A stretch of 45,581 nucleotides of DNA, taken from an uncultured Gemmiger sp. Its GTDB lineage: Bacteria > Bacillota > Clostridia > Oscillospirales > Ruminococcaceae. The notes under the pieces were generated by a model. That model had not been told where the DNA came from. It saw only the letters and a list, made by a program, of their open reading frames with translations, and did not search any database. The first letter of the stretch is position 1. Each line of letters starts with the position of its first letter. This document shows positions 1 to 45,581 of this stretch, one piece after another. The translations under genes were made by a program, and so were the position numbers. Location of the stretch: positions 1 to 45,581 of the forward strand of contig CALXHO010000013.1 in assembly GCA_944388125.1 (NCBI GenBank). The letters run 5' to 3'.

Positions 1-1
1 C

Positions 2-583
2 CCCATCAACCTGCTGAAGTTCTATGACCAGTGGTACATCCCTGAAAACACCATGCAGCTGCAGTACGGCCCCATCGGCACCTACTTTACCGGCCAGGAT
101 GAGAACGGCCTGTGGCAGAGCGTGACCGACGCGGAAGCGCAGGAGAAATTCGGCAAGAGCGCCGGCGAACTGAAGAGTGAGATGGAAGTGGCCGGCCCCA
201 AGCTGATCCTGTCCGATTACTACGCCAACGTCTTTGAGATGGAGCCCCGCGCCGTGGAACGCCTGACCGACCTCTACGACTACTGGATGCAGTATGTGGA
301 CGACACCACCTGCTACCCCGTGGACTGCGTCTACACCCAGGACGAGCTGGACACCATCGACAAGTGGCGTGTGGACTTTGAGAACTACGTCTCCGAGCAG
401 GAGGCCACCTGGCTGCGGGACGGCGGCATCACCGACGAAACCTGGAACGCCTATAAGGAGAACCTGAACAGCTACGGCATGCAGGATCTGCTGGATGCCT
501 ACCAGTCCGCCTACGACCGCTATGAAGAGACTGCCGGCTCCGCCGGCACCACCGTACCTGCCACCGCTGAGACGGCAGGCTGA
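2..583 (+). CDS. C-terminal part of an extracellular solute-binding lipoprotein (sugar ABC transporter)
   Basis: The frame is open from the first bases of the window and ends with TGA at 581-583, so only the last 193 or so codons are present and the start lies outside. The visible part is rich in aromatic and acidic residues (WYIPENTMQLQYGP, LSDYYANVFEMEPRAVERL) and has the helical C-terminal lobe typical of family 1 sugar-binding proteins of the LipO/LplA kind. It ends in a short Thr/Ala/Gly tail. A GH32 fructosidase starts 39 bases downstream on the same strand, which suggests uptake of a fructose-containing oligosaccharide; that is inference from context. The lipobox cannot be seen. Another extracellular binding protein family remains possible. 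Confidence 0.72.
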   Translation, partial: PINLLKFYDQWYIPENTMQLQYGPIGTYFTGQDENGLWQSVTDAEAQEKFGKSAGELKSEMEVAGPKLILSDYYANVFEMEPRAVERLTDLYDYWMQYVDDTTCYPVDCVYTQDELDTIDKWRVDFENYVSEQEATWLRDGGITDETWNAYKENLNSYGMQDLLDAYQSAYDRYEETAGSAGTTVPATAETAG

Positions 584-622
584 CCGCTCCGAAATCAATC
601 CGAACCGAGAGGAACCTTTCCT

Positions 623-2095
623 ATGTCGTACAAAATTTCCGAAAAACTGCAGCAGGCCCGGGACTATGAAGCCCGGGAAGGGGCAGCCATTCCGGCCGCC
701 GACCGTCCGCGCCTCCACCTGACCCCCCGGGTAGGCTGGATGAACGACCCCAACGGCTTCTGCCATTACAAGGGCGCCTACCATCTGTTCTACCAGTATT
801 ATCCCTACGATACGGTGTGGGGGGCCATGCACTGGGGCCATGCCGTCAGCACCGACCTGCTGCATTGGGACTATCTGCCCTGCGCCATGGCGCCCGACAC
901 CCCCGCCGATGAGAAAGGCTGCTTTTCCGGCAGCGCGGTGGAGCTGCCCGACGGCCGCCTGGCCCTGATGTACACCGGCGTCAGCGGCACCGACAAGGCA
1001 GTCGTGCAGGCCCAGTGCGTGGCGGTGGGCGATGGGGTGGACTTTGTCAAGGACGCTCACAATCCCGTCCTGCCGCCCCGGCAGCAGCCGGAAGGATTCT
1101 GTACGGCAGATTTCCGTGACCCCAAAATATGGCGGGAGGGCGACCGCTACTACTGTGTGGCGGCGGGCCTGCACCGGGAGGACGTGGGCAGCATCCAGCT
1201 GTATGAGAGCGAGGATGCCCTGCACTGGACTTTCGTCCGGGTGCTGGACGCCAGCCGGGATGAGCTGGGCATCATGTGGGAGTGCCCCGACTTCTTCCCC
1301 CTGGACGGCCGCCAGCTGCTGCTGGTGAGCCCCCAGTCCATCGGCCCCTGTGCCGACCCCGAGATCCGCCCCGGCTATGCCACCCTGGCCCTGGTGGGGG
1401 ACTACGACCCCGAGACCCACCGCTTTGACCGCCGCAGCGTTCAGCTTCTGGACGCGGGCACCGAGTTCTATGCCCCCCAGACCACGCTGACCCCCGACGG
1501 CCGCCGGGTGATGGTGGCCTGGATGGAAAACTGGGAGACCTGCAAGGCTGCCCCCCGCCGCCACCGCTGGTTCGGCCGCATGACCCTGCCCCGGGAACTG
1601 ACCGTCCGGGAAGGGCGGCTGTACCAGAACCCGGTGCGGGAGATCGAAGCCCACTGGCGGGAGGAAGCCCGCCGCACCCTGAGGGTGGAGGGCGACCAGC
1701 CGCTGCCTGAGTTCAGCGGCCGGTACCAGGACGTGAGCCTGGTGCTGGATGCAGCCCAAAGCCCCGACTGCCGCGCCCTCACCCTGGGCTTTGCCCAGGG
1801 CGGCAAATGCGCCACCACCCTGCGCTGGGAGGCTGACCGGGAGGAACTGGTCTTTGACCGCAGCCGCTGCGGCACCCGGCGGGATATGGCCAACATCCGG
1901 CGCATCCCCGCCCGGGCCAGGGACGGCCGCCTGACCCTCCGCCTCATCCTGGACGGCGACAGTGTGGAACTCTTCGTCAACGACGGCGAGCGCACCATCA
2001 CGTCGATCATCGACACCCCGCCGGAGGCGGACGCCCTGTCGCTGCACAGCGACGGCCCCGCCATGGTGGAGCTGGTCCGCCACACCCTGGTCTGA
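623..2095 (+). CDS. GH32 beta-fructosidase / sucrose-6-phosphate hydrolase
   Basis: This 490-residue protein has the three GH32 active-site blocks. WMNDPNG (residues 39-45) carries the nucleophile Asp42, FRDPK (164-168) carries the transition-state Asp166, and MWECPD carries the acid/base Glu220. The N-terminal five-bladed propeller is followed by a C-terminal beta-sandwich (from about residue 345) ending in the usual ELFVNDGE motif. No signal peptide is visible, so the enzyme should act in the cytoplasm on an imported fructoside or its phosphate. It sits 39 bases after a sugar-binding protein gene, with GAGAGG upstream of the ATG, and is followed by a strong terminator. A second GH32 gene lies at 28030 beside a sucrose PTS. 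This copy is therefore more likely to serve the ABC-imported substrate, though sequence alone does not settle sucrose against fructo-oligosaccharide. Confidence 0.93.
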   Translation: MSYKISEKLQQARDYEAREGAAIPAADRPRLHLTPRVGWMNDPNGFCHYKGAYHLFYQYYPYDTVWGAMHWGHAVSTDLLHWDYLPCAMAPDTPADEKGCFSGSAVELPDGRLALMYTGVSGTDKAVVQAQCVAVGDGVDFVKDAHNPVLPPRQQPEGFCTADFRDPKIWREGDRYYCVAAGLHREDVGSIQLYESEDALHWTFVRVLDASRDELGIMWECPDFFPLDGRQLLLVSPQSIGPCADPEIRPGYATLALVGDYDPETHRFDRRSVQLLDAGTEFYAPQTTLTPDGRRVMVAWMENWETCKAAPRRHRWFGRMTLPRELTVREGRLYQNPVREIEAHWREEARRTLRVEGDQPLPEFSGRYQDVSLVLDAAQSPDCRALTLGFAQGGKCATTLRWEADREELVFDRSRCGTRRDMANIRRIPARARDGRLTLRLILDGDSVELFVNDGERTITSIIDTPPEADALSLHSDGPAMVELVRHTLV

Positions 2096-2109
2096 TCCTC
2101 ATAACAACC

Positions 2110-2153
2110 AAAAACTCCCCCGCAGCGGGCAGAAACGCTGCGGGGGAGTTTTT
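2110..2153. terminator. Bidirectional intrinsic terminator
   Basis: A stem of about 14 bp (ACTCCCCCGCAGCG pairing with CGCTGCGGGGGAGT) is flanked by A residues on one side and T residues on the other. It sits between the convergent GH32 gene and HD-domain gene and can stop transcription from both. Confidence 0.92.
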
Positions 2154-2169
2154 CTGTATTCAGGCGCTT

Positions 2170-2664
2170 TCAGGCTTTGGGATAGAGCAGGCGGAGCAGC
2201 CTGCGGCCCGCCGCTGTGCGGAAGATCTTTTCCTCCGCCGCGTCCACCCCGTGGGCGCCGACACCGTCCTCGTAGAGATTGACCAGAAAGTCCGCCTCCA
2301 CCAGGATCTGGTAGTCCAGCCCGTCCATGGCGTCGTAGGTGTGGTGGTGCCCCACCAGATAGCAGATGCGGTCCACATCCTCCGGGGCCAGCCCAGCCTC
2401 CTCCAGGATGGGCCGGGCATAGGCGGGGCCCTCCTGCTCCTGCAGCTTGCCGTCGCAGCGGCCGTACTTTTCCTCGGCGGGATGGATGCCGATGTCGTGC
2501 ACCAGGGCGGCGCATTCCACCACCAGCCGGGTGTGGGCGTCGGCCTGCTCCATCCGGGCGATGAGCTGGGCAAAGCGGTGCACCTTCATCAGATGCTGGA
2601 TCCGCTTGGGGTCCCCCTTGTCAAAGTCAAACAGTTTCAGCGTGAGAAAATCCGTAACCTCCAT
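2170..2664 (-). CDS. HD-domain metal-dependent phosphohydrolase
   Basis: The protein has 164 residues. Residues from about 25 to 110 carry the HD pattern: an early His in the helix starting KVHRFAQL, then ALVHDIGIHP as the HD metal dyad, then a YLVGHHHTYD segment giving further His ligands. The family hydrolyses phosphoester bonds in nucleotides or signalling nucleotides; the substrate here is unknown. The start at 2664 (MEVTDFLTLK) is preferred to a longer reading because the upstream promoter lies inside the longer reading and GGAAGG stands upstream of this ATG. It is a single-gene unit with its own promoter (2714-2742) and shares a terminator with the convergent GH32 gene. Confidence 0.82.
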   Translation of the reverse strand: MEVTDFLTLKLFDFDKGDPKRIQHLMKVHRFAQLIARMEQADAHTRLVVECAALVHDIGIHPAEEKYGRCDGKLQEQEGPAYARPILEEAGLAPEDVDRICYLVGHHHTYDAMDGLDYQILVEADFLVNLYEDGVGAHGVDAAEEKIFRTAAGRRLLRLLYPKA

Positions 2665-2713
2665 GACAGCCACCCTTCCGGCCGGGCCCGGGGCCGCGGC
2701 CTGTTCTGGTAAA

Positions 2714-2742
2714 ATTTTAGACGTACCGACCCGAAATGTCAA
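2714..2742 (-). promoter_or_regulatory. Sigma-70-type promoter of the HD gene
   Basis: On the minus strand, TTGACA (2742-2737) is followed after 17 bases by TAAAAT (2719-2714). The GC-rich leader to the ATG at 2664 contains the palindromes GGCCGCGGCC and CCGGGCCCGG. Confidence 0.85.
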
Positions 2743-2751
2743 ATCATCCCC

Positions 2752-2799
2752 ACAAAAAGGGGGCAGGCCCCGGGGAAAAACTTTCCTCGGGACCTGCCG
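2752..2799 (-). terminator. Intrinsic terminator of the ABC transporter operon
   Basis: Read on the minus strand, an imperfect GC stem (GCAGGTCCCGAGG against CCCCGGGGCCTGC) is followed by CCCTTTTTG. It lies just after the stop of the cytidylate-kinase-like gene and marks the end of that operon. Confidence 0.8.
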
Positions 2800-2824
2800 G
2801 AGCAGAAAGGAAGGGGATGGCTGT

Positions 2825-3418
2825 TTACAGTTCAAAGCGCTGGCGGATGATGCCCTCCAGCACGGCGGCGGTGCCGTCGATGCCGAACTTGGCTGAGTTG
2901 AGCATGATGTGGCAGTTAGCGGTCACATCGCCGCCGCCGTAGACCCGGTGGTAGCCGGCGCGGGCCTTGTCCACCCGGGCCATGGTGCGGCGGGCGGTGT
3001 CCTCGTCCATTTCCAGCTTTTCCACGCAGTTTTTCAGCCGTTCGGCCTTGGTGGCAAAGATGTGCACGTTGAACACATCGGGGCGGTCTTTCAGAATCTC
3101 ATCGGCGCAGCGGCCGACAATGATGCAGCTGTGCCGGGAGGCCAGGTCCAGAATGATGTTTTTCTGCACCTGGAAGATCTCGTCCTGCATGCTCTTGACC
3201 CCCATGCCCAGGGGATAGATGCGGCGGTAAAAAAGGTTGTGGGCGGCCTCCTCGTTGTCGGCCACCTCGGAGACGGGCAGGCCCATGCGGCGGGCCGCCT
3301 GCTCCACGATGTCCCGGTCGTAGAACTCACACCCCAGCCGTCCGGCCAGATTCTGGGCGATGCTGCGCCCCATGCTGGCAAAGTCCCGGGACAGGGTGAT
3401 GACATACTGTTTTGCCAC
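2825..3418 (-). CDS. Cytidylate-kinase-like family protein
   Basis: The protein has 197 residues. It starts with a P-loop kinase-like strand and glycine segment (VITLSRDFASMGRSIAQNLA, residues 6-25) followed by CEFYDRDIV, the arrangement seen in the Cytidylate_kin2 group. The segment SCIIVGRCADEIL (about residues 97-109) is the second core strand of that fold. The classical GxxGxGK loop is altered, as is usual in this group, and the true substrate is unknown. The start is GTG at 3418, supported by AAGGGGG upstream. It lies 12 bases after the second permease gene and is probably the last gene of the amino-acid transporter operon. A role tied to transport is not shown by the sequence. Confidence 0.8.
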   Translation of the reverse strand: MAKQYVITLSRDFASMGRSIAQNLAGRLGCEFYDRDIVEQAARRMGLPVSEVADNEEAAHNLFYRRIYPLGMGVKSMQDEIFQVQKNIILDLASRHSCIIVGRCADEILKDRPDVFNVHIFATKAERLKNCVEKLEMDEDTARRTMARVDKARAGYHRVYGGGDVTANCHIMLNSAKFGIDGTAAVLEGIIRQRFEL

Positions 3419-3430
3419 AAAAACGCCCCC

Positions 3431-4210
3431 TTACTGTGCGGTCTGCGCCGTCTGTGCCGGGCGTGCAGTCCGCCGGGGCCGGGGATGCTGCAGCGACCGC
3501 ACCGCGCAGGACAGTGCAAAGTTGATGACGAAATAGATGATGAAGGCGATGCCGAACAGCACAAAGACGTCGCTGACCAGCTGGGCGCCCGCACCGTTGT
3601 ACATGTTGGAGGTGGCCAGGATCTGGCGCACCCGGGACATGAGCTCGATGACGGCCACGTTGGCCAGATAGCTGGAGTCCTTGATGGTGCTGATGACCTG
3701 GCTGAGCAGGGTGGGCACCACGGCGCGGTAGGCCTGGGGCAGAACGATGTAGCGCAGGATCTGCACCGTGCTGAAGCCCTGGGAGTGCCCGGCCTCGAAC
3801 TGTCCCGCGGCCACCGAGTTGAGGCCGCCGCGGATGATCTCGGCCATGATGGAGGATTCAAACAGCACCAGGGCCACAAAGGCGCGGAAGAGGACGCGGA
3901 CCTCCACACTGGTGAGGCCCAGCATGCGGTGGGTGAAGAATCCGGGCACGGGGCAGAACACCAGGCAGATGAAGATCCAGAACAAAAGCGGTGTGTTGCG
4001 GAACAGTTCAATGTATGCCGTGGCGATCCACTTGAACACCCGGCTGGGGCCGGAGCAGTAGTTGCGCAGCAGGGCCAGCACCGAGCCGATGAGCAGGCTG
4101 ACCACCACGGCGCACACCGAGATGACCAGCGAGAAGGCCACACCCCGCAGGATGTAGACGGCGACGCCCTCCTTGGCCAGGATGGAAAAGCTTGCCTGCC
4201 AGTCGATCAT
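3431..4210 (-). CDS. Polar amino-acid ABC transporter permease (second)
   Basis: This 259-residue membrane protein has about five hydrophobic segments. The first long one covers residues 19-46 (LRGVAFSLVISVCAVVVSLL). The EAA loop that docks on the ATPase is visible as FEAGHSQGFSTVQILRYIVL, and the family motif FRNTPLLFWIF precedes it. These features identify the His/Glu/Gln (HEAA) permease family. The start ATG follows the stop of the first permease directly (TAAATG), so the two are translationally coupled, with GGAGGTGG acting as ribosome site inside the preceding gene. The product should pair with the first permease as the transmembrane heterodimer. The C-terminus has an unusual run of PARPAQTAQTAQ repeats. 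Confidence 0.93.
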   Translation of the reverse strand: MIDWQASFSILAKEGVAVYILRGVAFSLVISVCAVVVSLLIGSVLALLRNYCSGPSRVFKWIATAYIELFRNTPLLFWIFICLVFCPVPGFFTHRMLGLTSVEVRVLFRAFVALVLFESSIMAEIIRGGLNSVAAGQFEAGHSQGFSTVQILRYIVLPQAYRAVVPTLLSQVISTIKDSSYLANVAVIELMSRVRQILATSNMYNGAGAQLVSDVFVLFGIAFIIYFVINFALSCAVRSLQHPRPRRTARPAQTAQTAQ

Positions 4211-4936
4211 TTACGCCACCTCCGTTTCCAGCTGTTTGACGATGGCCGCACTGCGGCGGTCCCGGCGTTTGAGGTTGTTCTCCCAGGTGGAAGCCAGGGT
4301 GGACAGGGGGAAGCAGACCACGAAGAACAGAGCACCGCACACCAGATAGGCGGGGGCGTAGGCGCCGCCGGTGGTGGCGCCGGTGACAAAGCTGTAGGTC
4401 AGCGAGATCAGGTCGGCGCCGCCCACGATGTAGAGGCAGCTGGTGTTCTTGAACAGGTTCACCGCCTGGTTGACCATGGGCGGCAGGATGATCTTGAGGC
4501 TCTGGGGGAAGATGATGTAGTACATCGTCTCCACATAGCCGAAGCCCTGGCTGGCCGCCGCCTCAAACTGGCCCTTGGGCACCGCCTGGATGCCGGCGCG
4601 GACCACCTCGGCCATGTAGGCGCCGGTGTAGATGCCCAGGCTGACGATGCCGGTGAGGATGATGCTGACCTTGGCGCCGGAAAACGCCAGCACATAATAG
4701 AGAAAGCACATCTGAAGCACGATGGGGGTGTTCTGGAAAAATTCCACGTAGACCCGGGCCACCGCCATCAGGGGCTTTTTGCCGCTGGTGGCCATCAGGC
4801 CGAATACAATGCCCAGTGCCAGGGCCAGCAGCAGGCCGAAGATGGCCGTCTCCAGCGTGTTGCCGAATCCCATGAGAAAGGTGCCGCGATAGGTCCAGAC
4901 CTTGCCCCAGGCCTCGGGCGAAAGCAGCTCTGCCAT
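4211..4936 (-). CDS. Polar amino-acid ABC transporter permease (first)
   Basis: This 241-residue integral membrane protein has the HEAA permease hallmarks. FFQNTPIVLQMCFLYYVL is the conserved NTP segment, and FEAAASQGFGYVETMYYIIFPQ is the EAA loop that contacts the ATP-binding subunit. Residues 21-45 (FGNTLETAIFGLLLALALGI) form the first membrane helix. GGAGGG stands upstream of the ATG. It is separated from the binding-protein gene by about 98 bases containing a terminator-like hairpin, so it is probably made in lower amount than the binding protein. It joins the coupled second permease to form the channel. Confidence 0.94.
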   Translation of the reverse strand: MAELLSPEAWGKVWTYRGTFLMGFGNTLETAIFGLLLALALGIVFGLMATSGKKPLMAVARVYVEFFQNTPIVLQMCFLYYVLAFSGAKVSIILTGIVSLGIYTGAYMAEVVRAGIQAVPKGQFEAAASQGFGYVETMYYIIFPQSLKIILPPMVNQAVNLFKNTSCLYIVGGADLISLTYSFVTGATTGGAYAPAYLVCGALFFVVCFPLSTLASTWENNLKRRDRRSAAIVKQLETEVA

Positions 4937-4954
4937 ACCTGTTTCCCTCCTGCG

Positions 4955-4994
4955 AAAAAAGGGGCGGGCCCGGGGATCAGCCCCAGCCCGCCCC
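4955..4994 (-). terminator. Intra-operon attenuator between binding protein and permeases
   Basis: On the minus strand, GGGGCGGGC and GCCCGCCCC pair, and the stem is followed directly by TTTTTT. It lies inside the transporter operon, after the binding-protein gene and before the permeases. Partial termination here would leave more message for the binding protein than for the membrane parts. Confidence 0.8.
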
Positions 4995-5034
4995 GTTGGA
5001 TCCTTGGAATTGCCCGGTCAGTGCCGGGAAGTCA

Positions 5035-5946
5035 TCAGCCCAGGTTGAACTCGCTGATGTAGCCGTCGATGGTGCCGTCGGACAGGCAGGTCTCCACAAA
5101 GTCGTTGCAGTAGGTGGAGAAGTCGCTGCCCTTCTTGGTGGCGATGCCGTACTCCTGGGGTGCGAACTGGGCGTCGATGTAGCTGCGGCCCTCGGTCTTG
5201 TAGACAGCCAGGATGGACTTATCCACGCAGAAGGCGTCCACAGTGCCGGCGCTCAGGGCAGTGGAGATGGCCGGGTAGTCGTCGAACTGCTGGAAGGTGA
5301 CGCCGTCGGTCCAGGTGGCGGGGTCGAAGGTGTCGGCGGAGAAGCCGGTGCCCTCAATGTCGCCGTCCTCGATCATGGCTTCCACCAGGGAGCGGGCGGA
5401 GGTGGAACCGGAGGAGACACCCACCAGCTTGCCCTTCAGGTCAGCCAGAGAGGTGATGCCGGAGGAATCCTCCACCAGCACGGTGACGTAGTCGGTGTAG
5501 TAGGGGGTGGTGAAGTCCCAGCTCTGTTTGCGCTCATCGGTGATGGTGAAGGTGGCCAGCACGCAGTCGATGTCGCCGGAATCCAGCAGCTCGGTGCGGG
5601 TGGCGGCAGTGACGGTGGTGAACTCCACGTCAACGCCCAGCTGGTCGGCCAGCTTCTTGGCCAGCTCGATCTCCATGCCGGAGTATTCGCCGGTGGCGGG
5701 GTCCTGGTAGCCGAAGCCCACCACGGCGTTCTTGACGCCGACCCGCAGGATGCCCCGGTCCACAATGGCCTGGGTATCGGCGCCCAGGGCCTCGCCGGAT
5801 GCCTCACCGGTGGCGGCAGCGGAGGAAGAGTCTCCGGTCTCTGCCGCGCTGGAAGAAGACGAATCGTCGGTGCCGCCGCAGGCGGTCAGGCTCAGCAGCA
5901 TGGCGCCGGCCAGGACGGACGAAAGAATGGCGTTGCGCTTTTTCAT
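5035..5946 (-). CDS. Amino-acid ABC transporter substrate-binding lipoprotein
   Basis: This 303-residue protein has a lipoprotein signal: MKKR, a hydrophobic run, then the lipobox LTAC with the lipidated Cys at residue 22. A Ser/Glu-rich linker (residues 27-50) follows. The mature domain is a type II periplasmic-binding fold: ILRVGVKNAVVGFGYQDPATGEYSGMEIELAK is split over the first strands, and the hinge contains LVGVSSGSTSARSL. Wording of this kind is typical of glutamate/glutamine/aspartate-binding proteins, but the exact ligand cannot be read from sequence. AGGAGG lies eight bases before the ATG. It is the second gene of the operon, after the ATPase. Confidence 0.94.
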   Translation of the reverse strand: MKKRNAILSSVLAGAMLLSLTACGGTDDSSSSSAAETGDSSSAAATGEASGEALGADTQAIVDRGILRVGVKNAVVGFGYQDPATGEYSGMEIELAKKLADQLGVDVEFTTVTAATRTELLDSGDIDCVLATFTITDERKQSWDFTTPYYTDYVTVLVEDSSGITSLADLKGKLVGVSSGSTSARSLVEAMIEDGDIEGTGFSADTFDPATWTDGVTFQQFDDYPAISTALSAGTVDAFCVDKSILAVYKTEGRSYIDAQFAPQEYGIATKKGSDFSTYCNDFVETCLSDGTIDGYISEFNLG

Positions 5947-6015
5947 GGTGATTTCCTCCTAATATATGAAAATTTCCCTCTATATCCGGATGCCGCGGGG
6001 CATCGGGTATCAAAA

Positions 6016-6738
6016 TCAGTGCAGGATCTTGCCCAGGAACTGCTTCACCCGCTCGTTGTCGGGGTTGGTGAAGAAGTGCTCGGGGGTACCCTCCTCCAGG
6101 ATCTGGCCGTCGGCCATAAAGACCACCCGGTCGGCCACCTGGCGGGCAAAGCCCATCTCGTGGGTGACGACCACCATGGTGATGTTCTCCTTGGCCAGGC
6201 GGATCATGACGTCCAGAACCTCCTGGATGGTCTCGGGGTCCAGGGCGGAGGTGGGCTCGTCAAACAGGATGATCTTGCTCTGGACGCACAGGGCCCGGGC
6301 GATGGCAATGCGCTGCTGCTGGCCGCCGGACAGCATGGTGGGATAGGCGTGGGCCTTGTCGGTGAGTCCCACCACGTCCAGATAGTGATAGGCCAGCTCC
6401 TCTGCCTCCTTGCGGGACTTGTGGTGCAGCTTGACGGGGGCCAGGGTCAGGTTTTTCAGAACCGTCATGTGGGGGTAGAGGTTGAACTGCTGGAACACCA
6501 TGGACATGTTGTCCCGGACGATCTGGCGCTTGTTTTTGTGGGTCAACTCCACGCCGTTGATGTAGACGTGGCCGCTGGTGGGTTCCTCCAGAAAATTCAT
6601 GCACCGCACCGTGGTGGACTTGCCCGAACCGGACGGCCCGATGATGACAAGCTTTTCGCCCTCGGCCACCTCCAGAGAGACATCCTTCAGGACGTGCAGG
6701 TCCCCGAAGTACTTGTTGACCTTTTCCAGCTTGATCAT
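6016..6738 (-). CDS. Polar amino-acid ABC transporter ATP-binding protein
   Basis: This 240-residue ABC ATPase has a complete set of motifs: Walker [10 protein letters not shown] (about residues 35-43), a Q-loop in [15 protein letters not shown], signature [15 protein letters not shown] (137-151), Walker [13 protein letters not shown], and the switch His in [10 protein letters not shown]. The LYPHMTVL segment and overall length match the GlnQ/HisP group that powers polar amino-acid uptake. It is the first gene of the operon and sits behind a clear promoter and a leader hairpin. GGGAGGG precedes the ATG. The protein should form a homodimer under the two permeases. Confidence 0.96.
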
Positions 6739-6760
6739 GCCATGTTCCCTCCCGGTGGTA

Positions 6761-6803
6761 AAAAAGAAAGACGCTCCACACCCCGCGGGTGTGAAACGTC
6801 TTT
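6761..6803 (-). terminator. Terminator-like hairpin in the leader of the transporter operon
   Basis: On the minus strand, AAAGACG pairs with CGTCTTT and, inside it, CACACCC with GGGTGTG. The stem is followed by CTTTTTT and then the ribosome site of the ATPase gene. The hairpin begins about 16 bases after the predicted transcription start. It looks like an intrinsic terminator but lies before the first gene, so it is either an attenuator or a 5' stabilising structure. Confidence 0.72.
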
Positions 6804-6825
6804 GTTTCGTCGGTTATTGTCTGGC

Positions 6826-6854
6826 AGTTTAGCACGGCAGAGTGCATTTGTCAA
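6826..6854 (-). promoter_or_regulatory. Promoter of the amino-acid transporter operon
   Basis: On the minus strand, TTGACA (6854-6849), 17 bases, then TAAACT (6831-6826). The start of transcription should be near 6819. Confidence 0.85.
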
Positions 6855-6943
6855 TAGTTCCCAGCTGCATTTTGCGTCTTTCCACAAACAAAGGCGGGGC
6901 AGACCGGCAAAAATTCATCGCTGTGACGGAGGAAAAGCGGACC

Positions 6944-7483
6944 TCACACAAAAACATACTGCCGCAGCTCGCAGTTGCCGATGGCAAAGGAGGCAAACTC
7001 CTCGTTGGACATGGAGTAAAAATAGCTGTGGACAATGCGGGCGATGCCGTTGTGGGCCACCAGCAGGCAGGTCTTGTCTGCCCGGCGCAGCTCGTCCAGC
7101 AACGGATAGATGCGGGCGGACATCTGGAGCATGGATTCCCCCGTGCCGAAGCGGTTGGCAAAGTGGGCCTTGGCGGCGTGGAAGTCGGCGCCGTCCCGGG
7201 GTGTGCCCTCAAAGACGCCGAAGTTCTGCTCGGTCAGGCGGGGTTCGACCTCCACCGGAAGCCTCGCCTCCCGGCCCAGGATGCGGGCGGTCTCGGCGGC
7301 CCGGCAGAGGGGGGAGGCCAGCACCAGGTCAATGGGCAGGGCCATCTCCCGGAGCCGGCGCCCCAGGGCGGCGGCCTGCTCTTCGCCTTTGGGGGTCAGG
7401 GCGATGTCGGTAGCGCCGCAGATCTTGTTCTCCACATTCCAGAACGTCTCCCCGTGACGGGTGAAATACAGTGTTTTTGCCAT
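6944..7483 (-). CDS. Histidine phosphatase family protein (phosphoglycerate-mutase-like)
   Basis: The protein has 179 residues. The N-terminal RHGE motif (residues 9-12 in LYFTRHGETFWN) carries the phospho-accepting His. LVLASPLCRAAETARIL is the second conserved block, and LLVAHNGIARIV supplies the second catalytic His. This places it in the small PGM/CobC/GpmB-like branch, which removes phosphate from varied small molecules; the substrate is unknown. AGGAGG precedes the ATG. It begins 37 bases after the PP2C gene and appears to be the last gene of the kinase/vWA/PP2C operon, although a housekeeping role is equally possible. Confidence 0.9.
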   Translation of the reverse strand: MAKTLYFTRHGETFWNVENKICGATDIALTPKGEEQAAALGRRLREMALPIDLVLASPLCRAAETARILGREARLPVEVEPRLTEQNFGVFEGTPRDGADFHAAKAHFANRFGTGESMLQMSARIYPLLDELRRADKTCLLVAHNGIARIVHSYFYSMSNEEFASFAIGNCELRQYVFV

Positions 7484-7520
7484 GGATTCCTCCTGTGATA
7501 TTCGGTTGCGTGGCGCTGCC

Positions 7521-8282
7521 TCACTCCGGTTCGGAGGGGCAGGGGATATCCCGGCCGCTGCACCACAGGGCGGCCAGACTCATGTCGTCGTGGGTGTGGG
7601 AGGACAGCTTGTCCTCCATGGCGCGGAGATAGGCCTCCCGCACCGTCTCCGGCGGGTTGTCGGGGTTGGCCAGCCAGCTGCACAGCACCTCCACCGCCTG
7701 GGCAGGGACGTGCTCCTCCCGGTCATACAGGCCGTCGGCGCTGCCGTCGCTGGCCAGCAGGACGCAGCGCTCCTCCCCGCAGACTCCCCGCTGCAGCCGC
7801 AGGTGTTCCGCCGCGCAGTCCTGGGAGAGAAAATAGGTCTCGTAGGAATAGAGGCCGTTTTCCGGGTAGGAGAGCACCCGCACGCCCTCGGCGTCGCTCT
7901 CAAAGAGATAGCCGTCCCCGATGTGGCCGCACAGCCAGCGCCCGTCCCGGTGACGGGCGTAGAACAGCAGGGTGCAGTAGCACTCCTCCATGGGCAGGCC
8001 CAGCACCTCCAGGGCCTGCTGGCCGTCTTGGACCAGCCGGACGGCGGCGTCGGGGCTGTCATCGGCGTAAAGGTCCTCAAAATGCCGGGAGAGGTATCCG
8101 GGCAGCCAGTTCACCACCGTCTCGGCGGCCTGCTCGCTGTGGGGGCAGCTGCCGGCGCCGTCGCTGAGGACAACGGCGGCCAGGGTGTCGTCCCGGTATC
8201 CCCCGGCGCGGTCCTGGCAGGGCAGACCGGCGGCGGCGTGGCTGCGGCCCCGCACCACACCGGCGGCAAATTTTGCTTGCAT
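7521..8282 (-). CDS. PP2C-family serine/threonine phosphatase (TerY-P triad member)
   Basis: This 253-residue protein has the metal-binding Asp motifs of PP2C phosphatases: LSDGAGS (Asp41), GHIGDGYL in the middle, LASDGSADGLYD, and a closing THDDMSLAAL with its Asp pair. PP2C enzymes use two Mn/Mg ions to remove phosphate from Ser/Thr. The start is taken at ATG 8282, eight bases after GGAGG; an in-frame GTG directly upstream at 8285 would add one residue. It follows the vWA gene by 39 bases and the large kinase gene lies one gene further upstream. A vWA protein, a PP2C phosphatase and a kinase together form the TerY-P triad described in comparative genomics, so this enzyme probably reverses the neighbouring kinase. 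Confidence 0.92.
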   Translation of the reverse strand: MQAKFAAGVVRGRSHAAAGLPCQDRAGGYRDDTLAAVVLSDGAGSCPHSEQAAETVVNWLPGYLSRHFEDLYADDSPDAAVRLVQDGQQALEVLGLPMEECYCTLLFYARHRDGRWLCGHIGDGYLFESDAEGVRVLSYPENGLYSYETYFLSQDCAAEHLRLQRGVCGEERCVLLASDGSADGLYDREEHVPAQAVEVLCSWLANPDNPPETVREAYLRAMEDKLSSHTHDDMSLAALWCSGRDIPCPSEPE

Positions 8283-8321
8283 CACATTTACCTCCCAAAC
8301 GGATCAGAGTACAGAGAATCC

Positions 8322-9023
8322 TCAGTGCCAGTCGGTGGGGGCATCCATGCCGCCGTGCTCTACCGTGTCACGGCTGGCCTGGCTGACGTTGCGGCTGAGG
8401 TTGTCGAAAAATTTGGAGACCACCATGTTTTCCAGACGGTCCACCTTGCCGTCGATGCTGAAATCGTTCAGGCTGCGGGTGCCGTCCCCCATGCTCAGGC
8501 ACATGGTCTTGAGCTTGAAGGTGCGCAGCAGGTGCTGCACCCGGTCGGCGGCCTGGCGCACCACCCGGTCCAGCTCGGAGGAGTCCCCGTCGCTGATGAT
8601 GATGAGCCAGGGGGTGTAGCAGTTGTTATTGACGCTGGACAGCCGCTGGCGGTAGTCCTCGATCTGGTCCAGGGCCAGCTGCACCCCGGCGGCCAGGGAG
8701 GTCTCGGAATCCCGGGCGGCGATGGGGGTGGCGGCCAGCTGTTTCAGGGCTGCCTCGGCGGAGCCGAACTCACAGAGTACCTTCGCCTCGTTGCCGAAGG
8801 TCACCAGGCAGATTTCGGCGGCATCCCGGGCCAGAAAGTTCTCGTCCACCTTTTTCAGAAAGGCGGTGACCCCGGCGCTGATCTCCTGGATGGCGCCGCT
8901 GATCTGCATGGAGATGGAACAGTCGATGCACAGGCAGATCAGGATGCGGATGCTGCGGTTGTTGGCCATCTGGCTGTCCTGAAGAAACAGCTCGCGGGCG
9001 GTGGAGGAAGTGTCCATAGCCAT
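8322..9023 (-). CDS. von Willebrand factor A (TerY-like) protein
   Basis: The protein has 233 residues. The MIDAS metal site is visible as CIDCSISM (DxSxS pattern), with SETSLAAGV supplying the second-site Thr and IIISDGDSSE the third-site Asp. This is the TerY-like vWA type, a metal-dependent protein-binding fold. The first ATG is chosen because AAGGAGAG lies seven bases upstream; MAMDTSS follows. It lies 32 bases after the kinase gene and 39 before the PP2C gene, all on one strand. It is expected to act as the binding adaptor of the triad. No TerB, TerC or TerD gene is seen in the window. Confidence 0.9.
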   Translation of the reverse strand: MAMDTSSTARELFLQDSQMANNRSIRILICLCIDCSISMQISGAIQEISAGVTAFLKKVDENFLARDAAEICLVTFGNEAKVLCEFGSAEAALKQLAATPIAARDSETSLAAGVQLALDQIEDYRQRLSSVNNNCYTPWLIIISDGDSSELDRVVRQAADRVQHLLRTFKLKTMCLSMGDGTRSLNDFSIDGKVDRLENMVVSKFFDNLSRNVSQASRDTVEHGGMDAPTDWH

Positions 9024-9055
9024 AAGAAAACTCTCCTTTCAGTAGGGAAAACGGT

Positions 9056-12000
9056 TCATCTCCGGCGGGCGCGGATCTGTTTGCGGCAGTTGTCGCAGAG
9101 GGGGCTGCGCTTTTTGTCCCGGTTCTGGATCTGCTGCCACACCGGCATGAGGAACCGGGTGCCGCAGCGGCCGCAGGTGACGGGGGTGCGGTTCCAGCAT
9201 TGGGAACAGTAGATGTGCTGGCCTTTCCTTTCCATGGAAATTTTCCGCCCCTTGAGCATCTGCACGGCATTGCCGCAGCTCTCACAGGGGACGGTGACCT
9301 GGGTGCGGCAGTCGGAACAGTAGATCTCCCGCACGCCCTTGGCTTTCAGCTCGGCCAGCCGCTTTTTCTCCATGAGGAAGGTCTTGCCGCAGCCGTCGCA
9401 GGTGACGGTGGTATGGCGGCAGGTATCGCACAGTGCCTCGGCCAGGCCGGACTCGATGAGCACGGCGTCTTCCACCGAGGTCTCGTACACCTTGCCGCAG
9501 GAGGAACAGGTCACCCGGCAGCGGTCGTTTTTGTGGTTTTCCAGGGAGTTGAGGCAGTTGCGGCAGAAGATCGGCTTGCCCTGGGCTTTCAGCCGCTCCA
9601 CCTGCTTTTTGTGGAGGTTGAACGCCCGGTGGCAGAAGGGACAGACCAGATCCACATAGGTGGGATTTTCCGGGTTGAATTCGTGGTATTTGGCGGGGGC
9701 CAGCTCGTCGCTGAAGCCCAGCCGCTCCACGCAGTAGAGGTAGGAGCTCATCAGGTCGGCCCACTCGGCGGCGGTGGTGGAATGCCAGTCCAGGAAGGTC
9801 CGGCCGAAGGCCTCGCACACTTTCTTGGGCAGGTTTTTCCAGATCATCCAGTTGTCGCCGTCGGGCACCTCAAAGTCGCCGCTGTTGCGCTCCACCTCGG
9901 CGTAGGCAAAGCGGCGCTGGGCCATGGCCTGGGTGAAGTCCAGGTCGGTCTTGGTGGCAAAGGGGTTCTGGCCCAGGAAGAGGATCTCGAACAGCAGGAT
10001 GGCAAAGGCGTAGTCGTCCTCGCTCTCGGTGCGCAGGATGGTCTTGAAGTCCAGGGCGCCGTGGATGTTCAGCCGCTCCCGGATGCCGGGATGGGTGAAT
10101 TTCTCGATGCCCACCGGGCAGGGGAATCCCCCGAACTGGAAGCTGTCGGTATCCACCACATAGACCCGGCCGCTGTTTTTCAGGTCCACCATGAAGTTGC
10201 CGCCGTTCACATCCCCCATGAGGATGTTGTGTTTGTGCAGCTGTGCCATGATGCGGGCCGCCGCCAGGGCGGTGCGGATCAGGTCCTTGCGGGTCCAGTT
10301 TGCCATCAGGGCCTGGCGCTGGCTGGGAGAGCCGATCTTCAGCACCGACTTGGCAAAGGGCAGGGCGTTTTGGGGGGCGCGGGGCATGGTGTAGCCGCAG
10401 AAATCCCCGGTTTCGGTGTAGAGCATGTGGGTGGGCCAGCAGAGCTCCGCCAGGCCGGGATCGTGGGCCAGCATCTCGGTCAGCTTGTCCCGGCGGCCCA
10501 CCGTCAGGTGTTCCCGGTTGTAGATCTTGGCCACGATCCCCTCGCTGTCGGTGAGGAACAGCGTGCCCTCGCCGCCCTCAGCGGGCTCGCCGTCCTCGGT
10601 GAGCAGACCGCGCAGCGTCACGGGGCGGTGCTCCTCGGTGTAGAGGACCATGCCGTTTTTCCCTTCCCCGGGAAAAGGCAGCAGCGTCTCATCCATCACC
10701 CGCAGGGGCGGGTCCTTGGGGAAGGGGGCGTTTTTCTGCCGGGCAGGGGAAGCGGCCGGAGGTTTTTTCACCGTCGTCCCGGGTCCGGGACCGGCCTGGG
10801 GCGTCCTTACCGGCGCCCCGGTTGCAGGGGCGGGGGCAGGAGCTGCCTGTGGCTTTTTCACCGGCATCTCCGCCGCGGGGGCGGGAGCCGGGGCAGCCGG
10901 GGACGGGGTCACCCGGGGAAAGGCTGCGCCGGTCGGGTCAGAAGCGGAAACGGGAGTGGGCGCGGGCGCGGAAACAGGGGCCGGCGCAGGGGCGGGAGAC
11001 GGGGCGGCAGCGGGAGCCGCGGAATCCCGCGACGTTTCCGCGGGAGCTGTCCGGTCTTTCGAAAGGGGGGAAGCGTTCTCCTCCATCATCTCTTTGAGCA
11101 GGCGGTCGGTGCGGACAAAGCTCTCCTTGACCAGCGGCATCACCAGCGGGTCGTCCAGGCTGGGGGCGGCAAAGGGCAGAAAATGGCGCAGCACCATGCA
11201 GTCCACCCCCACCAGCTCGTTGCCCTGCACCCGCACCACCGTCACAAAGGGCAGCCGGGCACGGTCGATGAGCTTGGGCAGGCTGGTGGCGCCGCTGACA
11301 AAAACGCAGTACCGCTCAAAGGGATGATCCTGCAGGGTGCGCACCAGGGCCTCGTCATCGGTGTACAGCGGGTCGGCCACGCCGGTCAGCTTCACCTTCA
11401 GCTGGTCCATGGCAAAGACGTAGGTGCCCTTGGACTGTTCCAGGGGGGCGATCTCCTGTTCCAGATCCTGGCGCTGGGGGGCGTAGGCGGGGCCCATGGG
11501 GGCCAGAAGCTGATATTTCTGCCGCAGGGCATCCAGCCGGTCAATGTCCCGGATCAGCCGCAGCATGGCGGTGCGCTCCACAAAGAGGGGGCGCCCGGCG
11601 GTGCGGGCGGCGGGGTAGAGCCGGCTGCCCAGAAAATACTTGCCGCCTGCGCTTTTGAGCAGACTGGGGGTCAGGATGATCTGATGGGTGCGCACCAGTT
11701 CCTGCAGGGTGCGCTGGTCCATGCTGCCCCCTGCGTAGCTGGCCAGAAGATCCAGGGCGGGGATGCCGTCCAGTTTTTTCTGGGCCATGCGCAGGCGGAT
11801 GTCCTCCTCCTGCAGGCGGCGGGCATCCTGCTGCTGCTGGAAGGCGCGGTTCTGGGCGGCAAGGGCCTCGTTTTCGGCGCGCAGCTCCTCCCGCTCCCGC
11901 TCTTCCCGGGCGCGCTCCTCCTCCCGGCGCACGGCGTCGGACAGATAGCCCAGAACGTTGTTCAGCGGGGCGTCCACAAAGCCGTCGGTGAAGGAAAACC

Positions 12001-12751
12001 CGCTCTGACCCAGCATTTCCCGCACCTGGTCCGCGGTGAGCAGCCCCTGCATCTCCTTGGCAATGTCCTCCGCCGAATAAAAGGCAATGGCGGCGGCCTC
12101 GTCGTAAATGCGGTGCACCTCGTCATATTCGGCCTTGACGGCGTCGCTGCGCAGGCAGTCCACCACCTGTATCCAGGGTTCGTAGATCTTTTGCCAGGCG
12201 GCTGCCGTCTCGGGCTTGCTGGAGGCGGTGGAGGCGTGGGCAAAGTCGTTGCGCAGATGGATGGCGGCGTGGAAGAGATCCTCCCACTGGAATTTGCGCA
12301 TGCTGGCAAGCCGGGGGCAATGCTGGCGGGCCAGGTCGGCCATGCTGCACCCGGCCTTGTCCTCCGGCAGATAGACAAACAGTTTGAAACAGGCCTGCAT
12401 GTCCAGCTTGCCCAGCAGTTCCCGGCGCAGGTCGGGGGAGACAGGGGCGGTCAGCACCTTCTTTAAGTAGTCGTCAAAGGCTGGATTGTTGGCGCGGGGC
12501 TTTTTCTGGCCGTTGGCGGCGCTGTCGGGCAGGGCCTCCCAGACGCGGTTGCGGTCGATGACCGAGCGCTGTTTTTCCTGTTCCGGCTGGGCGCATCCGG
12601 CGCGGAAGATGGCGGCAAACTTGTCCTCGGGAATGATGCTCTGCAAAGTGGCTACCATGAAGTTCAGCACGGCCTTCTGCAGCGAGGTGGCCTGCTGGGT
12701 CAGACGGTCGGCATACAGCGCAGCCCGGCGGCTGTCGTTGGCGTGGTCCAT
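9056..12751 (-). CDS. Large multidomain protein kinase with HEPN-like motif, coiled coil and five zinc ribbons
   Basis: The product is about 1231 residues. The start at 12751 (MDHANDSRRA) is chosen because AGGAGG lies nine bases before it; the ribosome site falls inside the longer reading. Residues 1-250 are helical and contain HLRNDFAHAS (near 165), which fits the RxxxxH signature of HEPN domains. Residues about 270-320 are a Glu/Arg-rich coiled coil, then comes an unrecognised alpha/beta region (330-560) and a Pro/Ala-rich linker (570-690). The kinase core follows: GGEGTLF loop near 725, VAKIY lysine near 740, MGDVNGGNF catalytic loop near 845, and DTDSF in place of DFG near 865. Five zinc ribbons with paired CxxC motifs fill 1035-1225. 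It heads the operon with the vWA and PP2C genes. Targets are unknown. Confidence 0.88.
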   Translation of the reverse strand: MDHANDSRRAALYADRLTQQATSLQKAVLNFMVATLQSIIPEDKFAAIFRAGCAQPEQEKQRSVIDRNRVWEALPDSAANGQKKPRANNPAFDDYLKKVLTAPVSPDLRRELLGKLDMQACFKLFVYLPEDKAGCSMADLARQHCPRLASMRKFQWEDLFHAAIHLRNDFAHASTASSKPETAAAWQKIYEPWIQVVDCLRSDAVKAEYDEVHRIYDEAAAIAFYSAEDIAKEMQGLLTADQVREMLGQSGFSFTDGFVDAPLNNVLGYLSDAVRREEERAREEREREELRAENEALAAQNRAFQQQQDARRLQEEDIRLRMAQKKLDGIPALDLLASYAGGSMDQRTLQELVRTHQIILTPSLLKSAGGKYFLGSRLYPAARTAGRPLFVERTAMLRLIRDIDRLDALRQKYQLLAPMGPAYAPQRQDLEQEIAPLEQSKGTYVFAMDQLKVKLTGVADPLYTDDEALVRTLQDHPFERYCVFVSGATSLPKLIDRARLPFVTVVRVQGNELVGVDCMVLRHFLPFAAPSLDDPLVMPLVKESFVRTDRLLKEMMEENASPLSKDRTAPAETSRDSAAPAAAPSPAPAPAPVSAPAPTPVSASDPTGAAFPRVTPSPAAPAPAPAAEMPVKKPQAAPAPAPATGAPVRTPQAGPGPGTTVKKPPAASPARQKNAPFPKDPPLRVMDETLLPFPGEGKNGMVLYTEEHRPVTLRGLLTEDGEPAEGGEGTLFLTDSEGIVAKIYNREHLTVGRRDKLTEMLAHDPGLAELCWPTHMLYTETGDFCGYTMPRAPQNALPFAKSVLKIGSPSQRQALMANWTRKDLIRTALAAARIMAQLHKHNILMGDVNGGNFMVDLKNSGRVYVVDTDSFQFGGFPCPVGIEKFTHPGIRERLNIHGALDFKTILRTESEDDYAFAILLFEILFLGQNPFATKTDLDFTQAMAQRRFAYAEVERNSGDFEVPDGDNWMIWKNLPKKVCEAFGRTFLDWHSTTAAEWADLMSSYLYCVERLGFSDELAPAKYHEFNPENPTYVDLVCPFCHRAFNLHKKQVERLKAQGKPIFCRNCLNSLENHKNDRCRVTCSSCGKVYETSVEDAVLIESGLAEALCDTCRHTTVTCDGCGKTFLMEKKRLAELKAKGVREIYCSDCRTQVTVPCESCGNAVQMLKGRKISMERKGQHIYCSQCWNRTPVTCGRCGTRFLMPVWQQIQNRDKKRSPLCDNCRKQIRARRR

Positions 12752-12804
12752 ATGCAAAAACCTCCTTGTCATGGAAAAAAGGCGGCAAAACTCTTATATC
12801 AGGT

Positions 12805-12834
12805 ATTATAGTCCCAAAAATCCGGCGGGTTCAA
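12805..12834 (-). promoter_or_regulatory. Promoter of the kinase/vWA/PP2C operon
   Basis: On the minus strand, TTGAAC (12834-12829), 18 bases, then a perfect TATAAT (12810-12805). The start of transcription should be near 12797, leaving a leader of about 45 bases to the ATG at 12751. Confidence 0.85.
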
Positions 12835-12883
12835 CCTTGGCCGGCATAAAATCTGAAATTTCCTCCCCCGCCGCCCTGCCCGA

Positions 12884-12911
12884 TTGAAAAAATATGGCGA
12901 TACAGTATAAT
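12884..12911 (+). promoter_or_regulatory. Promoter of the Sel1-repeat membrane protein gene
   Basis: TTGAAA (12884-12889), 16 bases, then TATAAT (12906-12911). It diverges from the kinase operon promoter; the two -10 boxes are about 95 bases apart. Confidence 0.8.
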
Positions 12912-12952
12912 GAAAATAATACTGTTTCAGATTTCTGCTCACCCGCGGGTGA
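12902..12952 (+). promoter_or_regulatory. Two operator-like dyads over the Sel1 gene promoter
   Basis: ACAGTAT (12902-12908) and ATACTGT (12919-12925) form an inverted repeat that covers the -10 box and start site. Fourteen bases later TCACCCGCGGGTGA (12939-12952) is a perfect palindrome, flanked by CTG and CAG. Both are placed where a repressor would act. No regulator is identified. Confidence 0.5.
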
Positions 12953-13045
12953 ACAGTTTGAAAAATCATTCCCTATATTTTTGACAGGACCGAAAGCGGC
13001 AGACCGTCTGCCCGGGACCGGTCTCGATAAGAAAGGATGAGAAAA

Positions 13046-16000
13046 ATGTTCCAGTATGAGGATTTGGATTTTGAGACCCTTCGCAATTCGGAAGAGATCG
13101 ACCCCGACAGCCCGGAAGCTCTGTATGCCATGGCGCAGTTTTACCGGACCGGCAAGGGTGTGACCGCCGATGCGGACATGTACAAAAAATATCTGCGCAG
13201 TGCCGCCCAGGCGGGCAGCGAGATGGCCGCCCGGGAACTGGAGGAGCAGAAAGGTGCCCCGGCCGCCCCCAAGACGGCGCAGGCGCCGTCCGGCCTCACC
13301 GAGCTGATCCGCGGCGCCGAGAAGGGCCAGCCGGACGCCCTGATCCCGGCGGCAGATGCCTGTGCCCGGATGGGGGAGCCGGAGCGCGCGGTGAGGTTCC
13401 TGCAGAAAGCGGCGGACCTGATCGACCGCAATATTTACACCGAGGAGGAGTGCCAGCAGATCTGGCTGAAACTGGCCAGACTGTGGGGCGGCAAGGAGCT
13501 GAACGACCCCGAAAAATGCCACCGGGCCTACGGCATGGCGGCGGAGCTGCACAATGCCGAGGCGGCGGCCGCCTACGCCGAGCAGTGCCGCAACGGCTAC
13601 GGCTGCGAGAAGGACGAGGAGAAAGCTCTCCACTATGAGGCCATCAGTGCCGAGCGTGGCGGCTCCTTTGAAAAATACGGCTTTGCCCTGCAGCTGTTGA
13701 CCAGCGGCAAGCGGATGGACGCGGCCATGCTGCTGGAGCAGGCCATGAACACTGCCCAGGACCCCGAAATGAAACAGGCCTGCCGGCTGATTATGGCCTA
13801 TCTGGGCGCATCGCCCCTGACGCCGGAGACGGCGCAGTGGGCCTGGCAGCACTATGACGGGCAGAAGATCCGGGCAAACCCGGAGGAAAACGGCAAACGC
13901 GAAGAGATGGGCATTCCCCTGATGACGCTGGCGGAACCCTACGGCACCATGGAGCACGCCCGGGAGGCGGGCCTGCCCTTTGACGCCGAACAGGCGGCGG
14001 TCATCGGCAAAAATACCGATCCCAAGGTGGGCATCCAGTGGCTGGAGTATGCGGCGGAGCAGGGCAGCGTCAAGGCCTACAATACCCTGGGATATTATTA
14101 CGTTGTGGGTAAAGGTGTGCCCAAGGATTCCCGCCGGGCGTTTTACTGGTTTGAAAAAGGCGCCCAGGCCGGAGATGCCACTGCCCAGTATAATATGGGC
14201 CTCTGCTACTGGGATGGCAACGGCGTACCCGCCGACCCGGGCAAGGCGGCCATCTGGTTCCGGCAGGCGGCGGACAAGGGCGACGCCAGCGCCCAGAACC
14301 GGCTGGCCCATTGCTACCAGAATGGCATCGGTGTGGCTGCTGACCCGGAACAGGCGGTCTACTGGTACAACCAGGCGGCAAAACAAGGGGACGGCAATGC
14401 ACAGAGCAACCTGGGCATTTGCTACCGGGACGGCATCGGTGTGGCAGCCGACCCGGAAAAGATGATCTACTGGTTCCGCCAGGCGGCGGAGCAGGGCAAT
14501 GCCAAAAGCCAGAACAGCCTGGGAAACTGCTATCTTGAGGGCAGAGGCGTGGAGAGGGACCCGGTCCAGGCGGCAGCCTGGTTCCGGAAAGCGGCGATCC
14601 AGGGCTGGGCAACCGCTCAGTACAATCTGGGCGGATGCTACAAGGAGGGCGTCGGCGTTGCCAAGAACCTGCAAAAGGCGGCCGAATGGTTCCGGAAAGC
14701 AGCGGAGCAGGGGATGCCGGACGCCCAGTATGTTCTGGGAAAAAGCTATGCCTCCGGGAGTGGCGTGGAAAAGGATCTGACGCAGGCCGCTGCCTGGTAC
14801 CAGAAGGCCGCAGAGCAGGGCATGGCAGAAGCCCAGTACAGCCTGAGCGTCTGTTACCGGGAGGGCAGCGGTGTGGCCGCCGACCTGAAAAAGTCCGCCT
14901 TCTGGAGCCGCAAAGCGGCGGAGCAGGGAATGGCGGATGCCCAGAATGATCTGGGCGTCTGGTATCAGCGCGGCGTCGGCGTAGAAGGAAAGGACCTGCC
15001 CCAGGCTGCAGAATGGTTCCGCAAGGCGGCGGAGCAGGGCCTGGCAGCGGCCCAGTGTAATCTGGGCATTGCCTACTGGAAGGGCCAGGGCGTGGAACAG
15101 GATGAAGACCAGGCCCTGACCTGGCTCCAGAAAGCGGCGGACCAGGGGTATGAGCAGGCCAGGAAGGCCATCCAGCAGATGCGCCGCCAGCAGGAACCGG
15201 AGCCTGCGCAGCCGGAACAACCCTCCGCCGCATCCCCCTCCAACGGGAAAAACGAAGGTCTGAATAACCGGAAGCTCCTGCTGCCTTTGCTGGTTGCCGT
15301 GGCTTTTGCGGTGGTCTGGATGGTCAGCGGTTTTGTGGAGGTGCTGTTCCCCGCAAAGAGCGATGCCGAAGCGGGCACAGCGGGCACCGGGACCAGCCAG
15401 GCCGCCGACTCCAACGTCATCAATCCCTTCGACCCCGCCTTCTTCAATACGCCCGACGGGGTGGAACTGAAGTTCAGCGGCATTGCCCCCAACGGCACCC
15501 TCATCATCAGCAACAATCTGCCGTCGGACAACCCGGCGTCCCAGATTATCTATGAGGCCGACCGCTATGAAGGCCTTTCCGACCTGGAGAACATCACCAT
15601 CACCGCCTCGCTGAACAACAGCGACTACCGCCTGAAAAACACCAGCGTTGTCATGAAGGTAAAGCTGGACAATCATTATCTCAAATCCCTGGATGAGCTC
15701 AACGCCGATTCCTGGGCCAAGATCAAGACGGCCCTGAATGAAAAGGTCATTGCCAACATCGGCATGCCGGATGAAAACGGCATCTATGTGCCCAACAGCA
15801 ACCGCGACATCGATACGGATGACGGTTATTCCCTGGATGATTCCAAGATGTATGGTCTCACCTATACAAACTGCATCCTTCTCCAGGCCAAAAATCCCGA
15901 GGATCTGGACAGTGATGAGCCGGAAAGCCGGCTGATGATTGAGTATACCATCGGCTATGATCTGGTGTATACGTGGGCAGATAGTGTCTCCGAGACCGTT

Positions 16001-16198
16001 CCCGCCGCCACCGGCTGCATTTACGTGGACGACCTGATCGTGGACGGCGACGGCAACGCGGAGGTGGATTCCTCTCAGTTCAAGATGTCAAGAAAGGTAT
16101 ATCACCAGTTGGTGGACTTCGAAAACAACTGGATCTCTCCTTACATGACCACCTACTCCATGAGCACGGTGGACGCCTCCCAGGTGCTGCCCCAGTAA
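13046..16198 (+). CDS. Membrane-anchored Sel1-like repeat protein
   Basis: The product is about 1050 residues. A first Sel1-type unit stands near the N-terminus (ALYAMAQFYRTGKGV), and about ten consecutive 36-residue units run from about residue 335 to 710, each with the pattern AQxxLGxCYxxGxGVxxDxxxAxxWxxKAAEQG. Such arrays are protein-binding solenoids. A single hydrophobic helix (LLPLLVAVAFAVVWMVSGF, about 745-765) follows, then a C-terminal domain of about 280 residues that is not recognised. The repeats are probably cytoplasmic and the C-terminal domain outside, by position. The start at 13046 is preferred because AAAGG lies nine bases upstream; the ATG at 13037 abuts it. It diverges from the kinase operon and Sel1 proteins often accompany such kinases, so a scaffold role is inferred. 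Confidence 0.88.
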   Translation: MFQYEDLDFETLRNSEEIDPDSPEALYAMAQFYRTGKGVTADADMYKKYLRSAAQAGSEMAARELEEQKGAPAAPKTAQAPSGLTELIRGAEKGQPDALIPAADACARMGEPERAVRFLQKAADLIDRNIYTEEECQQIWLKLARLWGGKELNDPEKCHRAYGMAAELHNAEAAAAYAEQCRNGYGCEKDEEKALHYEAISAERGGSFEKYGFALQLLTSGKRMDAAMLLEQAMNTAQDPEMKQACRLIMAYLGASPLTPETAQWAWQHYDGQKIRANPEENGKREEMGIPLMTLAEPYGTMEHAREAGLPFDAEQAAVIGKNTDPKVGIQWLEYAAEQGSVKAYNTLGYYYVVGKGVPKDSRRAFYWFEKGAQAGDATAQYNMGLCYWDGNGVPADPGKAAIWFRQAADKGDASAQNRLAHCYQNGIGVAADPEQAVYWYNQAAKQGDGNAQSNLGICYRDGIGVAADPEKMIYWFRQAAEQGNAKSQNSLGNCYLEGRGVERDPVQAAAWFRKAAIQGWATAQYNLGGCYKEGVGVAKNLQKAAEWFRKAAEQGMPDAQYVLGKSYASGSGVEKDLTQAAAWYQKAAEQGMAEAQYSLSVCYREGSGVAADLKKSAFWSRKAAEQGMADAQNDLGVWYQRGVGVEGKDLPQAAEWFRKAAEQGLAAAQCNLGIAYWKGQGVEQDEDQALTWLQKAADQGYEQARKAIQQMRRQQEPEPAQPEQPSAASPSNGKNEGLNNRKLLLPLLVAVAFAVVWMVSGFVEVLFPAKSDAEAGTAGTGTSQAADSNVINPFDPAFFNTPDGVELKFSGIAPNGTLIISNNLPSDNPASQIIYEADRYEGLSDLENITITASLNNSDYRLKNTSVVMKVKLDNHYLKSLDELNADSWAKIKTALNEKVIANIGMPDENGIYVPNSNRDIDTDDGYSLDDSKMYGLTYTNCILLQAKNPEDLDSDEPESRLMIEYTIGYDLVYTWADSVSETVPAATGCIYVDDLIVDGDGNAEVDSSQFKMSRKVYHQLVDFENNWISPYMTTYSMSTVDASQVLPQ

Positions 16199-16226
16199 GT
16201 GCCTTTTCCCATTACAATCACCGGAC

Positions 16227-16274
16227 AGCCCCTGCCTTCTGCAGACTTTGCGGAAGGCGGGGGCTGATTTTTTT
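16227..16274 (+). terminator. Intrinsic terminator of the Sel1-repeat gene
   Basis: AGCCCCTGCCTTC pairs with GAAGGCGGGGGCT and is followed by GATTTTTTT. Confidence 0.92.
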
Positions 16275-16429
16275 CCAATTTTTTTCTGCCCGGCGTGAAC
16301 TCGGGCGGGAATGCTGCCGTATCACCTGTATGCAGGCGGAAGGGCATGGAAATGCCGGGAAGCCGGACAAAACAGAAAGAAGGTGAAGAAAAAATAAAAT
16401 TTTTCCAGACAGGGCGTGAACCTTCCCCG

Positions 16430-16650
16430 GAACCCGCCCCTATCACAAAAGCAGAGAGGCAAACACCTCCCCACCGCACCGGGACCGAGGATGCGGGGCC
16501 AACCTGGCAGCCAAGCGCCAAGGGCAGGCGGGACACCAGACCGCACACGGGGGATACCCCGGTGAGCCGCACCCCCATCCAGCGGCCCGCTGCCAGCTCC
16601 GCCCCGGCGGAGGGATCGCTTCGGCGGTCCAGCTGAAGTTTCGTCGCCTT
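16430..16650 (+). promoter_or_regulatory. GC-rich structured leader before the CAP-domain gene, possible riboswitch
   Basis: The 489-base gap before the CAP gene has no convincing gene but a long GC-rich stretch full of hairpins. They include GGGG-GATA-CCCC (about 16552-16563), CAGCGG-C-CCGCTG, GATCGC-TTCG-GCGGTC, and CTTCGGC pairing with GCTGAAG near 16618-16640, which is followed by a CCTTTTT run that could terminate transcription. Short blocks (GGGACCG, GGGGCCAACC, GGGATACC, CCGCACCC) occur in the order of conserved blocks in ydaO/yuaA c-di-AMP riboswitches, but the AGCUAAC block is not convincing. The regulator type is therefore unproven. A TAAAAT box at about 16394 is a weak candidate -10. 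Confidence 0.33.
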
Positions 16651-16687
16651 TTTACATAGAGAACATGATTTAGAGGAGGAAAGTAAC

Positions 16688-19318
16688 ATGTCTGAGAACA
16701 ATCTGTACCGTCAGGATTCGGAAAACAAGACCGGCAATCGCCGAAAGAAAGAGGGAAAAATCATGAATCGCAAATCTATTGTCGCCATCGTGGCCGCCGC
16801 CCTGCTGGGGGTCGGCGCCGTCTCCTACGTAGCCCTGCGGCCCCAGACCGGGTCCGAGGCAGCGCTCCCTGTGGCCGTCCAGCCCGCGGAGGATAACACC
16901 TCCGCTCCGGATGCCGTCCCCGAAGCCCCGGATACCTCCTTGAATGATCCGGCAGAGGACGCAGCCGACACCACCGAAACCACCGAAACCACCAGCCGCG
17001 CAGCGGACAGCGCTGCAGCCGAAAAAGAAGCTCCTTCCGCGACCGAGACCCCGACGGTCACCGGGGCGGAGACCCTGGCGGCGGAGCAGACCGCCGCAGC
17101 GGACACCACCGTCAGCAATGCGGGCGGCGGCGCCGTCCAGGTGGGGGACGAGCAGCAGACCAATTCCCAGCCCGGCGGTGACAGCCAGCAGCAGGGCGGC
17201 GGACAGAATACGCCGTCCCAGCCCTCCGGCCAGGGCACGGTCCAGGCGGCGGACATCCTGACCCTGACCAATCAGGCCCGCCAGGCGAACGGCCTTGCCG
17301 CCCTGACTGCTGCGCAGGAGCAGGCAGCCGTCGATACCCGCGCCAGAGAGCTGGCCCAGGTCTTTGACCACACCCGCCCCGACGGCAGCAGCTGTTTCAC
17401 GGCGGTGAGCGGCTCCTACACCTACGAGGGTGAGAATATTGCCTTCATCCAGGGCGAGGCATCGGCCCAGCGCTTCCTGGAACTGTGGATGGGCTCGGAG
17501 GGACACCGTGCCAACATCCTGAGCCAGAATTATGTGTCCATGGCGGTGGGCGTCTTTTACGATTCCGCCACCAACACCACCTACGCGGTGCAGATGTTCT
17601 TCGGCGAGCCCCTGACCCCGGCACAGCCCACCTACACCTACGTGGACACGGTGGTCGCCCCCACCTGCACCGAGCAGGGCTACACCCTGCACACCTGCAA
17701 CGAGGATGAGAGCAAGAGCTACAAGGACAATTACACCGACGCCCTGGGCCACGACTGGGACGAGGGCACGGAGACCCAGGCGGCCACCTGCACGGCGGAC
17801 GGCGTGAAGACCTTCACCTGCTCCCGCTGCAGTGAGACCCGGACCGAGGCCATCCCCGCCACCGGCCACCAGACCGAGGTCCGGAATGCCGCGGAAGCCA
17901 CCTGCACCACGGACGGCTACACCGGTGACACGGTGTGCACCGTCTGCGGCGAGGTGATCGAGGAAGGCGAGGCCATCCCCGCCGCCGGTCACCAGACCGA
18001 AGTCCGGAATGCCGCGGAAGCCACCTGCACCACGGACGGCTACACCGGTGACACGGTGTGCACCGTCTGCGGCGAGGTGATCGAGGAGGGCGAGGCCATC
18101 CCCGCCGCCGGCCACCACTTCGTTGACGGCAAATGCACCGTCTGCGGCGAGGCTGACCCCGACTACAAGCCCGAAATGGAATATACCTACACCGAGACGG
18201 TGGTCGCTCCCACCTGCACCGAGCAGGGCTACACCCTGCACACCTGCAACGAGGACGAGAGCAAGAGCTATAAGGACAACTACACCGACGCCCTGGGCCA
18301 TGACTGGGACGGCAAGAATCTGGGCGCCAAGTGCAAGCGCTGCGGCACCGACCTGTTCATCTTTGACCACACCGTGGAGGCAACCTGCCAGGATGGCGGC
18401 TGCGACGTCTACGTCAGCGTCGAGGATCCCAGCCAGATCCGCATGACCAACTTCACCGACCCCGTTGACCACAACTTCGTGGACGGCAAATGCACCGTCT
18501 GCGGGGCCAAGGATGACACCTTCATCCCGTCCTACGACGACAATTACAGCGAAAGCTACTACAACAGCACCATCGCATCCCTGACCAATGCGGAGCGGGA
18601 GAGCCGCGGTCTGGCGCCGCTCCGCTACGCTTCCGAGTATCAGGCAGCCGCCGATATCCGTGCGCAGGAAATCGTCACCAACTTCAGCCATACCCGTCCG
18701 GACGGCTCCGGCCCGGAAACCGCGCTGGATGCCCTGGGCGCCAAGTATGACCATGTGGGCGAGAACATCGCTTACGTCTCCAGCATGTACAAACCCGGCA
18801 AAATCGTGGACAACTGGATGGCTTCCTCCGGTCACGCCGCCAATATCCTGAACAGCTCCTTCGATTCCTTCGTCGTCGGTACTGCCTGCTCCAATGGCCG
18901 TGTCTACGCCGTGCAGATTTTCTTCGCGGATGCCTCCGCGGCGGACAACAGCATCCAGACCATGGCGCTGGACCAGGCGGAAGCCCCTTTTGAGGCGGCG
19001 GCCCCGGCGGAGGAAGCTGCTCCCGCCGGTGAGACCGCTCCCGCTGAAGAAGCAGCCCCTGCCGGTGAGCTGACTCCCGCCGAGGACGCCCCTCCCGCCG
19101 AGGCGGCCGCCCCCGCCGAGGAAGCCGCCCCCGCCGAGGAGGCCGCCCCCGCCGAGGAGACCACCCCCGCTGAGGAGCCCGCCCCCGCTGAGGAGCCCGC
19201 TCCCGCCGAGGAAGCTGCCCCCGCCGAGGAGCCCGAGGAAAAGAAGGAGGATGCACTTCCCGCCGATCCTCAGGAAGACCCCGCGGCCCAGGCCGAGCCC
19301 TCCGGCCAGACGGAGTGA
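16688..19318 (+). CDS. Secreted double CAP-domain (SCP/PR1-like) protein with Cys-rich repeats
   Basis: The product has 876 residues. A signal or anchor helix (SIVAIVAAALLGVGAVSYVAL) follows a 28-residue basic/polar lead; an internal ATG at 16763 would remove that lead. AGGAGG eight bases before 16688 favours the long form. A Thr/Ala/Glu-rich linker leads to CAP domain 1 (about residues 195-315: FDHTRPDGSS, YEGENIAF, GHRANIL). Then come Cys-rich repeats with CTVCGE units to about residue 615, then CAP domain 2 (about 620-755: FSHTRPDGSG, HVGENIAY, GHAANIL). The last 110 residues are a Pro-Ala-Glu tail without an LPxTG motif. CAP domains of the YkwD type are extracellular; their activity in bacteria is poorly known. 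Confidence 0.9.
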   Translation: MSENNLYRQDSENKTGNRRKKEGKIMNRKSIVAIVAAALLGVGAVSYVALRPQTGSEAALPVAVQPAEDNTSAPDAVPEAPDTSLNDPAEDAADTTETTETTSRAADSAAAEKEAPSATETPTVTGAETLAAEQTAAADTTVSNAGGGAVQVGDEQQTNSQPGGDSQQQGGGQNTPSQPSGQGTVQAADILTLTNQARQANGLAALTAAQEQAAVDTRARELAQVFDHTRPDGSSCFTAVSGSYTYEGENIAFIQGEASAQRFLELWMGSEGHRANILSQNYVSMAVGVFYDSATNTTYAVQMFFGEPLTPAQPTYTYVDTVVAPTCTEQGYTLHTCNEDESKSYKDNYTDALGHDWDEGTETQAATCTADGVKTFTCSRCSETRTEAIPATGHQTEVRNAAEATCTTDGYTGDTVCTVCGEVIEEGEAIPAAGHQTEVRNAAEATCTTDGYTGDTVCTVCGEVIEEGEAIPAAGHHFVDGKCTVCGEADPDYKPEMEYTYTETVVAPTCTEQGYTLHTCNEDESKSYKDNYTDALGHDWDGKNLGAKCKRCGTDLFIFDHTVEATCQDGGCDVYVSVEDPSQIRMTNFTDPVDHNFVDGKCTVCGAKDDTFIPSYDDNYSESYYNSTIASLTNAERESRGLAPLRYASEYQAAADIRAQEIVTNFSHTRPDGSGPETALDALGAKYDHVGENIAYVSSMYKPGKIVDNWMASSGHAANILNSSFDSFVVGTACSNGRVYAVQIFFADASAADNSIQTMALDQAEAPFEAAAPAEEAAPAGETAPAEEAAPAGELTPAEDAPPAEAAAPAEEAAPAEEAAPAEETTPAEEPAPAEEPAPAEEAAPAEEPEEKKEDALPADPQEDPAAQAEPSGQTE
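17867..18112 (+). repeat. Near-identical 123-bp tandem duplication inside the CAP gene
   Basis: Two direct 123-base units (17867-17989 and 17990-18112) each encode 41 residues beginning HQTEVRNAAEATC and containing a CTVCGE motif. They differ at only a few bases. A second pair of related segments (about 17633-17760 and 18183-18310, both VVAPTCTEQGYTLHTCN) flanks them. Confidence 0.92.
18990..19240 (+). repeat. Short-period coding repeat (Pro-Ala-Glu tail)
   Basis: Imperfect repeats built on 15-18 bases (GCCCCCGCCGAGGAG-like) encode APAEE units at the C-terminus of the CAP protein. They would be prone to slippage and length variation. Confidence 0.8.
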
Positions 19319-19356
19319 TCCGGCCTGCTTCCCCGGACGGCCGGTGCCTGTCCACC

Positions 19357-19386
19357 TTGTCAGCCCGATTGCGGCGGTGTTATACT
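19357..19386 (+). promoter_or_regulatory. Promoter of the CARF-like / sigma-like gene pair
   Basis: TTGTCA (19357-19362), 18 bases, then TATACT (19381-19386). Transcription should start near 19393. Confidence 0.75.
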
Positions 19387-19418
19387 GAATTTGTCAGAAA
19401 CACGCCGCACGCCCGGCC

Positions 19419-19452
19419 GACGGGGCCCGCACAGGCGCCGGCCGTCCTTTTT
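19419..19452 (+). terminator. Terminator-like hairpin in the leader of the CARF-like gene
   Basis: GACGG (19419-19423) pairs with CCGTC (19442-19446) around a GC-rich inner stem and is followed by CTTTTT. The ribosome site of the first gene comes next. The stem has bulges, so termination strength is uncertain. Confidence 0.5.
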
Positions 19453-19472
19453 ATGATCTGGAGGAAACTTCC

Positions 19473-20084
19473 ATGAAACGCATTTACTTCACTGCCGTCC
19501 CCCTGGAAAGCAATTTTGTCCTGGACAAAAAGCCGGTCTGCCCGGTGAACTTCACGCTGGATACCGGGGTCCGGGAGGCGGCGTTTCCCATCGTCCCCAT
19601 TGTGGACGCCACCCTGCAGCCGGAGGATGAGGGCGTGATCGTGGCGGTCCGCCAGCAGAACAGCCCCCGCAACAAAAACATGGACATTCTGCGGGAGGAG
19701 CTGGACGCCCTGGGCAAATCCAACTGGACCATCCGGGAACTGACCGTTCCCGAGCGGCAGGACAAGGATCTGCTTCTGGGGCTGTTCACCGCCATGATCG
19801 ACTGCCTCGCCGACGACGCCTGCTACTACGCCTGCATGACTTTCGGCACAAAGACCTATCCGGTGGTGCTGTTCAGCGCCCTGTCCTACGCCGAAAAGAT
19901 CCGCAAAAACACCCAGATCTGCGGCATCTATTACTGCGAGATCCGGCGGGAGGAAGGCAAACCCCGGCAGGCCAGTCTCTACGATGTGTCCGCCCTGTTC
20001 ACCCTCAATTCGCTGGTGGATCTGGTGGCCGGTATGGACTGTGAGGACAAGGACCGGATGATCCGCACCATGCTGGAGCTGTAA
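19473..20084 (+). CDS. TM1812/CARF-like nucleotide-sensing protein
   Basis: The protein has 203 residues. Residues 120-140 read ACMTFGTKTYPVVLFSALSY, close in pattern to the conserved DxTxGxRxxP...ALxY ligand-site helix of TM1812 (Csx-type CARF) proteins. It is followed by IYYCEIRR and LYDVSALFTLNSLVDL, which match the next elements of that family (the IYYG strand and the YDLTSFxxLxD helix). EEGVIVAVRQQNSP-like residues 53-66 form an earlier Rossmann-type strand. CARF domains bind cyclic oligoadenylate or related nucleotides. No HEPN or other effector domain is fused: the protein ends straight after the CARF-like region. It is 12 bases from a sigma-like gene, which suggests that the sensed ligand controls transcription. 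No Cas10 or other ligand synthase is visible in the window. GGAGG precedes the ATG. Confidence 0.68.
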   Translation: MKRIYFTAVPLESNFVLDKKPVCPVNFTLDTGVREAAFPIVPIVDATLQPEDEGVIVAVRQQNSPRNKNMDILREELDALGKSNWTIRELTVPERQDKDLLLGLFTAMIDCLADDACYYACMTFGTKTYPVVLFSALSYAEKIRKNTQICGIYYCEIRREEGKPRQASLYDVSALFTLNSLVDLVAGMDCEDKDRMIRTMLEL

Positions 20085-20096
20085 CGGAGGCATACC

Positions 20097-21179
20097 ATGC
20101 AACAAAACAAGGAGGAACGGGCGGACCGGGACGCCCTGAAACAACAGATCAACACCCATCCGCTGCTGGCCCTGCCGCCGGAAGAGCGCTTGGGGCAGAC
20201 CCGCCAGCGGATGGAGCTGGCCGAGCTGCTGCTGCGCTGGTACCGCTTTGAGCAGCAGCTGGAAAAGACGCTTCAGACTCAGGACAGCGCCCTGGCCGAG
20301 AGCGAAGCCAGCGCCCGGGGTGTCTACACAAGGAATAAAAAAATCCAGCAGCATTTTGACGGCGTGGCCTTTATGGAGACGGTGGTGGAAGCCCTCAAGT
20401 GGTACGACGCCTCCCGGGGCGCCGCTTTCACCACCTACTTTTACGGCCTGTACCAGCAGCGGGCCCAGCGGAGCAACGCCCGGGAGATCGCCATTGTGGA
20501 GCGGCAGGCCTTCGGGCCGCTGAAGCGGCAGGACCTGCAGCTGCTCAAGCAGCTCAACAAGCTGATCCTGCGCCAGAACCTTCCCTATGCCCCGGAAAAT
20601 CTGCCCGACAAACTGTGCGTTCCCCTGGCGGAACAGCTGGGCATCACGCCCAAACAGCTGCGGGGGCTTTTGTCCACCCTGCGGATGATCCGCCTGGTGG
20701 AGCCCGCCCGCAACGAGGACGGGGAGGAGGAAGCCCCCGAGGAAAAGGTGGCCGACGCCGCAGAGCAAAACCCCGCCCGGCAGATAGAGGCCATCCAGGA
20801 GCTGGCCGCGGCGCTGGACCTTCTGGCGGAAAACGACCAGAAGGAATACCCCCGGCTTTTCATGACAAACGATGTGCTGCGCCCCCTCAAGGACCCGGAC
20901 GGGGAAACGGGCGATCCCGTGGCCTATGCCAGGGTGCTGGTGCAGTGTGAGGAAGCCCTCTTCCGGGCTGTCTTTGAAAAGGCCTATCTCCGCTTTGTCT
21001 ATGAGGAATCCCCCCGCCCCGACAGCATGCGTCATCTGGTGAAAGGCCGGCTGCGGCGGCCGCTGCAGGACGCTTCCATCGCGGCCTACAAGCAGGTCCG
21101 GCCGTCGGCAGTGTCCAACGCCCGCAAGCGGTTCCAGGCGCTGCAAAAGCAGCTGCGCCGCCAGCTGGAAGAGGACTGA
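20097..21179 (+). CDS. Sigma-70-like protein paired with the CARF-like gene
   Basis: The product has 360 residues. Residues 99-125 (ALKWYDASRGAAFTTYFYGL) match the region 2 signature of sigma-70 factors, where KFDPSRGxxFSTYA is usual. LGITPKQLRGLLSTLRMI (about 182-200) could be a helix-turn-helix. An acidic linker follows (about 206-225), then a helical C-terminal half of unknown type rich in Arg and Lys at its end (NARKRFQALQKQLRRQL). It is longer than ECF sigma factors and lacks an obvious classic region 4. CGGAGG precedes the ATG, 12 bases after the CARF-like gene. It may be a dedicated sigma factor or a sigma-derived regulator. Confidence 0.62.
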   Translation: MQQNKEERADRDALKQQINTHPLLALPPEERLGQTRQRMELAELLLRWYRFEQQLEKTLQTQDSALAESEASARGVYTRNKKIQQHFDGVAFMETVVEALKWYDASRGAAFTTYFYGLYQQRAQRSNAREIAIVERQAFGPLKRQDLQLLKQLNKLILRQNLPYAPENLPDKLCVPLAEQLGITPKQLRGLLSTLRMIRLVEPARNEDGEEEAPEEKVADAAEQNPARQIEAIQELAAALDLLAENDQKEYPRLFMTNDVLRPLKDPDGETGDPVAYARVLVQCEEALFRAVFEKAYLRFVYEESPRPDSMRHLVKGRLRRPLQDASIAAYKQVRPSAVSNARKRFQALQKQLRRQLEED

Positions 21180-21180
21180 C

Positions 21181-21218
21181 GCCGGGAAAAAATCGGACCC
21201 CCGGGGACGGGTCCCGGC
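21181..21218 (+). other. Hairpin after the sigma-like gene
   Basis: GCCGGGA (21181-21187) pairs with TCCCGGC (21212-21218), enclosing GGACCC/GGGTCC. There is no T run, so it is a weak or non-canonical terminator, or a 3' stabiliser. Confidence 0.35.
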
Positions 21219-21248
21219 GGCATCGACAGCTTCCGACCCGGGCAAACC

Positions 21249-21277
21249 TTGACAGCTTTGCCGGTGGACCGTATAGA
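21249..21277 (+). promoter_or_regulatory. Promoter of the ATP-grasp operon
   Basis: TTGACA (21249-21254), 17 bases, then TATAGA (21272-21277). An overlapping TAGAAT is an alternative -10. Confidence 0.78.
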
Positions 21278-21284
21278 ATACAGT

Positions 21285-21330
21285 GCAGGGCAACGGCGCC
21301 TTTTCGGAAGCCGTTGCCCTGCGCTTTTTT
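21285..21330 (+). terminator. Strong terminator hairpin at the very start of the ATP-grasp operon leader
   Basis: A perfect 13-bp stem (GCAGGGCAACGGC at 21285-21297, GCCGTTGCCCTGC at 21310-21322) is followed by GCTTTTTT. The stem begins at or next to the predicted transcription start and ends just before the AAGGAGGG ribosome site. It has every mark of an intrinsic terminator yet precedes the first gene, so read-through must be regulated or partial. Confidence 0.82.
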
Positions 21331-21351
21331 GCGTGAAGGAGGGCATTGAAC

Positions 21352-22665
21352 ATGGAAGACCTGATCCGGCATGAAGGGCAGATAAACCAGCAGCTGGCGC
21401 GGTACGGCGTCAAGTTCGGCATTTACAAGGACGGACAGTTTCATGAGCGGCTGTTCCCCTTTGACACCATTCCCCGCATCATCACGGCGGCGGAGTGGAC
21501 CACCCTGGAAAAGGGCCTGGCTCAGCGCGTGCGGGCGCTGAACTGTTTTCTGCGGGATATCTACGGCGAAAAGCGCATCCTGGCCAACGGCGTGGTGCCG
21601 GAGGATTTCGTCTACCGTTCCCCCGGCTACCTGCCTGCCTGCGAGGGCATCGTCCCGCCGGGCGGGGTGTACAGCCATATCTCGGGCATCGACCTGGTCA
21701 AGGGCAAGGACGGTGTCTGGTATATCCTGGAGGATAACCTGCGCATTCCCTCCGGTGCCTCCTATCCCCTCATCGCCCGGGAACTCTGCCGCCGCTGCAG
21801 CCCCGAGACATTCCGCCGCCACCCGGTGGTGGACAACCGCGGCTACGGCGAGCTGCTGCGCAAGACCATGGACAGCGTGAACACCGGGGGCATCAACGTG
21901 GTGTTCACCCCCGGCCGCTATAACGCCGCCTACTTTGAGCACGCCTTCCTGGCCGAGAAGGCCGGGGCAGTCCTGGCCGAGAGCGGCGACCTCTATGTGC
22001 GGGACAGCCAGCTGTACTACCGCTCCACCCAGGGGGACGAGAAGGTGGGCGCCATCTACCGCCGGGTGTCCGACGAGTACATGGACCCCCTCTGCTTTGA
22101 GCCCAGCTCCCTCATCGGCATCCCCAACCTGATGGCCGCCTACCGGGCGGGCAACGTGGCGGTACTCAACGCCTTCGGCAACGGGGCGGCGGATGACAAG
22201 GGCATCTACTATTTCGTCCCCTGCATGATCCGCTACTATCTGGGGGAGGAGCCCATCCTCTCCAACGCCCCCACCTACCTGCCCATCGAGGACAAGGACC
22301 GCCAGTATATTCTCGATCACCTGGACAGCCTGGTCATCAAGGATGTGGCCGAGGCGGGCGGTTACGGCGTGGTATTCGGCAGCAAGCTCACCAAGGAACA
22401 GCTGGCCGACCTGCGGGAGACCATCCTGGCCCGGCCCCGGCGGTTCATCGCCCAGGAGGTGGTGGACTTCCAGGATCTGCCCATCCGGGACAACGGGGAG
22501 ACTGTGGAGCGCAAGGCCGACCTGCGGGCCTTTGTGCTCTCGGGGGCGGAGGACACGGTGGTCTGGCCCAGCGGCCTGACCCGGTTCTCCCGCAATCCCG
22601 ACAGCTTCATCGTCAATTCGTCGCAGGGAGGAGGATTCAAGGATACATGGATACTGTCACGCTGA
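21352..22665 (+). CDS. Circularly permuted ATP-grasp protein (COG2308 type)
   Basis: The protein has 437 residues. The N-terminal region AEWTTLEKGLAQRVRALNCF followed by FLRDIYGEKRIL is the hallmark of the circularly permuted type 2 ATP-grasp family (DUF404/DUF407). ILEDNLRIPSGASYPLIAREL carries the acidic and basic residues of the active centre, and KDVAEAGGYGVVFGSKL is the glycine-rich ATP-binding segment. The family is predicted to form amide or peptide bonds and is typically co-encoded with alpha-E and transglutaminase-like proteins, as here. The ATG at 21352 lies nine bases after AGGAGG; an upstream TTG at 21346 is rejected. The next gene overlaps its end by 19 bases. Confidence 0.93.
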   Translation: MEDLIRHEGQINQQLARYGVKFGIYKDGQFHERLFPFDTIPRIITAAEWTTLEKGLAQRVRALNCFLRDIYGEKRILANGVVPEDFVYRSPGYLPACEGIVPPGGVYSHISGIDLVKGKDGVWYILEDNLRIPSGASYPLIARELCRRCSPETFRRHPVVDNRGYGELLRKTMDSVNTGGINVVFTPGRYNAAYFEHAFLAEKAGAVLAESGDLYVRDSQLYYRSTQGDEKVGAIYRRVSDEYMDPLCFEPSSLIGIPNLMAAYRAGNVAVLNAFGNGAADDKGIYYFVPCMIRYYLGEEPILSNAPTYLPIEDKDRQYILDHLDSLVIKDVAEAGGYGVVFGSKLTKEQLADLRETILARPRRFIAQEVVDFQDLPIRDNGETVERKADLRAFVLSGAEDTVVWPSGLTRFSRNPDSFIVNSSQGGGFKDTWILSR

Positions 22666-23318
22666 GCAAACAGAACCGGCTGTTCTGGCTGGGCCGGTAC
22701 AGCGAGCGGGTCTACGCCACCACCCGCCATATGATGCAGCAGCTCGACCTTCTCATCGACGGTCGGCCGGTGGCCTACCAGGATTACTGCGCCCGGCTGG
22801 GCATCCCCTGCATCTACACCAGCGACGAGGATTTCTGCCGCCGGTATCTCTTTGACGCAGGCGACCCCAACTCGGTGCTGTCCGCCGCCGAGGCCATGCT
22901 GGGCAACGGCATGGTATTGCGGGAAACCCTCACCTCCCAGACCCTGGCCTATCTGGAGATGGCCCACTTCGCCATGGAGATGGCCAGCCGCAGCGAGGCC
23001 CCGGTGGTGGAGCTGCAGTGGGTGCTGGATGACCTGATGGCCTTCCGGGGCAGCTTTGACGACACGGTGGAGGCGGAGAGCGCCCGCAACATCACCAAAT
23101 CCGGCGGCATGGTGGAGCGCCTGAGCCTGATGATCCGGCTGGGCGCCCCCGCCGACCGGACCATGCGGGAGCTGCGCAAGCTGCTCAACCGGCTGTACAA
23201 GACCGACCTTGCCCCCGACGCCGCCGCCCTGGCGGTGGTGGAGGGCCGGGCCGTGGAGGAAAAGGCGGTGCCCGATGCCCAGCTTCTCACCGCTGTGGAG
23301 GGGCTGTTCCATCCATGA
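22647..23318 (+). CDS. Alpha-E domain protein (COG2307 type)
   Basis: The protein has 223 residues and is mostly helical. The start region LSKQNRLFWLGRYSERV is the recognised opening of alpha-E (DUF403) proteins, and the Arg/Glu-rich helices that follow fit the same fold. It is clearly shorter than the roughly 310 residues usual for the family. No enzymatic motif is known; in the conserved cluster it accompanies the permuted ATP-grasp enzyme and is thought to be part of the same peptide-synthesis system. It overlaps the ATP-grasp gene by 19 bases and the next gene by 4 (ATGA), so translation is coupled. Confidence 0.88.
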   Translation: MDTVTLSKQNRLFWLGRYSERVYATTRHMMQQLDLLIDGRPVAYQDYCARLGIPCIYTSDEDFCRRYLFDAGDPNSVLSAAEAMLGNGMVLRETLTSQTLAYLEMAHFAMEMASRSEAPVVELQWVLDDLMAFRGSFDDTVEAESARNITKSGGMVERLSLMIRLGAPADRTMRELRKLLNRLYKTDLAPDAAALAVVEGRAVEEKAVPDAQLLTAVEGLFHP

Positions 23319-24262
23319 GCCGGCTGCTGGACTTTGTCTACGATGTGCAGCTGAGCTTCAGCGTGCCGGTGCGGCGGCACGCCTTTGTGCTGCGCTGCCT
23401 GCCGGACGACGGCCCCGGCCAGCGGGTGCTGGACCTCTCCCTGACGGTGGACCCCGTCACCCCCCTGACCATCCAGCGGGACGGCTTCGGCAACCGGCTG
23501 CAGATCGGTCGGCTGGAGGACTTCCACGACCACTTCCGCTACACGGTGCGGGGCACCGTCCTGCGGGACGATGCCTGCCGGGCGGCGCAGCCCTGCCACC
23601 CGGTGTTCCGGCTGCCTTCCCCCTACACCCAGCCGGACGAGGCCATGAAAACCTTTCTGGCGGGGCTGACCCTGCCGGAAAAGCCCCGCGCCCGGGCCTG
23701 GGCCCTGGCCGAGGCGGTGCATGACCGGATGCACTATGTCCCCGGCGCCACCGGAGTGGCCACCACCGCCGCCCAGGCTTTTGCCAAAGGGGAGGGGGTC
23801 TGCCAGGATTTTGCCCACATTTATCTCTCCCTGGCCCACAGCCTCAACGCCCTGGACACCCCCGCCCTGGTGGTGGAGATGGGGGTGGGCAACCGTCTGA
23901 CCCGGGCCTGGGGCGACCAGCTGATCCAGGGCATCCTCAGCCTCATGGCCTCCCTGGGCATGTGGACGGGGCCGGTGCCTCAGGTGCGGGACCCCATCGT
24001 CAGCAGCGACGGCCATGTGAGCTTTGTCAACTCTCCCTGCCCGGGCATCCTCATCCCGGCGGTGGAACACGGCACGCTGGTCTGCCGGGGACAGGAACTG
24101 GGCCTGGTGGCCGATCCCCTCACCGGCGAGATCCTGCAGCACCTGCCCAGCCCGGCGGACGGACTGCTCTTCACCCTGCGGGAATACCCCGTGGTGTATG
24201 AGGGCTCGCTCATCGCCCGCATCCTGGGCGAAAACACCGAGGAAGGGGAGGACGAGGCATGA
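23315..24262 (+). CDS. Chimeric protein: transglutaminase-like N-terminus fused to the C-terminal part of an M14/AstE-like protein
   Basis: The product has 315 residues. Residues 1-172 follow COG1305-type transglutaminases: an N-terminal beta domain, then GVCQDFAHIYLSL with the catalytic Cys163. Instead of continuing to the HAW and Asp motifs, the sequence changes at about residue 173-182 into LNALDTPALVVEMGVGNRLT and GDQLIQGILSLM. These segments and the closing GHVSFVNSPCPGILIP and DPLTGEILQH segments belong to the C-terminal half of succinylglutamate desuccinylase/aspartoacylase-like (M14) proteins. Each half lacks part of its active site. An in-frame deletion that joined two neighbouring genes is the simplest explanation. 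It still overlaps both neighbours by ATGA, so the operon remains coupled. Confidence 0.82.
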   Translation: MSRLLDFVYDVQLSFSVPVRRHAFVLRCLPDDGPGQRVLDLSLTVDPVTPLTIQRDGFGNRLQIGRLEDFHDHFRYTVRGTVLRDDACRAAQPCHPVFRLPSPYTQPDEAMKTFLAGLTLPEKPRARAWALAEAVHDRMHYVPGATGVATTAAQAFAKGEGVCQDFAHIYLSLAHSLNALDTPALVVEMGVGNRLTRAWGDQLIQGILSLMASLGMWTGPVPQVRDPIVSSDGHVSFVNSPCPGILIPAVEHGTLVCRGQELGLVADPLTGEILQHLPSPADGLLFTLREYPVVYEGSLIARILGENTEEGEDEA

Positions 24263-25191
24263 AAGAGGAAATCCTGTTTACCATCGACGCTCCCTACCGT
24301 CCGGCCCTGCCGGTGCGGGGGTGGCGCTTCGGCAATCCGGAGGGCCGGGACCTGGCCGTCATGGGGGCCTTGCGGGGCAATGAGATCCAGCAGATGTACG
24401 TCTGCGGACGGCTGATCAGCGCCCTGCAGACTGCCGAATCGGAGGGGGCCCTGTCCCCCGACTGCGGCATTCTGGTGGTGCCCTGCGCCAACCAGTTTTC
24501 CATGAACGTGGGGCGGCGGTTCTGGGCGGCAGACAACACCGACATCAACCGCATGTTCCCCGGCTACGACCAGGGCGAGACCACCCAGCGCATCGCCGCC
24601 CGGCTGTTCGGGGCCCTGCAGGGCTACCGGTGGGGTGTGCATCTCACCAGCTTTTACCTGCCCGGTGACCATCTGCCCCATGTGCGCATGATGGACACCG
24701 GCTACCAGCAGGTGGAGGAGGCGGCCGCCTTCGGCCTGCCCTACATCCTGGTGCGCAGCCCCCAGGCCTACGACACCACCACCCTCAACTACAACTGGCA
24801 GATCTGGAACACCCAGGCCTTTTCGCTGTACAGCACCTCCACCGAGTGTGCCGACGACGACGCGGCCCGGCTGACGGTGGAGGCCATCCTGCGGTTCCTG
24901 GCGGTGAAGGGGCTGCTCAAGCGGCCCTACTTCCCGGCGGAGGGCCAGCCCCGCATCCTGCGGGAGAACGCCCTCCACACCGTCCTGTCCCATGCCGGCG
25001 GCCTGATGCTCAACCGCCGCGCCCCCGGCGACCGGGTGGAGGCAGGGGAGCTGCTGGGCGAGATCATCGACCCCTGCACCTGCCGCTCCCTGGAACAGCT
25101 CCGGGCCGACTGCCGGGGCCGGGTGTTCTTCTGCCACCGGGCCCAGCTCATCGACGGCCACGAGGTGGCCTTCCGCCTGCTGCCCGAATAA
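24259..25191 (+). CDS. M14-family (succinylglutamate desuccinylase/aspartoacylase-like) protein
   Basis: The protein has 310 residues. It has the AstE/AspA-like layout: GALRGNEIQQ corresponds to the zinc motif HGNE but with Arg in place of the His, DNTDINRMFPGY is the conserved substrate segment, and GVHLTSFYLPGDHLPH lies where the second zinc His is found. The C-terminal part (GGLMLNRRAPGDRVEAGELL) is the beta domain with a lipoyl-like turn. The Arg at the first zinc position may be normal for this subfamily or may mean loss of classical metal binding; the sequence alone cannot say. It overlaps the chimeric gene by four bases and is the last gene of the operon. Confidence 0.85.
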   Translation: MKEEILFTIDAPYRPALPVRGWRFGNPEGRDLAVMGALRGNEIQQMYVCGRLISALQTAESEGALSPDCGILVVPCANQFSMNVGRRFWAADNTDINRMFPGYDQGETTQRIAARLFGALQGYRWGVHLTSFYLPGDHLPHVRMMDTGYQQVEEAAAFGLPYILVRSPQAYDTTTLNYNWQIWNTQAFSLYSTSTECADDDAARLTVEAILRFLAVKGLLKRPYFPAEGQPRILRENALHTVLSHAGGLMLNRRAPGDRVEAGELLGEIIDPCTCRSLEQLRADCRGRVFFCHRAQLIDGHEVAFRLLPE

Positions 25192-25204
25192 GATAACTGC
25201 ATGA

Positions 25205-25241
25205 AAAAAGCGCCATTCCTGAAAAAGGAATGGCGCTTTTT
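25205..25241. terminator. Bidirectional intrinsic terminator
   Basis: A 15-bp perfect stem (AAAAAGCGCCATTCC with GGAATGGCGCTTTTT) separates the plus-strand ATP-grasp operon from the minus-strand LacI gene. Confidence 0.93.
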
Positions 25242-25275
25242 GTCTGGATATGGTATGGTAGAGGGCAAACGGCGC

Positions 25276-26259
25276 TCAGCGGACGCTGCCGCCCTCCAGA
25301 AAGTGGTAGCCGATGAGCTGTTTCTGGCTCACCGGCTCGCCGCGGCTCATCTTGAGCACCGTCTCGGCGCAGATGACGGCCTGGGTCTCGGCGTCAAAGC
25401 GGATGGTGGTCAGGGGCGGGATCAGCAGTTCGTTGGTCTCGTACCCGCCGAAGCCGGTGACCGAAAGGTCCTGGGGAATGCGCAGGCCCAGCTCCCGGGC
25501 GGCCTTGTAGACGCCGTAGGCGATGCGGTCGGTGGCACAGACCAGCACCTCGGGGCGGTCGGGATCCCGCAGGATGTTCCGGGCCACCGACAGGGCGGTC
25601 TGATAGGTGAAGTCGGCCAGATAGTTGCGCACATCGGTGACGCCGCAGGCCTGCAGCCCCCGCAGCACCCCCTCCTTGCGCTGCTGACCCACCGCGATGT
25701 CGTCCTCGCTCACCCACAGAAAGCCCACCCGACTCAGCCCCCGGCCGGCGATGTAGCGGCCCAGGGCCTCCCCGGCGGCCAGGTTGTCGTCCAGAATGGA
25801 CACCCCGGAGGCAAACTCCTGTCCCATAAAGACCACCGGTGTCTTGACGGCGGCCACCGCCTTCTCGTGGGCGGGGGTGATGCAGGTGGCCACCAGAATG
25901 ATGCCGTCCACATTCATCCGGGCCAGACTGCCGATGCTGCGCACCTCGTAGGCCAGATCGGCCTCGGTGTTGATGAACAGCGGGGTGTAGGACTTGGCCC
26001 GCAGATATTTGTCGATGGCGGTGAGCACCCGGGGCGTGGTGACCGAGTCAAACCCCGGCAGAATGATGCCGATGATGTGGCTCTGCTTGGCGCTGAGCCG
26101 GGCAAAGACGTTGGCCTCGTAGTGATAGTGGTCGATGGCCTGCTGGATGCGGCGGGCGCTTTCCTCCCGGACCGGTTTTCCGTTGAGATAGCGGGAGACG
26201 GTGCTCTTGGCCACCCCGGCCATGGCGGCCACGTCATCAATGGTGGAATGCTCTTTCAT
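25276..26259 (-). CDS. LacI-family transcriptional repressor of the sucrose locus
   Basis: The protein has 327 residues. The N-terminal helix-turn-helix reads STIDDVAAMAGVAKSTVSRYLNG (split over residues 5-27) and is followed by the hinge helix and a periplasmic-binding-like effector domain (HIIGIILPGFDSV, DGIILVATCI, DLSVTGFGGYE). It diverges from the PTS EIIBC gene. Its own promoter overlaps an operator-like AAACCGGTAC, so it probably represses itself as well as the PTS operon; sucrose 6-phosphate or fructose would be the natural inducer by analogy with ScrR. The start at 26259 is chosen as the first ATG; an in-frame GTG at 26271 is possible since neither has a strong ribosome site. Confidence 0.93.
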   Translation of the reverse strand: MKEHSTIDDVAAMAGVAKSTVSRYLNGKPVREESARRIQQAIDHYHYEANVFARLSAKQSHIIGIILPGFDSVTTPRVLTAIDKYLRAKSYTPLFINTEADLAYEVRSIGSLARMNVDGIILVATCITPAHEKAVAAVKTPVVFMGQEFASGVSILDDNLAAGEALGRYIAGRGLSRVGFLWVSEDDIAVGQQRKEGVLRGLQACGVTDVRNYLADFTYQTALSVARNILRDPDRPEVLVCATDRIAYGVYKAARELGLRIPQDLSVTGFGGYETNELLIPPLTTIRFDAETQAVICAETVLKMSRGEPVSQKQLIGYHFLEGGSVR

Positions 26260-26327
26260 GGTACGGCACACTCGCTCTGTGGAAATTTGCAGCGCCCCGC
26301 GGGACGGGACGCTGTATTGTGGACAAT

Positions 26328-26357
26328 ATTATAGCATAGGCGTTCGGACAGCGTCAA
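26328..26357 (-). promoter_or_regulatory. Promoter of the LacI-family gene
   Basis: On the minus strand, TTGACG (26357-26352), 18 bases, then TATAAT (26333-26328). Confidence 0.85.
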
Positions 26358-26365
26358 ACCGGTAC
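26356..26365. promoter_or_regulatory. Operator-like half-conserved site O3
   Basis: AAACCGGTAC keeps the CCGG centre of the LacI-type palindrome and overlaps the -35 box of the repressor's own promoter, suggesting autoregulation. Confidence 0.55.
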
Positions 26366-26392
26366 GAGCAGAACAGAAAATGACCAGAAATA

Positions 26393-26402
26393 AAACCGGT
26401 TT
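26393..26402. promoter_or_regulatory. LacI-type operator O1
   Basis: Perfect palindrome AAACCGGTTT with a central CG, the usual form for LacI/ScrR regulators. It lies about 40 bases upstream of the PTS gene -35 box. Confidence 0.78.
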
Positions 26403-26440
26403 CACAAAAATCGAGCCAAAAAATTGTGAATGATTGCGTA

Positions 26441-26469
26441 TTGAATCGAAACTCTCCCGCGCTTATAAT
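26441..26469 (+). promoter_or_regulatory. Promoter of the sucrose PTS operon
   Basis: TTGAAT (26441-26446), 17 bases, then TATAAT (26464-26469). Confidence 0.88.
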
Positions 26470-26480
26470 ATTCAATAAAG

Positions 26481-26490
26481 AAACCGGTTT
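26481..26490. promoter_or_regulatory. LacI-type operator O2
   Basis: Perfect palindrome AAACCGGTTT just downstream of the predicted PTS transcription start. It is 88 bases (centre to centre) from O1, a spacing that would allow a repression loop. Confidence 0.8.
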
Positions 26491-26535
26491 TACTAAATCA
26501 CAGGACATTCACCGCAACATCCGGGGAGGCAAATC

Positions 26536-27963
26536 ATGAGCGAACAGAACAATCAGGAACGCTACCTTGCCATTGTCAAACAGCTGGTGGAGCTGGTAGG
26601 CGGACAGGACAACATTGTGGCCAGTACCCACTGCGCCACCCGTCTGCGCATCGTGCTGAAGGATTACGACAAGGCCGACCGTGACAAAATTGAGGACGTG
26701 GATCTGGTCAAGGGGCAGTTTGTTGCCGGCAACCAGCTGCAGATCATCTTCGGCGCCGGGCTGGTCAACGACATCTACGAGGTCTTTGCCCAATACACCG
26801 GCACCGGCGGCAGCACCATGGCGGAGGTCAAGCAGGCCGCTGCCACCCGCATGAATCCCCTGCAGGCGGTCATCAAGTCCCTGTCCGACGTCTTTGTGGA
26901 CATCATGCCCGGCATCCTGGCGGCGGCGCTGCTCTCCGGCCTGACGGGGGTGCTCTCCCAGTGGGGCTTCGTGGCGGATAACGCCACCCTCTCCGGCATC
27001 AACAAGCTGGTCAGCCTGGCGGCCAACGGCATCTTCAACATCCTGCCCATGGCGGTGTGCTACTCCGCCTGCAAGCGGTACGGCGGCAAGCCCATCCTGG
27101 GCCTTGTCATCGGCGCCATCATGCTGGACGGCACCCTGGCCAACGCCTACGACGCCGCCAAGGGCCTGGTGGTGCCCGATACCATCAGCCTCTTCGGCCT
27201 GAACATCGAGCTGGTGGGCTTCCAGGGCGGCATCATCATCGCCCTGATGATGGGCTTCATCGTCGCCAAGCTGGACATCTTCTTTGACAAAAAGATCCCC
27301 GACGTGGTCAAGCTCCTCTTCTCGCCCATGTGCTCGGTGCTGATCTCCACCGTGCTGCTCTTCACCGTGGTGGGCCCGGTGGGCCGCCTGCTCTCCAACG
27401 GCATCACCGGCGGTCTGGTCTGGATGACCCAGAACCTGGGCGCCGTGGGCTACATGGTCTTTGCCGGCGTGCAGCAGATCGTCGTCATCACCGGCCTGCA
27501 CCACATTCTCGGCGCCATCGAGGCCCAGCTCCTCTCCGACACCGGCCGCAACTTCCTCAACCCCCTCATGTCGGTGGCCCTCATGGGCCAGGGCGGCGCC
27601 GTGCTGGGCTACCTCTTCCTCAACTGGAAAAACAACAAGGCCAAGGAACTGTGCATCCCGTCCTTTATCTCCACCCTCTTCGGCATCAGCGAGCCGGCCA
27701 TCTTCGGCGTCAACCTGCGGTATAAGTTCCCCCTGGTGGGCGGCTGCATCGGCGGCGCCTGCGCGGGCTGCTACGCCTACTTCGCCAACCTGGCGGCCCT
27801 GGGCTTCGGCACCACCGCCCTGCCCGGCATGGCCATCTGCGACCCCGCCGGAAACGGTTACCTCAACTATATCATCGCCCATCTCATCGCGCTGGCCGTC
27901 GGCCTGGTGTGCACCGTCATCTTCGGCAAGACACTGGCCAAAAAGAACGCAGCCGCGCAATAA
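26536..27963 (+). CDS. PTS sucrose-type transporter, EIIBC components
   Basis: The protein has 475 residues. The N-terminal EIIB domain (residues 1-90) has the phospho-accepting Cys33 in STHCATRLR. After a linker, residues from about 110 onward form the multi-helix EIIC channel of the glucose-sucrose family; HHILGAIEAQLL and FGISEPAIFGVNLRY are conserved EIIC elements. No EIIA domain is fused, so phosphate must come from an EIIA protein encoded elsewhere. GGGGAGG precedes the ATG. The following GH32 gene would split the incoming sucrose 6-phosphate, which together with the LacI repressor and its operators makes this an scr-type locus. Confidence 0.94.
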   Translation: MSEQNNQERYLAIVKQLVELVGGQDNIVASTHCATRLRIVLKDYDKADRDKIEDVDLVKGQFVAGNQLQIIFGAGLVNDIYEVFAQYTGTGGSTMAEVKQAAATRMNPLQAVIKSLSDVFVDIMPGILAAALLSGLTGVLSQWGFVADNATLSGINKLVSLAANGIFNILPMAVCYSACKRYGGKPILGLVIGAIMLDGTLANAYDAAKGLVVPDTISLFGLNIELVGFQGGIIIALMMGFIVAKLDIFFDKKIPDVVKLLFSPMCSVLISTVLLFTVVGPVGRLLSNGITGGLVWMTQNLGAVGYMVFAGVQQIVVITGLHHILGAIEAQLLSDTGRNFLNPLMSVALMGQGGAVLGYLFLNWKNNKAKELCIPSFISTLFGISEPAIFGVNLRYKFPLVGGCIGGACAGCYAYFANLAALGFGTTALPGMAICDPAGNGYLNYIIAHLIALAVGLVCTVIFGKTLAKKNAAAQ

Positions 27964-27973
27964 TATGCCCAAA

Positions 27974-28001
27974 GGCCCGGGCGGCAGCCGCCGTCCGGGC
28001 C
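27974..28001 (+). other. Intercistronic GC hairpin
   Basis: GGCCCGGGCGG pairs with CCGCC-TCCGGGCC (one bulged G). It has no T run and lies between the PTS and GH32 genes, so it probably stabilises or marks processing of the message rather than terminating. Confidence 0.6.
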
Positions 28002-28029
28002 ATCCGGCTCTCTGCAAGGAGGATTTTGT

Positions 28030-29481
28030 ATGGAAAACCCCGCCTATCCCGCCCAGGTCCACAAGGCTTACGCCGACATGGCCGCCGCCCCCGCCGATCC
28101 CTGGCGCCCGGCCTACCATCTGACCCCGCTGTCCGGCACCCTGGGCGACCCCAACGGCCTGTGCCAGTGGGGGGATACCTTCCACGTCTTTTACGTCACC
28201 AGCCCACTGTCCTGCCTGACCACCCAGCGCACTCCCTGTGTCTGGGGCCACTGCACCACCGGGGATTTCGTCCATTACCGCCGCCTGCCGGTGGCCATCT
28301 GGCCCGACCATCGCCGGGACCGGGACGGGGTGTACAGCGGCTCGGCCCTGCTCCGGGACGGCAAGCTGTATCTCTACTACACCGGCAACGTGCGCCATCA
28401 CGGGGATTTTGACTATATCCACGCCGGCCGGGAGCAGAACGTCCTGCGGGTGGAGAGCACCGACGGGGTGCACTTCACCAACAAGACCCTGCTTCTGACC
28501 AACGAGGATTTCCCCGCCTGGGTGACCCAGCATGTGCGGGACCCCCAGATGGTGGAGCAGGACGGGCGGCTGTATATGCTGCTGGGCGCCCGCACCCAGT
28601 CCGATGAGGGCTGCACCCTGGTCTATGAGAGTGAGGACGGCACCGCCTTCCGCCATGTGAACACCCTGCGGACAGAGGCTCCCTTCGGCTATATGTGGGA
28701 GTGCCCCGACTACGCGGTGGTGGACGGCCAGCCGCTCTTCGTCGCCTGCCCCCAGGGCATCCCCCACGAAGAATACCGCCGGGCCAACTCCCATCAGTGC
28801 GGCTGCTTCCCGGTGTCGGGCTCTCTGGGCGGCAAGACGGAGCTGGGGGAGTTCATCCAGTTCGACTACGGCTTTGACTACTACGCCGCCCGCACCCTCA
28901 AGGCCGCCGACGGCCGGGTGCTGCTCTTCGGCTGGATGGGCATGTCCGAGACCATCTACGGCCGCAATCCCTGTGCCGACCACGGCTGGGATCAGGTCAT
29001 CGCCATGCCCCGGAAACTGCACTGGAAGGACGGCGCCCTGCTGCAGACTCCCCTGCGGGAGCTGCAGGCGCTGCGGGGAGAAAAGCAGACCGCCCGGGGC
29101 AGCACCGGCTTCACGGCCCACAGCCGCCGGTGCGAGCTGGCGGTGCAGGTCCAGCCCGGGACCGACCTGACCCTGCGCCTGTTTGAGGATGCCTCCCTGA
29201 CCTACTGTGCCGCCCAGGGCGTGCTGACCCTGACGGCGGGGGAGGTCTGCGGCGCCAGGCGCACGGTGCGCCGGATGCGCTGCCCCGAACTGTGGGCGCT
29301 GGACCTTTACCTGGACGGCTCCACCCTGGAAGCCTTTGTCAACGACGGGCAGTCGGTGCTCACCAGCCGGCTGTTCGGTCAGGACGACACCCTGGCCCTG
29401 GCGCCCTTTGCGGGGACGCTGGAATACTACCCCATGAATCCCTTTGTGCTGGAGGAGGTTCCCGACGGGGCCTCCCTGTGA
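28030..29481 (+). CDS. scrB: GH32 sucrose-6-phosphate hydrolase
   Basis: This 483-residue cytoplasmic enzyme has the GH32 blocks: LGDPNG with nucleophile Asp40, HVRDPQ with Asp171, and MWECPD with acid/base Glu224. The first block is LGDPNG rather than the common MNDPNG. The C-terminal beta-sandwich ends in LEAFVNDGQ. AAGGAGG stands before the ATG. It is co-transcribed with the PTS EIIBC gene, so its likely substrate is sucrose 6-phosphate, giving glucose 6-phosphate and fructose. It is only distantly alike to the other GH32 protein of the window, so the two are not a recent duplication. Confidence 0.93.
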   Translation: MENPAYPAQVHKAYADMAAAPADPWRPAYHLTPLSGTLGDPNGLCQWGDTFHVFYVTSPLSCLTTQRTPCVWGHCTTGDFVHYRRLPVAIWPDHRRDRDGVYSGSALLRDGKLYLYYTGNVRHHGDFDYIHAGREQNVLRVESTDGVHFTNKTLLLTNEDFPAWVTQHVRDPQMVEQDGRLYMLLGARTQSDEGCTLVYESEDGTAFRHVNTLRTEAPFGYMWECPDYAVVDGQPLFVACPQGIPHEEYRRANSHQCGCFPVSGSLGGKTELGEFIQFDYGFDYYAARTLKAADGRVLLFGWMGMSETIYGRNPCADHGWDQVIAMPRKLHWKDGALLQTPLRELQALRGEKQTARGSTGFTAHSRRCELAVQVQPGTDLTLRLFEDASLTYCAAQGVLTLTAGEVCGARRTVRRMRCPELWALDLYLDGSTLEAFVNDGQSVLTSRLFGQDDTLALAPFAGTLEYYPMNPFVLEEVPDGASL

Positions 29482-29558
29482 TACAATCATGGTATGACCT
29501 TTTTGGCTGTTTTGGGAAAAACGCAGCGGACGCCGCGTAAAAAACGGAGGAAGGAACC

Positions 29559-30290
29559 ATGGCACTGGACCGCAACGCCGCCTACCGGCTGACGGATGTA
29601 CAGGACCACCAGGGCAATTCCCGGGTGGAAAGCCGGAAACTCTACCGGGACCGGGTGGGGTGTCTGGCCACCGATCTGCACTGGGAGGGCCGGACGCTGC
29701 GGATGGTGTTTGTGCGGGATAAGGCGGGCAACTGGATCAGGCGCCGCCTGCGCACCAGCACCGTGCTGGGCGTTGAGGAGAAGGCGGGCTGTCTGGCCGT
29801 CAGGACCCTCAACTCGGTATATCTGCTGGAACCGGCCCCCCTGCCGGAGGAGCTGCCCGAGGAATACCCCGCCCGCTCCCTGGAGGAGGGCGAAACCGGG
29901 GAAGTGATCGAACTGTACCTTTCGGAGGAGGGCGACCACTTCTGCAAGGGGACCTACTGGGACGGGGAGAAAACCGCCCATCCCCTGGCGGCGTCGATGC
30001 ACCTGGGCATGGCGGAGGACAGCTGCCTGATCGGGGAGAAGGACTGCATGCAGCGGATTTGGTGCCGCTACTATGTGCGGGGACCCCGGGACATCCAGTT
30101 CTACGACACGCTGTACCGACAGCAGGACGATTCCATCCCCCTTCTGATTCATAATTGCGGCACCATCCCGCTGAAGATCCACTTTGAGTCCGGCGGCCCG
30201 GAGGGAAGGGTGCTTCCCGGCGAGAGGCTGCTGCTGTGCCCCGGCCGCCGGGACACAGCCGGGGAGGAGACTGCCCCCTCCGGCATCTGA
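29559..30290 (+). CDS. Unrecognised protein of 243 residues
   Basis: No family is recognised. The N-terminal 90 residues look beta-rich (CLATDLHWEGRTLRMVFVRD, STVLGVEEKAGCLAVRTLN). A Pro/Glu-rich linker (about 90-120) follows, then a second beta-rich part with several Cys (DHFCKGTYW, DSCLIGEKDCMQRIWCRYY). There is no signal peptide or membrane segment, so it should be cytoplasmic. GGAGG precedes the ATG and base composition and codon use match the neighbours. It lies 77 bases after the GH32 gene, without a visible terminator between, and ends at a convergent terminator. Confidence 0.72.
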   Translation: MALDRNAAYRLTDVQDHQGNSRVESRKLYRDRVGCLATDLHWEGRTLRMVFVRDKAGNWIRRRLRTSTVLGVEEKAGCLAVRTLNSVYLLEPAPLPEELPEEYPARSLEEGETGEVIELYLSEEGDHFCKGTYWDGEKTAHPLAASMHLGMAEDSCLIGEKDCMQRIWCRYYVRGPRDIQFYDTLYRQQDDSIPLLIHNCGTIPLKIHFESGGPEGRVLPGERLLLCPGRRDTAGEETAPSGI

Positions 30291-30327
30291 GACAGACAGG
30301 AACACCGGGCGGCGCAGTCCGCCCCAG

Positions 30328-30380
30328 AAAAGCCTTCATTCCGGCCGCCGGAAAGCGGCTCCCCGGGATGGGGCTTTTTT
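30328..30380. terminator. Terminator between convergent genes
   Basis: AAAAGCC near 30328 pairs with GGCTTTTTT at 30372-30380 around an imperfect GC stem containing TCCGG/CCGGA. It follows the 243-residue gene and could also serve the minus-strand Sel1 gene. Confidence 0.6.
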
Positions 30381-30403
30381 GTATGGAGGAAAGCGGCCCC
30401 GGG

Positions 30404-31588
30404 TCAGACCCGGGCGGGCATGCCCATCTTCCGGGCAAGGTCGAAGCATTGACGGGCCGTCTCATGATCCACGGGACCGCACAGGCCCATGTCGTAGTAC
30501 TCGCCCACCCGCTGCATGGCCCAGGCGCTGCCGGCCTTGGCGGCGTGCTGATACCATTGCAGGGCCAGCTGGCGGGAGGACTCCACCTCATCGGGGGCGT
30601 GCTCGCAGCAGTAGCCCACCCCTGCGGCACCCTCGGCGTCCCCCTGGAGGGCGGCGCTCAGGTAGAAGCCCACGGCATTGTTCCAGTGTTCCACGGCCCG
30701 CTGACCGCTGCTGCGCCCGGCGGCGAACAGCTCGTCCCGGCCATGCTGGCGGCACTCGCCGGGGAAAGGATATTTCATGGTGCTGCGGAGATTCTGCATG
30801 TACGCATCAAAACTGTCGGCCAGGGGATTTTGACCCTTGCGCTGGGCGGGCAGCATCTGGCTGAGCAGGGCAATGTATTCGGTGGGGGCGGTGAAGTAGT
30901 CCTCCACCCGGTCGCTGGCGCCGGGGTCCAGCAGGGTCAGGTTGGGGGTGTGGGGCTGCATGGCGATGTGCAGCTGAGAAATCACGCCCAGATACAGCAG
31001 GCTGAACTGATAGGACCGGACGGCGTCCAGATCCTTCTGGCTGGCTGCCGCCAGGCTGTTCACAAGCTCCTGCCTTTCCTCCTCGGTGTACATGTCCTCC
31101 TGGCCTTTCAGATATCCCGAGGAAGCCAGGGCATTCCACAGGGCATCGGGAGTTTCCCGGGCCAGTTTGTCGATGCAGAGACGGACCTGATAGGAGCGGA
31201 GGGACAGCTGCCAGCAGAAAAGCGCCTGATGCAGCGACTGTGCCACCCCCGCCCCGTATTCGTAGCAGTAGCCCAGGGCATAGCAGCAGAGGGCGTTGCC
31301 GCGGCGGGCGCCGTACTCGGCCAGCCGGGCCAGGATCCTGGCGTCGGAGGGGAGCAGGGAACACTGGGGGGAGGTCATGTCCCGGATGAACTGCTGCATC
31401 AGCTGCAGGTATTCGGGACAGGCGGTATTGTACAGCGGCGTGCCGTCGGGGGTCTCGTCGTCTGCCGTGTAGACCGTCAGGGCGTTTTTCAGCGAGGCGG
31501 TGAGCGCTTCCAGCGCTTTCATGTTTTCCTCGCTGTACAGGAATTCATACCACTCTCTGACCATGCGGATCTCTTCACTGTTTTTCAT
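30404..31588 (-). CDS. Sel1-like repeat protein
   Basis: The protein has 394 residues and no membrane helix. Sel1/TPR-like units are visible at about residues 95-140 (ARLAEYGARRGNALCCYALG, YCYEYGAGVAQSLHQAL) and at 320-390 (GYCCEHAPDEVESSRQLALQ, GEYYDMGLCGPVDHETARQC). The middle is helical and unassigned. The start at 31588 (MKNSEEIRMV) has AAGGAGAAG upstream and overlaps the preceding gene by 14 bases, so the pair is coupled. Together with the upstream HEPN-like membrane protein it repeats the pairing of a Sel1 scaffold with a HEPN-motif protein seen at 9056-16198. Function unknown. Confidence 0.82.
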   Translation of the reverse strand: MKNSEEIRMVREWYEFLYSEENMKALEALTASLKNALTVYTADDETPDGTPLYNTACPEYLQLMQQFIRDMTSPQCSLLPSDARILARLAEYGARRGNALCCYALGYCYEYGAGVAQSLHQALFCWQLSLRSYQVRLCIDKLARETPDALWNALASSGYLKGQEDMYTEEERQELVNSLAAASQKDLDAVRSYQFSLLYLGVISQLHIAMQPHTPNLTLLDPGASDRVEDYFTAPTEYIALLSQMLPAQRKGQNPLADSFDAYMQNLRSTMKYPFPGECRQHGRDELFAAGRSSGQRAVEHWNNAVGFYLSAALQGDAEGAAGVGYCCEHAPDEVESSRQLALQWYQHAAKAGSAWAMQRVGEYYDMGLCGPVDHETARQCFDLARKMGMPARV

Positions 31589-33101
31589 TTGTCTTCTCCT
31601 TCTTTCCAAACAAACCGATGTCAACACCCATGAACAGGGCAATCCAGACGCTGCACAGGGCGGGCAGGAACTGGCACAGTCCCAGTGCCGCCAGCAGCGC
31701 CACGGGAATAAAGAGCTTTTCCAGAATACCGCTGACGCTGACGGCATACACAAAGAGGGGCGTTGCCAGGCCGGACATTGTGAAATTGCTTTCCCGGCTC
31801 GCTTTCAGCCCCGCGACGCCCCGCAGGCAGATGCGGACGAAAATGAGGATGCCAAGGGCACAGTTCAGGACCGGCAGCACAGTCGTGCCTGCCTGGACAA
31901 GCCAGCCGGGCAGAACATCCAGACAGGTCACGGCCAGCAGGAGGGCGGTGGACAGCCAGCCCGCAAGGGTGAAGGGGCGGTCGGTGCCGGTCTTGATGTC
32001 GTAGACCGCACCGGCGATCATGTCGTGATAAGAGCTGAGGTGCTTTTCACTCAGCGAGCTCTCGGAAACTTTCCGCAGGGCAATCCCCAGGGTGCAGATG
32101 CGGACGACCAGATAAAAGCAGGCATACAGGATCATGCACAGCCAGATGACAAGCTTTTCCAGCACCTTGACCCCGATGCTTCTGGAGGGGTCAAACTTGC
32201 CCTGTGCCGTAAGCTGTTCTGTATACGCTTTCCGGTGGAAGCAATCCGTCTCCGGCCGTTCGGTCTCGGGCTGAGGCGTCTGGCCGGGCGTGCAGGGCAT
32301 ATAGGGGGTGTAGGTGCGGGGCAGGGGACGTCCCTGGTCCAGCTCGCTGGGAAAGATGAGCTGCTCCGGAACGACCGGCTCCCAGGGGGCACAGGGCATG
32401 GGGTCGGCGACAGGCCACTGCTCAAAGGGCAGGGCGTTGCGGTCCCGGCGGGGAACACGGGTGGAGGCGCGGGCTTCCTGCCGCTGACGGGACCAGTCCA
32501 GCGTGTGGTTCATCAGCTGGCGTTCCGCCTCGGGGGAGGCGTACTGGGCCGGGTTGCTCATGCCGCACTGCCGTGCGACCTCCTCCCGGCTGGCCTCCAT
32601 CTCCTGCAGGGCCGGACGCTGTGCCCGGCAGTTCAGGTGCCGGGTCAGCCAGATCACCAGGCTGGCATGGCACAGCAGGTCGTAGCAGGTCATGTTTTCG
32701 GCATCGGCGCCCCCGTGGCCCAGATAGTTGTTGCGCAGGTCGATGTAGGCGGCCAGGGCGCGGCTGTATTCCTGGGGAGCGCAGCCGACCACCTGGACCG
32801 GGCTGCGGTGGTCCAGCAGGTAGGGATTGAGCAGAACGCCGTCGGGCTGGACGTACATCCGCATCAGCCACTTGGCCGCGCCGTTGTGGTCGAAGTTGTT
32901 CACGTCGGGGGCGCGTCCGGCGGTGTCGATGATATTGCCGTAGGAATTGGTCTGGTTGTAGGTCTCGATATCCGTCCACCACTGATCGTTGGCCCGCAGC
33001 TCCGGCACCGAAGCGATCAGCTCCCCGATGGCCTGGCGGGCAAAATCACGGAAAGGCGTCAGAAAATCTGACTGCAAACTGTCAACTGCATTGAATTCCA
33101 T
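31575..33101 (-). CDS. Membrane protein with HEPN-like N-terminal motif
   Basis: The product has 508 residues. The start at 33101 (MEFNAVDSLQ) has AAGGAG upstream. The soluble N-terminal half contains AYIDLRNNYLGHGG (Arg123 to His129), which resembles the RN-x-H signature of HEPN domains and the HLRNDFAH motif of the large kinase at 9056. A Pro/Arg-rich linker follows (about 215-320). The C-terminal part has five or six hydrophobic segments, for example LVIWLCMILYACFYLVV and LSTALLLAVTCLDVL, and ends in a short basic tail. No family is otherwise recognised. HEPN activity as a ribonuclease is possible but not shown, since the motif is not the strict RxxxxH. Confidence 0.72.
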   Translation of the reverse strand: MEFNAVDSLQSDFLTPFRDFARQAIGELIASVPELRANDQWWTDIETYNQTNSYGNIIDTAGRAPDVNNFDHNGAAKWLMRMYVQPDGVLLNPYLLDHRSPVQVVGCAPQEYSRALAAYIDLRNNYLGHGGADAENMTCYDLLCHASLVIWLTRHLNCRAQRPALQEMEASREEVARQCGMSNPAQYASPEAERQLMNHTLDWSRQRQEARASTRVPRRDRNALPFEQWPVADPMPCAPWEPVVPEQLIFPSELDQGRPLPRTYTPYMPCTPGQTPQPETERPETDCFHRKAYTEQLTAQGKFDPSRSIGVKVLEKLVIWLCMILYACFYLVVRICTLGIALRKVSESSLSEKHLSSYHDMIAGAVYDIKTGTDRPFTLAGWLSTALLLAVTCLDVLPGWLVQAGTTVLPVLNCALGILIFVRICLRGVAGLKASRESNFTMSGLATPLFVYAVSVSGILEKLFIPVALLAALGLCQFLPALCSVWIALFMGVDIGLFGKKEKTNEKQ

Positions 33102-33289
33102 ATCCGGTATCCACTCCTTTTCTCTGACAGGATTTGTATGGCATCTGTTTTCCTCAGGGGGCCGGGGGCCTTTCCGGCGCCGCAGGGCCGGCATCTCTCC
33201 GGGCGGAGTCATCCCTTCCGTCCGGAGCATGTTCTCCCCGTACACCTGAGTGATAGGTTCTGTCTGGACGGAAGTTCACCCGCCTGTTC

Positions 33290-33324
33290 AAAAAAGATCC
33301 GGGCGGCAGAAAAATCTGCCGCCC
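33290..33324 (-). terminator. Terminator-like hairpin upstream of the HEPN-like membrane gene
   Basis: GGGCGGCAGA pairs with TCTGCCGCCC around an AAAA loop. On the minus strand the stem is followed by GGATCTTTTTT. There is no gene on that strand before it, so it terminates antisense transcription or lies in the leader of the HEPN-like gene. The rest of the 366-base gap shows the plus-strand promoter below and no gene. Confidence 0.6.
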
Positions 33325-33389
33325 TGCAGCGACTTTGGGATGGTTCGCAGATTTTGGCAGAACATTTGTTTCCTTATGTCCCTCGCGCT

Positions 33390-33417
33390 TTGCAGCAGCC
33401 TCTCTTTTTGCTATAAT
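33390..33417 (+). promoter_or_regulatory. Promoter of the membrane glycosyltransferase gene
   Basis: TTGCAG (33390-33395), 16 bases, then TATAAT (33412-33417). Confidence 0.7.
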
Positions 33418-33467
33418 AATAAAATGTTCGGTCTGAAATTTCCCGCGCTCCGGAGGTCGTCGGCTGC

Positions 33468-35012
33468 ATGAAAAAGTTCCTTCTTCCCCCCAAGGCGGAG
33501 CGGTTCTGCGTCTGGATGCTGAGCCTGTTGTGCCTGCTGCTGTTTGCTGTTCTGTTCTTCAACAGTTTCTACTCCTCCTGGCTGAATCAGGAACTGGGAA
33601 ACGAGTACGTCTACTATCAAAGGGATTCCCTTTTGGGCAATCTGGTATTTCTCCTGGCCGCAGCGGCCGGCATGTCCCTGCTGGCGCGGCTGTTTGACAA
33701 GGCTTTCCCGCGCCTCAGCATGAACCGGCTGGCCCTGGTCATGTCGGTGCTTTCGGTCTGCATCAGCCTGTGGTGGGTGCAGGCATCGGCCACGGCGCCC
33801 CAGGCCGACCAGCAATTCATCACCGAGCAGGCCGCCCTGTTCAATGCCGGGGATTTCAGCGGCCTGGACAAGGGCGCCTATGTGGGCATCTATCAGCACC
33901 AGCTGGGCATCATCACCATTCTGCGGGTGCTGGACTGGATCGCACCGGTGTTCCACACCGAGAGCTGGCGCATCTTCCAGCTGCTTTCCGCCCTGTCCAC
34001 CGGGCTGCTGGTGTGTTCCGGCTTCCGCATGGTGTCGCGGATCACCCGGGGACGGCGCCAGGCGGAGCTTTTGTATCTGCTGCTGGCCTTTGTCTGCGCG
34101 CCCATGTACATTTACACAGCCTTTGTCTACGGGGAAGCCGCCTCCACCGCCTTTGTGATGCTGGCAGGCTGGATGTTCCTGGAATGCCTGCACACCCCCC
34201 GTCCCCGGACGATGGCGGGATTGTACCTGGCCATTGTGATGGCGCTGCTGCTGCGCACCAACACCGTCATTGTGATGATCGCCCTGGCCATCGTCGCGGT
34301 CATCAAGCTGCTGCAGCGGCTTGACCGCAGCCACGTGTGCACGGCGCTGGTGCTGGCAGCGGCCATGCTCACCCCCACGCTGCTGACCACCGCCCTCTAC
34401 CATGACAAGATCCCTGCCGACAGCAAGCCTCTGCCTGCCATGCTGTTTGTGGCCATGGGCACCAATGATGACGCCATCAACGCCGGGTGGTACAACGGCT
34501 ACAATACCCGGAAATATGAATACTACCAATTCGATCCCCAGGCTGCCACCGAGGTTGCCCAAAAGGATGTGGCCGCCTTTCTCCAGACCTGCCGGGAGGA
34601 CCCCGCCTACGCCGTGAATTTCTATAAGCGCAAGATCTTTTCCCAGTGGAACGCCCCCATGTACCAGTGCATTGTCATGAACAATCACATTGAGGGGACC
34701 CAGTCTGCGCTGGTCCAGAGCATCTACCAGGGAACGGGCAACCGCATCCTGACCGGCTATATGAATATCTATCAGCTGGTGATCTACGGCGGGGTGCTGG
34801 TGTTCCTGGCCGTCGCCCTGAAAAAGCGCCACCCGCTGGAAAGCTATCCGCTGCTGATCGCCGTGTTCGGGGGATTCCTGTTCTCGGTGCTGTGGGAGGC
34901 CAAGGCCCGCTATGTCTACCCCTATTTTCTCATGATGATCCCCTATGCCGCCATGGGCATAGGGACGGTGTCGGATGGCCTGTGGCGCCGCCTGGACAAA
35001 AAGACCGCCTGA
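33468..35012 (+). CDS. Polytopic membrane glycosyltransferase (GT39/ArnT-like)
   Basis: This 514-residue protein has about eleven hydrophobic helices, the first at residues 15-34 (WMLSLLCLLLFAVLFFNSFY). An extracytoplasmic loop with acidic and aromatic residues follows helix 3 (ADQQFITEQAALFNAGDFSG), where GT-C fold enzymes bind their lipid-linked donor. The C-terminal loop DDAINAGWYNGYNTRKYEYY is also on the outer side. This layout fits polyprenyl-phosphate sugar transferases that decorate wall polymers or proteins; donor and acceptor are unknown. GGAGGT lies ten bases before the ATG. It is a single-gene unit with its own promoter and terminator. Confidence 0.78.
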   Translation: MKKFLLPPKAERFCVWMLSLLCLLLFAVLFFNSFYSSWLNQELGNEYVYYQRDSLLGNLVFLLAAAAGMSLLARLFDKAFPRLSMNRLALVMSVLSVCISLWWVQASATAPQADQQFITEQAALFNAGDFSGLDKGAYVGIYQHQLGIITILRVLDWIAPVFHTESWRIFQLLSALSTGLLVCSGFRMVSRITRGRRQAELLYLLLAFVCAPMYIYTAFVYGEAASTAFVMLAGWMFLECLHTPRPRTMAGLYLAIVMALLLRTNTVIVMIALAIVAVIKLLQRLDRSHVCTALVLAAAMLTPTLLTTALYHDKIPADSKPLPAMLFVAMGTNDDAINAGWYNGYNTRKYEYYQFDPQAATEVAQKDVAAFLQTCREDPAYAVNFYKRKIFSQWNAPMYQCIVMNNHIEGTQSALVQSIYQGTGNRILTGYMNIYQLVIYGGVLVFLAVALKKRHPLESYPLLIAVFGGFLFSVLWEAKARYVYPYFLMMIPYAAMGIGTVSDGLWRRLDKKTA

Positions 35013-35040
35013 CACCCGGAAAGTTTATACCGCAAAAGGA

Positions 35041-35076
35041 AAAAGGTCGCTGTACTGCAGTACAGCGACCTTTTTT
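35041..35076. terminator. Bidirectional terminator made of a perfect palindrome
   Basis: A 26-base perfect palindrome (half-site GGTCGCTGTACTG) is flanked by AAAA and TTTTTT. It closes the glycosyltransferase gene and abuts the left copy of the tRNA-like repeat. Confidence 0.92.
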
Positions 35077-35277
35077 GGTGCGGCCGGAAAGATCCGGACC
35101 TCTGGCCTTTGGAGCGGGAGAACCGGGACAAACAGGCAAAGACCATGAACCGGCGCCGGAAGTTGTGTGGTGTGCACAAATTCCGGCGCTGATTGTGATG
35201 GACGGAAAAAAATGTCGGAGCGTTCAGAACGATAGATGGAACCGGCGGGGAAGAAGGGGGGCAGATGGTGGCCAGGC
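35076..35277 (+). repeat. Left copy of a 200-bp direct repeat beginning with a tRNA-3'-end-like sequence
   Basis: It starts TGGTGCGGCCGG, the reverse complement of a tRNA 3' end with CCA, followed by a degraded T-arm and anticodon arm (CTCTGGCCTTTGGAG). A hairpin segment then reads GGAAGTTGTG-N-TGCACAAATTCC. The same order of elements is found at 42743-42940 in the same orientation. This copy is more decayed in the T-arm (AGATCCGGACC). No protein gene is credible here. Confidence 0.75.
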
Positions 35278-35305
35278 CGTAACCAATCCGGCGGCCCTTT
35301 TGCCT

Positions 35306-35462
35306 GAAACCTTCCACGCCCCCGTGTGGACGGCCACTGGCGACGAGGAACTGCCCGGTGCGACCCTATTTCAATTCACGCCCCCGCGTGGGGGCGACCC
35401 TCGGCGTTGCCGGAGACCCGGGCGTCGCCGGAATTTCAATTCACGCCCCACGTGGGGGCAAC
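35306..35462 (-). CRISPR. Short type I-C CRISPR array: three repeats, two spacers
   Basis: Read on the minus strand from the cas side, repeat 1 (35462-35433, 30 nt) starts GTTGCCCCCACG, repeat 2 (35398-35368, 31 nt) starts GTCGCCCCCACG, and both end GGCGTGAATTGAAAT, the usual I-C form. Repeat 3 (35331-35306) is degenerate (GTCCACACGGGGGCGTGG) and marks the trailer end. The spacers are 34 nt (35399-35432) and 36 nt (35332-35367), the normal size for subtype I-C. The array has the same orientation as the cas operon. Repeat 1 has lost one base, and repeats 1 and 2 differ at two further positions, so the array is small and drifting. Confidence 0.9.
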
Positions 35463-35468
35463 GGAAAA

Positions 35469-35501
35469 TTTGCACAAAAGAATGGCTTTTTCTTGTGCAA
35501 A
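35469..35501 (-). promoter_or_regulatory. Inverted repeat in the CRISPR leader
   Basis: Nine-base arms TTTGCACAA and TTGTGCAAA, separated by 15 bases, lie six bases before the first repeat. The segment is AT-rich against its surroundings, as leaders usually are. A role in integration or in array transcription is inferred only from position. Confidence 0.55.
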
Positions 35502-35530
35502 ACAGCTGGGGGACGCGGCGGTATAACACG

Positions 35531-35656
35531 AAAAATGCCGGCTTTCAAAGTCTCCGGCTGGGCGGCATCCACAAGCACCGCGAACACCGGGTTCCGGACC
35601 CTTATGCCATAGCCTTCACACAGTTTGACGACCTTTCGCAGCCGCTTCCCCGTCAC
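35531..35656 (-). pseudogene. cas2: cas2 remnant
   Basis: A 42-codon segment reads TGKRLRKVVKLCEGYGIRV then RNPVFAVLVDAAQPETLKAG. It matches roughly residues 15-57 of type I-C Cas2, where the family has GxxRLRKVAKxCxxYGxRVQNSVFEC. Both the first strand with the active-site Asp and the C-terminal half are absent. It abuts the cas7 stop codon (its first codon overlaps the stop by two bases), so the deletion that removed cas4, cas1 and the start of cas2 ended here. It leads straight into the CRISPR leader. Confidence 0.82.
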
Positions 35657-36648
35657 GCAAGGCGGAACCAGTCCTCTCCGGCGGGCAGGGAGCCCCAGCT
35701 GACCTGTGCATAGGGGTCACCCAGAAAACCGAGTTCCACACCGGCGGGCAGGCGGCTGGCGTCGACGGTGGCATCGTAATCCCGGTACTGGCGGGGGAAC
35801 TGCACCCCGGGCTTTTTCTGCACATGGACCAGCTCAAACAGCTTGTGGGCCGGTGCACAGCCCAGCTTGGCCTGGCGGACGCGCTGCGCCGCGTCGGTAT
35901 CGGTGCCGACGTGCTTGAAGAGGATGAGCGGCGACACCACCGACATCTCCCCTTTGCTGGACGAGTGGTCATGCTCGTACATATTCAGGATCGCCTCAAA
36001 CAGCGCCTGAAGGTCGGCGTCGTCAAAGCCGGTCTCGGCAGCCAGGTTGGCGCTGATGAAGCCCCGCACTTCATACAGACCGAAGGGGATCAGCTGCTTG
36101 CGGCCCATGGTGCGCAGCTTGTCCTCCGAGGTTTCGGCCTCCTTTTTCAGATAATCTTCGACGGTGCCCTCTTTGATGGGGTCGGCCACCGCCACGCGGG
36201 TGATGGCAATGTCCATGGGCAGCACCGGGTCCAGGCTTTTGCCGAAGGTGATCTGGACCGGGCCGCGGACCTGCCCGGCGTTGGGGCCGGTGGACATGAC
36301 GGCGCCGAAGGTGCGCACATCGTAAAAGAGTTCACACGCCTTTTTGCGCCCGGCGTAGACCGCCTCCTTCTGCTTGGCACAGTCCTCCACACCGGCGGCG
36401 CGCTTGGCCTGGGCGATGTGCCGGTTCAGGTTGGTGGATTGCTGGACAATGATGTTCATACCGGGCTGGCCGACGTAGGCGGTCTGGATATAGTTGCGGA
36501 TCCGGCGCTTGGTGGCTACATCGGTGATAAAACCCTGCATGGTCTGCGGGTCAATGCGGGGAGTGTTGCCCATGTCGGGGTCTCCGTTGGGGTTTGCATT
36601 GGTGCAGGAAACGTAGTACACAAATTCATAACGGTTTTGGATGGCCAT
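35653..36648 (-). CDS. cas7c: Cas7 (Csd2-type), type I-C Cascade backbone
   Basis: The protein has 331 residues. The opening NRYEFVYYVSCTNANPNGDPD and the following MGNTPRIDPQTMQGFITDVA segment are the Csd2 signature. CAPAHKLFELVHVQKKPGVQ is the conserved C-terminal block. Cas7 subunits coat the crRNA as a helical filament. GAGGAGG precedes the ATG at 36648; the apparent upstream extension is in the overlapping frame of cas8 and is rejected. It is somewhat longer than the roughly 290 residues common in the family, through its C-terminal 25 residues. It is the last intact gene of the operon. Confidence 0.93.
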   Translation of the reverse strand: MAIQNRYEFVYYVSCTNANPNGDPDMGNTPRIDPQTMQGFITDVATKRRIRNYIQTAYVGQPGMNIIVQQSTNLNRHIAQAKRAAGVEDCAKQKEAVYAGRKKACELFYDVRTFGAVMSTGPNAGQVRGPVQITFGKSLDPVLPMDIAITRVAVADPIKEGTVEDYLKKEAETSEDKLRTMGRKQLIPFGLYEVRGFISANLAAETGFDDADLQALFEAILNMYEHDHSSSKGEMSVVSPLILFKHVGTDTDAAQRVRQAKLGCAPAHKLFELVHVQKKPGVQFPRQYRDYDATVDASRLPAGVELGFLGDPYAQVSWGSLPAGEDWFRLA

Positions 36649-36661
36649 GATACATTCCTCC

Positions 36662-38479
36662 TCATGCATTCGCCTTGGCAGCCGCGGCGGCTTTCCGTGC
36701 CCGGCGATCCTGTTCCAGTTTGGCGCACATCTGGTAATAGCCCAGCGCGAAATAGGCTTGCTGTTCGGGGCGCAGCACCGTGGGGATGCTGTCCCCGATG
36801 GCGCAGGCGACCTCATCGCGCAGGTTGGCAAAATAGATCTTGAGTCCTTCCAGCTTGGCAAGGTGGTAGTTGGACATCCGCGCCAGCTGCCCCAGTACCA
36901 GGGCGGGCGTCTGGCTGGCGGATGCGTAATAGCGGTCGATCAGGCTGGCGTTTACCTCCGGCATGGCGGTGTTCTGGATCGCACCGTATACGGCGACCAG
37001 TGCGCCGCAGTGATAGGCCGGTTCGGGGTGGTTGGCGTTGTATTCCACAGCAAGCTCCTCCTTCTGATACAGGGTGCGCTCCCGGCGGCAGAGCCAGGCC
37101 TTGAGCCACTGGCAGGCCCAGGGGTCCGGCACCTTGCGTGTCTGTTCCTCCTCCGGGGCACTGAACATCTGGGAACGGATATAGGCAAGTGCCCGGCTGA
37201 TGACTGCGTCGGGCGGCGGACGGTCGTTCAAAATTACCTGGATGATGGCGGGGACAAGGCCGGCCAGCTCCTTGCCCAACCGCTCAAACACCTTCTGGTC
37301 CGCGTTCTGACGGGTGATCAGGCGGATCAGCCGGGCGGAAAGTTTGGCAGGCTTCATCAGGCCGGTGCCCGCGCTGTTGGTCAGGGCCAGGTCGCTCTCC
37401 CATTGCCGCAGGTTTTCGGTCAGGCGGTGGTAGTTCCCCTGTTGGTAGTCGCGGATCATGACGCGGCCGCTGACCCCGGAAAGGAGCAGAATGTAATATT
37501 GGTTGGGCAGCTCATGGACAGGACGGCCGGTTTTCACGCTGCCGATCAGCGCATCCGCCTGGCGCCGCGCCTCGTGGGGATTCACGGCGGGGACCTCCTC
37601 CCCGTCACTCCCGCCGTCCTCCTCCAGGGGGATGGCCCCGAAGATGCGGCTCAGGGAATCCTCCCCGGCTTCCATGGGCTTGTCATACCAGTGCACAAAC
37701 TTCATGCCGGCCAGGATGGGGGCGTCTGCCAGCAGGTCATCCAGCGCGGCCTTGACGCCGGCAAAGGCTTCCTCCGATACCGGGGCGTTGGCGGCCTGTT
37801 TCAGGCCGTAGGAGCAGAAAGCATCCTTATCAAAGCAGATCAGCGCATCGCCCCGGGCATGCCCGCCGACGACAGACAGGCCGGAAACGGGCGGGACGGT
37901 TTTCATCGGCACGGTGAGCCGCCCGGTGATCAGGCAGGGAACTTTCCGCTCGTTGTCCGGGTCGGGGGCAAACTGCCGCCGGAACTGTTCCCACCAGCGC
38001 ACAACGCCAGGCAGTTCCAGGATGCTCTGCCCGTCGATCATAAAGCTGACCACATCACCGGCGCGCACCTTCATCCGGTCCAGCTCGGCAAGGACGGCGG
38101 CCGCGGTCCCGGGGTCCTGCATGGCGTGCAGGCAGAAGGTCAGGCGAGGTTCTGCCTGGGCAGCGTCGGCCATCGTCCGGCTGAAATAGGAGGTCTTGGC
38201 GGCGTTGGCCTCCCGCTCGGATTTCTTGGTACTGCCGGCCGGTTGGGTATCGTGGGGAAACAGGATGCTGCGCCGGACTGCCAGCACATTGCACTTGTCG
38301 CCGCTGTTGGCCATGCTGCCGATATCCGGGCAGGGGACCTTTTCCTCACTGCCCGGAAAAATACCGAAAAAGGCGCCGTCCCCGGCAAGCGAGACATAGG
38401 CGCGGATGCTTTTTCTGACGTAGCCGGGGGGCAGGACCAGCTGCTCCCGGACGGCGTAGTCGTAGAGCGCTTTCAGCAT
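36662..38479 (-). CDS. cas8c: Cas8c (Csd1), type I-C Cascade large subunit
   Basis: The protein has 605 residues. The start MLKALYDYAVREQLVLPPGY is characteristic of Csd1. MANSGDKCNVLAVRRSILFP and KTSYFSRTM fit the N-terminal domain. YYILLLSGVSGRVMIRDYQQ and the TLYQKEELAVEYNANHPEPA-AYHCGALVAVY segment lie in the C-terminal part conserved in the family. Cas8c recognises the PAM and recruits Cas3; in I-C an internal start can also give a small subunit (Cas11). The ATG overlaps the cas5 stop as ATGCTGA. There is no frameshift or stop, so it looks intact. Confidence 0.92.
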   Translation of the reverse strand: MLKALYDYAVREQLVLPPGYVRKSIRAYVSLAGDGAFFGIFPGSEEKVPCPDIGSMANSGDKCNVLAVRRSILFPHDTQPAGSTKKSEREANAAKTSYFSRTMADAAQAEPRLTFCLHAMQDPGTAAAVLAELDRMKVRAGDVVSFMIDGQSILELPGVVRWWEQFRRQFAPDPDNERKVPCLITGRLTVPMKTVPPVSGLSVVGGHARGDALICFDKDAFCSYGLKQAANAPVSEEAFAGVKAALDDLLADAPILAGMKFVHWYDKPMEAGEDSLSRIFGAIPLEEDGGSDGEEVPAVNPHEARRQADALIGSVKTGRPVHELPNQYYILLLSGVSGRVMIRDYQQGNYHRLTENLRQWESDLALTNSAGTGLMKPAKLSARLIRLITRQNADQKVFERLGKELAGLVPAIIQVILNDRPPPDAVISRALAYIRSQMFSAPEEEQTRKVPDPWACQWLKAWLCRRERTLYQKEELAVEYNANHPEPAYHCGALVAVYGAIQNTAMPEVNASLIDRYYASASQTPALVLGQLARMSNYHLAKLEGLKIYFANLRDEVACAIGDSIPTVLRPEQQAYFALGYYQMCAKLEQDRRARKAAAAAKANA

Positions 38480-39123
38480 GGGGCCTCTCCTTTCAGTACC
38501 TCCGGGCTGTCGTAGGGCGGCACCCGGATGACTCCCTGCTCCATGACGCAGTGGTACAGCGAAAGGCGGGGCTGCGCCTTTTTGCGCACGGCGGCATCGT
38601 GCAGGTCGAACACATCGTAGACCATCAGCCCCAGGTCCATGTCCACCGGGATGGGGCGGGGGCCGTTCACGCGGTCCCCCTCCTGAAAATAGGCCACGAA
38701 TTCTTTCAGCCCCAGGCTGGGCTGCACAAAGGTTTTTCCCTCCCGGATGCGGCGCAGCGCCTGGGCGTACAGCTGTGCCGCGGTCCCGGCAAAATCCGGC
38801 CGCGGGCAGATGCTGGCCGCAAAGCGGTAGCGGACATCCCGCAGGGCGACGGTCTGGCGCTGGGTGCGGTCCTCGTCGGTATAGATGGGCTTGTCCCGCA
38901 CCTTGGACTTGACTTCGTTGCGCTTGAAACTGATGTACCGGATGGGATTGAGCACCTCGATGCGGTTGACCTGCCAGTAAAACTCCTTCGGCTTGCTGTA
39001 AATGCTGGACAGGATGCCCCGCACGGCGGAGGGGGTGGGCACCGGGTAGGTCAGACGTTCCACCTTTCCCGTCGGCTGCGAGTAGCAGGCAAAATCCCCC
39101 CACACTTCCACGACAACTTCCAA
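38473..39123 (-). CDS. cas5c: Cas5c (Cas5d) crRNA-processing endonuclease
   Basis: The protein has 216 residues, a normal length. It has the RAMP-type fold of the Cas5 family: VEVWGDFACYSQPTGKVERL, then YPVPTPSAVRGILSSIYSKP, then the WQVNRIEVLNPIRYISFKRN strand. In subtype I-C this subunit replaces Cas6, cutting the pre-crRNA in the repeat and staying on the 5' handle. The start codon is TTG at 39123 and is backed by an exceptionally complete Shine-Dalgarno sequence seven bases upstream. The gene overlaps cas8c by seven bases and lies 82 bases after cas3. Confidence 0.92.
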   Translation of the reverse strand: MEVVVEVWGDFACYSQPTGKVERLTYPVPTPSAVRGILSSIYSKPKEFYWQVNRIEVLNPIRYISFKRNEVKSKVRDKPIYTDEDRTQRQTVALRDVRYRFAASICPRPDFAGTAAQLYAQALRRIREGKTFVQPSLGLKEFVAYFQEGDRVNGPRPIPVDMDLGLMVYDVFDLHDAAVRKKAQPRLSLYHCVMEQGVIRVPPYDSPEVLKGEAPC

Positions 39124-39125
39124 AG

Positions 39126-39136
39126 GATCACCTCCT
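39126..39136 (-). promoter_or_regulatory. Full-length Shine-Dalgarno of cas5c
   Basis: On the minus strand AGGAGGTGATC is complementary to the whole 3' end of 16S rRNA. It is followed by CT and the TTG start codon of cas5c, and so fixes that start. Confidence 0.88.
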
Positions 39137-39205
39137 GTGTCCTGCGCCGGAAGATACCGGCATAAAAATCATGCGCTTTATATTTCAGTTTCACGTCAAG
39201 CGGCT

Positions 39206-41419
39206 TCAGAACAGGAAAAGGCCGTCGTCCGCCTTTACATCCTCCGGACGGAAACCGATGTCCCCGCGGTAGCAGCCCTCGTGGCCGGCGGCCAGCAGGT
39301 ACACATCGCTTTCACCCGGAAAATCGCCCGGCCGTCTGTGCGGGTACACCGGCTCGCAATGCAGGCGAACCAGCTCCTCGTCGTAGCACGACACCGTGAT
39401 GGGGGCGGCGTCGCGGAGCAGGCCTGCCGTCAGTCCCTCGGCCCGGGCGCGCCTGGCGATGGCACGGAACAGCTGAGCCTTCCTTTCATAGGGGACGATC
39501 ACCTGGACGCCATGGTTCCGGATCAGCTTGTACGCTTGCTCAACCCCCGCATAATCCTCGCTGCGGATCGCAACGGTCAGGGCGGGCTTTTCCTGCGTCG
39601 CGCTGAACAGGCGGCGGTAATAGGCGGCAATGCTCTCCGGGTCGTGGATGTCCAGATTGCCGGAAGCCCACAGCAGCTTGACGATCTCCGCACCCCGCTG
39701 GTAGCTTTCGCCGGGGTAGAGGCGGCCGCTGTCCTCGGGGAGGAACACGGTGACCTGTCCGCCGCCGGGGACATTCCCGTTGCGGTTGCACCGTCCGGCG
39801 GCCTGGATGATTGCCTCCAGCGGGGCCAGCGCCCGGTATACGGCCTGAAAATCCAAGTCCACGCCGGCCTCCATGCACTGGGTTGCCACCAGCCGGCAAG
39901 GTTTGTGCGCCTGCAGCCTGGCCTGTATGGTCTCGATCACCGCGCTGCGGTGGGCCGGGCACAGATCGGCGGTCAGGTAAAACAGCGAATCCTGCGCATC
40001 AGGCGGGCAGGATCGGCACAACACCTCATACAGCTGCCGGGCGTGGCGGCGCAGGTTGACGATGGCGCACACGCTGCCCTGGCGTGCCATCTCTTCGGCA
40101 ATCCGGGAAAGTGGCGTGGGAACGTTGAGCCGCCAGTCCACCTGCGTGCGCCGCAGCGCTGCGTAGTATCGCCCGGTGTCGGGCAAAATCTCCCGGGGGT
40201 TCCAGCCGGTCAGACCTGGCAGGGCGGCAAAGTCCGGCTGTGTGGCGGTGGAAAACACCATCGTGCATCCGTAGCTCCGGCACAGCGCCGCCGCGGCTTT
40301 CATGGTGGGGGCGGCCAGGTCGGCGGGCAGGCTTTGGGCTTCGTCAAACAGGATCACACTGTCGGCAATGTTGTGCAGCTTGCGGCAATCCCCCGGATGG
40401 CAGCAGAACAGGCTCTCAAAGAACCGCACCGAAGTCGTGATGATAAAGGGCGCGTCCCAGCGGGCGGCCAGCTCGCGATCTTCCTCGCTCAGGCGGCTCT
40501 GGCTGTGATCGGCCAGAATGTGGGGAACCAGCGGGGAATACACGCGCTGGCTCTGCTCGGTCAGGGTGAGGAAGGGCAGAACCAGAATAATCCGGCGTTT
40601 GCCGTATCTGGCGCAGTGCCGCAGGGCAAAGTGCAGCAGCGCCAGGGTCTTGCCCACACCGGTGGGCGCTGTCAGGGTAAACAACCCGGGGGCGGCATCC
40701 CCGGCATCGCCGCACAGCCGAAACACCTGATCCCGCAGGTGGTTCAACGCCCCGTCAGCCCGGGAACTGCTGCGCAGCTTCTCCATGTGGCGGTACAGAC
40801 GCTGGAGCAGGGGCCCGGGGGTGAGGAGATCGGGCGGAGGCAGCGCCTGCCCGGACGAGACGGCGTAATCCGCATCCACCAGGCAGGAAAAGAGCAGCCG
40901 GGTACGCAGCATGGTCTCCTCCTGCAATCCGGCGGGGAATTTTTCCAATGCCCTGAATTGAAAATCGGGGAAATCCTGCAAAAAGGCCTGCCACGCCGCC
41001 GCATACTCCGTCTGGCCGAAGAGGGCGGCCTGTTTCCCGGTGGAACAAAGGCGGCTCCCCCGGCCATGGAACAGCTCGCTCAGCTCCGGGCGGATGGCGT
41101 CATAGGACCGCAGAAGACTGTGGTGCGCCATCGTGACCGTCGCGACGATTCGGTAAGACGGGCTGCGGGGACAGACGGCGGCGCACAGAAAAACCGCCGC
41201 GCAGACCGCATGGTCAATGCCCGAGGCCGTCCCGTCCAGGACCTTCTGAAAGGCCCGGCTGTATTTGCCGAAATCGTGCAACAGGCCGCAGATCCAGGCA
41301 CAAACCGGCATACCGATCTCTCCGCCGAACCGCTGCGCCAGTTCCGCTACGGCGGTCAGGTGTTCCCGGTTGGTAGGCTGTATCCCGTTTTCGTCTCTGG
41401 ATTTGGCAAAATAGGTCAT
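39206..41419 (-). CDS. cas3: Cas3 HD nuclease-helicase, type I-C
   Basis: The protein has 737 residues. The N-terminal HD nuclease shows REHL (His20) and GLLHDFGKYS (His48-Asp49), with further His ligands in MAHHSLL. The superfamily 2 helicase follows, with LTAPTGVGKT (Walker A, about 250), ILFDEAQSLP (Walker B, about 357), VFSTATQPDF and AAGRCNRNG (motif VI with its Arg finger). Cas3 is recruited to the R-loop and degrades the target strand. All motifs are intact. AAGGAGGG precedes the ATG. It is the first gene of the cas operon; only a weak TATAGT box near 41460 is seen as promoter. Confidence 0.95.
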   Translation of the reverse strand: MTYFAKSRDENGIQPTNREHLTAVAELAQRFGGEIGMPVCAWICGLLHDFGKYSRAFQKVLDGTASGIDHAVCAAVFLCAAVCPRSPSYRIVATVTMAHHSLLRSYDAIRPELSELFHGRGSRLCSTGKQAALFGQTEYAAAWQAFLQDFPDFQFRALEKFPAGLQEETMLRTRLLFSCLVDADYAVSSGQALPPPDLLTPGPLLQRLYRHMEKLRSSSRADGALNHLRDQVFRLCGDAGDAAPGLFTLTAPTGVGKTLALLHFALRHCARYGKRRIILVLPFLTLTEQSQRVYSPLVPHILADHSQSRLSEEDRELAARWDAPFIITTSVRFFESLFCCHPGDCRKLHNIADSVILFDEAQSLPADLAAPTMKAAAALCRSYGCTMVFSTATQPDFAALPGLTGWNPREILPDTGRYYAALRRTQVDWRLNVPTPLSRIAEEMARQGSVCAIVNLRRHARQLYEVLCRSCPPDAQDSLFYLTADLCPAHRSAVIETIQARLQAHKPCRLVATQCMEAGVDLDFQAVYRALAPLEAIIQAAGRCNRNGNVPGGGQVTVFLPEDSGRLYPGESYQRGAEIVKLLWASGNLDIHDPESIAAYYRRLFSATQEKPALTVAIRSEDYAGVEQAYKLIRNHGVQVIVPYERKAQLFRAIARRARAEGLTAGLLRDAAPITVSCYDEELVRLHCEPVYPHRRPGDFPGESDVYLLAAGHEGCYRGDIGFRPEDVKADDGLFLF

Positions 41420-41605
41420 CTTGTGCAGCCCTCCTTTCGGGAAACGATTGGGTTTGTTTCCACTGTACTATAAAATGGGTACGTTAAAGAGGACGCCAGG
41501 CACACGGCCGTGTAACTTCGTGCGAATTGCCCAAAGATGCAAAACGATATTATGTAAATCGACAAAAAGCCTGGGCACAAAAAAGTTGAGCGCCCTGCGC
41601 CCACC

Positions 41606-42380
41606 TGACCGTGGCCGCCGAGGTGGTGCTGGAAACCACCCATCCCATCTGCCCGCTGCATCATCCCTTCGGGGAGGCGGGTCCGGCCGCCCCGGCCATG
41701 GAAAAAGCCGCGGCAGTCGCAGCCCTGGACCTGCCCGCCTTTGCCTTTGCGCCGCTGCCCGACGAAGCGCCGGTTCCGGCCCCGCGCCCCTGGCCGACGG
41801 CCCGGTGGAGGAACTGGTACCCCTGCTCTACGGCAACATCACCAAGGGCGCCAGCACCCTTGGTTCGGCGGGCATCCGGGTGCCCGGCTCGGCAGGGGAG
41901 ACCTCCGAGGCGCTGGAAACCTCCCGGGGTGTCACCATCAAGCATTTTGCCTGTAACAACCAGGAGGACCACCGCACGGGAGTGGATGCCCGGGTGTCCG
42001 AGCAGGCCCTGCGGGAAATCTACCTGCACGGCTTTGAAATCGCCGTCCGGACGGCAGCCCCTGCAGCCCTGATGACCGCCTACAACCGGATCAACGGGGT
42101 GCAGGCCGCCAACAACCGGGAACTCTGCGCCGTGGTGGCCCGGGATGAGTGGGGCTGTGACGGCCTCATCATGTCGGACTGGAATACCACCGTCCCCGCC
42201 GATGGCAGCAAACCCTGGCGCTGTGCTGCGGCCGGGAATGACGTCATCATGCCGGGCAACCCCCACGATGACGCCGACATCCGCGCCGCCCTGGCGGATG
42301 TCCGCCTGACCGAAACCGACGTGCGCGCCTGCGCGGGCCGCCTGATGGCCCTGACCCGCCGCCTGACCGCCGGCCGGTAA
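41606..42380 (+). pseudogene. Decayed GH3 beta-glucosidase remnant
   Basis: From about 41790 the frame reads LADGPVEELVPLLYGNI, GIRVPGSAGETSEALE, GVTIKHFACNNQEDHRTGVD, ALMTAYNRINGVQAANNREL and GCDGLIMSDWNTT, all recognisable as GH3 family segments including the catalytic MSDW. The segments are joined out of their usual spacing: the PGSAGETSE block runs directly into TIKHFACNNQ, so an internal deletion has occurred. The preceding 190 bases are open in another frame (EVVLETTHPICPLHHPFGEA), which implies a frameshift near 41780-41800. There is no proper start. It is a dead fragment of a much larger enzyme; the 190 bases between it and cas3 hold no gene. Confidence 0.82.
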
Positions 42381-42468
42381 CTGCTGGTTTCCGAAAAAGG
42401 GTGTGTGGTCGGTGACCGTGGGGAGAAGAGCATTGGACAGCCGCCCCCTTTTTCTTTGAAACAATCGC

Positions 42469-42508
42469 AGGCTCTTCACCGAAAGGTGAAGAGCCTGTGG
42501 CTATTTTT
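42469..42508 (+). terminator. Intrinsic terminator after the GH3 remnant
   Basis: AGGCTCTTCACC pairs with GGTGAAGAGCCT around a GAAA loop. TATTTTTG follows after a short spacer. Confidence 0.85.
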
Positions 42509-42742
42509 GAGTGTTCAAGCGCAAAAGCCGCTTGCGATAAGAACAAACGCAGTCTTGCCAATTTCATGAGGAAAAACAACCATTGAAAGACCACCGCTTC
42601 GTTTGGATGACAGGTAAATGCGTCCTTTTTAGGTTTGCCTTTGAATCGCATGAGATTGGTGTATATTGGATACATTGGACAATGTGGAAAATGTCAAAAA
42701 AATCCACGGAATACCGATGTATCGAAATCCCGTGAGTTTTAA
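42509..42742. other. Gene-free stretch of lower GC
   Basis: About 230 bases are markedly less GC-rich than the flanking genes. Open frames exist on the minus strand (FTCHPNEAVVFQWLFFLM) but they run through the terminator hairpin and have no ribosome site, so no gene is called. Confidence 0.5.
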
Positions 42743-42940
42743 TGGTGCGGCCGGGGGATTCGAACCTCTGGCCTTCGGAGTCGGAGAACTGGGGGAGGTA
42801 AATGCCATGATGCAGTGTCGGAAATTGTGAGGTGTGCACAACTTCCGGCGCTGGTTGTGGTGGTTATAAAAGAGAATGTTGGAAAATAAAAAAGATAAAC
42901 GGAACCTGCTGGGAAGAAGAGGTGGTCAGCAGGGGACAGG
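42743..42940 (+). repeat. Right copy of the 200-bp direct repeat with tRNA-Arg-like 3' end
   Basis: It starts TGGTGCGGCCGGGGGATTCG, the reverse complement of a tRNA 3' end: CCA, acceptor strand and T-loop TTCGAAT. The anticodon-like loop CTCCGAA, with CCG, follows in GGCCTTCGGAG. The 5' half of a tRNA is missing and the stems do not pair fully, so this is not a functional tRNA. The following hairpin (GGAAATTGTG, TGCACAACTTCC) and GGTTGTGGTGG match the left copy at 35076-35277, 7.67 kb away. Confidence 0.78.
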
Positions 42941-43245
42941 CCGATGGAGAGACCGCGCAGGATTTCGGCAGATACCCCCCAAAAACTCCGTTGGAAAATT
43001 CATCGATCGCGAAGCGGTGTGCCTGTCCCTCGATGATTACCTCACAGACGTGAAACCGTTTTTCGACACCGTGGTGCGGGTCAATTACAGTAGCGGTTTC
43101 CCTGTCAAAGGCACCGGGTGCTTATGTAATGATGGAAAGCGGTTTGTCAAGGGGAGATTACCCCAATTATATCTTTTTTGAGTGTGTGAACTATCCGCTC
43201 TCTATATGTTCAGACGGTAGACAGTAAGTGCATACCGAACAATTC
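42941..43245 (+). other. Region with a doubtful short open frame
   Basis: A frame ending at 43181 contains DREAVCLSLDDYLTDVKPFF then DTVVRVNYSSGFPVKG, which reads like protein but has no recognised family and no convincing start: its nominal ATG at 42876 lies inside the repeat. It may be the end of a gene cut by the repeat. Nothing else is seen here. Confidence 0.3.
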
Positions 43246-43274
43246 TTGACAAAACATCGTAGTTAGCATATACT
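43246..43274 (+). promoter_or_regulatory. Promoter of the ZIP transporter gene
   Basis: TTGACA (43246-43251), 17 bases, then TATACT (43269-43274), close to consensus. Confidence 0.88.
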
Positions 43275-43279
43275 AACTA
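43260..43279. promoter_or_regulatory. Operator-like inverted repeat over the ZIP promoter
   Basis: TAGTTAG-CATATA-CTAACTA has perfect seven-base arms and covers the -10 box, a repressor position. The same AGTTAG-N6-CTAACT occurs at 44175-44192. A metal-sensing repressor is inferred. Confidence 0.72.
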
Positions 43280-43353
43280 TCGGATAGATAATTTACCTGT
43301 ATTAGTGGGAATTAAAATTGCTCCGGCGGACGAAGGACAGGAGGGATACAAGA

Positions 43354-43365
43354 ATGGGGCAATGA
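43354..43365 (+). CDS. Three-codon mini-ORF overlapping the ZIP start
   Basis: ATG GGG CAA TGA (Met-Gly-Gln) stands at the ideal distance, eight bases, from AGGAGGG (43339-43345). Its stop overlaps the ZIP start codon as ATGA. It could couple translation of the transporter to ribosomes loaded at the strong site, or be a chance occurrence. Confidence 0.4.
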   Translation: MGQ

Positions 43366-44135
43366 TATTTTGGAGCCTACTCACCCCATTTTTCGGTACC
43401 GCCCTGGGCGCTGCCTGTGTATTCTTCTTGAAAAAGGGTCTGGGGGATCGGGTGCAGCGCGGACTGACCGGTTTTGCCTCCGGCGTTATGGTTGCTGCGT
43501 CCATCTGGAGCCTGCTGATCCCCGCCATGGAGCAGTCCGCCGGGGTGGGAGGATGGGCATTCCTGCCGGCGGTCACCGGCTTTTGGGCTGGTATCCTATT
43601 TCTTTTGGGACTGGATCATCTGATCCCCCACCTCCACCAGCGAAGCCAGCAGGCGGAGGGCCCCCGCACCCAACTGCAACGCTCCACCATGATGGTGCTG
43701 GCGGTCACCCTCCACAACATCCCCGAGGGAATGGCGGTGGGAGTGGTCTATGCGGGCCTTCTGTCCGGGGAGGGACAGATCACCATGATGGCCGCCCTGG
43801 CCTTATCCTTGGGCATCGCCATCCAGAACTTCCCCGAGGGAGCCATCATCTCCATGCCCCTGCGCTCGGAGGGGATGGGCAAGGCCAAAGCTTTTGCCGG
43901 AGGCGTGCTCTCCGGTGTGGTGGAGCCGGTGGGGGCGCTGCTGACCATCCTGGCCGCCGGGCTGGTGGTCCCGGCCCTGCCCTATCTGCTGAGCTTTGCC
44001 GCCGGCGCTATGCTCTATGTAGTGGTGGAGGAGCTGATCCCGGAGATGTCCCAGGGGGAGCACTCCAATGTGGGGACGCTGGCCTTCGCCCTGGGCTTCA
44101 CTTTGATGATGGCATTGGACGTGGCGCTGGGTTGA
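43362..44135 (+). CDS. ZIP-family divalent metal transporter
   Basis: The protein has 257 residues and about eight membrane helices. Helix 4 carries HNIPEGMAVGV and helix 5 carries IQNFPEGAII, the metal-binding HNxPEG/QNxPEG pair of ZIP transporters; VVVEELIPE is the later conserved acidic segment. A His-rich loop between helices 3 and 4 (LDHLIPHLHQRSQQ) is also typical. ZIP proteins import zinc, iron or manganese. The start MIFWSLLTPFFGTALGAACV is that of the family; a longer GTG reading (43305) is rejected. AGGAGGG is 16 bases away, serving a mini-ORF. An operator covers the promoter, so metal-dependent repression is likely. Confidence 0.93.
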   Translation: MIFWSLLTPFFGTALGAACVFFLKKGLGDRVQRGLTGFASGVMVAASIWSLLIPAMEQSAGVGGWAFLPAVTGFWAGILFLLGLDHLIPHLHQRSQQAEGPRTQLQRSTMMVLAVTLHNIPEGMAVGVVYAGLLSGEGQITMMAALALSLGIAIQNFPEGAIISMPLRSEGMGKAKAFAGGVLSGVVEPVGALLTILAAGLVVPALPYLLSFAAGAMLYVVVEELIPEMSQGEHSNVGTLAFALGFTLMMALDVALG

Positions 44136-44174
44136 GCAGGACAGCCAGAATAGTTGCGCTTTTTTATATTCGTG

Positions 44175-44192
44175 AGTTAGCTTTCTCTAACT
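44175..44192. promoter_or_regulatory. Second AGTTAG-N6-CTAACT inverted repeat
   Basis: The arms and spacing are identical to the site at the ZIP promoter. It lies 27 bases before the HMA gene. A T run follows the second arm, so the element could also form a weak terminator between the ZIP and HMA genes. Confidence 0.6.
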
Positions 44193-44219
44193 TTTTTAGA
44201 CAGACAGGAGGGACATACA

Positions 44220-44468
44220 ATGTGGAAATACACAGTTCAGGTCAACGGAATGATGTGCGGCATGTGTGAAAGCCATGTGAACGACGCGGTGCGGAAGGCG
44301 TTTCCGGTGAAGAAGGTCAGCTCATCCCGGAGCAAAAAGGAGACCACGGTGATCGCGGAGACGGAACTGGACGAGGATGCCCTGCGGGCGGCCATTTCCG
44401 CCACCGGCTATGAGGTAGGGGAGATCCGGAAGGAGCCCTGGGAAAAGAAGGGGCTGTTCGGCCGGTAA
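44220..44468 (+). CDS. Heavy-metal-associated (HMA) domain protein, CopZ-like
   Basis: The protein has 82 residues, the size of a single-domain metallochaperone. VNGMMCGMCESHVNDAV carries the metal-binding CxxC (MCGMC), and the remaining beta-alpha-beta elements follow (VSSSRSKKETTVIAETELDE, LRAAISATGYEVGEI). Single HMA domains bind Cu(I) or other soft metals and pass them to pumps. The C-terminus ends in a basic GLFGR. AGGAGGG lies eight bases before the ATG, and this leader (GACAGGAGGGA) resembles that of the ZIP gene. It is followed after 29 bases by an AraC regulator. Confidence 0.9.
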   Translation: MWKYTVQVNGMMCGMCESHVNDAVRKAFPVKKVSSSRSKKETTVIAETELDEDALRAAISATGYEVGEIRKEPWEKKGLFGR

Positions 44469-44497
44469 GCGGCGAGGCATGGAGAGGAGGCGGACGA

Positions 44498-45379
44498 ATG
44501 CTGGCGGAATTTCTGGAGGGCCGGGGGGACTGGGCACAGGTGATGCCCGGCGCTCGGGCCTGTTTGTTCTCCCTGCACGATGAGCCGGTTTCCTTGCCCC
44601 TCCGGTTGGAGCCCCTCCACTTCGAGGCCCTGTTCTGCCTGGCCGGGTCAATTACCCTGACTCGGAGGGACAACACAATACTGACGGCATCCGTTCGGCA
44701 GGTACTCCTCCTCACTGACCTCTCCGATTTGTCTGGAGCCAGCGTGGACGCCCCTCTGGCGGGCATTCTGGTGGCGGTGGATGCCCGGGGCGCCCGGGAG
44801 AGCCTGCAAACCATCTGCGATCTGCTGGGCGGCCTGACCTTGGACACAGGGCGGGTGCGGCACTGGATGGCCAGCCGGGGCGGCTGTGCCGTGGAGGGGC
44901 CAACCGACTGGAGCCGGGCGGCCTTTGCCAACCTGGGCTGTCTCCCCCAGAGTGAGCGTGCGCGCTGGTGCGTGTGGAAATCGGTGGAGCTGCTCTATCT
45001 GCTCTGCAATCCGAAAGAACAGGAGGACGCAACTCTGGCGTTGGAACGTGAGACGGCGCGGAGGTTGGCTGAGATCCGCCGGTATATGGAGGAGCACTTG
45101 GACGAGCCCCTGACCATTCCGTTCCTGAGCCGCCGGGCCTGTCTCTCCACCACCACATTCAAGGAGGGCTTCCGCCGCCTGTACGGTCTCCCTGTTCACA
45201 CTTGGCTGCGCCAGCGGCGGATGGAACGGGCGGCGGAGCTGCTGCGGGACTCCTCCCTCAGCGTGCTGGGGGTAGCCCAATCGGTAGGATATGGCAGCGC
45301 CAGCCAGTTCTCCGCCGCCTTTCACCGGCAGTACGGTATGACACCGGCCATGTATCGAAAAATGTCCGGACCGGCATAA
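44498..45379 (+). CDS. AraC-family transcriptional regulator
   Basis: The protein has 293 residues. The C-terminal 100 residues carry the double helix-turn-helix of the family: LTIPFLSRRACLSTTTFKEG, then the long connecting helix LRQRRMERAAELLRD, then VLGVAQSVGYGSASQFSAAF and the closing YGMTPAMYRK. The N-terminal 180 residues are a cupin-like sensing part (LEPLHFEALFCLAGSITLTR). Ligand unknown. GAGAGGAGG precedes the ATG. It is probably co-transcribed with the HMA gene. Regulators of this shape often control iron or siderophore uptake genes, so metal response is a reasonable but unproven guess. Confidence 0.92.
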   Translation: MLAEFLEGRGDWAQVMPGARACLFSLHDEPVSLPLRLEPLHFEALFCLAGSITLTRRDNTILTASVRQVLLLTDLSDLSGASVDAPLAGILVAVDARGARESLQTICDLLGGLTLDTGRVRHWMASRGGCAVEGPTDWSRAAFANLGCLPQSERARWCVWKSVELLYLLCNPKEQEDATLALERETARRLAEIRRYMEEHLDEPLTIPFLSRRACLSTTTFKEGFRRLYGLPVHTWLRQRRMERAAELLRDSSLSVLGVAQSVGYGSASQFSAAFHRQYGMTPAMYRKMSGPA

Positions 45380-45418
45380 CCTTGTCCGATTTGGTGATAC
45401 AAGGAGTTCTTCCTCTGC

Positions 45419-45424
45419 TATAAT
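45419..45424 (+). promoter_or_regulatory. Candidate -10 box of the following operon
   Basis: A perfect TATAAT stands 50 bases before the small peptide gene. No good -35 lies at 16-18 bases, so an activator (perhaps the AraC protein) would be needed. Confidence 0.4.
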
Positions 45425-45474
45425 ATCTTAATATGCGAAGGGACGAGTTTGTTTCCGGACAGGAGGAAATTGGA

Positions 45475-45555
45475 ATGAAACAACATCGCTTCTGGGCCTG
45501 GGGTGCCGTGATCTGCATGGTCATGGTGATGATCACGGGCTACAAGCGCAAATAA
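45475..45555 (+). CDS. 26-residue membrane peptide
   Basis: The open frame encodes MKQHRFWAWGAVICMVMVM then ITGYKRK. It has a basic N-terminus, a single hydrophobic helix (about residues 7-22) and a basic C-terminal tail. AGGAGG lies eight bases before the ATG, which is good evidence for translation despite the length. A further GAAAGGAAG near the end of the window suggests that a larger gene follows, for which this could be a leader or partner. Its place after an AraC regulator and metal genes hints at a metal-uptake operon. Confidence 0.65.
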   Translation: MKQHRFWAWGAVICMVMVMITGYKRK

Positions 45556-45581
45556 GTACATAGCAGAAAGGAAGAATCTCT

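Follow-up and report, generated by a model that had tools for sequence, protein, structure and literature searches.

A standalone CARF protein paired with a divergent sigma70-like protein beside a TerY-P-like triad: a candidate signal-controlled gene switch in a Gemmiger genome and its relatives

The outputs described so far for CARF sensors are mostly nucleases and other enzymes, together with regulators in which the CARF domain is fused to a helix-turn-helix (HTH), and a related sensor, SAVED, acts through a protease cascade with release of a sigma factor as its result. The type III-E Craspase (Csx29-Csx30-RpoE) also has a CRISPR-linked sigma factor; it acts by RNA-triggered proteolysis and is not known to involve a CARF. 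Reports on other related systems describe further routes from a signal to transcription. In CalpL/CalpT/CalpS, cA4 leads a SAVED-Lon protease to cut an anti-sigma factor, which releases the sigma factor and produces a transcriptional response (PMC11229360), while Csa3 is described as a CARF-HTH transcription factor and thus as CARF-controlled transcription. For the RtcR-like CARFs of CoCoNuT systems a signal is predicted to drive transcription, 2',3'-cyclic phosphate RNA ends have been proposed as that signal, and types II and III-A carry TerY-P triads, each composed of a vWA protein, a PP2C phosphatase and a kinase with a C-terminal zinc ribbon (PMC11090510). RtcR itself is a single CARF-ATPase-HTH protein that works via sigma54 (PMC4012209), and RsiG-WhiG is a c-di-GMP-gated sigma/anti-sigma switch (PMC8325347) whose RsiG component is a coiled coil that binds sigma with c-di-GMP bound.

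Compared with these systems, the locus presented here has a different composition. Its likeness to CalpL-CalpT-CalpS lies in a CRISPR second messenger with a sigma factor as output (PMC11229360), but the sensor here is a bare CARF and the genomes of the window's branch show no Cas10; identity with that system was rejected, as a Pfam scan of the genes between 2828 and 25188 placed no protease family over its cut-off near the pair, save a weak A24 match. Csa3, which is among the fold matches of our CARF model, carries its CARF and DNA-binding domains in one chain, whereas here there are two genes, no fused winged HTH, and a sigma relative as partner. RtcR was rejected on similar grounds, with no CARF-ATPase-HTH arrangement in one protein and two proteins in its place. 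RsiG-WhiG is alike in that a nucleotide messenger controls a sigma factor via a small partner (PMC8325347), but the CARF model is Rossmann-like rather than a coiled coil. In none of CalpL/T/S, Csa3, RtcR or RsiG-WhiG does a bare CARF have a partner of the sigma70 type. In the literature searched, to which the main CARF classification did not belong, no report of such a pair was found, and the available part of a BREX survey that names a CARF and a sigma factor does not describe it.

The window, that is, the whole stretch of 45,581 nucleotides that was analysed, comes from a 2.57-Mb genome (G000) in the GTDB genus that contains Gemmiger MAGs. The CARF gene (19473-20084, plus strand, 203 aa) and the sigma-like gene (20097-21179, plus strand, 360 aa) are separated by 12 nt, and both open reading frames were found again with the positions, the gap and the sequence motifs that a preliminary description had given. 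That description had also placed the two genes behind one promoter, and a consensus scan located a sigmaA-like TTGTCA-N18-TATACT on the plus strand at 19357-19386, ahead of the pair. Against the relative L057, dN/dS is about 0.18 for the first gene and 0.25 for the second, indicating purifying selection on both.

The TM1812-type CARF identity proposed earlier for the first protein was borne out by independent comparisons. The PADLOC profile CARF2--CARF (PDLC01822) matches it at E 4.8e-59 over residues 1-202 of 203, which leaves no fused effector or nuclease on the protein, as had been stated. The NCBIfam model TIGR02221 (cas_TM1812) matches at E 9.6e-6, below that model's cut-off, and no Pfam family passes its own. 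An AlphaFold model built from four sequences reached moderate confidence (mean pLDDT 64.1, pTM 0.70), and in a Foldseek search of the PDB 17 of its top 18 matches carry the titles Csx1-Crn2, Csm6 or Csa3, with E-values from 1.7e-7, the remaining one being titled a protein of unknown function. Across 24 aligned sequences K2, P10, E76, G125, K127, Y154, D171 and L175 are invariant, K127 forming part of the CARF GxK motif. From profile match and model, the first gene encodes a CARF protein with a predicted CARF Rossmann-like fold that would be expected to bind a ligand.

Assignment of the second protein required more sensitive methods. Pfam returned no sigma family (the best match, TFIIE_alpha at E 0.015, is below cut-off), no NCBIfam sigma model passed its cut-off, PADLOC held nothing that matched, a sequence search of the PDB found no sigma chain, and a PF04542 scan of the genome at E<=1 did not pick the gene up. 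Profile-profile comparison with hhalign nevertheless linked the window's branch to known sigma factors over columns 93-196, which correspond to region 2 (score 50.3, Prob 88.8, P 2.5e-6), and the branch together with five relatives was linked through the C-terminal HTH (score 55.6, Prob 92.7), the reference being 30 sigma-factor loci from three genomes, two of which give ORFs with the same contig, length and E-value. As controls served five families without relation to it, alignments in reverse and 100 column shuffles; the highest score among them was 23.2, and among the shuffles alone 22.8. The resulting layout places region 2 at about residues 88-130 and a region 4-like HTH at about 325-350, and the helices at 144-201 may represent region 3. 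The structure model is of low confidence (pLDDT 55.8, pTM 0.34) and its best Foldseek match only reaches E 0.014, but 49 of the 50 matches listed are chains of RNA polymerase-sigma entries, the sigma chain being identified from title and length; RsiG-WhiG entries are among them. The sigma-like nature and region 2 signature noted previously therefore held, with a clear score margin over the controls, sigma-type folds dominating the matches and a weak structure model.

Relatives of the second protein point in the same direction. A profile search of 396 genomes gave seven strong sigma-like matches, each directly downstream of a CARF gene, and 12 weak ones; at every one of these 12 we read the ORF that covers the match, chosen by a region-2-like motif, as a sigma-type factor. 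The partner at L051 passes the Pfam Sigma70_r4 cut-off (24.5 against 24.1 bits), and that at L105 matches TIGR02937 at 3.6e-4, below cut-off. Between sub-branches, the window's branch is linked to L051 plus L104-L107 at P 5e-10 and to the set associated with type III loci at Prob 94.7 and P 6.3e-8, the latter two sets being linked to each other at P 7.2e-6. Taken alone, the type III-type set shows hardly any similarity to known sigma factors (Prob 21.8, P 9.8e-4); its tie to them runs via the window's branch. We consider the second gene to encode a very divergent member of the sigma70 family, as judged from alignments and models, with a putative sigma activity; region 2 was assigned with the profile of its branch and a region 4 HTH with that of the branch plus five relatives, but no curated sigma model passes its cut-off on the window protein itself, and we call it sigma-like, a divergent relative rather than a filed sigma factor.

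The same data bear on whether the protein keeps a sigma fold without sigma activity, acting as an HTH regulator or as a decoy that occupies an RNA polymerase or sigma site and blocks transcription. The failure of every curated sigma model tried speaks for this reading, as do the faint connection of the type III set to known sigmas and the partners at L040 and L052, which show no significant link. Conservation of both the region-2 and the HTH parts between branches argues in the other direction, as does the presence, at neighbouring operons of the relatives, of a two-part element with mostly 16-nt spacing of the kind a sigma factor would read. On balance we regard loss of sigma activity as unlikely.

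The pairing itself is the firmest part of the analysis, along with the homology. Searches for standalone CARF proteins covered 35 genomes of the genus, 396 of the family, 394 of the order and 341 of the class, with one further match in a phage collection, and yielded 34 loci: L188, 10 in the window's branch, 16 more in the family, and seven in the order or class. Since L043 ends at a contig edge, 33 could be assessed, and in 29 of these the CARF gene is followed on its strand by a member of the sigma-like family. When each partner was tested singly against three sub-branch profiles built without it, 29 of 31 gave P <=2.8e-5 (the worst being L108, followed by L049 at 1.9e-5), whereas 40 other proteins of these loci reached 1.1e-3 at best; the two partners without a significant link are L040 (P 3.7e-3) and L052 (P 2.2e-2), and L045 and L048 have a standalone CARF without a sigma-like partner. 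The L188 partner is 52% identical to that of L105. Within the window's branch the sigma-like gene lies directly 3' of the CARF gene in all 10 loci, and the distances among CARF proteins track those among their partners with r 0.967, a value matched by none of 2000 permutations. The conservation of the pair in relatives, which the preliminary description had named as a check, is thus well established.

That these are ordinary defence-island genes travelling together, joined by proximity only, is a reading for which L188 offers some ground, its pair adjoining BrxL and WYL genes. The pair recurs, however, in the same order, with a gap of at most about 20 nt or an overlap, in unrelated contexts and in several families, so that we hold mere proximity to be highly improbable. 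The recurrence of such pairs in bacteria of the same class, with and without CRISPR, suggests instead a signal-controlled gene switch.

The genomic context of the pair with respect to CRISPR differs among the relatives. A search with PF22335 in the 28 CARF-bearing genomes at E<=1e-3 matched in 17, in 14 of them over the model's cut-off, and 10 of the 34 loci (L038, L039, L040, L046, L049, L050, L051, L102, L103 and L108) have a Cas10 of type III CRISPR within 10 kb of the CARF gene, with matches that span most of the model. Nine complete Cas10s that were read measure 482-533 aa, the GD(D/E) palm motif is kept in all 10 sequences read, one of which is cut by the locus end, and Pfam found no HD domain at E 0.1 in four that were scanned. 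PF22335 also gives matches in E. coli, and some of the partial matches, which cover profile positions 53-132 in frames of around 350 aa, may represent GGDEF proteins. A PF22335 match that is not counted among the 10 lies some 9 kb away from the CARF gene of L042, in a frame of 399 aa.

For the window, the type I-C cas genes 14 kb away were confirmed. The preliminary description had placed the pair outside any CRISPR locus; across the relatives it is not peculiar to such settings, as the Cas10-adjacent loci show. None of the eight genomes of the window's branch has a PF22335 match at E<=1e-3 (completeness 83-99%, with 86.75% for G000), nor do G475, G666 and G715; the SMODS CD-NTase family PF18144, present in two of the 28 genomes, has no match in G000. 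A type III CRISPR accessory effector and a CBASS were accordingly rejected as identities of the window pair, the former by the missing PF22335 match in the same genome and the latter by the missing PF18144 match.

These observations weigh on a further alternative, in which the CARF protein does no more than end a signal, as a ring nuclease or a ligand sponge, while the sigma-like gene encodes a regulator that is co-transcribed with it but not directly controlled. Crn1-type ring nucleases, which are dedicated to this task, are themselves standalone CARF proteins, two of the weaker matches in the fold search with our CARF model are Sso2081 and Sis0455, and the GxK-motif lysine K127 is invariant, all of which would suit such a role. 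The pairing in 29 of 33 loci and the co-divergence of the two proteins are tighter than an off-switch requires, however, and in all eight branch genomes there is no sign of a Cas10 product to destroy, and we consider this alternative quite unlikely.

In the window, the neighbourhood of the pair includes a second module. On the minus strand lie genes for a PP2C phosphatase (7521-8285, PF13672 E 3.6e-35), a TerY-like vWA protein (8322-9023, PF13519 E 5.4e-7) and a 1238-aa kinase-like protein (9056-12772), and divergent from this operon, on the plus strand, one for a Sel1-repeat protein (13037-16198, PF08238 E 3.3e-113). The vWA and PP2C matches are over their cut-offs and that of the kinase to PF07714 (E 0.0037) is below, but its core carries GDVNxxN and VDTDSFQ, its C-terminal Cys pairs are zinc-ribbon-like, and the kinase-like residues and Cys pairs are invariant in seven homologues. 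The stretch 7521-12772 thus contains adjacent vWA, PP2C and kinase-like genes, the last with zinc-ribbon-like Cys pairs, as in a TerY-P triad, and differs from the described triads in lying beside a CARF-sigma pair and a Sel1 gene and in the large N-terminal extension of its kinase. Near residues 174-179 of the kinase-like protein is an N-terminal RN-x3-H motif with invariant R-N and H, which we take to suggest a HEPN or HEPN-like domain. Neither the triad, the Sel1 gene nor the promoter-like element of the relatives described below was mentioned in the preliminary description.

The triad is present in seven of the 10 loci of the window's branch and Sel1, by clustering, in six. Of the loci without the triad, L057 lies on a contig of 4 kb and L037 spans 10.6 kb, its genome having a second Sel1-kinase-vWA-PP2C operon on a different contig, whereas the 20 kb fetched for L058 contain the pair but no triad. 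Among 337 sampled genomes of the family, near-full-length kinase homologues were found in only six genomes, all of which have this CARF-sigma branch; those in G314 are in two pieces each, and three further genomes match part of the kinase. Beyond the branch, L105 and L188 encode CARF, sigma-like, vWA, PP2C and kinase proteins in one operon, the genome of L105 having no Cas10, and at L107 vWA and PP2C genes appear, by eye, to lie upstream. In the stretches listed, type III loci have the pair without the triad. We regard the triad and the Sel1 gene as likely outputs of the pair.

A candidate for the link between pair and outputs is a bipartite element, TTTAA(C/T)(T/C)-N15..18-(C/G)(T/G)ATA, mostly with N16 and with the core TTTAACT-N16-C(T/G)ATA. 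It lies 5' of the kinase gene in L033-L036, 5' of Sel1 in L034-L036, before the 391-aa gene at the head of the Sel1 side in L033, 5' of a lipoprotein-like gene in L034, L035 and L037, and 5' of the CARF gene in L056. The 10 loci together have 12 such sites where about 0.1 would be expected, an expectation that flatters the element, as the pattern was framed on the same sequences; no exact copy is found in the window, L032, L057 or L058. Genome-wide counts with N15..17, controlled by the pattern read backwards, gave 5, 3, 4 and 4 sites in G252, G305, G348 and G065 (backwards 1, 0, 1 and 0), of which 3, 2, 3 and 2 fall in CARF-sigma or triad loci. The corresponding figures for G314, G005, G000 and G019 are 5, 4, 4 and 1 (backwards 4, 1, 6 and 6), with 2, 1, 0 and 0 in these loci. 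Only in the first four genomes, which represent two sister genera, does the count clearly exceed the backwards control, and there the element is rare and concentrated at these loci. Two others lie upstream of a lipoprotein-like gene in G252 and of a gene for a small membrane protein in G065. In G314 an element is also present 82 nt before Sel1 of the second triad, which is on a separate contig.

To extend the comparison to the window, a weight matrix was built from 14 sites, all of them in relatives and outside the window. Its first-ranked site in the 45.6-kb window is a candidate kinase-operon promoter, TTGAACC-N16-CTATA (12807-12834, minus strand), 35 nt before the kinase gene and also readable as a sigmaA promoter, and its third is a candidate Sel1 promoter, GTGAACA-N17-CTATA (12949-12977, plus strand), 60 nt before Sel1. 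Both copies are degenerate: they reach 13.6 and 12.2 bits, whereas leave-one-out scores of the 14 model sites lie at 17.6-27.2. In L032 the regions upstream of Sel1 and of the kinase rank third and fourth in that locus.

The element could instead be read by another sigma factor or by a repressor, the pair and the TerY-P module then being neighbours without a regulatory link. In favour of this, G000, G065 and G475 have 14, 20 and 32 PF04542 matches at E<=1; its -10 part resembles that of sigma28-type promoters; and the pair occurs without the triad in the type III stretches. Set against this are the concentration of the element at the locus in four genomes and the site that accompanies the second triad of G314 on a separate contig, which make this reading improbable in our view.

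The reading to which we give slightly better than an even chance is a CARF-gated alternative sigma factor that turns on the TerY-P module. In such a switch the CARF protein, probably as a dimer, would bind a nucleotide or RNA-end signal, binding would free or activate the sigma-like partner, and the latter would guide RNA polymerase to a dedicated bipartite promoter that fronts the divergent kinase-vWA-PP2C operon and the Sel1 gene. Where relatives have type III CRISPR, cyclic oligoadenylate from the adjacent Cas10 would most likely be the signal, and 2',3'-cyclic phosphate RNA ends are a candidate signal in the window's branch. Here we infer the ligand, the direction of control, the contact between the CARF and sigma-like proteins, the binding of RNA polymerase and the reading of this element by the sigma-like protein; the regulatory circuit is a supported proposal, and is strongest in the sister genera. 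A broader version, to which we assign a little less than an even chance, is a portable switch of two genes: a bare CARF would directly hold its own sigma factor and release it, both as a type III output and, in genomes without type III, to induce a TerY-P kinase module via a private promoter upon sensing a nucleotide or RNA-end signal.

The idea of nucleotide-gated transcription put forward in the preliminary description keeps its foundations in this analysis, namely the CARF identity, the sigma-like nature of the partner and their pairing, but its novelty was overstated, as a sigma factor output of a CRISPR messenger is known from CalpL/CalpT/CalpS, CARF-HTH regulation from Csa3 and a nucleotide-gated sigma switch from RsiG-WhiG. 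Of the three outcomes that the description had named as refuting it, none was observed, the sigma structure model being weak. A CARF directly paired with a sigma factor would, if true, provide a very short path from second messenger to gene expression, and its occurrence in Cas10-free genomes would offer a defined and testable case of CARF signalling beyond type III CRISPR. The promoter-like element gives a basis for a simple reporter assay, and the TerY-P-like triad gains a candidate inducer.

The operon that follows the pair encodes ATP-grasp, alpha-E, transglutaminase and AspA-like proteins and has its own sigmaA-like promoter; at the nine remaining loci of the branch, none of their relatives clusters next to the pair. 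Upstream of the pair, a gene for a CAP-domain protein (16688-19318, plus strand, PF00188 E 8.1e-23) is preceded at a distance of 244 nt by a weak candidate site, GTGAACC-N17-CTATC (16416-16444, plus strand), the tenth row of the weight-matrix scan. The repeats of this protein account for the weak A24 peptidase-domain match in Pfam, and among the 10 loci of the branch its one relative is found at L057.

The CARF-sigma pair, a standalone CARF gene followed by a divergent sigma70-family gene, also occurs with other neighbours among the collected loci. At locus L188 (MT835511.1, 7824-24109), BrxL and a WYL regulator are encoded together with an operon in the order CARF, sigma, vWA, PP2C and kinase, after which comes a gene for a helicase-like AAA protein. 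The source record carries a phage label but is marked UNVERIFIED, and this stretch is perhaps a bacterial defence island. The pair at locus L106 (9525-14385) is followed by a 97-aa gene and then by a 962-aa protein with matches to the PADLOC models IetA, DolB and TRIP13, possibly representing a different type of output. At locus L041 (9946-13908) the pair precedes a 526-aa protein, for which no family was found above cut-off, and a Pkinase protein; a SMODS cyclase is also present in this genome.

The bipartite promoter-like element of the relatives was also observed outside the main locus, before a lipoprotein-like gene (G252:C48; L181, 1481-2439) and before a small membrane protein (G065:C5; L182, 3210-3806), both of which are possible additional regulon members.

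Two standalone CARF genes, those of L045 and L048, lack a sigma-like partner and lie downstream of an apparent phosphate-type ABC transporter, response regulator and histidine kinase, with names assigned by eye. In the type III loci L038, L039, L040, L046, L049, L050, L102, L103 and L108, Cas10 is short (482-533 aa) and its palm retains a GD(D/E) motif. The four that were scanned showed no HD domain, and these proteins are possibly signal-only.

Within the window, an operon (21346-25191) preceded by a sigmaA-like promoter encodes circularly permuted ATP-grasp, alpha-E, transglutaminase-like and AspA-like proteins, and may constitute a peptide-related cluster. The type I-C cas genes lie on the minus strand (35653-41419), where Cas7, Cas8c and Cas5c each exceed the NCBIfam cut-off and Cas3 is recognised via its HD domain.
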